NCBI GenBank assembly: GCA_017484135.1
Contig: JAFUTQ010000054.1
Location: 1-34,735, forward strand
DNA: 34,735 nucleotides
Direction: 5' to 3'
DNA from: Lachnospiraceae bacterium
Lineage (GTDB): Bacteria > Bacillota > Clostridia > Lachnospirales > Lachnospiraceae
Shown: positions 1 through 34,735 of the stretch, one piece after another
Numbering within the stretch: position 1 is the stretch's first letter
How the letters are laid out: each line of letters opens with the position of its first letter
Made by a program: the position numbers and the translations under genes
Notes under the pieces: model-generated
What the model was told of the DNA's origin: nothing
Databases searched by the model: none
Seen by the model: the letters and a program-made list of their open reading frames with translations, nothing else

Positions 1-50
1 GCAGAGGACTGAAAATCCTCGTGTCTCTGGTTCGATTCCGGAACTGGGCA
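1..50 (+). tRNA. tRNA-Phe (GAA), 5' end outside the window
   Basis: The anticodon stem-loop (stem GAGGA/TCCTC, loop CTGAAAA, anticodon GAA), the T arm with TTCGATT loop and the 3' acceptor half are present. The D arm and 5' acceptor half lie upstream of position 1. No CCA is encoded: the discriminator A at 50 is followed by TTT. Confidence 0.9.
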
Positions 51-71
51 TTTACCGAAAAAGGTACCTGC

Positions 72-142
72 GCGGGTGTAGTTCAATGGTAGAACACCAG
101 CCTTCCAAGCTGGATACGTGGGTTCGATTCCCATCACCCGCT
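72..142 (+). tRNA. tRNA-Gly (TCC)
   Basis: A full cloverleaf of 71 nt. The acceptor GCGGGTG pairs with CACCCGC, the anticodon stem CCAGC/GCTGG encloses a loop with anticodon TCC, and the T loop is TTCGATT. CCA is not encoded. It reads GGA/GGG codons and complements the GCC isoacceptor that follows. Confidence 0.95.
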
Positions 143-145
143 TAT

Positions 146-218
146 GCGATAGTGGCGTAGTTGGTAACGCGCGACCTTGCCAAGGTCGAGACCGCGGGTT
201 CGAGCCCCGTCTATCGCT
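146..218 (+). tRNA. tRNA-Gly (GCC)
   Basis: A full cloverleaf. The acceptor GCGATAG pairs with CTATCGC, the anticodon stem CGACC/GGTCG encloses a loop with anticodon GCC, and the T loop is TTCGAGC. It lies 3 nt after tRNA-Gly(TCC), so the three tRNAs probably come from one transcript. Confidence 0.95.
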
Positions 219-228
219 CTTGAAAATT

Positions 229-263
229 ACTTTCCAATCATTGGGGTTGGAAAGTTTTTTTTT
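229..263 (+). terminator. Rho-independent terminator of the tRNA cluster
   Basis: A 9-bp stem, ACTTTCCAA with TTGGAAAGT, is followed by a run of T residues. It ends the tRNA transcript 10 nt after the last tRNA. Confidence 0.9.
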
Positions 264-295
264 CCACTGAACTGCATATCAATAAGGAGGACAAA

Positions 296-1528
296 ATGGA
301 TAAAAAGGGTGTTGCGGAATTAAAACGGAGATTTACAAAGGAAAACTGTACGTTTACCAGACTGTGCGGCTGCTATGTGGATGCCGGGAAAAATAAGGTT
401 GTGGATTTTAGTGAAAATTTTCTCAACCTGGAGGATGAGGAGTTTTATAAATATCTGGAAATCGCAAAAAAGTCACTATCCGGCACCGTTGGAAATAACC
501 TGCTGGAGCTGCAATACCCGCTGGAGGAAGAGGCAGCAGGAGGCAGACAGCAGTTTCTGCTGGGACTCCGGGAGAGTCGGCTGCAAAACCCCGAGCTGCT
601 GGAGCGTTTTTTTGATATGGTTATTGAAAACTATGATTACGCCGGAAATTATCTGATTCTGCTCTTTCATGATGCCTATGATGTGATCACAAAGACAAAG
701 GACAACCTCACGCTGGATGAGTCGGAGGAGGTATTTGAATATCTTTTGTGTGCCATCTGTCCGGTGCAATTGTCAAAGCCCGGACTTGGCTATCGGGAGG
801 AGGAGAACCGCATCGGACCGCGTATCCGGGACTGGGTCGTCGGAGTGCCGGATACCGGATTTTTGTTCCCGGCCTTTACGGATCGCAGTGCCGATATCCA
901 TGCGCTGATGTTTTATACCAAGGATACGAAGGAGCCGCATTCCGAATTTATGGAGGCGGGACTCGGATGTCCTTCCAGACGAACGGCAACGGAGCAGAAA
1001 ATTGCGTTTCACGGGATTGTAAAGCAGGCGTATGGCGGGGATACGGAAAAGAGTCAGGATGTACTCATGGATATCCAGCAGAACCTCAACGAGCGCATTG
1101 AGGCGCAGGAGGAGGACGAGGAGCCCGTTGTTTTGACAAAGGAGACAATGACAACGGTGTTGGAGGAGAGCGGCGTAGAGCCAGAGCGTCTTGCAGACAT
1201 TGAGAAAAAGTGTGAGGAGACGTTTGGCGAGGAGCTTCCTCTGGCCGCCAGCGTGGTGGACGGCAAGGATCTGGCAGCAAATGAGCAGCTGCAGCGACAG
1301 AAGGAGCTCACCGCGCAGGTGGAGAGCCTGCAGCAGCAGCTAAAGGAAAAACAGATGGAGGAGGATGAAACGGAGGATGCCGTAAAAACCTATGATGTGG
1401 TGCTTCGCGTCAAACCGGAAAAGGTTCCCCAGATCAAATCCCAGGTCATTGACGGACAGAAATGTCTGGTAATTCCCATGGATGAGAATGAGCATGCAAA
1501 CGTAAACGGCAGGAGTACCACCGTATAG
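296..1528 (+). CDS. DUF4317 family protein
   Basis: A 410-aa protein that I recognise as the DUF4317 family of Clostridia from its start (MDKKGVAELKRRF, then a CGCYVD segment). It has no signal peptide or membrane segment, so it should be cytoplasmic. Residues about 260-370 are very rich in Glu, Gln and Lys and look like charged helix or coiled coil, before a short C-terminal beta-rich tail. The AAGGAGG site 5 nt upstream of the ATG fixes the start. It is monocistronic between the tRNA terminator and a convergent gene. No biochemical function is known to me. Confidence 0.85.
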   Translation: MDKKGVAELKRRFTKENCTFTRLCGCYVDAGKNKVVDFSENFLNLEDEEFYKYLEIAKKSLSGTVGNNLLELQYPLEEEAAGGRQQFLLGLRESRLQNPELLERFFDMVIENYDYAGNYLILLFHDAYDVITKTKDNLTLDESEEVFEYLLCAICPVQLSKPGLGYREEENRIGPRIRDWVVGVPDTGFLFPAFTDRSADIHALMFYTKDTKEPHSEFMEAGLGCPSRRTATEQKIAFHGIVKQAYGGDTEKSQDVLMDIQQNLNERIEAQEEDEEPVVLTKETMTTVLEESGVEPERLADIEKKCEETFGEELPLAASVVDGKDLAANEQLQRQKELTAQVESLQQQLKEKQMEEDETEDAVKTYDVVLRVKPEKVPQIKSQVIDGQKCLVIPMDENEHANVNGRSTTV

Positions 1529-1555
1529 TGCGTGTTTGATGATTCGAAGAACAGC

Positions 1556-1578
1556 CCGCAAACGTCTGGCGTTTGCGG
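1556..1578. other. GC-rich hairpin between convergent genes
   Basis: A perfect 9-bp stem, CCGCAAACG with CGTTTGCGG, with a 5-nt loop, lies in the 61-nt gap between the DUF4317 gene and the convergent debranching enzyme gene. No T run follows on either strand. It may help termination in both directions but is not a textbook terminator. Confidence 0.5.
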
Positions 1579-1589
1579 AAAGATTTCCG

Positions 1590-3593
1590 TTATGGTTTGT
1601 TTGGCAGGATATCCTCGGTATAGGCGCGTAATATTTCTCCGATACTCCATGCCTGCGCATAGCAGCCGCGGCAGGTGTGCGGGGCATCTCCGTCAAAGAT
1701 TTCGGAGACAGAGCCGATACAGCCCTCATACAGATGGCTGCGCACCGGATCAAGCATCTCATCGGCTTTTTTGATGGTGTCGGAATCAGTGCCATATACA
1801 TGGATGTAGGCAGTCAGAAATCCGCCCAGCAGGAAGCCCCAGGATGTGCCCTGATGATAGGCGTGGTCGCGTTTGTCCAGACAGCCCTCATAGGTGGGAT
1901 GGTAAGCGGGATCATCGGGGGAAAGAGAGCGCAGACCGGTTCCGGCATAAAGCTTCTCGGAAACCTTGTCCACCACCTTCTTTTCCTGATCGGCATCCAG
2001 CATGCGGTAAGGCAGGGAAACGGCATAAATCTGATTTGGCCGGATGGTGGAATCTCCGGTGGAACCATCCACTACATCATAAAGGCACTGCTCCGTTTCA
2101 TTCCAGAATTCCCTGCGAAAGGACGCCTTCACGCGTGCTGCGAGGTCGCGATAATGGGAGGGATCTTCTCCGTAACGGGCAGATAATTTCTCCATCACAC
2201 ACAGCGCGTTGTACCACAGCGCATTGATTTCTATCGGCTTTCCATGACGCGGGGTGGCAACCCAGTCGCCGACCCGCACATCCATCCATGTGACCTGATC
2301 CAGACCGCTTCCCGCATGAATCAGCCCGTCCTTTTCCGTATAGATCGAAAAAGAGGTGCCATGCTCATAGGCGTGTATGATTTCCTTCAGCTTCGGATAG
2401 ATTTCCTCTTTTACAAATGCAAAATCGGACTCCGCTCCGGTATAGGACAAATATTTGTCCACCGCATAAAAATACCACATGGATGCGTCGGCGGTATTGT
2501 ACAGTGGCTCTTCCCCCATGTCGGGGAACATATTCGGCACCAGCCCGTCCGAGACATAAGCAGCAAAGGTAGAGAGGATTTCCCGGGCCTCATCATAGCG
2601 ATGGGTGGATAAGACCAGTCCGGTCAGAGCGATCATGGTGTCCCGGCCCCAGTCAGTAAACCACGGGAGTCCGGCGAGGACGGTGGTAAGTCCGGTAGAC
2701 TGCCGATATGCCAGAAACTGATCGGCGGCGATGCTCAGCGCATTGGCAAGCTCATCGGTATAGCCGGCCTGCTCTTCGATCCGGCGCAGGCGATCCAGTT
2801 CTGCCTCACAGGTGGCAAATGCATCCATGCCGTATTCATCCTCCAGCGAACAGACAACGGAAATTTTGACACGACTGTTTGCCGGAATCTCGTAATCAAT
2901 ATAGTACGGCATATAGTGACAGTCGATTCCCTCTGTTTCCACGTCCAGTTCCTTTTGCAGCTGCATATTGATCGAAAACAGAGTTTCGGAATCCGTAATT
3001 TTTCCGTCCCCGATAAAAAGGCTGATACAGACATCGCTGTTTGCAGTGGGAATAAGCAGAATCTCGTTTTCGTTGATATTTTTGATAAACTGCAGATCAT
3101 CCAGATTGGCAGGATTGTGGTGTACGCGGAAGTTAAACAGCGGGGTCAGACGCAAAACCCCTGCCGCTCCTTTGTTTTCGATGTCATAGGCAATGGCGAT
3201 GGTATTACGTCCATGCTCAAAGGCAAGCGTTTTCTCCATGTGAAACCCGTCTGCCTCGTAATGAAAGTGAACCAATCCGTCATAGATAAAATCCGTCAGA
3301 TAGTTCAGACCGTCAGTGTAGCAGGTCTGATTTTCGGCGTTTCGATACTGATCGGTCGTAAAGTCGAATACTTCATCCGTACGGGAAAAGCACTCGCTGA
3401 TTTTGGAAAGTATGACATAACGCTCCACAGGCGGATGCAGGCTGGCAATCAGATAGCCGTGATGCAGACGGGAATGTGCCCCGGTCACTGAGCTCCCGGC
3501 ATATCCGCCGATTCCGTTGGTCATGACCCATTCCTTCTGAACGCCTGTTTCATAAGGGGTAAAATCTTTTCTCTTTAGATGAAATGCCTTCAT
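1590..3593 (-). CDS. Glycogen debranching enzyme (amylo-alpha-1,6-glucosidase)
   Basis: A 667-aa cytoplasmic protein that hydrolyses alpha-1,6 branch stubs in glycogen or limit dextrins. The N-terminal domain has the family signature NGIGGYAGSS...HHGYLIA at about residues 26-50. The C-terminal (alpha/alpha)6 barrel has the WFTDWGRDTMIAL hallmark near residue 315, then NALWYNAL and FRREFWNE segments. The length is usual for bacterial GDE_N plus GDE_C proteins. Start: ATG preceded by an AAGGAGA site on the minus strand. It is transcribed alone, divergent from the gene at 3748. With the GH13 enzyme at 7702 it points to intracellular storage-glucan turnover. Confidence 0.92.
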   Translation of the reverse strand: MKAFHLKRKDFTPYETGVQKEWVMTNGIGGYAGSSVTGAHSRLHHGYLIASLHPPVERYVILSKISECFSRTDEVFDFTTDQYRNAENQTCYTDGLNYLTDFIYDGLVHFHYEADGFHMEKTLAFEHGRNTIAIAYDIENKGAAGVLRLTPLFNFRVHHNPANLDDLQFIKNINENEILLIPTANSDVCISLFIGDGKITDSETLFSINMQLQKELDVETEGIDCHYMPYYIDYEIPANSRVKISVVCSLEDEYGMDAFATCEAELDRLRRIEEQAGYTDELANALSIAADQFLAYRQSTGLTTVLAGLPWFTDWGRDTMIALTGLVLSTHRYDEAREILSTFAAYVSDGLVPNMFPDMGEEPLYNTADASMWYFYAVDKYLSYTGAESDFAFVKEEIYPKLKEIIHAYEHGTSFSIYTEKDGLIHAGSGLDQVTWMDVRVGDWVATPRHGKPIEINALWYNALCVMEKLSARYGEDPSHYRDLAARVKASFRREFWNETEQCLYDVVDGSTGDSTIRPNQIYAVSLPYRMLDADQEKKVVDKVSEKLYAGTGLRSLSPDDPAYHPTYEGCLDKRDHAYHQGTSWGFLLGGFLTAYIHVYGTDSDTIKKADEMLDPVRSHLYEGCIGSVSEIFDGDAPHTCRGCYAQAWSIGEILRAYTEDILPNKP

Positions 3594-3677
3594 AATCGTC
3601 TCCTTTTTCTTTTTCTATTTATTGTAAAGGATATGCGGGAAAAAATCCAGTAAACAAAGTCAGTCGATACAAAAATC

Positions 3678-3706
3678 TATACAAAAAACAAAAAAAGAGA
3701 TATAAT
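3678..3706 (+). promoter_or_regulatory. Predicted promoter of the 3748 gene
   Basis: A perfect TATAAT at 3701-3706 lies 17 bp after a weak TATACA -35. The start codon is 41 nt further on. Confidence 0.5.
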
Positions 3707-3747
3707 GTGAAAGTTAAAACGAAAAAAGAAAGTGAGACAGATCATAT

Positions 3748-4266
3748 ATGGGAATATTTGAAAATACAATTCTGGTCAAAAGAAAAGCTACGGCGGGACA
3801 GCTGGTCATGAGTTATCTGATTCTTTTTCTGTGTGTTGTCAGTATCATCGGTTTTGTTCTGACGCTGCAGCTTTTGTTTGTGGTGTTGATTCTGATTACG
3901 GTGCTGCTGTGGTATCTTCTGCGAAGCTCAGCCAGAGTGGAATATGAATACAGCTATATAGAGGGAAGACTATCGTTTGCAAGAATCCGGAACAAAAAGC
4001 ATCGCAAGGAGCTGGCAAACATTGAGATGGAGGAGTTGATTCTGATTGCTCCTGCAGACGATCCCGAGCTTAACAGCTATCATCGGAATACCGAACTGAT
4101 TCGAAAGGATTATACTTCCGGGGAACCGGATCGCAGCATCTATGAAGCGGTGTATCATGGGAAAAATCATGTGATCGATATCCGGTTTGAGCCGGATCGC
4201 AACATGTTGGATATGATGGCGAAAAAATACGGGAGCAAGATTAAGCGGGAGCATCCTATGGCTTGA
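3748..4266 (+). CDS. Small two-helix membrane protein, DUF6106-like
   Basis: A 172-aa protein. Two hydrophobic helices sit at about residues 18-38 and 40-60, followed by a soluble, mixed-charge domain of about 110 residues. The order (short basic start, helix pair, region with YSYIEGRLSFARI) resembles the DUF6106 family from memory, so the family name is tentative. Function is unknown. The last residues (about REHPMA and the stop) are encoded inside the left arm of a long palindrome (4248-4416), so the natural C-terminus may have been altered by that element. Confidence 0.75.
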   Translation: MGIFENTILVKRKATAGQLVMSYLILFLCVVSIIGFVLTLQLLFVVLILITVLLWYLLRSSARVEYEYSYIEGRLSFARIRNKKHRKELANIEMEELILIAPADDPELNSYHRNTELIRKDYTSGEPDRSIYEAVYHGKNHVIDIRFEPDRNMLDMMAKKYGSKIKREHPMA

Positions 4267-4416
4267 GGGGGATACGGGTTCGCACCGCGAAGCGATGCGA
4301 ACACTTTGCACAAAAACCGTTTGGGAAAGCTGGCTTTTCCAAACGGTTTTTATGCAAAAAGTCTATGCCGACTATGTCGGCATGACCCGTATCCCTCTCA
4401 AGCCATAGAATGCTCC
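4248..4416. repeat. Long palindromic cloverleaf element
   Basis: Arms 4248-4279 and 4385-4416 (32 nt each) pair except for one C-A mismatch and one G-U. They enclose three more hairpins: 4279-4301 (TTCGCA/TGCGAA with inner CGC/GCG), 4305-4358 (25-bp stem, loop CTGG) and 4365-4383 (ATGCCGAC/GTCGGCAT). The whole folds as a four-way junction on either strand. The left arm runs into the end of the upstream CDS. It could be a non-autonomous mobile palindrome, a structured RNA or an elaborate bidirectional terminator. No transposase or target-site duplication is evident. Confidence 0.8.
4305..4358. terminator. Bidirectional Rho-independent terminator hairpin
   Basis: A 25-bp stem contains AAAAACCGTTTGG on one side and the matching CCAAACGGTTTTT on the other, with a 4-nt loop. 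The T-rich arm ends allow termination on both strands, serving the convergent genes at 3748 (+) and 4425 (-). It is the central hairpin of the larger palindrome. Confidence 0.75.
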
Positions 4417-4424
4417 ACACGCTT

Positions 4425-4715
4425 TTATTTAACGTGTACCTTGCGGAAGCTCTCGCTTTCCTCCGTATACCGTTCGTTCAGCCAGTCACAGGCAAGACCG
4501 ATGCCTTCGTCCGTAAAGGGAAAGGTGTCGGATTTTTTCTGTTCCTCCGGTGTGGCGGCAAACGCATAGGGTCCCGGCCAGTAGGTGGCTTTTAAGAGCG
4601 GGGCAGCTTCCTCACGGTCGATTCGTTCGATGCGGTAGCGCATGCCTTGATCGCTTCCGGTAAAAGCAGATTTTTTATAAAACGGAATAGAAAATAAATC
4701 GCTGCGTTTAATCAT
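4425..4715 (-). CDS. Conserved-looking small protein of unknown function
   Basis: A 96-aa soluble protein without signal peptide or membrane helix. A strong AAGGAGG site precedes the ATG on the minus strand, which supports a real gene. It has a central WPGPYAF segment and an acidic C-terminal half (FPFTDEG, then WLNERY). I do not recognise a named family. It ends 9 nt from the outer arm of the palindrome and converges on the 3748 gene. Confidence 0.7.
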   Translation of the reverse strand: MIKRSDLFSIPFYKKSAFTGSDQGMRYRIERIDREEAAPLLKATYWPGPYAFAATPEEQKKSDTFPFTDEGIGLACDWLNERYTEESESFRKVHVK

Positions 4716-4812
4716 AGGGGAAATGCCTCCTTGGCAAAAGCTGCTGCGTATTATTCCGTTATTTTAGCCGATAGCAGGGCTTTTGTAAAGTCGTGGTGTC
4801 GAAAGAAAACGG

Positions 4813-4841
4813 TTGCGCTTGTAAAATTCGAATGATAGAAT
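4813..4841 (+). promoter_or_regulatory. Predicted murI promoter
   Basis: TTGCGC and TAGAAT are separated by 17 bp, 54 nt before the preferred murI start. Confidence 0.5.
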
Positions 4842-4895
4842 GAGTTGATGTACGAATGAGGATTATTTGCCGGTTTGAGAAAGCGGGGCAGTGAA

Positions 4896-5666
4896 ATGGA
4901 ACGTTTTGAGCAACCCATAGGGGTATTTGACTCCGGCGTAGGCGGGGTCAGTGTATTGCGAGAGCTGATCCGGCTGATGCCATATGAAAATTATATCTTT
5001 TTCGGGGATTCCCTGCGGGCACCCTACGGGAGCAAAACCCTGCAGGAGGTGCGAAGTCTGACGGAACAGCATGTGGGAGCACTGCTTGCACAGGGGGTAA
5101 AGGCGGTGGTCATTGCCTGTAATACGGCTACCAGTGCAGACGTATCCATTCTTCGGGGGAAATATCCCGGTATTCCCATAATCGGAATCGAGCCGGCGCT
5201 AAAACCGGCAGTTTTGTCTGCAGAGCATCCGCGGGTATTGGTTCTGGCGACGCCGATGACCATCCGGGAGGAAAAATTCTGCAGACTGATGAAGCAGTAT
5301 GAAACCCAGGCGGAGATTATGACACAGCCATGTCCCGAACTGGTCCGGTTTGTGGAGCGGGGGGATTTTGACAGTGAGGAATTGAAGGCTTATCTGCATG
5401 AAGTGCTGGATGCTTACCGGAAAGAAAAATGGGATGCGGTTGTTTTGGGCTGCACACATTTTCCGTTTGTAAAGCATGCGATACAAGAGGTTTTAGAAAA
5501 CCAGACCGCTTTTTTTGACGGCGGTTCCGGGGTGGCCAGAGAGACAAAGCGCAGATTGAAAGAGCAGGGATTGTTACAGGACAATGCGCGTTCGGGCAGG
5601 GTGGTTTTTCAAAACAGTGACAGCACAAAAACAAAGCTGTGCAGAAAGCTTGCAGAAAGTCAGTAA
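4896..5666 (+). CDS. murI: Glutamate racemase
   Basis: Interconverts L- and D-glutamate, supplying D-Glu for peptidoglycan. The 256-aa cytoplasmic protein has the N-terminal IGVFDSGVGG motif, FFGDS...APYG near residue 36, the first catalytic Cys (C75 in IACNTATS) and the second (C186 in VLGCTHFP). It needs no cofactor. The ATG at 4896 is chosen because family members begin a few residues before IGVFDSG. An in-frame TTG at 4875 would add seven residues. The next gene starts 29 nt after the stop and could be co-transcribed. Confidence 0.95.
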   Translation: MERFEQPIGVFDSGVGGVSVLRELIRLMPYENYIFFGDSLRAPYGSKTLQEVRSLTEQHVGALLAQGVKAVVIACNTATSADVSILRGKYPGIPIIGIEPALKPAVLSAEHPRVLVLATPMTIREEKFCRLMKQYETQAEIMTQPCPELVRFVERGDFDSEELKAYLHEVLDAYRKEKWDAVVLGCTHFPFVKHAIQEVLENQTAFFDGGSGVARETKRRLKEQGLLQDNARSGRVVFQNSDSTKTKLCRKLAESQ

Positions 5667-5695
5667 AAAAAGGTCGGGAGGGAAAGGCAGCGAAG

Positions 5696-7291
5696 ATGGA
5701 GCGTAAGATTCTCAAAAATAAATATTATCTGTATGTGACGGAGTTTTTTGCGGGAATGTCTGTCATGGCGGTGGAGCTGGGTGCGAGCAGACTGCTGGCA
5801 CCGTATTTCAGTTCGTCCCAGATTGTGTGGACAATTATTATCGGAACCATCATGATCGCCATGGCACTGGGCAATATCTACGGCGGAAAATCGGCGGACC
5901 GGAATCCGAATCCGGACAAGCTCTACGGCAGAATCATCCTTGCGGCGGTCTGGATCGCGGCAATTCCGGTGGTGGGAAAATATGTGGTAATCGGAATTTC
6001 GGCGCTTCTGATTTTTACCGTGAGCAGCCATTTTCTGGTCATTGCGGCTTTTGCGGCATGTATGGTGATTTTTGTGTTTCCCCTGTTTTTGCTCGGGACG
6101 GTGACGCCGTCTCTCGTAAAATACACCGTAGACAGTCTGGATGACAGCGGCAAAACGGTGGGGATGCTGAATGCGGCAAATACCATCGGAAGTATTATCG
6201 GCACGTTTGTCCCTACCTTTATCAGTATTCCTGCGGTGGGCACATCAATCACGTTTTTAATTTTTGCCGGGATTTTGTTGTTGCTGGCAGGCATCTATTT
6301 TGTCAGTGGCGGAAAAAAGAAAAAGCCGATGGTCGGAACTGCCTTGTTTCTCATTTGTTGTATCTTAGGACATGACAACAGCTTTGCATTCTGGCAGGAC
6401 GACCTTACCTATGAGGGGGAGTCGATCTACAATTACCTTCAGGTCTATGAAAATGACAAGGAGGTTGTGCTTTCTACGAATGTCCTTTTTGGCGTACAGT
6501 CTGTTTACCGGAAGGACGCGGGATTGACCGGCATGTACTATGACTATGCGATGGCGGCACCCTATATGGCGGGAGTCAGACAGAAGGATACCATGAAGGT
6601 GCTGATCCTGGGCATGGGCACGGGCACCTATGCCACGCAGTGCATGCGTTATTTTGACAATCTGACGATCGAAGGCGTGGAGATTGATGAGAAAATCACG
6701 CACCTTGCAGAGACTTATTTTGAACTGCCGGAGAATGTGGACGTGGTTACCTATGATGGGCGCGCCTATCTGAATGCGATTGCGGGAACCTATGATGTGA
6801 TCATGGTGGATGCCTATCAGGATATTACGATTCCTTTTCAGATGTCCTCGGTGGAATTTTTTACACTGGTAAAGGAGCATCTGACGGAGGATGGTGTCAT
6901 GGTGGTAAACATGAATATGCGGGGGACGGAGGAAGGCAATATCAACCAGTATCTTGCCGATACCATTGCAAACGTGTTTCCCGGGGTATATACGATCGAT
7001 GTGAAGGGCTCCACCAACCGGGAGTTGTTTGCTTCCGATCAGCCGATGCTGCTGCAGTCCTTTGAAGAGAATCTTACATTGGAAGTGGATCCGGAGCTGG
7101 GCGGTATGATGACAGAGGTTGCACAGGAACTGAAGCGTTACGAGGCGGGGGATTACTGCATGACGGATGACCGGGCTCCGGTGGAGCTTCTGGGAATGCG
7201 GGTCATCGATGAATTGATCGTCAATGAGGTGGCGTATTACAAGGTGATTTACGAGCAGGAGGGGATTAAGGGGCTGATTGACAGCCTGTAA
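5696..7291 (+). CDS. Fused multi-pass membrane / spermidine synthase-like protein
   Basis: A 531-aa protein. The N-terminal half is hydrophobic, with about seven membrane helices starting at residues 10-30. The C-terminal half is a Rossmann methyltransferase/aminopropyltransferase-type domain with the nucleotide motif VLILGMGTGTYA, an acidic strand end GVEID and the VDAYQD segment typical of fused MFS/spermidine synthases. Real polyamine synthesis is unproven for this family, so the substrate is open. The ATG at 5696 follows GGGAGG. An upstream in-frame ATG at 5639 overlapping murI is less likely. It lies directly behind murI. Confidence 0.85.
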   Translation: MERKILKNKYYLYVTEFFAGMSVMAVELGASRLLAPYFSSSQIVWTIIIGTIMIAMALGNIYGGKSADRNPNPDKLYGRIILAAVWIAAIPVVGKYVVIGISALLIFTVSSHFLVIAAFAACMVIFVFPLFLLGTVTPSLVKYTVDSLDDSGKTVGMLNAANTIGSIIGTFVPTFISIPAVGTSITFLIFAGILLLLAGIYFVSGGKKKKPMVGTALFLICCILGHDNSFAFWQDDLTYEGESIYNYLQVYENDKEVVLSTNVLFGVQSVYRKDAGLTGMYYDYAMAAPYMAGVRQKDTMKVLILGMGTGTYATQCMRYFDNLTIEGVEIDEKITHLAETYFELPENVDVVTYDGRAYLNAIAGTYDVIMVDAYQDITIPFQMSSVEFFTLVKEHLTEDGVMVVNMNMRGTEEGNINQYLADTIANVFPGVYTIDVKGSTNRELFASDQPMLLQSFEENLTLEVDPELGGMMTEVAQELKRYEAGDYCMTDDRAPVELLGMRVIDELIVNEVAYYKVIYEQEGIKGLIDSL

Positions 7292-7294
7292 GGG

Positions 7295-7555
7295 TTAGGC
7301 AATTGATTCTAAACGCTCCTTGATTTTTCTCAATTCATTTTCAAGAATATTCACGCGAATCACAAGCATTTCTTTTTCGTTGTCAATTTTTAATGCCTCA
7401 TCAAGCTTTCTTGATAAGTCAAGATGACCTTCTGCGATACGCATAATATTTTTGTTTGTCTCGTTTTCAAGAGTCAATTGCATACTTTTGATTTCTTTTG
7501 TGATCGGTTCTAACAATTTGTTAATGGCTTGTATATCTTCAGGTGTCAATGCCAT
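7295..7555 (-). CDS. Small coiled-coil protein of unknown function
   Basis: An 86-aa, fully soluble protein made almost entirely of charged helix with heptad-like spacing of hydrophobic residues, predicted coiled coil from about residue 10 to the end. AAGGAG lies upstream of the ATG on the minus strand. It converges on the spermidine-synthase-like gene with 3 nt between stops and is divergent from the GH13 gene. Similar small helical proteins are common in Lachnospiraceae as far as I recall. No function can be assigned. Confidence 0.75.
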   Translation of the reverse strand: MALTPEDIQAINKLLEPITKEIKSMQLTLENETNKNIMRIAEGHLDLSRKLDEALKIDNEKEMLVIRVNILENELRKIKERLESIA

Positions 7556-7639
7556 AGTTCCACACTCCTTTTGTTTGGGAAGATATTTTCCCTGTTCGTT
7601 TTATTTTATCACAATTGATCATCCAAATCAATTTTATGT

Positions 7640-7668
7640 TTGGAGAAACGCTCATCTTGTGGTATACT
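7640..7668 (+). promoter_or_regulatory. Predicted GH13 promoter
   Basis: TTGGAG and TATACT are 17 bp apart, 34 nt before the start codon of the glycosidase at 7702. Confidence 0.65.
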
Positions 7669-7683
7669 ACCAAAGAATGAGCG
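7649..7683. promoter_or_regulatory. 35-bp dyad over the GH13 promoter, candidate operator
   Basis: Two 16-nt arms match at 13 positions. The outer block is CGCTCAT/ATGAGCG and the inner block TGGTA/TACCA, around a TAC centre that lies inside the -10 box. The symmetry over the -10 and start region suggests a dimeric repressor site, for example for a sugar-responsive regulator. That regulator is not in the window. Confidence 0.5.
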
Positions 7684-7701
7684 ACAGAGGAGGAAAACAA
7701 C

Positions 7702-9501
7702 ATGGCATGGTACGACGAGGCAGTATTTTATCATATTTACCCGTTAGGTCTTGCGGGTGCACCGAAGGACAATTCTTATGAGGAGCCGGTTCACAGGCTG
7801 AACACGCTGCTCCCATGGATTGATCATATCAAACAGATTGGATGCAGCGGATTATACATCGGACCGCTCTTTGAGTCCGGCAGTCATGGCTATGACACCA
7901 CCGATTATAAAAAGCTGGACAGCAGACTGGGCACGAATGAGGATCTGGCGGCATTTGTCAAGGAGTGTCACAACAAGGGAATCCGGGTAATTCTGGATGG
8001 CGTATTCAATCATACGGGAAGGGATTTCTTTGCTTTTCAGGATATTAAGAAAAATCGCGAAAATTCCCCATACAAAGACTGGTACTGCAATGTGAATTTT
8101 TACGGAAACAACGAGTACAACGACGGATTTTCCTATGATAACTGGGGCGGCTACAACCTTTTGGTCAAGCTGAACCAGCACAATCCGGCGGTGCGGGATT
8201 ATATCTGTGAGGTGATCCGGTTCTGGGTCAGCGAATTTGATATTGACGGAATCCGTCTGGATGCGGCAGATGTGCTGGATTTTGGCTATATGCAGGCACT
8301 GCGGCAGGTTGCAAATGAAGTGAAACCGGAGTTTTGGCTGATGGGAGAGGTCATCCACGGAGACTATATCCGGTGGGTCAACGAAGGGACACTTCACTCC
8401 GTGACAAATTATCATCTGCACAAAGCGCTGTATTCCGGGCACAACGATCACAATTATTTCGAGATTGCCCATACGGTTAAGAGGCTGTATGAGATGGGAG
8501 GCAATCGCCCGGATGGCTTAAAATTATACAATTTCGTGGATAACCATGATGTGGAGCGTATCTATACCAAGCTAAATAACAAGGCGCATTTTGCTCCGGT
8601 ACACATTCTTTTGTATACCCTGCCCGGTGTTCCGTCTATCTATTACGGTTCTGAATTTGGCATAGAGGGACAGAAGAATCGGTTTTCGGATGAATCGCTG
8701 CGTCCCGAGCTGCATTTGGAGGATTACAAGGATGCCGTAGAGACAAATCCATGCACCAGACTCATCGCGGCATTGGGCAGGATACGGCAGGAGACGAAGG
8801 CGCTGGACTATGGGGATTATCAGGAGCTGCAGCTTACGAACCGTCAGTATGCGTTCGCGAGAAATTACAACGGACAGATGGTGGTTGTGACCGTAAATAA
8901 CGATGACGGGGATACCTATATGAACCTTCCGGCCGGAAATGCGGCGGAATACATAGGAGCTCTGTCCGGCGAACGCGTATCGGTAAATAACGGACGGATT
9001 GATGTAAATGTCAAAGGAAATTACGGCGAGATCTGGATTCCGGTGACGGATGGCGCACCGGAGGTAAAACCGGTGGAGGTACACACAGAGCAGCTTTCAC
9101 AGGAGACTACACCGACGCAGGAGGCTTCATCGGCATTGGAACCGGAAGCAGCGGCCGGAGCGGAAGCCAAGCAGGAGCAGCCGCAGGATGAAATTCCGAT
9201 CGTGGAGAAAAAGGTGGAGGTTGTAGTAGAAGATGATGTAAAAAGCGAGCTGGTGGAGAAAGTGGAGAAGGTGATTGCACAGGAGCCGCAGGACGTGGCT
9301 TATCTTCCGGTAGAGGAAATCGTGGCAATGGCGGAAAAGGCCATGTACAAATCCTATGAGGACATGACCGTGCCGGAGCTGCAGGCCTCCGTCCTTGCGA
9401 AGATGGCACAAAACGGGCCGATCAATGATCAGATGCGCAGGAGTGTAGCGGATAATGTGTATCATGACTCTTTGGTGAACTGGGTAAAGAGCTTTCGCTG
9501 A
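7702..9501 (+). CDS. Intracellular GH13 (alpha-amylase family) glycosidase with unusual C-terminal extension
   Basis: A 599-aa protein without signal peptide that should act on alpha-glucans or maltodextrins in the cytoplasm. The catalytic barrel has all GH13 motifs: DGVFNHTG (99-106), GIRLDAAD with nucleophile D187, GEV with acid/base E216, and FVDNHD with D283. A beta-sandwich region follows to about 455. After it comes a Glu/Pro/Val-rich acidic linker (about 455-530) and a conserved-looking helical tail of about 65 residues ending in WVKSFR. The tail is not part of any amylase domain I know. GGAGG precedes the ATG. Confidence 0.9.
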   Translation: MAWYDEAVFYHIYPLGLAGAPKDNSYEEPVHRLNTLLPWIDHIKQIGCSGLYIGPLFESGSHGYDTTDYKKLDSRLGTNEDLAAFVKECHNKGIRVILDGVFNHTGRDFFAFQDIKKNRENSPYKDWYCNVNFYGNNEYNDGFSYDNWGGYNLLVKLNQHNPAVRDYICEVIRFWVSEFDIDGIRLDAADVLDFGYMQALRQVANEVKPEFWLMGEVIHGDYIRWVNEGTLHSVTNYHLHKALYSGHNDHNYFEIAHTVKRLYEMGGNRPDGLKLYNFVDNHDVERIYTKLNNKAHFAPVHILLYTLPGVPSIYYGSEFGIEGQKNRFSDESLRPELHLEDYKDAVETNPCTRLIAALGRIRQETKALDYGDYQELQLTNRQYAFARNYNGQMVVVTVNNDDGDTYMNLPAGNAAEYIGALSGERVSVNNGRIDVNVKGNYGEIWIPVTDGAPEVKPVEVHTEQLSQETTPTQEASSALEPEAAAGAEAKQEQPQDEIPIVEKKVEVVVEDDVKSELVEKVEKVIAQEPQDVAYLPVEEIVAMAEKAMYKSYEDMTVPELQASVLAKMAQNGPINDQMRRSVADNVYHDSLVNWVKSFR

Positions 9502-9559
9502 CAAAATGACGAAAAAATGATAAAAATTCTCCTGCTTTTAATGATTATGCCCAATATAT

Positions 9560-9588
9560 TTGACAATTTTCGAAAACTGCGCTATAAT
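9560..9588 (+). promoter_or_regulatory. Consensus sigma-A promoter of the chemoreceptor gene
   Basis: A perfect TTGACA and a perfect TATAAT are 17 bp apart. The start codon is 122 nt downstream of the -10, leaving a leader of about 115 nt. The leader contains one AT-rich hairpin (AAAATAAC/GTTATTTT) and no riboswitch that I recognise. Confidence 0.85.
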
Positions 9589-9710
9589 GACCGATGGTTA
9601 TAATCAAATGACTGGAAAATATTAGGAACTGTAGGAAAATAACTTGTGCAAGATGGATTAGTTATTTTTCAACAGGTCCTTAGCGTATTGAAGGAGGAAC
9701 AGTTAGAAAA

Positions 9711-11444
9711 ATGGCGCAGGGGAAGAAGACAAACAACAGGAAGAAGAAGGCAGGAACCATGGGCACGCTCAGCATGAGCACCAAAATAGCGATTTTGTCT
9801 GTAGTTATGGTAATTGTTGCGTTGGTCATTACCGTGGTAATCAATAAGCAGGAGTATGCAAGCCGGATATCCGACCTTGTCCGGAACGACATGATCGCCG
9901 TAGCTACCAGTTATGGTCAGGCGGTAGATGCATCCATCGCTCAGGAGGGTGGACAGCTGTCGGCGGATCAGCTTCATGATATTGTGGGGAATGCACTGAT
10001 TCCAAACGACAGTGACGGTTATATTTACATTGTATCGGAGGATGGAACCATGCTGTACCATCCGACACCTGAGAAAATCGGAGAGCCGGTAGAAAACGCA
10101 GCGGTAAAATCTCTGGTGGAGCAGATGGCTGGCGGTACTTATCCTCAGCCGGATGTAATTGAGTACATATTCAAGGGGCAGAACAAATATGCCGGTTATT
10201 ATATTACGGATGCCGACGGGGTACACGACATTGTGGTTGTATCCGCGGATCTGGGGAAGATCTCGAGCAAGGTGTCCAGTATTCCGGTGCACGTTCTGAT
10301 TGCCGTGGTACTTTTGGGCATCATCGTGGCCGTGATCGCCATGGTTTCCATCAACTGGCTGCTCAAGCCGATCAAGCATCTGGGCGTGTCCATGGATCGC
10401 GTTGCGAATCTGGACTTTACCGAGGATGAGGATCTGGAAAATTATGTGACGTGGAAAAACGAGACCGGTACACTGGCTAGAGCGACGATTGCAATGAGTA
10501 CCAACATTGACCGGATTACCGTTGATATCAGGGATGCGGTCGGTCAGATCGTACAAGATTCCGAGCAGCTGAAGGTGTTCATGGATGAAATCGGCAGTGA
10601 GTCGGTGGATATCTCAAACACGACGGAGAAGCTGGCGACAGGCATGGAGGAGACGACCACTACCACAGATGAAATCGCAACGAATGTGAATCAGATGGTG
10701 GAAAAATCCAATCATGTATCGGATCTCGCGGAAGAGGGAATCCAGATTTCCAAGGAGATATACGAGCGTGCAGCAGGCGGGATCAACCGTGCAGAGCAGG
10801 CCCAGGAGAAAGCAAACAATATTCTGGTGGACATCCGGAAAAATGCACGGAAGGCGCTTGAAGACGCAAAGGCGATTGACCGTATCAATGAGCTGACGGA
10901 GACGATTAAGGGCATCACGAGTCAGACCAACCTGTTGTCACTGAATGCCAGCATCGAGGCGGCAAGAGCCGGAGAGATGGGAAAAGGTTTCGCGGTGGTT
11001 GCAGGCGAGATCGGCAAGCTTGCAAGCGAATCGGCTGCGACGGTGGATCAGATTGACAGCATCATATCGGATATTAAGATTGCGGTGGATGGCATGAGAA
11101 ACTGCCTGGCCGAGGTTTTGGAATTTACCGAGAAGTCTACCGAGGAAAACTTAAATGCGATGCAGGAGGTCAGCAATCACTACAACAGCGATGCAGCTGT
11201 GTTTGAAAATAATCTGACCAAGATGAAGGATGCCATGGATGAGCTAAAGGACATCATTTCCTTTGTAAACAATGCGGTTGGAGAAATCAATACGACAGTC
11301 AATGAATCCTCCGGGGAGATCAGCGTCGTGGCAGGAAAGACGGACAATATCGTGGATCAGACCAAGACGGTTCAGAATCTGGTTGATGAGAATGTAAAAC
11401 AGTCAGCAACTCTGCAGAAGCTGATTGCAAACTTTAAGCTATAA
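9711..11444 (+). CDS. Methyl-accepting chemotaxis protein with Cache sensor
   Basis: A 577-aa membrane chemoreceptor. A basic start is followed by TM1 (about 24-44) and an extracytoplasmic single-Cache-type sensor (about 45-190, with [16 protein letters not shown]). TM2 is at about 195-217, then HAMP, then a long cytoplasmic coiled coil with the signalling hairpin tip ([20 protein letters not shown]). It lacks a C-terminal CheR-binding pentapeptide. GGAGG lies 13 nt before the ATG. No other chemotaxis gene is nearby, so it is an orphan receptor; the ligand is unknown. Its end overlaps the end of adaA by 6 nt, tail to tail. Confidence 0.93.
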
Positions 11445-12008
11445 ATTGATTTTCTCTGCCCGGTACCGGGAGGGAGTGCATCCGCAGATTTCTTTGAAAA
11501 CTCTGGAGAAGTGTGCTGCGGATGCAAACCCTGCCTCGTTTCCGATATAGGAAATACTTCGGTTGGGAAATCGGATCAGGAGCTCCTTTGCAGCAATGCA
11601 TCGGAGCTCGTTGTGATATCGGAGGGGCGTCGTTTTGGCGCATTCCTTAAAGCATCTGAGCAGATAGCTTTCATTGACAAACAGTGCGTCGGCCATTTGC
11701 TCCAGAGAAAATTTTTCGGTATAATGCTCCTTCAGATAGGCTTTCGCAGCTTCGGTCAATTCCTGTTGCGCGCCGTTCCAATGGGGAAGCTCCGGATGGC
11801 AGCGCCTGCAGGGACGAAAGCCATCGCTTACGGCCTGATCCAGCGTGTCATATATGATCGTATTCTCCCGGTTGCATTGTCTGGACGTACACGAGGGACG
11901 GCACACGACCCCGGTCGTTTTTACGGCATAAAAAAAAGAGCCGTCATAGTGTTTGTCGTTTTGTAAGATCGCGTTCCATTGTTCATTTGTGGCGGATTTT
12001 CCTGTCAT
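11439..12008 (-). CDS. adaA: AdaA-type methylphosphotriester-DNA methyltransferase / AraC activator
   Basis: A 189-aa protein. The N-terminal Ada zinc domain carries C36, C40, C67 and C70 (motifs VVCRPSC and RPCRRC), which repair methylphosphotriesters in DNA by methyl transfer to the first Cys. The C-terminal two-helix-turn-helix AraC domain (about 85-185) then activates transcription. The length fits AdaA rather than full-length Ada, because the O6-methylguanine transferase domain is absent. No alkyltransferase gene is adjacent. It is transcribed divergently from the ABC operon at 12275. Confidence 0.93.
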
Positions 12009-12077
12009 GATTCCTCCCGGTCGATTCTGTACTATTTGGCACAGCCTCGCATGTGTCTGTAGTTTCCGCTGTTTCTG

Positions 12078-12101
12078 GTATCATAGTATCATAGTATCAT
12101 T
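12078..12101. repeat. Three tandem copies of an 8-nt unit upstream of adaA
   Basis: The unit GTATCATA is present three times, the last copy with one change. On the minus strand it offers several overlapping TATGAT-like -10 boxes for adaA, about 18 bp from a TTGAAA. It may be slippage-prone. Confidence 0.5.
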
Positions 12102-12132
12102 GTGATTCTGTTTTTTTCAAGTGCAAAATAAA

Positions 12133-12152
12133 AAGTCAATATCAGACAACTT
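12133..12152 (+). repeat. Upstream direct repeat, copy 1
   Basis: AAGTCAATA-N2-AGACAACT occurs here and again at 14192-14210 with the same layout. Both copies lie upstream of an iron-regulon-like promoter. In this copy the CAGACA part could be the -35 box. Confidence 0.55.
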
Positions 12153-12171
12153 GCCGCGAGAAAAATATGAT
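12143..12171 (+). promoter_or_regulatory. Predicted promoter of the 12275 ABC operon
   Basis: CAGACA and TATGAT (12166-12171) are 17 bp apart. The dyad operator begins 9 nt after the -10. Confidence 0.5.
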
Positions 12172-12179
12172 AGAAATAA

Positions 12180-12201
12180 TTGGTTAGACATTTCTAACTA
12201 A
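12180..12201. promoter_or_regulatory. TTRGTTAG dyad operator, site 1
   Basis: TTGGTTAG-N6-CTAACTAA. The symmetry extends to 11-nt arms (12178-12203) with one mismatch. It lies over the likely transcription start, the geometry of a repressor site. Related dyads with the same 6-nt spacer are at 14243 and 26149. The half-site resembles DtxR-family boxes, but the spacing differs. Confidence 0.7.
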
Positions 12202-12274
12202 TTTTCAAATATTTCATGATCTGTAACAGTTTGAAAGCTGTGTTTTGAGCGATCATACAATTTTGGAGAAAAAT

Positions 12275-13480
12275 ATGAATATAAAAAACAGCATTTCATT
12301 TAAGAATTTTACGCGAAAGCCAGCCAGAACGGCTGCCTTATGTCTGTTGTCCGTTTTTTTGAGCTTTTCTGTATTGGGCGGTTCTCTGGTGGTGCTTGCC
12401 TTAAAGGGTGGTTTGGAATCGCTGGAAACAAGACTTGGAGCGGATATCATGGTGGTTCCGTATGAGGCCTCTACCAAGGCAGAGCTGTCCGGTATGGTGC
12501 TGCAGGGAAATCCCGGCTATTTTTATATGGATCGGTCGGTTTTGGAAAAACTGCAGGATATGGACGGAGTAAAGCAGGTGTCGGAGCAGTTTTATCTTGC
12601 AAGTGCAAGTGCAAGCTGCTGTTCCATGGCTGTCCAGATCATAGGTTATAATCCCGAAACAGACTTTACCATCAATCCCTGGATTGAAAAATCTTATAAG
12701 GGAACGCTGGGAGAGGGAGAGATCCTTGTGGGAAATGACTTGAATTTGTTTCCGGGAGATTGCGTCATGTTTTACGGGACACCTTGTACGGTTGCTGCGA
12801 AGCTGGATAAAACAGGTACCTATCTGGATACCAGTGTTTATACGGGGGAGGAAACCATCAAGACGTTGATCGGAGCCGCGAAGGAGAAGAAAATCTATGA
12901 TTTCGGTGAGGTGGATCCGGACAGAATTGTATCCTGTGTGCTGATCAACGTGGAGGACGGATATTCGGTGGAAGAGGTGCGTAATGATATTAAGCTTCAT
13001 GTTCGCAAGGTGGAAGCCGTGCAGACGCAGGATATGATTACCGATGTGTCCGGGCAGCTGACCGGCACTTCTGATTTTGTGATGGTTCTCATCGGGGTGC
13101 TGTGGATACTTGCGCTGCCCATTCTCGGAACCGCTTTTGTCATGATTGCCAATGAACGAAAAAAGGAATTTGCAATTCTTCGTGTGGCGGGAGCGTCGCG
13201 TAAAATTCTTGCCGCAATCATGATGAAGGAGGCATTGCTTATCAATGTGCTGGGAAGTCTGATCGGTGCGGTGCTTGCGGTTGCACTGACAGTATTATTT
13301 GGCAGTTTGTTGGAAAGCTCTCTGGGGCTGCCGTTTCTGCTTCCCGGAGCAGGGAAAATGGTCGCAATTTCCATTGCGGCGGTGGCAGTATCCGTTTTGG
13401 CAGGGACACTTTCGGCTGTAATTGCGGCATGGAGGATCAGCCGGATTGACACTGCATTGATCTTACGTGGAGAGAATTAG
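12275..13480 (+). CDS. FtsX/MacB-type ABC transporter permease
   Basis: A 401-aa permease. TM1 (about 22-44) is followed by an extracytoplasmic domain starting with GADIMVVPYEA and three C-terminal membrane helices (about 272-295, 320-350, 365-390). A vicinal Cys pair, C115-C116, sits in the extracytoplasmic domain within a run of alternating Ala and Ser, and could bind metal or thiol. ATG 12275 follows TTGGAG; an in-frame TTG at 12245 is less likely. It pairs with the ATPase that starts 7 nt after its stop. The GAxIxVVP motif is shared with the permeases at 17995 and 19307, so it is probably a paralogue of that system with an unknown cargo. Confidence 0.88.
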   Translation: MNIKNSISFKNFTRKPARTAALCLLSVFLSFSVLGGSLVVLALKGGLESLETRLGADIMVVPYEASTKAELSGMVLQGNPGYFYMDRSVLEKLQDMDGVKQVSEQFYLASASASCCSMAVQIIGYNPETDFTINPWIEKSYKGTLGEGEILVGNDLNLFPGDCVMFYGTPCTVAAKLDKTGTYLDTSVYTGEETIKTLIGAAKEKKIYDFGEVDPDRIVSCVLINVEDGYSVEEVRNDIKLHVRKVEAVQTQDMITDVSGQLTGTSDFVMVLIGVLWILALPILGTAFVMIANERKKEFAILRVAGASRKILAAIMMKEALLINVLGSLIGAVLAVALTVLFGSLLESSLGLPFLLPGAGKMVAISIAAVAVSVLAGTLSAVIAAWRISRIDTALILRGEN

Positions 13481-13487
13481 AAGGATT

Positions 13488-14186
13488 ATGATAGTAAAAG
13501 CGGACGAAATAACAAAACAGTTTTTGAGAAAAAGAGAAAACAGTAATGTGTTCTATGCGGTGGAAAAAACGACAGCCGAGTTTCGGGGTGGCAATCTGAT
13601 TATGATCTATGGGCAGTCCGGAAGTGGGAAAAGTACATGGATGAATATGCTTGGCGGGATTTTGCAGCCGTCATCGGGACGTGTGCTCTATGACAGGACA
13701 GAGCTTTATGCAATGGATGATGATACACTTTCAAAATTTCGCAATCAGCACATCGGTATGATCCCGCAGGGGCAGACGGCTATTCATTCGATGAATGTGC
13801 GGGAGAATATTCTGCTTCCGTTTTCTCTGTATGGAAAGGAAATTTCCGCGGAGACCGGGGAGCGGGCGGATCGTATGCTTGAGGAAATGGGAATTGCTGA
13901 TTTGAGCGCAGTGATGCCGTCTGAATTATCCGGCGGGGAGCTCCGTCGGATGGCGATTGCGAGAGCGTTGATCCGTCAACCTGAGGTAATCTTTGCGGAT
14001 GAACCTACGGGAGATCTGGATGATGAGAATACCCGCACGGTGCTTTCCATCCTCCGCAGACAGGCGGATATGGGGAAGCTGGTCATGGTTGTGACTCACG
14101 ATCGGGAGGTGGCGGAATTTGCGGATTTGACCTATCGCATGTCCGGCGGAAGGCTGTGTCTGGAAGAACCGGAGCAAATAGTTTGA
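13488..14186 (+). CDS. ABC transporter ATP-binding protein (LolD/MacB type)
   Basis: A 232-aa ATPase partner of the permease at 12275. Walker A is GQSGSGKS, the Q-loop region reads MIPQGQ, the signature is LSGGE, Walker B is VIFADEPTGD and the switch His is in VVTHD. ATG 13488 lies 7 nt behind the permease stop; a GTG at 13467 overlapping the permease is the alternative start. The subfamily works with FtsX-like permeases and need not transport small solutes. Confidence 0.92.
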   Translation: MIVKADEITKQFLRKRENSNVFYAVEKTTAEFRGGNLIMIYGQSGSGKSTWMNMLGGILQPSSGRVLYDRTELYAMDDDTLSKFRNQHIGMIPQGQTAIHSMNVRENILLPFSLYGKEISAETGERADRMLEEMGIADLSAVMPSELSGGELRRMAIARALIRQPEVIFADEPTGDLDDENTRTVLSILRRQADMGKLVMVVTHDREVAEFADLTYRMSGGRLCLEEPEQIV

Positions 14187-14191
14187 ATTAG

Positions 14192-14210
14192 AAGTCAATA
14201 ATAGACAACT
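14192..14210 (+). repeat. Upstream direct repeat, copy 2
   Basis: Second copy of AAGTCAATA-N2-AGACAACT, between the ABC ATPase gene and the FTR1 gene. It supports an independent, similarly built control region here. Confidence 0.55.
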
Positions 14211-14229
14211 GCAGTTTGAAATACGGTTG

Positions 14230-14235
14230 TATACT
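14230..14235 (+). promoter_or_regulatory. -10 box (TATACT) of the iron operon promoter
   Basis: A good -10 lies 65 nt before the FTR1 start. No convincing -35 is at 16-18 bp; TAGACA at 14202 is 22 bp away. The promoter may need an activator, or it is placed wrongly. Confidence 0.4.
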
Positions 14236-14242
14236 CATAACT

Positions 14243-14264
14243 GCGGTTAGGCAAGACTAATTAA
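14243..14264. promoter_or_regulatory. TTRGTTAG dyad operator, site 2
   Basis: GCGGTTAG-N6-CTAATTAA, 7 nt after the -10 of the FTR1 operon. It shares GGTTAG, the central CA, CTAA and TAA at the same positions as site 1. Confidence 0.65.
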
Positions 14265-14299
14265 AGTTAGAGATAAAAAAATGCTGGAGAGAAACAAAC

Positions 14300-15856
14300 A
14301 TGCATAGTATGGGTAATTCTGAAACAAGACTCTTTCATCGCAGAATGGCCGCGGTCTTCACAGCTTTTGTGGTTGCCGTTGCGATACTTTTACATACAGG
14401 CTATATTGTGTTTGCTGATGAGGCGGGCTATTACAAAACATGGGATGCCTATAAGGAGTCAGGGCAGCCGGCATCAACGTGGAATGATGTGGTTGATGCG
14501 ATGGAGCAGGTGCTGGATTATGGAATTGATCTGTATGCCCAGGGCGATACAGACGGAGCTTACAAGACGGTAAGCGATGCCTACTATGGCTATTATGAGA
14601 CGACCGGTTTTGAGCGGATTGCGATGGGGTATATCTCCGGTGCCAGAAAATCGGAGATGGAGCTTCAGTTTTCGGCATGTAAATCGGTGGCCAAGAACAA
14701 AGGCTCTGAGGAAGATTATAATCAAGAGGTGGAAACGCTCAAGTCGATGCTTCGTGAAGATGCAAATCAGCTGGATGGAGTCACAGGCGATGACAGTGAT
14801 TCGGAAAGTGATTCCAGCAGCGAGGAAAGCGGCAGCAGTGACAGTAGCAGCAGTACCTCCGGTCAGTCAAGATCGGCTGCTGCGGCAACCTTTATCGCCT
14901 GCTTTTCCATCATCCTGAGAGAGGGATTTGAGGCGATTCTGATTGTCGGCGCGATCATTGCATATCTCGTTAAGTCGGCGGGAGAGGATAAGAAAAAACG
15001 AAAGAAGCTGGTATATCCGGTATATTGGGGTTCACTGGCGGGCATTGCTTTAAGCTTTGTACTTGCATGGCTTCTGAATATCCTCAAACTGGCAAACAGT
15101 GCCTCGCAGGAAATTATTGAGGGTGTCACTGCGTTGACGGCCGTATTGGTGCTTTATTATGTAAGCAACTGGATGTTGTCGAAGTCTGAGACGGATGCGT
15201 GGACGAAATATATTAAATCCAAGGCGCAGGAATCCACCAAATCGGGAAGTACGTTTGCGCTTGCGTTTACTGCGTTTCTTGCAGTATTTCGAGAGGGCGC
15301 CGAGGTTGTACTGTTTTTCCAGCCGATGCTGGCGGGAGACAATATCAGCTCGGTATGGATGGGACTGATCATTGGATTTGTATGTCTGATCTTTGTTTAT
15401 ATTGCGATTAACCTGTTGAGTCTGAGGATTCCGATCAAGCCGTTTTTTGTTGGAACGAGTATCTTGATGTTTATCATGTCGATTTCGTTCCTCGGTGCCG
15501 GGATCAAGGAGTTGATTGAGGGAGATGTACTTACTATGACGTCTCCGGACTGGCTTTCATGGATTCCGTCGAACAGTCTGATGGAGGTGCTTGGCATCTA
15601 TCCATGCCTGCAGACGTTGATTCCGCAGCTCATTCTGCTCATCATTACGATTGTTGTCTTTGTGATACAGACAAAGAAGAATCGGGCAATCCACGCTGAG
15701 GCAGAGAAAAAGCGCGAGGCAGAGCGGCTTGCGAAGGAAGAGGAAGAGAAGAAAGCACAGGAAGCGCAGCTCAGAAGATTGATCAGGGAGATTGTGCTTG
15801 AGGTGCTTGCGGAGTCAAAAAATGCGGACGCGGGTTCGGATGCCTCACAAGAGTAA
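14300..15856 (+). CDS. FTR1-family high-affinity iron permease
   Basis: A 518-aa protein that carries iron across the membrane, in this family coupled to Fe(II) oxidation and transport as Fe(III). A signal peptide (about 1-39) is followed by an extracytoplasmic helical domain (40-160, with a YYGYYE motif) and a Ser/Asp-rich linker (164-190). The seven-helix permease domain has both iron motifs, REGFE (207-211) and REGAE (331-335). The tail is a charged cytoplasmic helix. GGAGAG precedes the ATG. It is the first gene of a long same-strand run in the order of the Campylobacter cj1658-cj1663 (P19) locus. Confidence 0.95.
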   Translation: MHSMGNSETRLFHRRMAAVFTAFVVAVAILLHTGYIVFADEAGYYKTWDAYKESGQPASTWNDVVDAMEQVLDYGIDLYAQGDTDGAYKTVSDAYYGYYETTGFERIAMGYISGARKSEMELQFSACKSVAKNKGSEEDYNQEVETLKSMLREDANQLDGVTGDDSDSESDSSSEESGSSDSSSSTSGQSRSAAAATFIACFSIILREGFEAILIVGAIIAYLVKSAGEDKKKRKKLVYPVYWGSLAGIALSFVLAWLLNILKLANSASQEIIEGVTALTAVLVLYYVSNWMLSKSETDAWTKYIKSKAQESTKSGSTFALAFTAFLAVFREGAEVVLFFQPMLAGDNISSVWMGLIIGFVCLIFVYIAINLLSLRIPIKPFFVGTSILMFIMSISFLGAGIKELIEGDVLTMTSPDWLSWIPSNSLMEVLGIYPCLQTLIPQLILLIITIVVFVIQTKKNRAIHAEAEKKREAERLAKEEEEKKAQEAQLRRLIREIVLEVLAESKNADAGSDASQE

Positions 15857-15932
15857 TGCTATTTTGAACTTGTCAGATCATCGGCCATATGCCGGTCTGA
15901 AATAAATCGTATTTTTATAAGGAGGAAAAAAT

Positions 15933-16589
15933 ATGAAAAAGAAACTTGTCACAACAGTTTTGTCAATTGCAACGGTTGCAGCTTTTGCATTGACAGGATG
16001 TGGAAATGAATCATCAACTGCAGATGCCGGTGCCGCAAACGACACGGTAGCAGAGACTGAGACGGTGGAGGCTACCGTAACATCTGAGGCTTCTACTGCG
16101 CCCGGTGATGCGGCAGGTTTTACGGAGTACCCGATTTTTGAGGACGAAGAGGTTGGCTTCATCAATCTTTCTGCTGTATACTTCCAGCCTGTTCCTATGT
16201 CAAACGGCAATGAGAGTATCGATGGATTTGACATTCACCTTGAGGCAGATATTTCTGCACTGGAGAACAACCTTGGCTTCGGCGTGGGCGACTGGGTGCC
16301 TTATCTGACGGTAGATTACAAGGTGACAGGATCAGACGGAAACGTTGCTGCAGAGGGAACCTTCATGGAGATGAGTGCATCGGACGGCCCTCACTACGGA
16401 GCAAACATTGCGCTTCCGGACGCAGATACCTATAGCGTATCCTTTACCATTCACAGTCCGGAGGAGAACGGATACCTGCTTCATACAGATGCTGAGACAG
16501 GCCCGGGCGGCTCATTTGACGATTACTTCAAGGACGGAAATCTTGAGTACACATTTGAGGGATGGGATTATACCCCTCAGGAGTGGTAA
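15933..16589 (+). CDS. P19/Tp34-type iron-binding lipoprotein
   Basis: A 218-aa lipoprotein (lipobox LTGC, Cys23) with an acidic Thr/Ala linker, then an Ig-like Iron_transport domain (about 63-218). Metal ligands known from Campylobacter P19 can be placed: H102 and E104 (HLE), M147, D151 and H154 (the same 4- and 7-residue spacing as Met88, Asp92 and His95) and H184 in a HTDAETG motif. It is expected to bind Cu or Fe at the cell surface and pass iron to FTR1. AGGAGG precedes the ATG. The separate gene and intact site suggest a working system. Confidence 0.93.
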   Translation: MKKKLVTTVLSIATVAAFALTGCGNESSTADAGAANDTVAETETVEATVTSEASTAPGDAAGFTEYPIFEDEEVGFINLSAVYFQPVPMSNGNESIDGFDIHLEADISALENNLGFGVGDWVPYLTVDYKVTGSDGNVAAEGTFMEMSASDGPHYGANIALPDADTYSVSFTIHSPEENGYLLHTDAETGPGGSFDDYFKDGNLEYTFEGWDYTPQEW

Positions 16590-16610
16590 GTCGTTACGAT
16601 TTACAGACGG

Positions 16611-16703
16611 TCTGCGAAAATGTCTGTATCGCAGATTGCAGGAACATGATTTAGAAAACATGTGACGCCGTGCCGGATTTTGAACAGAAATCCGGCATGG
16701 CGT
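16611..16703 (+). other. Hairpin cluster in the iron operon leader between P19 and DUF2318 genes
   Basis: The main stem is 16 bp (16665-16680 with 16688-16703, one G-U, loop TGAACAG). A 7-bp stem TCTGCGA/TCGCAGA lies upstream at 16611-16635. No T run follows, so termination is unlikely. RNA processing or 3'-end protection of the FTR1-P19 message, giving more of those two proteins, is plausible. Confidence 0.6.
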
Positions 16704-16730
16704 ATTGGTGTTTGAAAAGAGGAAAAATAG

Positions 16731-17981
16731 ATGTTGAATTATCTGGTTCAAACAACGGAACAGTTAATCACGATGATGCTCATTGTGAGTCTGCTGCTTG
16801 CATGCAGCAGAACAACGATGTGTAAAAAGGGCGGGCTGCTTGCCCGGCTGGGTGTCATCCTTGGGGTTGTAAGCGCTCTTGTGATGGCATACCTAAAGGT
16901 ACATACCAATAAGATTGATACGGGTCTGTGGAATCTCAGGATTTTTACCGTGACTACGATTGCGTTTCTTGTGCTTTTGTTTTCCATACCGATCCTGCGA
17001 AAGATGAAAAAGCCGGAGGGCATGCTTCCCTCTGTTTGTATATTTCTCCTTATATTTTTGCTTTTGTTGTATACGCTGCCGGATTATTTTAACTTCCCTC
17101 ACGGGATTCTTTTGTCTGAGAGTACGGTGCTTTCCACTGCATTTTTATATAAGATGATCGGAGTGGTACTCGGAACAATCCTGACACTGGTTGCAGGCAT
17201 TGCGGGATACAGGCAAACGATTCAGCTGGAACAGGGAGCGCGATTTGCTTTTGTGATCCTGTGTCTGTTTTTCAATGCGGTCAGGCAGATCTGCGCCATG
17301 CTTGGCATACTTCTGGCCAAGAGAATAATCGCGTCCAATCATACGCTGTTTGTACTGGCAAAATATTCTTCAAATTACAGCGATCTCTACATATATGCAA
17401 CACTGGCGGTGGTGCTGATCATACCGGTGCGGCTTCTGGTAAAAAGCTTTCATGTCAATGAGCCTTACAGCAATAACGCGGAAAGAAGAAAGATCATAGC
17501 CAGATGGCGAAAAATCAGAAGGTGGGGAATTACACTGATCAGCTGCCTTGTGCTGGTAATTCTGAATATGACAGTCATTGACGCTTATGCAAATCGTGTG
17601 ATCGAGCTTTCTCCAATCGAGGACGCCGTGATTGAGGATGGAAAGGTATATGTATCCTTTGATCAGGTAAGTGATGGGCATTTGCATCGCTTTGGATATA
17701 CGACAGAGGATGGGACAGTGATCCGGTTTATCGTCATCAAAAAACCGAATTCTTCCTCCTATGGAGTGGGGCTGGATGCCTGTGACATCTGTGGAGAGAC
17801 CGGATATTATGAGAAGGACGGACAGGTGGTATGTAATCTCTGTGATGTCGTAATGAATATCAATACGATAGGCTTTAAGGGCGGATGTAATCCGATTGTA
17901 ATTGATTATGAGATTCATGACGGGCATATTGTTGTGCCGATTGACGGGCTTTTAGAGTACGAGGCCGAATTCAAAAGATAG
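16731..17981 (+). CDS. DUF2318 membrane protein (Cj1660-like)
   Basis: A 416-aa protein with about eight membrane helices (residues 7-283) and a C-terminal extracytoplasmic DUF2318 domain. That domain has the Cys set C351, C354, C368, C371 and C386 (CDIC, CNLC, GGC), a probable metal or Fe-S/redox site. Homologues sit beside p19 and FTR1 genes in other bacteria, where they are thought to take part in iron oxidation/reduction. The biochemical role is not settled. It is followed by the FtsX-like permease after 13 nt. Confidence 0.88.
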   Translation: MLNYLVQTTEQLITMMLIVSLLLACSRTTMCKKGGLLARLGVILGVVSALVMAYLKVHTNKIDTGLWNLRIFTVTTIAFLVLLFSIPILRKMKKPEGMLPSVCIFLLIFLLLLYTLPDYFNFPHGILLSESTVLSTAFLYKMIGVVLGTILTLVAGIAGYRQTIQLEQGARFAFVILCLFFNAVRQICAMLGILLAKRIIASNHTLFVLAKYSSNYSDLYIYATLAVVLIIPVRLLVKSFHVNEPYSNNAERRKIIARWRKIRRWGITLISCLVLVILNMTVIDAYANRVIELSPIEDAVIEDGKVYVSFDQVSDGHLHRFGYTTEDGTVIRFIVIKKPNSSSYGVGLDACDICGETGYYEKDGQVVCNLCDVVMNINTIGFKGGCNPIVIDYEIHDGHIVVPIDGLLEYEAEFKR

Positions 17982-17994
17982 GAGGTTTGAGGCA

Positions 17995-19281
17995 GTGTTT
18001 ACCAGAATGATCCGCGGAACGTTGTTTCGTCAATGGAAAAAAATGATCATGATTGCTTTTACCATTGCTCTTGGGGCAAGTCTGGCGACGGCGATGCTCA
18101 GCGTCGTGCTTGATGTAGGGGATAAAGTAAATCAGGAGCTAAAGACTTATGGTGCAAATATTACCGTTGTGCCCAAATCCTCATCGGTATTAAATGATCT
18201 CTATGATATGGAAGGGGAAGGTGTGGGTGCATACTTAAGAGAAGACGAGCTCGGAAAGATAAAAACCATATTCTGGGCGTTTAATATTGTGGACTATGCA
18301 CCTTTTATCAATGTGGATGCATCGCTTCCCGATGGCAGTCCGGTCACAATTACGGGGAGCTGGTTCAATCATCACATGGAGCTCCCCACCGGGGAAGAGC
18401 TGGATGCTGGAATGAACAGTCTCAGGAGCTGGTGGGAGATCAAAGACGGAAAATGGATTGATGAGCAGGCAGAGACAGATGAAAAGGTTGCCATGATCGG
18501 AAGCGAGCTGGCAGCAAGGGAAGGACTTAAGGCAGGAGATACCATGCATCTTTCCGGTGAGGCCGGGGAAGGTGATTTTCTCATCGTTGGGGTATATGAG
18601 GCCGGTGGAGAGGAAGATGAGCATGTGTATATGCAGTTAAATGATGCACAGGAGCTGGCGGGACTGGATGGCTGCATCAACAGCATAGAGGTCAGTGCCC
18701 TTACCACACCGGACAATGAGCTGGCGATAAAGGCAGCAAAGGACCCCGGCTCTTTGACCGTAAAGCAATACGAGACATGGTATTGCACCGCGTATGTAAG
18801 TTCCATCTGTTATCAGATTCAGGAGGTAATTACGGATTCGGTGGCGTCCCCGGTCAGACAGGTGGCGGATTCCGAGGGAGCCATTCTGGAAAAGACAAAA
18901 CTTCTGATGGTGCTGATCACGATACTCAGCCTGATCGGTGCCGCGCTGGGAATCTGCAATCTCGTCACCGCAAGCGTCATGGAGCGAAGCAGTGAGATTG
19001 GACTGATGAAGGCAATCGGCGCCCAGAACGGAGCCGTCACAGGCCTGGTGCTGACGGAAATTATGCTGACGGCCATCGTCGGGGGAATCTTCGGGTTTCT
19101 GGCAGGAATCGGATTTTCCCAGATTATCGGACATACGGTCTTTAATTCTGCGATTACCATAAGACCGATGGTCATTCCTATCGTTGCGGTTCTTGTGACG
19201 ATTGTAACACTGGCAGGAAGCATACCGGCGATACGCATGCTGTTGAGATTGCAGCCGGCAGAGGTATTGCATGGAAGATAA
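17995..19281 (+). CDS. FtsX/MacB-type ABC permease, first of the iron locus pair
   Basis: A 428-aa permease with TM1 (about 18-40), a large extracytoplasmic domain opening with YGANITVVPKS, and three C-terminal membrane helices. The GTG start at 17995 is set by GGAGG 9 nt upstream; an ATG four codons later is possible. It corresponds in order to Cj1661 of the Campylobacter locus and probably forms a heterodimer with the permease at 19307. What the ABC part moves is unknown; it may drive conformational work on the surface proteins rather than import. Confidence 0.88.
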   Translation: MFTRMIRGTLFRQWKKMIMIAFTIALGASLATAMLSVVLDVGDKVNQELKTYGANITVVPKSSSVLNDLYDMEGEGVGAYLREDELGKIKTIFWAFNIVDYAPFINVDASLPDGSPVTITGSWFNHHMELPTGEELDAGMNSLRSWWEIKDGKWIDEQAETDEKVAMIGSELAAREGLKAGDTMHLSGEAGEGDFLIVGVYEAGGEEDEHVYMQLNDAQELAGLDGCINSIEVSALTTPDNELAIKAAKDPGSLTVKQYETWYCTAYVSSICYQIQEVITDSVASPVRQVADSEGAILEKTKLLMVLITILSLIGAALGICNLVTASVMERSSEIGLMKAIGAQNGAVTGLVLTEIMLTAIVGGIFGFLAGIGFSQIIGHTVFNSAITIRPMVIPIVAVLVTIVTLAGSIPAIRMLLRLQPAEVLHGR

Positions 19282-19306
19282 GCAATAGAAAGAAAAGGCG
19301 AAGAAT

Positions 19307-20449
19307 ATGAGTAAAAGAAGGATGTTTTTCCGCATGATCACGGCCTCACTGATGAGACGGCGTTCGAGGATGATCGTTGCCCTTCTTGCAATTGCAATTG
19401 GAGCAACGATCCTGTCCGGGCTTGTGACCATTTATTATGATGTGCCAAGACAGATGGGAGCGGAATTTAGAAATTACGGGGCGAATATGATCATTGCTCC
19501 GGTGGAGGAGGGCTTCACGGACAAGGCGTTTGAAGAGGGGATTGCATGTATTGCAGACGAGGATCTCGTAGGCGCAACGCCATACCGATATGAAACTGTC
19601 AGAATCCATGAACAGCCGCTGATGGCCGCCGGAACGGAGTTTGAGAGCGCAAAGAAAACAAGCCCCTACTGGCTGGTAGACGGCGATTGGCCGTCTTCCG
19701 GGTTCGAGTTGATGATCGGAAATAATATTGCCGAAAACCTTCAGATCAAGCCGGGAGAAACCGTCAGTGTACGGTATGAAAAGGAGTCCGGGGATAGCGA
19801 AGAAGTCTCGAATGAGGTAGATTTTACGGTGACAGGTATCTTGAGCACCGGTGGCTCGGAAGAGGATTATGTATATATGGCGCTGTCTGATATGGAGGAG
19901 CTTACCAATGAAAAAGGCACACTGGATCTTGCAGAGCTCAGTGTATCGGGAGGCTCGGAAAAGCTCAATGCTTATGCAGACAAGATCAACAGCGGCGCCT
20001 ACGGATATGATGCAAGGCTGGTAAAGCGTGTCACGGCTTCCGAAACCACGGTTCTTTCAAAGCTGCAGGCGCTGGTGCTGCTGGTAACGGTGATCGTTTT
20101 GGCGTTGACCATGATCTGTGTTGCAACCACCATGACGGCTGTTGTGACAGAGCGGCGCAGAGAGATCGGACTTCGGAAGGCGATCGGAGCCTCGGATGCC
20201 AGCATCATCAAGGAATTTATGGGAGAGGGAATGATGCTGGGAGCCGTAGGAGGAATTTTAGGTTCCTTTGTGGGCTTTTTGTTTGCGCAGGCGGTCAGCG
20301 TCAATGTGTTCAGCAGTTCCATCTCATTCCGGCCGCTGTTGGTTCCCATCACAATTATTGTTTCCATCGCAGTGACTGCAATCGCCTGTCTCTTTCCGAT
20401 CAGAAGTGCGACGGCAGTTGATCCGGCATTGGTATTAAAAGGAGAATAA
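19307..20449 (+). CDS. FtsX/MacB-type ABC permease, second of the iron locus pair
   Basis: A 380-aa permease with the same topology as its neighbour: TM1 about 18-40, an extracytoplasmic domain starting YGANMIIAPVEE, and three C-terminal helices. Its cytoplasmic loop before the second helix (RRREIGLRKAIGAS) is the typical coupling segment of the family. It starts 25 nt after the first permease and ends 5 nt before the ATPase. It matches Cj1662 in gene order. Confidence 0.9.
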   Translation: MSKRRMFFRMITASLMRRRSRMIVALLAIAIGATILSGLVTIYYDVPRQMGAEFRNYGANMIIAPVEEGFTDKAFEEGIACIADEDLVGATPYRYETVRIHEQPLMAAGTEFESAKKTSPYWLVDGDWPSSGFELMIGNNIAENLQIKPGETVSVRYEKESGDSEEVSNEVDFTVTGILSTGGSEEDYVYMALSDMEELTNEKGTLDLAELSVSGGSEKLNAYADKINSGAYGYDARLVKRVTASETTVLSKLQALVLLVTVIVLALTMICVATTMTAVVTERRREIGLRKAIGASDASIIKEFMGEGMMLGAVGGILGSFVGFLFAQAVSVNVFSSSISFRPLLVPITIIVSIAVTAIACLFPIRSATAVDPALVLKGE

Positions 20450-20454
20450 ATCAC

Positions 20455-21147
20455 ATGAGTCTGTTAGAGTTAAAAAATGTATCAAAAATTTACGGAGAGC
20501 TTCACGCACTGGATGACGTAAGTCTTGCGGTGGAAAAGGGAGAATGGCTTGCCATCATGGGACCTTCCGGTTCCGGAAAGAGTACCATGATGAATATTAT
20601 CGGATGTATGGATAAGCCGTCTAAGGGAGAGGTGCTTCTGGACGGCGTGGATATTGCGAAAGAAAATGCAAAAAATCTTACCAATATAAGGAGAGACAAA
20701 ATCGGGTTGATCTTCCAGCAGTTTCATCTGGTAAATTATCTCAACGCACTTGAAAACGTCATGCTGGCACAGTATTATCATAGTATCCCGGATGAGAAGG
20801 AGGCACTGGAAGCGCTGGAACGAGTGGGACTTTTGGACAGGGCAAAGCATCTTCCCAGCCAGCTTTCCGGCGGTGAGCAGCAGAGAGTGTGTGTGGCAAG
20901 GGCGCTCATTAATCATCCCGAGATTATCCTTGCAGATGAGCCGACAGGAAATCTGGATGATTCGAATGAGGAAACGGTTGTGGAGCTGTTTCGGGTGCTT
21001 CACGAGGAGGGAACTACGCTGATCGTCGTGACGCATGATCCCGAGGTGGCGGACGTGGCTCAGCGAAAGATCGTACTCCGAAACGGAAGGATTGCGAAGC
21101 AGACGGTAAATGCGAACTTTACCGGACATATCCGGTTTGAGGTATAA
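20455..21147 (+). CDS. ABC ATPase of the iron locus
   Basis: A 230-aa ATPase with Walker A GPSGSGKS (about 36-43), Q-loop LIFQQF, signature LSGGEQQR, Walker B ILADEPTGN and switch His in VVTHD. It belongs to the LolD/MacB-type subfamily and matches Cj1663 by position. It should energise the permease pair upstream. A short C-terminal tail after the core is of unknown use. Confidence 0.94.
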   Translation: MSLLELKNVSKIYGELHALDDVSLAVEKGEWLAIMGPSGSGKSTMMNIIGCMDKPSKGEVLLDGVDIAKENAKNLTNIRRDKIGLIFQQFHLVNYLNALENVMLAQYYHSIPDEKEALEALERVGLLDRAKHLPSQLSGGEQQRVCVARALINHPEIILADEPTGNLDDSNEETVVELFRVLHEEGTTLIVVTHDPEVADVAQRKIVLRNGRIAKQTVNANFTGHIRFEV

Positions 21148-21170
21148 ATTTGGAAAGGAAATATGAAGTA

Positions 21171-21644
21171 ATGAAAATGATCAAAAAAAACCGATTGTAT
21201 CGAGGGACAGTTTTCACAGCAGCTTTTGCTGCGATGCTGCTCGGACTGGCCGGCTGCGGAAACGCAGATGTAACCTACACAGATGGCACATACGAAGGAA
21301 AGAGTCAGGTTTATACCAATGAGGACGATTCCGAGGAGGGAAACGGTTATGGAGTAGTGACCATTACCATAAAGGATGGTGCAATTTCTGAGTGTGAGTA
21401 CAGAACCTATGAGCCGGACGGGACGCAAAAGGATGAAAACTACGGAAAAAAGAATGGCGAGATTGCAAACAAGGATTACTATAATAAGGCTCAGAAAGCG
21501 GTTGCAGCCTGCGATGAATACGCCTCACAGCTGGTGCAGAGCGGCAGTGTAAAGGATATTGATGCCATCTCGGGGGCAACCATCAATTACAATGAATTCA
21601 AAGAAGCGGTAGACGATGCATTGAGCCAGGCGAAGGCAAACTGA
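21171..21644 (+). CDS. FMN-binding lipoprotein with a flavinylation motif
   Basis: A 157-aa surface lipoprotein (lipobox LAGC, Cys29) with one FMN-binding domain. The motif D131-A-I-S-G-A-T137 matches the Dxx(S/T)GAT site at which ApbE attaches FMN to Thr. It should therefore be a one- or two-electron carrier outside the membrane. ApbE is not in the window. ATG 21171 follows GGAAAGGA and gives a normal lipoprotein signal. It lies between the iron ABC genes and the fumarate-reductase-like genes, suggesting it links the two. Confidence 0.9.
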   Translation: MKMIKKNRLYRGTVFTAAFAAMLLGLAGCGNADVTYTDGTYEGKSQVYTNEDDSEEGNGYGVVTITIKDGAISECEYRTYEPDGTQKDENYGKKNGEIANKDYYNKAQKAVAACDEYASQLVQSGSVKDIDAISGATINYNEFKEAVDDALSQAKAN

Positions 21645-21651
21645 TAAACAG

Positions 21652-22173
21652 ATGAAGGGATTAAAACATGTTCTGGCATGTGGGGGAGGCGTTTTTTTTC
21701 TTTTGATCCTTCCCTTTTTGTGTACAGACTATTTTCAAGGATTGATCGCGGACGACGGGGTAGAGGCAGTCAGCAGCGCCTCGGTGGTTCTGGATCAGCC
21801 GTCGGGACAGTATGCGGTTCTGATCAATCAAAAAATGCATCCCGATGATAAGAAGCTGGCCGAATGGATCCGTTTCTTTCAGGGAGAGGATATCTCCTAT
21901 ATTTTTGAAGATATTTCCTGTTCTGTAGCAGACGGAGATACCGGAGCCATGGAAATGGCGAGAAGCTTTCAGTCGAGACTCCCGGAACACCAGATGGAGA
22001 TTTACACAGAGGATGCCATTCTTACCTTCTCGAGGGTGGATAGCGGAAAGTATGATATTGTGATCGTATCAAAGGAGTTTGCAGAGGTCTACGAAATATC
22101 ATTTGCTTCAGAGGATATGATCTATATTGAACTGGATGATGACGGCAACGATGACATTGCCAAGGAGATTTAG
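21652..22173 (+). CDS. Exported protein of unknown function in the iron/redox operon
   Basis: A 173-aa protein. A single hydrophobic N-terminal segment (about 7-25) is followed by a soluble, acidic domain with two Cys in total after residue 20 (one in FLCTDYF near 24, one in DISCSV near 89). It has no clear Shine-Dalgarno site; the ATG lies 7 nt after the FMN lipoprotein stop, so translation is probably coupled. I recognise no family. Its place between the flavin lipoprotein and the cytochrome b anchor suggests a membrane-tethered extracytoplasmic partner of the redox complex. Confidence 0.8.
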   Translation: MKGLKHVLACGGGVFFLLILPFLCTDYFQGLIADDGVEAVSSASVVLDQPSGQYAVLINQKMHPDDKKLAEWIRFFQGEDISYIFEDISCSVADGDTGAMEMARSFQSRLPEHQMEIYTEDAILTFSRVDSGKYDIVIVSKEFAEVYEISFASEDMIYIELDDDGNDDIAKEI

Positions 22174-22175
22174 AA

Positions 22176-22736
22176 ATGAGAAAGATAAATGCCACAGTCA
22201 GCGCGTTAATCATGCTGTTGTTCCTGCTGCATGCGGTGGCAGGGGCATTTCAGCTGGCAGGTATCATCCCGGGCGGGATGAAAGCGATACAGGGAATGGC
22301 ATGGCTGCTTGTGTTACTTCTTGTGGTTCATGTCGTAATCGGAGTTGTACTTACCATACAGTCCATTCGGATTTCCCGAAAGGCGAGAGTGTTTTATTGG
22401 AGGGAAAATCAGCAGTTCTGGATTCGAAGAATCAGTGGCTTTGCGTTAATGGCACTGATTTTTTATCATTTGTTTATCTTTGGACAGATCAACAGCGGGG
22501 GATTCCGGCTCCATGACTTTGGGACAGCAGAGCTTGTCGGACATATTCTGCTGGTGCTTAGTCTTGTGGTTCATGTGCTTTCCAATATCAAACCCCTCAT
22601 GTTGTCCTTTGGCGCGTATGGAATCCGGGCTTATTTAAAGGACATTCTTTTTGTGTTGTCGGTGGTACTGCTGGTTGCGGCGGTCAGCTTTGTGATATAT
22701 TATCTGAGATGGAATGTATGGTGGAGAGGAATGTGA
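22176..22736 (+). CDS. Five-helix cytochrome b anchor of a fumarate-reductase-like complex
   Basis: A 186-aa protein with five hydrophobic helices (about 8-30, 41-62, 86-107, 118-140, 155-176). Histidines H19, H52, H98 and H133 lie one in each of helices 1-4, the layout of the dihaem SdhC/FrdC subunits of Bacillus and Wolinella type. It should anchor the flavoprotein and iron-sulfur subunits and carry electrons across the membrane. The ATG lies 2 nt after the preceding stop, and its stop overlaps the likely GTG start of the next gene. Haem ligands are inferred from position only. Confidence 0.8.
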   Translation: MRKINATVSALIMLLFLLHAVAGAFQLAGIIPGGMKAIQGMAWLLVLLLVVHVVIGVVLTIQSIRISRKARVFYWRENQQFWIRRISGFALMALIFYHLFIFGQINSGGFRLHDFGTAELVGHILLVLSLVVHVLSNIKPLMLSFGAYGIRAYLKDILFVLSVVLLVAAVSFVIYYLRWNVWWRGM

Positions 22737-24382
22737 GCAGGAATATGACGGTAAATATTATCGGGGCAGGACTCGCAGGGCTGTCTGCAGCGCTTACACT
22801 TGCAAAACTAAATATTGCCTGTAATCTGGTTTCTCTGCAACCGTCGGAGCGCGCGCAGTCTGTGCTGGCGGCAGGCGGGATCAACGGAGCGCTGGATACC
22901 ATGGGTGAAAATGATACTGTCCGTGAACATATCAGCGATACCATGAGAGCCGGAGGATATATCTCTGATGAGGGCGCGGTGACAGATATTGCGGAGCACG
23001 CGCCGGATATTATCCGGGAGCTTGCGGGGCTTGGCGTTCCTTTCCACAGCGAGGGCAGCAGGCTTATTCTCAGAAATTTCGGGGGACAGAAGAAGAAGCG
23101 GACGGCGTTTGCAAAGAGCAGTACCGGAAGAATGATCATGACGGCGCTCATCGATGAGGCGCGGAAGTATGAGGCGAATGGAATCATCCGAAGATATGCG
23201 CACCATGAATTTATAAAACTAATCCAAAAAGAAGCTGTCTGTTGCGGCGCGTGGATACGGGACACCTATGCAGCAGGGGAACAGACTCCCATCTGCCTTT
23301 TGGGACCGGTGATTCTGGCAGTCGGCGGGATGAACGGGATTTTTCCGGAGATGACCACCGGAACCACCGCAAACTCGGGGGACGCGGTGGCTGCGGTTTT
23401 CAGACAGGGGGTTATGCTGTCGAATCTTGAAATGATACAATACCATCCGACCACCATAGCCATTGCGGGCAAGAGATGCCTGATCAGCGAAGCTGCGCGT
23501 GGCGAAGGCGGAAGACTTTATATCCGAAGAAACCATGAGAAATGGTATTTTATGGAGGACAGGTATCCGGAGCTGGGAAATCTCATGCCCAGAGATGTGG
23601 TGTCAAAGGAGATGGATTTCTGTTTGAGAAATACGGAATGCGAGCCGCCGGTGTATCTGGATATGACAGGGATTTCAAAGGAAATATGGAAAAGCCGACT
23701 GTCAGATCTGAGAGACGAGCTGATATACTATCTCTCAATTGATCCTGCCAAAAGTCCGATTCCGGTTTCGCCCGGCATTCATTATTTTATGGGGGGAATC
23801 GATGTAGACAGGTCTCATGCCACCGGTATGCCGGGCCTGTTTGCCGCCGGAGAATGCTGCTCCCAGTATCATGGGGCGAATCGGCTCGGCGGAAATTCCC
23901 TGCTTGGTGCTATTTATGGCGGAAAAAGGGCGGCGCTCAGCACGGCGGAGTATGTGAGCTCCGGGGGTGCAGAAGAAATTTTATATCAGCATGCATATCA
24001 TGAGGCACAGAATTCTTTGAAGGACATGGAACATGTATCTTCGGGTCTGGCGGTGTCGGAGAAACTGAAAAATAAAATCAGGGACATCCTTTCCGGCGCA
24101 ATGGGGATTGTCAGAAATGAAAAATCGCTTGAAAAGGCACTGTATGAATTAAATGAGCTGGAGGGGGAAGACCTGACCGAGAGGGAACAAAACAGAGTAC
24201 TGCTTGCAAGGGCGATTCTGTTGTCGGCGATCCATCGCAGGGAAAGCAGGGGGGCACATTTTCGGGAGGACTACCCGGCGCAGGATCCAAAATATCAGGG
24301 ACTTGTCACAGCACTTTTTGATGGGAAGCAGATCAAGGTGGGACTGAAACAGAGTACGATAGGAGCTGAAGGGCATAAGTAA
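22733..24382 (+). CDS. Fumarate-reductase-type flavoprotein subunit, probably non-covalent FAD
   Basis: A FAD enzyme of the FrdA/SdhA family, 549 aa from GTG 22733. It has the N-terminal Rossmann motif IIGAGLAG. The dicarboxylate site is complete: QYHPTT, SEAARGEGG, MPRDVVSK, IHYFMGG and HGANRLGGNSL. The His that binds FAD covalently in FrdA/SdhA is replaced by Gln (Q42, in the segment before AAGGING). The start is uncertain: GTG 22733 overlaps the anchor stop and follows GGAGAGG; ATGs at 22709, 22718 and 22745 are in frame. HYFMGG, not HYTCGG, argues against L-aspartate oxidase. Confidence 0.9.
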   Translation: MSRNMTVNIIGAGLAGLSAALTLAKLNIACNLVSLQPSERAQSVLAAGGINGALDTMGENDTVREHISDTMRAGGYISDEGAVTDIAEHAPDIIRELAGLGVPFHSEGSRLILRNFGGQKKKRTAFAKSSTGRMIMTALIDEARKYEANGIIRRYAHHEFIKLIQKEAVCCGAWIRDTYAAGEQTPICLLGPVILAVGGMNGIFPEMTTGTTANSGDAVAAVFRQGVMLSNLEMIQYHPTTIAIAGKRCLISEAARGEGGRLYIRRNHEKWYFMEDRYPELGNLMPRDVVSKEMDFCLRNTECEPPVYLDMTGISKEIWKSRLSDLRDELIYYLSIDPAKSPIPVSPGIHYFMGGIDVDRSHATGMPGLFAAGECCSQYHGANRLGGNSLLGAIYGGKRAALSTAEYVSSGGAEEILYQHAYHEAQNSLKDMEHVSSGLAVSEKLKNKIRDILSGAMGIVRNEKSLEKALYELNELEGEDLTEREQNRVLLARAILLSAIHRRESRGAHFREDYPAQDPKYQGLVTALFDGKQIKVGLKQSTIGAEGHK

Positions 24383-24385
24383 AAA

Positions 24386-25099
24386 ATGAACTATGAATTT
24401 GAAATACTGCGGAGAGAAAACAGCTCCGCAAAACCATATCTGCAAAACATATCTTATGAAACAGAAAATAAACGAGAGACGGTGGCAACAGCATTGACCA
24501 ATATCAACCGGGCCGCAGAAAACGCGCTTTTGGATCGCGAAGGCAGGCGTGTGCAGCCGATCCGCTGGGAGTCGGGCTGCCTGCAGAAGAAATGTGGCGC
24601 ATGCGCGATGGTGGTAAATGGAGTGCCGGGGCTTGCGTGTGACAGTTTTCTGGAGAAATGCCGGAAAAAGGGGCGGATTCGATTGGAGCCTCTGCGGAAG
24701 TTTCCGGTTGTGGCGGATCTGATGGTGGATCGGAGCATTCTTTTTGAAAATCTAAAGACGATGGAGATATGGAGAAAAGAAGCCGTTTCGCTGGATGAGA
24801 AGAGACGGCAGCTTGTCTATGAATCTTCCAAATGCCTTGCGTGCGGCTGCTGTCTGGAGATATGCCCGAATTACAGCTTTGGGGAAAGTTTTTTTGGCGC
24901 GGCTGCATTTGTGCCGACGACGAGGCTGATTACAACACTAAAAAAAGAGGAGCGGGAATCACTGCGAAAGGCTTACCTGAGTCATGTATATCAGGGGTGC
25001 GGGAAATCCCTTGCCTGTGCTGTGGTATGTCCGGCAAAGCTGAATGTGGAGCAGATGCTTGCAGCGTCCAACGCATTATCGTTATGGAGAAGACCGTAA
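24386..25099 (+). CDS. Fumarate-reductase-type iron-sulfur subunit
   Basis: A 237-aa FrdB/SdhB-like protein with all three cluster sites. The [2Fe-2S] ligands are C65, C70, C73 and C85. The [4Fe-4S] ligands are C150, C153, C156 and C215. The [3Fe-4S] ligands are C160, C205 and C211. The CxxCxxCxxxCP and C-x5-C-x3-CP spacings match the family exactly. It passes electrons between the membrane haems and FAD. It starts 3 nt after the flavoprotein stop, with a GAAGGG site inside that gene. Confidence 0.93.
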   Translation: MNYEFEILRRENSSAKPYLQNISYETENKRETVATALTNINRAAENALLDREGRRVQPIRWESGCLQKKCGACAMVVNGVPGLACDSFLEKCRKKGRIRLEPLRKFPVVADLMVDRSILFENLKTMEIWRKEAVSLDEKRRQLVYESSKCLACGCCLEICPNYSFGESFFGAAAFVPTTRLITTLKKEERESLRKAYLSHVYQGCGKSLACAVVCPAKLNVEQMLAASNALSLWRRP

Positions 25100-25114
25100 A
25101 CAGGAGGGGGATGG

Positions 25115-26059
25115 ATGAAGCGTAGAGGGAGAGCGGTAAAGATTGGACTTGCGGGCTGCGGGATATTGCTTGTGGTTTTTGCAGTCATTTTTTTTGTGAT
25201 CAGGCGCGTACCGGAGGAAAATATTGCGTATCACTACAGTGAGGATGTTTCCTTTATTTTCGGGAATGACAATCAGGTGGTTGCAAGCATCCGGAAAAGT
25301 CTGAAAGCACATGACCGTTTGATCATTCTGCGGTTTCAATCCGAGCAGGAGGTAACGGAGGATATCAGCGTGGTTGTGGGCGATATCATGAATTTTGCGT
25401 TGTACGATACCGACGCACCCGATGAGGGCGATTACCTGCGTTATCAGTATGGGGGGTATACCATTTCATACAGTCATGTTTCCCAGGAAAATGGGTATGA
25501 ATATGAGGTCGGAATCGAACCGGTATACTATACCACATGTGAGCAGGAAGAAGCGGTGGATGAAAAGGTCGCGCAGATACTTGAGGAATTAGAAATTTCC
25601 GACCGGATGCCGGATATAGAAAAGATCAGGCGGATTTATGGTTATGTCTATGAGCATGTGGAATACGATGATATACATAAAAAGAATGAAAATTACCATC
25701 TGAAAAGTACGGCGTATGGGGCTCTGATCTATGAGCGGGCCCTTTGCCAGGGGTACAGTGTTGCCATGTACCGGCTTCTCCGGGAGGCGGGCATTGATGC
25801 GCGTATCATCACAGGGTATGCCCGGCGCATGAACACGGATTCACAATCGGAGGTTTCCGATGCCACGGAATTTCATGCGTGGAATCTGGTGTGTCTGAAT
25901 GGAAAATATTATAATGTGGATGTCACATGGGATAAGCTGCTTGGGACAGAGGAGTATTTTATGAAAAGTGACCGCTCCTTTGATGATCATGTGAGAGACG
26001 CAGAATTTTTGACGGAAGAATTTTATCAGCGTTATCCGATGGCAGAGGAGGATTATTAA
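25115..26059 (+). CDS. Membrane-anchored transglutaminase-like protein
   Basis: A 314-aa protein with an N-terminal signal anchor (about 10-30) and a C-terminal transglutaminase-like domain with the papain-like triad C211 (ALCQGYS), H254 (EFHAWN) and D269 (NVDVTWD). The catalytic domain should face outside. Such proteins can be peptidases or protein cross-linkers; the substrate is unknown. A strong AGGAGGGG site 15 nt behind the iron-sulfur subunit gene suggests it is the last gene of the operon. No clear terminator follows. Confidence 0.88.
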   Translation: MKRRGRAVKIGLAGCGILLVVFAVIFFVIRRVPEENIAYHYSEDVSFIFGNDNQVVASIRKSLKAHDRLIILRFQSEQEVTEDISVVVGDIMNFALYDTDAPDEGDYLRYQYGGYTISYSHVSQENGYEYEVGIEPVYYTTCEQEEAVDEKVAQILEELEISDRMPDIEKIRRIYGYVYEHVEYDDIHKKNENYHLKSTAYGALIYERALCQGYSVAMYRLLREAGIDARIITGYARRMNTDSQSEVSDATEFHAWNLVCLNGKYYNVDVTWDKLLGTEEYFMKSDRSFDDHVRDAEFLTEEFYQRYPMAEEDY

Positions 26060-26121
26060 AATGCAGGCGTGGTGCAAATGATTCGTGCAACTGCATCCGG
26101 AAACCATGATGCGAGTGCCAC

Positions 26122-26150
26122 TTGAAAAAAAACAGAGGTCGTGCTATATT
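26122..26150 (+). promoter_or_regulatory. Predicted promoter of the DUF4418 gene
   Basis: TTGAAA and TATATT are 17 bp apart, 59 nt before the start codon. The -10 overlaps the first two bases of a dyad operator. Confidence 0.65.
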
Positions 26151-26169
26151 GTTAGATGCAACTAACCAA
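26149..26169. promoter_or_regulatory. TTRGTTAG dyad operator, site 3
   Basis: TTGTTAG-N6-CTAACCAA, directly downstream of the -10. It has the same half-site and spacer as the sites at 12180 and 14243, linking this gene to the iron locus. Confidence 0.7.
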
Positions 26170-26208
26170 ACAACTCAAACGACAAATAGTAGAAAGGAAG
26201 TTTAATTT

Positions 26209-26616
26209 ATGGAAAAACAGAAAAGAAAAATTAAAATCAGCGATATTACGTTTTTGGTTGTCAGTGCCATCTTTTTTATTGGTTCCCTGACCTTCTTTAA
26301 GCCGTGTGAGCCTATGGAGGACGGAGGGTGGATGACCTGCCACTGGGCAGGCCAGGCAGTGGCAGGGATTGCCGCTGTGTTGCTGGTAATTTCTATCCTG
26401 CATATCGTTGTCTCGAATGCTCAGATGAAAAGTGGTCTTTCCATGGCTGCAATTCCGATGGCGGTGCTTGCGGCTATCATACCGGGGCATTTGATCAATC
26501 TGTGCATGATGGATACGATGCGCTGCCATGCGGTCATGACACCGGGCACAATTGTTATGTCCGTGCTTGTGATTGCAGCGGCAGTGTTTGACATTGTTGT
26601 AAATCGCAAGAGATAA
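26209..26616 (+). CDS. DUF4418 family membrane protein
   Basis: A 135-aa protein with four hydrophobic helices. It has the conserved-looking Cys/His segments FKPC, MTCHWAGQA and DTMRCHAV, which I recognise as DUF4418. The Cys and His residues lie near the membrane surface and could bind metal. AAGGAAG lies upstream of the ATG. The shared dyad operator suggests it acts with the iron-linked ABC systems; a partnership with the permease at 12275 is my guess. Confidence 0.82.
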   Translation: MEKQKRKIKISDITFLVVSAIFFIGSLTFFKPCEPMEDGGWMTCHWAGQAVAGIAAVLLVISILHIVVSNAQMKSGLSMAAIPMAVLAAIIPGHLINLCMMDTMRCHAVMTPGTIVMSVLVIAAAVFDIVVNRKR

Positions 26617-26693
26617 CACTTTGCAGCTTTATTTTGGCGTGCTGCATTGACTGCATATAAAACCTTGGAGATATGTGAAGAAAGGAAAAAGAA

Positions 26694-27362
26694 ATGAAGA
26701 ACAAATACATCTATCTTGGTCTGATCGGAGCGGTGCTTTTGGGGATCGGCGACTGGCTGCTCGGGTTTGTGAATGCGACAGCGCCCACAGCGGAGGCTTT
26801 TGCATATATCAGAGCCGGACATGCGGCAGAGGATTATAGCTTGATGAGACCGACACTTGCGATGGCGCTTGGCGCAATTGGTGCACTCTTTTACTATCCG
26901 TGTTTTGTTCATATGGGAGACATTGTCACAGATGAGAAAAAGCGGAAAAGCTTGAATTTTCTTTTTGGACTCAGCAGCTTTTCACTTACGCTGATCCATA
27001 ACTTTTACGCTATCATTGTCTTTGTATATGCGTGGATGATGAGAAACGGCGGCGAAGCGCTTGCGGGAGATTTAAGTATGGCGATGGACGGGGCGATGGA
27101 CAAGGGCGTGATGGTTGGTTTTCTTGCTCTTGGAGCCGCACAGATTGTATTGTTTCTGCGGATTGTGAAGGGACAGACCATATTTCCTCGTCAGGCAGTC
27201 ATATTCCATCCGCTGGTCTGGCTGATTGTTTTCACTTTGATCGGTACGGTCCTTGTATCGGGTAACGCCTTTACTTATGGTCTATACACCTTCGGAACGA
27301 ATGGCGGGATGATTATATGGCTGGTTGCAGTGCTTGTGCTGTCCAGGGATTTGGCTTCGTAA
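26694..27362 (+). CDS. Multi-pass membrane protein, DUF6796-like, copy 1
   Basis: A 222-aa protein with about six or seven membrane helices. The first helix holds GIGDWLLGF, matched by GVGDCLLAF in the protein at 28421, so the two look paralogous. I recall this family as DUF6796, but the name is tentative. AAAGGAA lies upstream of the ATG. It lies 77 nt behind the DUF4418 gene and may be co-transcribed. Function unknown. Confidence 0.75.
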   Translation: MKNKYIYLGLIGAVLLGIGDWLLGFVNATAPTAEAFAYIRAGHAAEDYSLMRPTLAMALGAIGALFYYPCFVHMGDIVTDEKKRKSLNFLFGLSSFSLTLIHNFYAIIVFVYAWMMRNGGEALAGDLSMAMDGAMDKGVMVGFLALGAAQIVLFLRIVKGQTIFPRQAVIFHPLVWLIVFTLIGTVLVSGNAFTYGLYTFGTNGGMIIWLVAVLVLSRDLAS

Positions 27363-27452
27363 AGGAGAAAAAACAGAAAAATATTGAGCGCACTTGCTTA
27401 CGACATCCCGGCATGAAATGCGTCGGAAAAAAAGAAGGTGAGGTAATTGAGA

Positions 27453-28376
27453 ATGAGTCTGTCCGGCAAAATCGCTATGGGGACACTGCGGATGATTACA
27501 AAGATCTTTCCCAAAGCGAAAATCAATATTACAAACGTAGAAGATGAGTTGAAAAAGGCAAAAGTCTACAACAAGAAACATAAATATTCTACTCCGAAAA
27601 GCAGAAAGGTATTGTATAAAGAGGTTTCCATCGCGGGCTATCCCTGTCTGATCATACGAGCAGAAAAAAGATATCCCATCAAAGACAAGGCAATTCTCTA
27701 CATTCATGGAGGTATGCGGAATTCATGGAAAGAGGAACTTGTCGTAGCAAGGGGATATTCGATGCGGACCGGGATGGATGTATGGTATCCGGTCTATCCT
27801 TCTGCTACGGAGGTTCCGATTACGAAGTCCATTGAAGTAATCTATGCCATGTATCGAAAAATGACAATGAAATATGGCGCGGATAAAATTGCTCTGATGG
27901 GTTGTTCGTTCGGCGGGCAGTTTGCATTTGAGATGATCAATTGGAATAATCGGTGTAAAACACCTGTCGGAATGCCGGCGATTTTAATTGCATTATCCCC
28001 CGGAGGAGTTCCGGAAACGGAGGAGGACTGGCGGCTAATGCGGAAATATGCTGAAAAAGATCCGATCATAAATATACAAGCGATGGAGTTGATCGAGGAT
28101 GTTTGTGTTTCCTTTGGGGAAGAGATACCGGGGCATGCCCTGCATCCGATCGAGGAGGATTTTCATAATGCCCCGCCGACATATGTATATTATGCGGAGG
28201 AAACCTGTGCAGGAAATGCTGCGGCATATGTCAGAGCGTATGAGAGGGATGGATCAGGAGATAAAATGCACATGCATATACAGCGTGGAATGATGCATGG
28301 ATACGCATGTATACCCATATTTCCGGAGAGCAGAAGAGCGTACAGAGAACAGATAGAGCTGATACATGGGATATAA
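27453..28376 (+). CDS. Alpha/beta hydrolase (hormone-sensitive-lipase-like)
   Basis: A 307-aa cytoplasmic hydrolase. The oxyanion motif is YIHGGMR (about 90), the nucleophile elbow is GCSFGG (about 152) and a C-terminal MHGY segment supplies the likely catalytic His. It resembles carboxylesterases/deacetylases acting on small esters; the substrate is unknown. ATG 27453 is preferred because GGTGAGG is 9 nt upstream; an in-frame TTG at 27447 is also possible. It lies between two related membrane protein genes, suggesting a functional link with them. Confidence 0.87.
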   Translation: MSLSGKIAMGTLRMITKIFPKAKINITNVEDELKKAKVYNKKHKYSTPKSRKVLYKEVSIAGYPCLIIRAEKRYPIKDKAILYIHGGMRNSWKEELVVARGYSMRTGMDVWYPVYPSATEVPITKSIEVIYAMYRKMTMKYGADKIALMGCSFGGQFAFEMINWNNRCKTPVGMPAILIALSPGGVPETEEDWRLMRKYAEKDPIINIQAMELIEDVCVSFGEEIPGHALHPIEEDFHNAPPTYVYYAEETCAGNAAAYVRAYERDGSGDKMHMHIQRGMMHGYACIPIFPESRRAYREQIELIHGI

Positions 28377-28420
28377 TCTGTGTGGGAGAGAAATGTTCTC
28401 GGTCTTAAGGAGGTGTACAT

Positions 28421-29134
28421 ATGGGATATGTAGAGGAAAGCAAAAGAAAATGGTATCTGATGGCCGGCTTTATCGGTATGATGTTTTGTGGTGTCGGAGA
28501 CTGTCTGCTTGCATTTATGGGAGAGGGTGCGCCTTATGTGTTTTATGGGATGATCAGCATGAATGTTTCCGAAGTGCCGATGGTGCTTTATCAGGTATCC
28601 TTTTTGTTTGGAATTATAGCGGCGATTGGCTATCTGCTCGGCTCAAAGGGGATGTATTCCTATGTGAAAGACCGCGTTGAAAATAAAAACCCGAAGCTGC
28701 TTAAGGTGTACACATTCGGGGCAGCGATGATGTCGATTGGAATTTTTGGAATTCATGCGATATGCTGTCTTGCAATGATGAATATTCAGGCGGCGGTGAG
28801 AGCAGGGCTGTCCGCGGAGGCAATCGAGCAGTATTTCACCGCGCCGGATCTTTATCCGTTCATTCTCGGAACTACGTGGCAGACGGTAGCAGATGTTATA
28901 GTGGGAATCACATTTATCATCATGGTGTGTAAGAAGATTGTAAATGTTTCTAGGGCGTGGATCGTGATCGGTCCACTGTGTCTTTATGTGCTCTGCCATA
29001 TCATAGCTTATATATTGGTGGCGGTGACGGGGAATCCTTCTTTGTCGAACTTTTTGGCCGGAGGGGAGACGTGGGGACTTGGCTTTATGTTCCTTGCGGT
29101 CAGGAGGGCGTGTGATAATAAAATGGGCGCGTAG
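28421..29134 (+). CDS. Multi-pass membrane protein, DUF6796-like, copy 2
   Basis: A 237-aa protein with about six or seven membrane helices, sharing the first-helix motif and overall plan with the protein at 26694. GGAGGTG lies 5-6 nt upstream of the ATG. The paralogues flank an alpha/beta hydrolase gene. Function unknown. Confidence 0.75.
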   Translation: MGYVEESKRKWYLMAGFIGMMFCGVGDCLLAFMGEGAPYVFYGMISMNVSEVPMVLYQVSFLFGIIAAIGYLLGSKGMYSYVKDRVENKNPKLLKVYTFGAAMMSIGIFGIHAICCLAMMNIQAAVRAGLSAEAIEQYFTAPDLYPFILGTTWQTVADVIVGITFIIMVCKKIVNVSRAWIVIGPLCLYVLCHIIAYILVAVTGNPSLSNFLAGGETWGLGFMFLAVRRACDNKMGA

Positions 29135-29166
29135 TTAGAGTGAACGAACTTTGAGAGGCTTATTAT

Positions 29167-29265
29167 ATGACCATTATCGTTCCGTTTTTTATGGCGTATT
29201 CCATTTTGGCAGTTGTTCCGGCGTGCAGTATCATTGCGGTTCTTGCCGGGTATCATCGGAAATAA
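29167..29265 (+). CDS. Possible 32-aa membrane peptide
   Basis: A short reading frame, M-T-I-I-V-P then a continuous hydrophobic stretch ending in AGYHRK, i.e. one membrane helix with a basic C-terminus. GAGAGG lies 8 nt upstream of the ATG. It fills most of the 219-nt gap before the AAA-ATPase gene. It could be a small membrane protein or a type I toxin-like peptide, or chance; no antisense RNA promoter is obvious. Confidence 0.4.
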   Translation: MTIIVPFFMAYSILAVVPACSIIAVLAGYHRK

Positions 29266-29353
29266 CGATGGTGAAATAGAATAAGATATGTTATACTCTT
29301 AAGAAATGTAGGAGTTTGGAAAGTGATTGCGTTCAGAGAGGGGGCAATCTATT

Positions 29354-30910
29354 GTGAGAAAATTCAATGTAACAGGATTGTGTGTGCCGGAAAAACATTA
29401 TATGGTAGATATCAGCAAAAAACTGGAACGCATCGTTGCCATGATTGAGGACGATGAATATTTCACGATTAATCGGGCGAGACAGTATGGAAAGACAACT
29501 ACTCTTTCGAGATTAGATGAAGGATTGAGGAATCAGTACACCGTTTTACAATTAAGCTTTGAAGGTGTGGGAGATGGCGCGTTTTCTAATGATAAGGCAT
29601 TTGTTCAGTTCCTCATCAAAAAAATTGCTACTGAATTAGAATATGGGAATCATGATGGTGGTCAGATTGAACTTTGGGCTGATACTTCCGTACTCTCTGA
29701 GGGTGATGCGTTTGATAATCTGAGTGATAAGATCACAGAACTGTGTAGAACTTCCGATCAGGAGATTGTTCTTATGATTGATGAGGTGGACAAGAGCTCG
29801 GATAATCAGATTTTTTTGAATTTTCTGGGTATGCTCCGGAATAAATATTTACTTCGCCAAAAGAACAGAGATGTCACATTTAAAAGTGTGATTCTGGCAG
29901 GAGTATATGATGTAAAAAATCTTAAATTGAAACTGCGTTCGGATGAAGAGCAGAAGTATAATAGTCCTTGGAACATTGCGGCGGATTTTAATGTGGATAT
30001 GAGTTTTTCTGCGGAAGAAATAGCAACCATGCTCTCGGAATATGAAAAGGATTATCATACCGGTATGGACGTGGAGAGAATGAGCAGGGAACTTTATTTT
30101 TACACGAGTGGTTATCCGTTTCTGGTAAGCCGTCTGTGCAAATGGATTGACGAAGATGGAGATAAAAAGTGGACAGTTGATAATCTAAGGACAGCCGAAA
30201 AGGAATTGCTAAAATGCCGGAATACGTTATTTGATGATCTGATTAAAAATATTGAAAACAATGGTGACCTGAAGCAGCTGATTACGAATATCCTGTATTA
30301 TGGTTATACACAGGGATTTAATCTGTCTGATCCGGTGATTCAAAAGGGAGCGATGCTTGGTATCCTTTCGGAGAAAGACCATGAGGTTGCAATATCAAAT
30401 GTGATATTTGAGACGTATCTATATGATTATCTGGTGAGTGTGAACAGTCGGGAGCATGGAATTATGGGACCGGAACGCAATCAGTTTGTGAAGGATGGGG
30501 GATTAGACGTTCTGCTTATCCTGACAAAATTTCAGGACTTCATGCGGTCGGAATACCGGCAGGAGGATGAGAAGTTTGTGGAACGGCAGGGGAGATTGTT
30601 ATTCTTATGTTTCCTGAAACCGATCATCAATGGAACAGGATTTTATTATGTGGAGCCGGAAACAAGAAATAGTACGCGGATGGATATTGTGGTTGCTTAC
30701 GGCGGAGAAGAGCATATCATCGAATTGAAGATCTGGCGGGGAGACGCATATCGGAAAGAGGGGATTCACCAGTTAGAAGGGTATATGGATAGCAGAGGGG
30801 CGGAGGTTGGATATATGGTGAGCTTTTCGTTTTTGAAGGAGAAAGAGTATAGGAGCGGATGGCTTAAAGAGGATGAGAGTGAGAAGAAGATATTTGAGGT
30901 TGTGGTGTGA
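29354..30910 (+). CDS. AAA-ATPase-like protein with PD-(D/E)XK nuclease-like C-terminus
   Basis: A 518-aa cytoplasmic protein. The N-terminal AAA domain has a degenerate P-loop (RARQYGKTT) and Walker B (IVLMIDEVD). The C-terminus has MDIVV...EHIIELKIWRG, the D-(x)n-ExK layout of PD-(D/E)XK nucleases. The GTG start at 29354 follows AGAGGGGG; an in-frame TTG at 29327 is less likely. This architecture is abundant and often multicopy in gut Firmicutes and Bacteroidetes, and its function is unproven; defence or mobile-element roles have been suggested. A shorter-range relative starts at 33849. Confidence 0.85.
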   Translation: MRKFNVTGLCVPEKHYMVDISKKLERIVAMIEDDEYFTINRARQYGKTTTLSRLDEGLRNQYTVLQLSFEGVGDGAFSNDKAFVQFLIKKIATELEYGNHDGGQIELWADTSVLSEGDAFDNLSDKITELCRTSDQEIVLMIDEVDKSSDNQIFLNFLGMLRNKYLLRQKNRDVTFKSVILAGVYDVKNLKLKLRSDEEQKYNSPWNIAADFNVDMSFSAEEIATMLSEYEKDYHTGMDVERMSRELYFYTSGYPFLVSRLCKWIDEDGDKKWTVDNLRTAEKELLKCRNTLFDDLIKNIENNGDLKQLITNILYYGYTQGFNLSDPVIQKGAMLGILSEKDHEVAISNVIFETYLYDYLVSVNSREHGIMGPERNQFVKDGGLDVLLILTKFQDFMRSEYRQEDEKFVERQGRLLFLCFLKPIINGTGFYYVEPETRNSTRMDIVVAYGGEEHIIELKIWRGDAYRKEGIHQLEGYMDSRGAEVGYMVSFSFLKEKEYRSGWLKEDESEKKIFEVVV

Positions 30911-30997
30911 GAGGGAATTTTTATGCACCAATTTACAATCTGTTCGTGCGTTTCAACCGGAAACAATATGAGAGGATGAATCGAAGAATCCGGTCTG

Positions 30998-31107
30998 AGC
31001 GCAAAGAATGTGGCAGATGCAGCAGGTATTGCATTTGAGGCAAAGTGGGATGAAAACGGCAGAGATTGTATTTGAATAGCGCATTAGATTTCTTCTACCC
31101 TCCGATT
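30998..31107 (+). pseudogene. Gene debris including a 27-nt copy of a DUF3791 gene
   Basis: Positions 31073-31099 are identical over 27 nt to 32946-32972, inside the DUF3791 gene at 32867, and the match continues with one deletion. Upstream, one frame is open from just after a stop at 30979 to 31075 without a start. The pieces look like remnants of genes broken by rearrangement or intron insertion. Confidence 0.6.
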
Positions 31108-31139
31108 TATGTCAGCTTGTTTTGAAACTGTGAATATTA

Positions 31140-31219
31140 TTATGAAGAGCCGTATGCGGGAAAGCCGCATGTACGGTTCTGTGAGGGGCTTACATTGTGA
31201 GGTGTAAGTCTATTCGACT
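31140..31219 (+). mobile_element. Group II intron 3' relic (domains V and VI)
   Basis: Domain V is 31147-31179: GAGCCGT pairs with ACGGTTC, ATGCGG with CCGCAT, with a GAAA-type loop and the 2-nt GT bulge. It is one nucleotide shorter than the usual 34. Domain VI follows, with stem CTTACA/TGTAAG at 31189-31208 and a probable 3' splice end near CTATTCGACTT. No intron-encoded reverse transcriptase and no 5' domains are present, so it is a fragment. Confidence 0.8.
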
Positions 31220-31230
31220 TGGGAGGGAAA

Positions 31231-32013
31231 ATGATAGGAATATATGATTGTTTTGGGTATGGTAGGGGGTATGATGTATCTTTTGAAGAACGGTACCAGT
31301 TGATAAGAAATGCAGGTTTTGATTGTGTGATGCTTTGGTGGAGCGATAAGTTTTGTAGGGGAATTGGATATCAAAATGATGCTACATTTGCTAGAAATGC
31401 AGGATTGATTATTGAAAATATTCACGCACCCGTTCATGAGCAGAATTCTTTGTCATCTGATAATTCAGAGGGAGAAAGTGTATTCCATGATTATTTACAA
31501 TGTGTAAACGATTGTTTTGAATTTAATATTCCGACAATGGTTGTTCATTTACCTGATGATGAATATCCTATAAATTATTTGGGTTTAGAAAGGCTGGAAA
31601 TAATTGTTAGAGAAGCAGAAAAGCATGATGTTCAGGTTGCTTTTGAAAATTTAAGGAATATAAAAAATTTATCGTTGGTGCTAAACTCATTTCAATCAAA
31701 AAATGTGGGGTATTGTTATGATAGTTGCCATCATATAAACTATGCTCCAAATGATGATTTATTGAAATTATATGGAAATCGTTTAATGGCACTACATTTA
31801 CAAGACAATGGTGGAAAACATAACCAACATCAATTACCATTTGATGGAAACATAGAATGGTCGATAGTTATGAAAAAAATATCGCTAACTGGATATAAAG
31901 GCGCTACAGCATTAGAGCCTATGAATTGGGATTATGAAAATTTGTCAATTCAGCAGTTTTTAGATTTAGCATATCAAAAAGCAAAAAGAATTGACGATAT
32001 GCGAACAAAATAG
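31231..32013 (+). CDS. Sugar phosphate isomerase/epimerase-like TIM barrel protein
   Basis: A 260-aa protein of the AP-endonuclease-2/xylose-isomerase-like barrel family. It has IENIHAPVHE, VVHLPDD, VAFENLRN, YCYDSCHH, LHLQDN and ALEPMNW, which supply the usual His, Glu and Asp metal ligands around the barrel. The substrate is unknown. GGGAGG lies 4 nt upstream of the ATG at 31231, immediately after the group II intron relic, so the original promoter has probably been lost or replaced. It is clearly more AT-rich than the upstream operons, which suggests acquisition by transfer. Confidence 0.88.
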   Translation: MIGIYDCFGYGRGYDVSFEERYQLIRNAGFDCVMLWWSDKFCRGIGYQNDATFARNAGLIIENIHAPVHEQNSLSSDNSEGESVFHDYLQCVNDCFEFNIPTMVVHLPDDEYPINYLGLERLEIIVREAEKHDVQVAFENLRNIKNLSLVLNSFQSKNVGYCYDSCHHINYAPNDDLLKLYGNRLMALHLQDNGGKHNQHQLPFDGNIEWSIVMKKISLTGYKGATALEPMNWDYENLSIQQFLDLAYQKAKRIDDMRTK

Positions 32014-32085
32014 ATTCCGGGTTGTCGAGAAAACAGCATTAAAATACAGCTTTTTTGTTATTTCTTTTAAAGGAAGAACTTCAAT

Positions 32086-32113
32086 TTGCTTTTGAACAGA
32101 ATTGTAGTACAAT
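32086..32113 (+). promoter_or_regulatory. Predicted promoter of the DUF3791-DUF3990 operon
   Basis: TTGCTT and TACAAT are 16 bp apart, 50 nt before the first start codon. Confidence 0.4.
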
Positions 32114-32163
32114 ATTTTTATGCAATCGACGAAAAACCGATTACTAACATGGAGGCGCAACGT

Positions 32164-32403
32164 ATGGACACAATTGGAACCATCCATAATTCCAAAGAAC
32201 TTGAATTTGTCGTGTTTTGTGTGGAAAATGTCGCTGCAAAGCTGGGTGTGAGTGCCGAAGAGATCTATAAGGCGTTTACGGATAAGAGCGACATTCTGAA
32301 CGGATACATCGTGCCTGAATACGAAATCCTGCACACGCAGAGCAGGGAGTATATCGTAAACGACATTATCGAACTGATGCAGGAAAGAGGTGTAACCATA
32401 TGA
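32164..32403 (+). CDS. DUF3791 family protein (probable antitoxin-like), first copy
   Basis: A 79-aa helical, acidic protein, recognised as DUF3791 by the EFVVFCVENVAAKLGVS and ILHTQSREYIVNDI segments. ATG 32164 is set by GGAGG 8 nt upstream. Its stop overlaps the start of the DUF3990 gene (ATGA), so the two are translated together. The size, charge and place before a predicted ADP-ribosyltransferase suggest an antitoxin; this is inference. Confidence 0.8.
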   Translation: MDTIGTIHNSKELEFVVFCVENVAAKLGVSAEEIYKAFTDKSDILNGYIVPEYEILHTQSREYIVNDIIELMQERGVTI

Positions 32404-32870
32404 TCCTCTATCACGGCTCTTATCTGGAAATTACAAAGCCTGATTTGAGGCATTCTCGACATAATGTGGACTTCGGTCTTGGTTTCTATACTACGCCGTT
32501 GTATGAACAGGCGGCAAAGTGGTGCGGTAAATTCAAACGTCGCGGCAAGGAGGGCATTATCTCTTGCTACGACTTTGATGAAGGCGTATACAAATCATTG
32601 AAGGTTTTGCAGTTTAACTCCTATTCTGAGGATTGGCTGAATTTTATCCTGAACTGCCGCAGCGGAAAGGATATCACAGATTACGATATCGTCATTGGCG
32701 GTGTGGCAAACGATAAGGTGTTCAACACAGTCGAGTTATTCTTTGACGGACTGATTGATAAGGCAGAAGCCATCAGTCGTCTGCGTTATGAAAGGCCGAA
32801 TTTGCAGATATGTTTGCGCAGCGGAAAGGCACTGGAGCATCTGCATTTTGAAAGGAGCGAGAAGGTATGA
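32400..32870 (+). CDS. DUF3990 family protein, predicted ADP-ribosyltransferase-like toxin
   Basis: A 156-aa protein with the DUF3990 pattern: ILYHGS at the start, FGLGFYTTPLYEQAAKW near 28, and YDIVIGGVAND near 97. DUF3990 resembles the ADP-ribosyltransferase fold, with the His and Tyr of the first two motifs as candidate NAD contacts. It lies between two DUF3791 genes with 4-nt ATGA overlaps on both sides. A toxin role follows from this arrangement but is not shown. Confidence 0.82.
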   Translation: MILYHGSYLEITKPDLRHSRHNVDFGLGFYTTPLYEQAAKWCGKFKRRGKEGIISCYDFDEGVYKSLKVLQFNSYSEDWLNFILNCRSGKDITDYDIVIGGVANDKVFNTVELFFDGLIDKAEAISRLRYERPNLQICLRSGKALEHLHFERSEKV

Positions 32871-33082
32871 ATGCAAACCCAATATTACTCCAGAAAAAGT
32901 ATTCCCGTGTGATTGAGTGCTTTGCCGGCAAGGCAGGCATCTCACTGAATAGCGCATTAGATTTCTTCTACCGCTCCGAGGTGTATTGCTTGATGCATGA
33001 TGGTGTTTCCGATATGCATTGCATGAGTGATGAGTACCTCGCAGATGAGTTAAAGACGGAATATCAAGAGAAAAATCAATAA
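32867..33082 (+). CDS. DUF3791 family protein, second copy
   Basis: A 71-aa helical protein starting in an ATGA overlap with the DUF3990 gene, with AAGGAG upstream. It has the short DUF3791 plan (KYSRVIECFAGKAGISLNSALDFF, then MSDEYLADEL). It differs from the first copy, so the operon carries two distinct small partners. A 27-nt segment of this gene recurs at 31073. Confidence 0.8.
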   Translation: MNANPILLQKKYSRVIECFAGKAGISLNSALDFFYRSEVYCLMHDGVSDMHCMSDEYLADELKTEYQEKNQ

Positions 33083-33139
33083 GCAGCGATGAAGCACACA
33101 GCTGAACAGCAGGAGTGACCGAAAGGATGAATTGTTGGA

Positions 33140-33793
33140 ATGAAATGGATTTTTTTTGATCTTGGCTCAACATTAGTTGATGAAAGTGATGTTTATACAA
33201 GCCGGTGTGAATTTGCGATTCGACAATTAAATATTTTTCCTGCAGAGTTTATGAATAAGGTATATGAGGAAGCAAAAATAAGTCCGACTCCTATCAGGGC
33301 AGCTGCCAAAGCTTATGGGGTTGTTTTGCCAGAGTGGGATAACAGTTTGGAAAAACTGTATGAAGCAACTCGTAGCGTACTCTCTGGCTTACACGGTAAA
33401 TACAAACTTGGAATTATTGCAAACCAGTCATTAGGAACGCAGGACAGAATTGATAACTGGGATATTGGACAATATTTTGATGTTGTGATGGCATCAGCGG
33501 AAGCAGGGTGTGCAAAGCCTGATCTGAAGATATTTACTATGGCTCTTAACAAGGCAAAATGTGAACCGACAGAAGCAGTTATGGTAGGAGACAGATTGGA
33601 TAATGATATTATCCCGGCAAAGAAACTGGGGATGAAAACTGTATGGGTACGTCAAGGCTATGCAAGATATCAGAGCATAGATGATGAGAGCAAAAGACCG
33701 GATTATATTGTTGATAGCATAGACGAGTTAACAGGTTTATTTGAAAGTAACAGTTCAGCCATAGCCGCTATCAGATGCGAATCAGTTGATTGA
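33140..33793 (+). CDS. HAD-superfamily hydrolase
   Basis: A 217-aa cytoplasmic HAD hydrolase. Motif I is FFDLGSTLVDE with nucleophile D7; the usual second Asp is Gly (G9), as in some phosphatase-poor HAD branches. The C-terminal motif is MVGDRLDNDIIPAKKLGM. A helical cap lies between. The missing acid/base Asp makes classic phosphatase activity uncertain. The ribosome site is weak (AAAGGA, 12 nt upstream). It follows the toxin-antitoxin-like operon after 57 nt. Confidence 0.87.
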   Translation: MKWIFFDLGSTLVDESDVYTSRCEFAIRQLNIFPAEFMNKVYEEAKISPTPIRAAAKAYGVVLPEWDNSLEKLYEATRSVLSGLHGKYKLGIIANQSLGTQDRIDNWDIGQYFDVVMASAEAGCAKPDLKIFTMALNKAKCEPTEAVMVGDRLDNDIIPAKKLGMKTVWVRQGYARYQSIDDESKRPDYIVDSIDELTGLFESNSSAIAAIRCESVD

Positions 33794-33848
33794 TTACACA
33801 TTATATTGTAGTGCGGATACATTTATTCTGTAGAAAGGAGGCTTGCAA

Positions 33849-34735
33849 ATGGATTTTAAGGTAGGTGTTGGAAAATCTGATTTTGCGGCACTCAGGGAAT
33901 CAGGTGATTACTATGTTGATAAGACGGAACTGATTTACGAACTTGTTAACGATACTGATAATGAGGTTACGCTCTTTACCAGACCACGCAGGTTTGGAAA
34001 GACACTCATGATGAGTATGATGGAGAACTTCTTCAGTATCCGAAAAAACAGCAAGGATATTTTTGGGGGGCTTGCTATTTCTGAGCATAAAGATTTCTGC
34101 AAGGAGTGGATGAATCAGTATCCGGTATTGTTTATTTCGTTTAAGGATGCAGAGGCTGATGCGTTTGATGTGGCTTATGCGAAACTGGGGAATGTAATAG
34201 CAGATGTTTGCAAGGGGATTTCTGATATTGGTTTGGAAAAAAAGGTAAATTCGTTTGATGTTGAAGTTTTCAACAGATTACAGGCTCAGACAGGAACAGA
34301 TGCGGATGTTCAGAACTCGTTAAAAACGATTATGCGTATGATGAACGCAGTTTATGGTAAGAAAGTCATTCTCTTGATTGACGAGTATGATGTCCCTCTT
34401 GCCAAGGCGAGCGAAAAGGATACCGCAAAGAACGGGTACTATTCCAAGATGCTTGATGTGATCAAGGGGATTATGAGTACGGCGCTTAAAGATAACGAAT
34501 TTCTCCAATTTGCGGTAATCACAGGATGCCTGCGCATAGCAAAGGAAAGCATCTTTACCGGGACGAATAACTTTGCGTCATATTCTGTGCTTGATGAAAG
34601 GTTCAGCAGTTTTTTTGGATTTTTAGAAGATGAGGTTGAGGCTATGCTTGAAGCTGCGGACAGAAGGGAAGCTGCGACGGAGATCAAAGAGTGGTATGAC
34701 GGATATGTATTTGGAAATTCTTATGTTTATTGTCC
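33849..34735 (+). CDS. AAA-ATPase-like protein, 3' end outside the window
   Basis: At least 295 codons are open to the window end. The AAA-ATPase-like (PF09820-type) start is clear: VGKSDFAALRESGDYYVDKT, then P-loop TRPRRFGKT and Walker B ILLIDEYDVPL. Family members usually end in a PD-(D/E)XK nuclease-like domain, which would lie beyond 34735. AAAGGAGG is 7 nt upstream of the ATG. It is related in plan to the protein at 29354. Confidence 0.88.
   Translation, partial: MDFKVGVGKSDFAALRESGDYYVDKTELIYELVNDTDNEVTLFTRPRRFGKTLMMSMMENFFSIRKNSKDIFGGLAISEHKDFCKEWMNQYPVLFISFKDAEADAFDVAYAKLGNVIADVCKGISDIGLEKKVNSFDVEVFNRLQAQTGTDADVQNSLKTIMRMMNAVYGKKVILLIDEYDVPLAKASEKDTAKNGYYSKMLDVIKGIMSTALKDNEFLQFAVITGCLRIAKESIFTGTNNFASYSVLDERFSSFFGFLEDEVEAMLEAADRREAATEIKEWYDGYVFGNSYVYC

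Follow-up and report, generated by a model that had tools for sequence, protein, structure and literature searches.

How might an FTR1-type permease shed its electrons without oxygen, and what is the function of the redox genes that close P19/Fet clusters? Both questions bear on a locus of Lachnospiraceae bacterium (assembly GCA_017484135.1, contig JAFUTQ010000054.1, positions 1 to 34,735, forward strand; this whole stretch of 34,735 nt is referred to as the window), which encodes a candidate electron path that is complete and ends in a named acceptor, fumarate. The features of the locus are as follows.

12183..12198, no strand: TTAG-N6-CTAA palindrome, 5′ of FtsX0
12245..13480, +: FtsX-type permease FtsX0; homologues adjoin many other P19 loci
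13467..14186, +: LolD-like ABC ATPase ATP0
14246..14260, +: TTAG-N6-CTAA box, about 40 bp ahead of FTR1
14300..15856, +: FTR1 iron permease (FetM); PF03239, 90 bits; two REGxE motifs
15933..16589, +: P19/FetP lipoprotein; PF10634, 154 bits
16731..17981, +: DUF2318/FtrD-like membrane protein (FetA); PF10080, 102 bits; CxxC-x13-CxxC-x14-C
17995..19281, +: FtsX permease 1 (FetB/C); FtsX family match
19307..20449, +: FtsX permease 2 (FetB/C); FtsX family match
20455..21147, +: ABC ATPase (FetD); ABC ATPase family match
21150..21644, +: FMN_bind lipoprotein; PF04205, 35 bits; flavinylation motif DAISGAT
21652..22173, +: DUF6921-like exported, membrane-anchored protein; distant DUF6921/3NOH relative; flavinylation-like EAVSSAS
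22176..22736, +: CytB, five-helix anchor with four invariant His; distant Sdh_cyt relative
22709..24382, +: FrdA-like flavoprotein; FAD_binding_2, 243 bits; Succ_DH_flav_C, 49 bits; Gln in place of the FAD-His, catalytic residues retained
24386..25099, +: FrdB-like three-cluster iron-sulfur protein; TIGR00384, 100.5 bits (cut-off 88)
25115..26059, +: transglutaminase-like protein; PF01841, 66 bits; N-terminal hydrophobic segment; Cys-His-Asp kept
26151..26166, no strand: TTAG-N6-CTAA palindrome, 5′ of DUF4418
26209..26616, +: DUF4418 membrane protein; frequent P19-locus neighbour

Every gene named in a preliminary description of this DNA is present at the positions listed, on the plus strand, with the family matches given there. 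The short gaps described there are found from DUF2318 through FrdB (25 bp or less, the CytB and FrdA genes overlapping) but not between FTR1 and P19 (76 bp) or between P19 and DUF2318 (141 bp); a strong hairpin lies in the latter interval. The transglutaminase-like gene falls inside the segment of that description (14300..26059) without figuring in it, and is present in seven of the nine linked loci presented below. The DUF4418 gene (26209-26616) and the second FtsX/ATPase pair (12245-14186) are likewise neighbours that recur at P19 loci.

Genes one to seven make up the P19/Fet iron-uptake cluster as already published for its FMN-containing, Gram-positive form. The succession FTR1, P19, DUF2318, FtsX, FtsX, ATPase is that of the cluster, an FMN-binding protein as gene 7 is the Gram-positive trait, and the DUF2318 protein conforms to the motif CxxC-x13-CxxC-x14/15-C given in part of PMC6083913. 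The flavinylation motif attributed to the lipoprotein is there (DAISGAT, agreeing with D-x-x-[ST]-G-A-T), making this protein a predicted target of ApbE, which is encoded in 14 of the 15 genomes examined, this one included. This half of the locus is not new. The statement that no system of such composition had been described fails for the first seven genes, FMN protein included, which are covered in portions of Liu 2018 (PMC6083913) and Meheust 2021 (PMC8238504). What goes beyond the described systems is limited to the DUF6921-like protein and the CytB anchor/FrdAB block.

What does this additional block encode? Hydropathy analysis of CytB identified five hydrophobic segments, and His19, 52, 98 and 133 are invariant in an alignment of 11 homologues, bearing out the five-helix, four-histidine anchor proposed initially. 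The Sdh_cyt profile matches nine of 11 anchors at E values up to 5 (best 2.5e-4), the window anchor itself being unmatched; no DUF4405 match was obtained in the locus. The fumarate site of the flavoprotein proved intact, as had been claimed: the counterparts of E. coli FrdA H232, T244, E245, R287, H355 and R390, which we take to form the dicarboxylate site, are kept in the alignment (position 244 being S or T). FrdB aligns with cysteines for the 2Fe-2S, 4Fe-4S and 3Fe-4S clusters, in agreement with a three-cluster subunit. The block thus has the A and B subunits, three iron-sulfur clusters and four-His anchor of a type B complex II; it does not have the His-bound FAD. The FAD-binding His is a Gln in the window FrdA and in all 18 other aligned relatives covering the site (one further sequence, L033, does not reach it). 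Assignment of the flavoprotein as L-aspartate oxidase NadB was rejected, F-G-G replacing E-G-G and the TIGR00551 score (338 bits) falling short of the cut-off (452.75). Inspection by eye revealed no signal peptide on FrdA or FrdB, and family profile searches matched no NAD(P)H dehydrogenase domain in the block. The DUF6921-like protein scores 13.9 bits against DUF6921 (PF21914), below the gathering score of 26, and its homologue at locus L029 scores 215 bits. A profile of 12 such proteins matches structure 3NOH at 2.4e-16; the window protein used singly gives no match to 3NOH.

Does the block belong with the iron genes? The 397 genomes of the window's family contain 13 P19 loci, eight of which, representing eight genera, carry the DUF6921-CytB-FrdAB block beside the iron genes. 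A ninth linked locus (L043) is in a Ruminococcus MAG, and none of the 16 P19 loci inspected beyond the family has the block. The conserved neighbourhood of iron and redox genes anticipated at the outset therefore exists, in nine loci: gene order is maintained, gene identities to the window range from about 35 to 86%, the block immediately follows the genes for the iron ATPase and the FMN protein, and the nine FrdA sequences form a single clade (99/99). Recurrence in nine genomes, the window's included, rules out a chance neighbourhood. (A scan of contigs with a single FrdA sequence had identified one locus only.) The two halves stay together at eight of the 13 family loci and are apart at the other five, and the Frd block is also known from a setting where P19 is absent, which indicates that they are separable modules joined in one lineage. 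Two of the five loci lacking the block (in G142 and G707) have instead an exported protein that combines FMN_bind with a flavocytochrome-c-type part (464 and 480 bits; cut-off 285). It is a further reductase-type flavoprotein, of different architecture, standing next to the same iron genes.

Co-inheritance was assessed by Mantel tests of gene distances against FtsX1 in the nine loci. The FMN protein and the DUF6921-like protein track FtsX1 (r 0.77 and 0.86); CytB, FrdA and FrdB do not reach significance (r 0.09, 0.42 and -0.02). When the divergent L065 is omitted, FrdA follows FtsX1 (r 0.59, reached by 53 of 2000 permutations), while CytB (495 of 2000) and FrdB (463 of 2000) still do not. That CytB and FrdB distances fail to track the iron genes would be expected if the block were a general quinone-free fumarate reductase for anaerobic electron disposal, served by an outside carrier unrelated to iron and owing its place in the operon to a need for it under iron stress. 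Related FrdAB do occur in non-metal settings, and Gln-type FrdAB are found without iron genes at six loci (L035-L040), five of them with a small multi-His anchor adjoining. We nonetheless consider this explanation unlikely, given the fixed position of the block, in all nine loci, after the genes for the iron ATPase and FMN protein, and the separate clade formed by P19-linked FrdA; besides, so iron- and haem-rich a complex would presumably be costly under iron starvation.

In which direction would electrons flow? FMN is thermodynamically suited to Fe(III) reduction, a point in favour of outward flow, in which FrdAB would take electrons from succinate or another cytosolic source, CytB would export them, and the FMN and DUF2318 proteins would turn Fe(III) into importable Fe(II), as in an assimilatory ferric reductase. 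Most interpretations of flavinylated proteins encoded next to iron transporters make them reductases, and iron reduction is suggested as the function of the FMN protein in portions of PMC8238504, PMC6083913 and PMC5449479. In favour of the inward model, part of PMC5449479 describes Bifidobacterium breve mutants in the FMN gene sifE as impaired under Fe(II) chelation and unaffected by ciclopirox olamine. Against outward flow, FrdA has no covalent FAD bond, which succinate oxidation needs in the enzymes studied. Excerpts of PMC2680327 and PMC9557727 indicate that enzymes devoid of the FAD-His bond reduce fumarate and do not oxidise succinate: no succinate oxidation was seen with Wolinella succinogenes 8-methylmenaquinol:fumarate reductase (MFR), which has no FAD-His (PMC2680327), and His variants of E. 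coli and yeast complex II lose this activity (PMC9557727). Moreover, no NAD(P)H dehydrogenase domain was matched within the block, and the G142 and G707 flavoproteins are exported and of the reductase type. Outward flow is also at odds with Campylobacter jejuni, where the thioredoxins FetEF, at the FMN protein's place in the cluster, may be oxidases: assays in PMC10783030 suggest as much, although the model there, in the part available, has FetEF relaying reducing power. The same disulfide-acting, thioredoxin-like proteins lend some credit to a third explanation, that the block merely sets the redox state of the DUF2318 cysteines or clusters, or of the FMN protein, with no stoichiometric iron electrons involved. 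A three-cluster, four-His complex seems far in excess of such a need, and we regard this as improbable.

Consistent with a quinone-free path, MenA had no match in any of 14 genomes, all nine linked ones included, and MenD exceeded the cut-off in none of 15, sub-cut-off matches being present in all. MqnA-family matches over cut-off in two of 15 genomes (G147 and G072) leave the futalosine route formally open there; none was found in G000, a genome 83% complete. The nine-locus neighbourhood, the lack of MenA or over-cut-off MenD and the missing FAD-His together favour inward flow to fumarate, as the preliminary description had proposed, over Fe(III) reduction, which is the less likely direction.

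The operon may in addition be iron-regulated. The TTAG-N6-CTAA box occurs 5′ of FTR1 in seven of ten loci (against 0.09 in base shuffles) and is missing from the other three upstream stretches. Elsewhere in the genome it precedes a flavodoxin gene and, 323 bp away, feoA. Genome-wide, the box is not commoner than its reversed control (15 and 19 occurrences); it is also found 5′ of FTR1 in two of 13 loci without the block (L059 and L098), L041 being set apart. A Fur box was searched for in the 350 bases upstream from the window FTR1, and none was found within three mismatches.

From these comparisons of genes and residues, we infer, with a probability of about one half, that the locus specifies an iron-regulated P19/Fet-type importer equipped with a dedicated wire that dispenses with quinone and leads electrons inward to fumarate, the donor probably being Fe(II). 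P19 and FTR1 would handle Fe(II) outside the membrane. Iron would be oxidised for permeation and its electrons would reach the outer CytB haem via DUF2318, the covalent FMN of the lipoprotein and perhaps the DUF6921-like protein; they would cross the membrane by way of the two haems that CytB is expected to hold and descend the three FrdB clusters to the FAD of FrdA, where fumarate would be reduced to succinate in the cytosol. Fumarate would thereby replace the oxygen or multicopper oxidase used by FTR1 systems elsewhere. Counting against this inward model, transfer from Fe(II) to a low-potential covalent FMN is uphill unless the Fe(III) is tightly bound. More tentatively, the system might be an anaerobic ferroxidase proper, FTR1 import being paid for by fumarate and Fe(II) electrons running quinone-free through FMN, a pair of haems and a flavoenzyme with iron-sulfur clusters. 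On a broader scale, the DUF6921-CytB-FrdAB block could be a transferable module that acts as electron sink for metal redox chemistry outside the cytosol, as a sister copy follows the gene of a Cd-family heavy-metal P-type ATPase, with no P19 present. In that copy the DUF6921 protein has a canonical flavinylation-like motif, DxVTGAT; the anchor had no match in plasmid records. If correct, the inward model gives complex II relatives a role in bacteria seemingly without quinones.

Type B complex II (Bacillus subtilis SdhCAB, W. succinogenes FrdCAB) has the gene order C-A-B, one five-helix four-His anchor, a three-cluster B subunit and a dicarboxylate site. The window has all of these and differs in the Gln at the FAD-His position, in hosts with no MenA match or over-cut-off MenD, and in its location with an exported flavoprotein. 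MFR is likewise a complex II relative without covalent FAD; it is Tat-exported, uses quinol and has an SdhE subunit (PMC2680327, in part), whereas the window A and B subunits appear to lack signal peptides and go with a cytochrome b-type anchor. The FMN form of Campylobacter fetMP-fetABCDEF/P19 and the related B. breve sifABCDE agree with the window in the identity and order of genes one to seven, in the FMN-binding gene 7 and in the DUF2318 cysteine motif; the portions consulted of the papers on these clusters mention no haem anchor, FrdA/FrdB or DUF6921 protein, all of which the window has. FtrABCD of Brucella and Bordetella also combines a permease of the FTR1 type with partner proteins, and the system is predicted to link import to Fe(II) oxidation (PMC11966278, in part), but the oxidant proposed there is the cupredoxin FtrB, in place of flavin, haem and fumarate reductase. 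In extracytosolic fumarate and urocanate reductases (Listeria FrdA, Shewanella UrdA), an FMN carrier feeds a reductase of the FAD_binding_2 superfamily (PMC8238504, in part), an architecture resembling that at two sister P19 loci; each of those enzymes is a single exported protein, whereas the window reductase would be cytosolic, behind a membrane anchor. Finally, DUF4405 flavinylation-associated cytochromes are haem membrane proteins proposed, in part of PMC10979944, to connect exported flavin carriers with the inside of the cell, as suggested here, where the anchor is instead a distant Sdh_cyt relative encoded with FrdAB.

The window is one entire contig of an assembly that is 83% complete, its 116 contigs totalling 2.55 Mb. 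The genes and arrangement recognized in the preliminary description were confirmed, all being found on the forward strand with family matches:

14300-26059, forward strand: operon from FTR1 to a transglutaminase-like gene (family matches)
16665-16703 of the window: hairpin between P19 and DUF2318, 17-pair stem with weak T tail, inside a 141-bp gap

The operon begins with FTR1, P19, a DUF2318/FtrD-like gene, two FtsX genes, an ABC ATPase and an FMN_bind lipoprotein ("iron half"). An exported protein, a small membrane anchor (CytB), an FrdA-like flavoprotein and an FrdB-like iron-sulfur protein follow (together, the "block"), then the transglutaminase-like protein. Intergenic gaps from DUF2318 to FrdB are all 25 bp or less. 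The hairpin is a possible attenuator; its presence may imply stronger expression of FTR1 and P19 than of the later genes. A DUF4418 membrane protein (window 26209-26616) recurs elsewhere: tblastn against 29 other P19 loci matched it in 17 (E up to 0.01). Two reading frames (29327-30910 and 33843-34733) have ATPase-like starts and, on visual inspection, seem related to one another.

Of 397 genomes from the window's family, probably Lachnospiraceae, 13 have P19. The window's genome (G000) is one of these, and the neighbourhoods of all 13 loci were examined. Conservation of the joined iron and redox genes proved partial. In eight genomes, from eight genera (G000, G147, G769, G775, G754, G607, G613, G599), the exported protein, anchor, FrdA and FrdB come after the FMN gene, with an extra FtsX/ATPase pair inserted between anchor and FrdA in G754. 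A ninth linked locus, L043, comes from a MAG labelled Ruminococcus sp. RGIG9280. The block is absent from the five other family P19 loci, which have the FMN protein alone (G072, G756, G627) or, instead, an exported protein that combines an FMN_bind with a flavocytochrome-c domain (G142, G707). Flavoproteins of this second type at P19 loci are:

L041, 11470-13428: exported FMN_bind plus flavocytochrome-c-type flavoprotein
L070, 18024-19814: exported FMN_bind plus flavocytochrome-c-type flavoprotein

A separate FMN gene was not found by tblastn at L041. Beyond the family, a class sample (391 genomes) added 6 genomes with P19 and a phylum sample (279 genomes) another 12. Four of the former (without G403 and G526) and all of the latter were read. 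No part of the block was detected by tblastn (E 1e-3) at these 16 loci, the L095 contig ending about 2.3 kb past the ATPase; in L090 the L070 flavoprotein has a short match (27%, E 1e-8). At L028, L041, L065, L066, L067 and L069, a second tblastn match to the FTR1 N-terminal region lies immediately upstream of FTR1.

CytB histidines 19, 52, 98 and 133 are kept in all 11 aligned homologues and, by analogy with type B complex II, would bind two haems. Nine of the 11 (the window's CytB not among them) match Sdh_cyt weakly, and the CytB profile reaches the solved SdhC 6lum_C at 5.7e-4. In alignments, FrdB has the full set of cluster cysteines (best solved match, fumarate reductase subunit 1e7p_B) and FrdA keeps the fumarate-site residues. 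Both proteins should be cytosolic, as no signal peptide is seen by eye. At the position of R-S-H-T in E. coli FrdA and SdhA, FrdA reads R-[AS]-Q-S (C-T-Q-S in L035), glutamine replacing the FAD-binding histidine in the window and in all 18 other aligned relatives covering the site. Two papers (PMC9557727, PMC2680327) report that, where complex II enzymes lack the His-FAD bond, the flavin potential is lower and fumarate is reduced with no oxidation of succinate. Restoring the bond in the Wolinella succinogenes 8-methylmenaquinol:fumarate reductase reportedly did not bring back succinate oxidation, so that the bond is not the sole factor.

None of the 14 genomes searched for MenA, among them all nine linked ones, gave a match. 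MenD matches turned up in each of 15 genomes, but always below the cut-off; the MqnA family is not seen in G000 and scores low, though over cut-off, in G147 and G072. These results make a quinone unlikely and the exported flavin proteins the plausible partner. ApbE was found in 14 of the 15 genomes, the exception being G583, from which L043 comes.

The block also exists apart from iron genes. Of 200 family genomes, eight gave a match to its anchor; they include the window's own and G068, where the match is weak and no other block genes lie nearby. A sister block without P19 occurs in five almost identical copies (L029, L030, L032, L033, L034) in five genera:

L029, 5889-11995: sister block (heavy-metal P-type ATPase, DUF6921 protein, CytB, FrdA, FrdB)

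An ArsR-type regulator precedes the ATPase in four copies; L034 begins at the ATPase, at the contig end. In L029 the ATPase reaches 513 bits against the cadmium family (cut-off 313.5), the regulator 95 bits (cut-off 55) and the exported protein 215 bits for DUF6921. Near-identity in five genera and recombinase-like genes nearby (L029, by eye) indicate that the sister block is probably mobile. L030 has masked bases within the ATPase, and one in-frame stop close to the start breaks the L033 FrdA gene. Sister-block exported proteins carry DxVTGAT beyond the membrane helix. The window's exported protein scores 13.9 bits against DUF6921 (cut-off 26), and a 12-member profile, three members being of the L029 type, reaches 3NOH, a solved DUF6921 relative, at 2.4e-16. 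By these sequence comparisons the P19-linked protein is a distant DUF6921 relative; its flavinylation-like motif is degenerate in eight of nine loci and canonical in L043. FrdAB relatives that share the His-to-Gln change occur at six further loci without iron genes (L035-L040), adjoined at five by a small multi-His anchor; MenD was not over cut-off in the five of their genomes searched.

The nine P19-linked FrdA form one clade (support 99/99; tree of 22 rows, L033 omitted). Iron-half and redox-half trees concur on two pairs, L028 with L069 and L068 with L071, and are poorly resolved elsewhere. Distances of the FMN protein (r 0.77, reached by 5 of 5000 permutations) and of the DUF6921-like protein (r 0.86, 1 of 5000) follow those of FtsX1, an iron-half permease; no significant relation of this kind is seen for CytB, FrdA and FrdB over the nine loci (r 0.09, 0.42 and -0.02). 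Leaving out the divergent L065 brings FrdA into line with FtsX1 (r 0.59, 53 of 2000 permutations), though not CytB or FrdB. Exchange of the redox genes, or saturation of their distance signal, may account for this.

Of 10 loci (the nine linked plus L041), 7 have the motif TTAG-N6-CTAA in the 450 bases ahead of FTR1 (simple base shuffles, mean 0.09); it also precedes FTR1 at two, L059 and L098, of another 13 P19 loci examined. It occurs three times in the entire window, before an FtsX-type permease gene ahead of FTR1, before FTR1 and before DUF4418. Genome-wide, 15 strand matches to GTTAG-N6-CTAA fall on nine sites, a count no higher than that of a reversed control pattern (19 matches). Five of the six sites beyond the window precede a flavodoxin, feoA-feoB (323 bp), an AraC-type regulator and two ABC ATPases. 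The form resembles half of the DtxR/IdeR operator. This pattern hints at iron control and would put FTR1 through the transglutaminase gene under one box. Perfect Fur-like 15-mers stand ahead of FTR1 at L091 and L093, two P19 loci from other families; in this the two differ from the window's family.

As judged from the genes, electrons most likely run from outside inward to fumarate. This direction, proposed in the preliminary description, gains support from the FAD chemistry of FrdA, which disfavours succinate as donor, from the reductase type of the G142 and G707 locus flavoproteins, and from the absence of any match to an NAD(P)H dehydrogenase domain. Two published cases also favour it: assays suggest that Campylobacter jejuni FetEF, thioredoxins at the FMN position, are oxidases, even though the authors' own model is a relay of reducing power (PMC10783030); and the Bifidobacterium breve FMN protein, which its authors call a possible ferric reductase, matters for Fe(II) (PMC5449479). 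The electron source would be Fe(II) oxidation coupled to FTR1, the natural source by analogy with Fet3/Ftr1, where oxidation is coupled to the Ftr1 permease, and with FtrABCD, where such coupling is predicted. That the iron and redox halves are separable is a weak point of this Fe(II)-fed inward reading. The low potential expected of covalent FMN is another.

Complete novelty, as originally claimed, does not hold for the first seven genes, which constitute a known system. In one survey, genes 1-6 have identical order across all 33 species examined; the seventh position is held by a thioredoxin in the majority of Proteobacteria and, among Firmicutes and other phyla, by an FMN-binding protein (Liu et al. 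2018, PMC6083913). Another study counted 260 P19 clusters that include a gene for an FMN-binding protein (Meheust et al. 2021, PMC8238504), and B. breve sifABCDE, comprising two FtsX proteins, an ATPase and the FMN protein, is required under Fe(II) chelation (PMC5449479). Among the matches listed in a largely open-access literature, no description was found of FrdAB with a cytochrome anchor in a P19 cluster. The whole locus is thus a known iron-uptake system in a variant form, its novelty confined to the second half of the operon.
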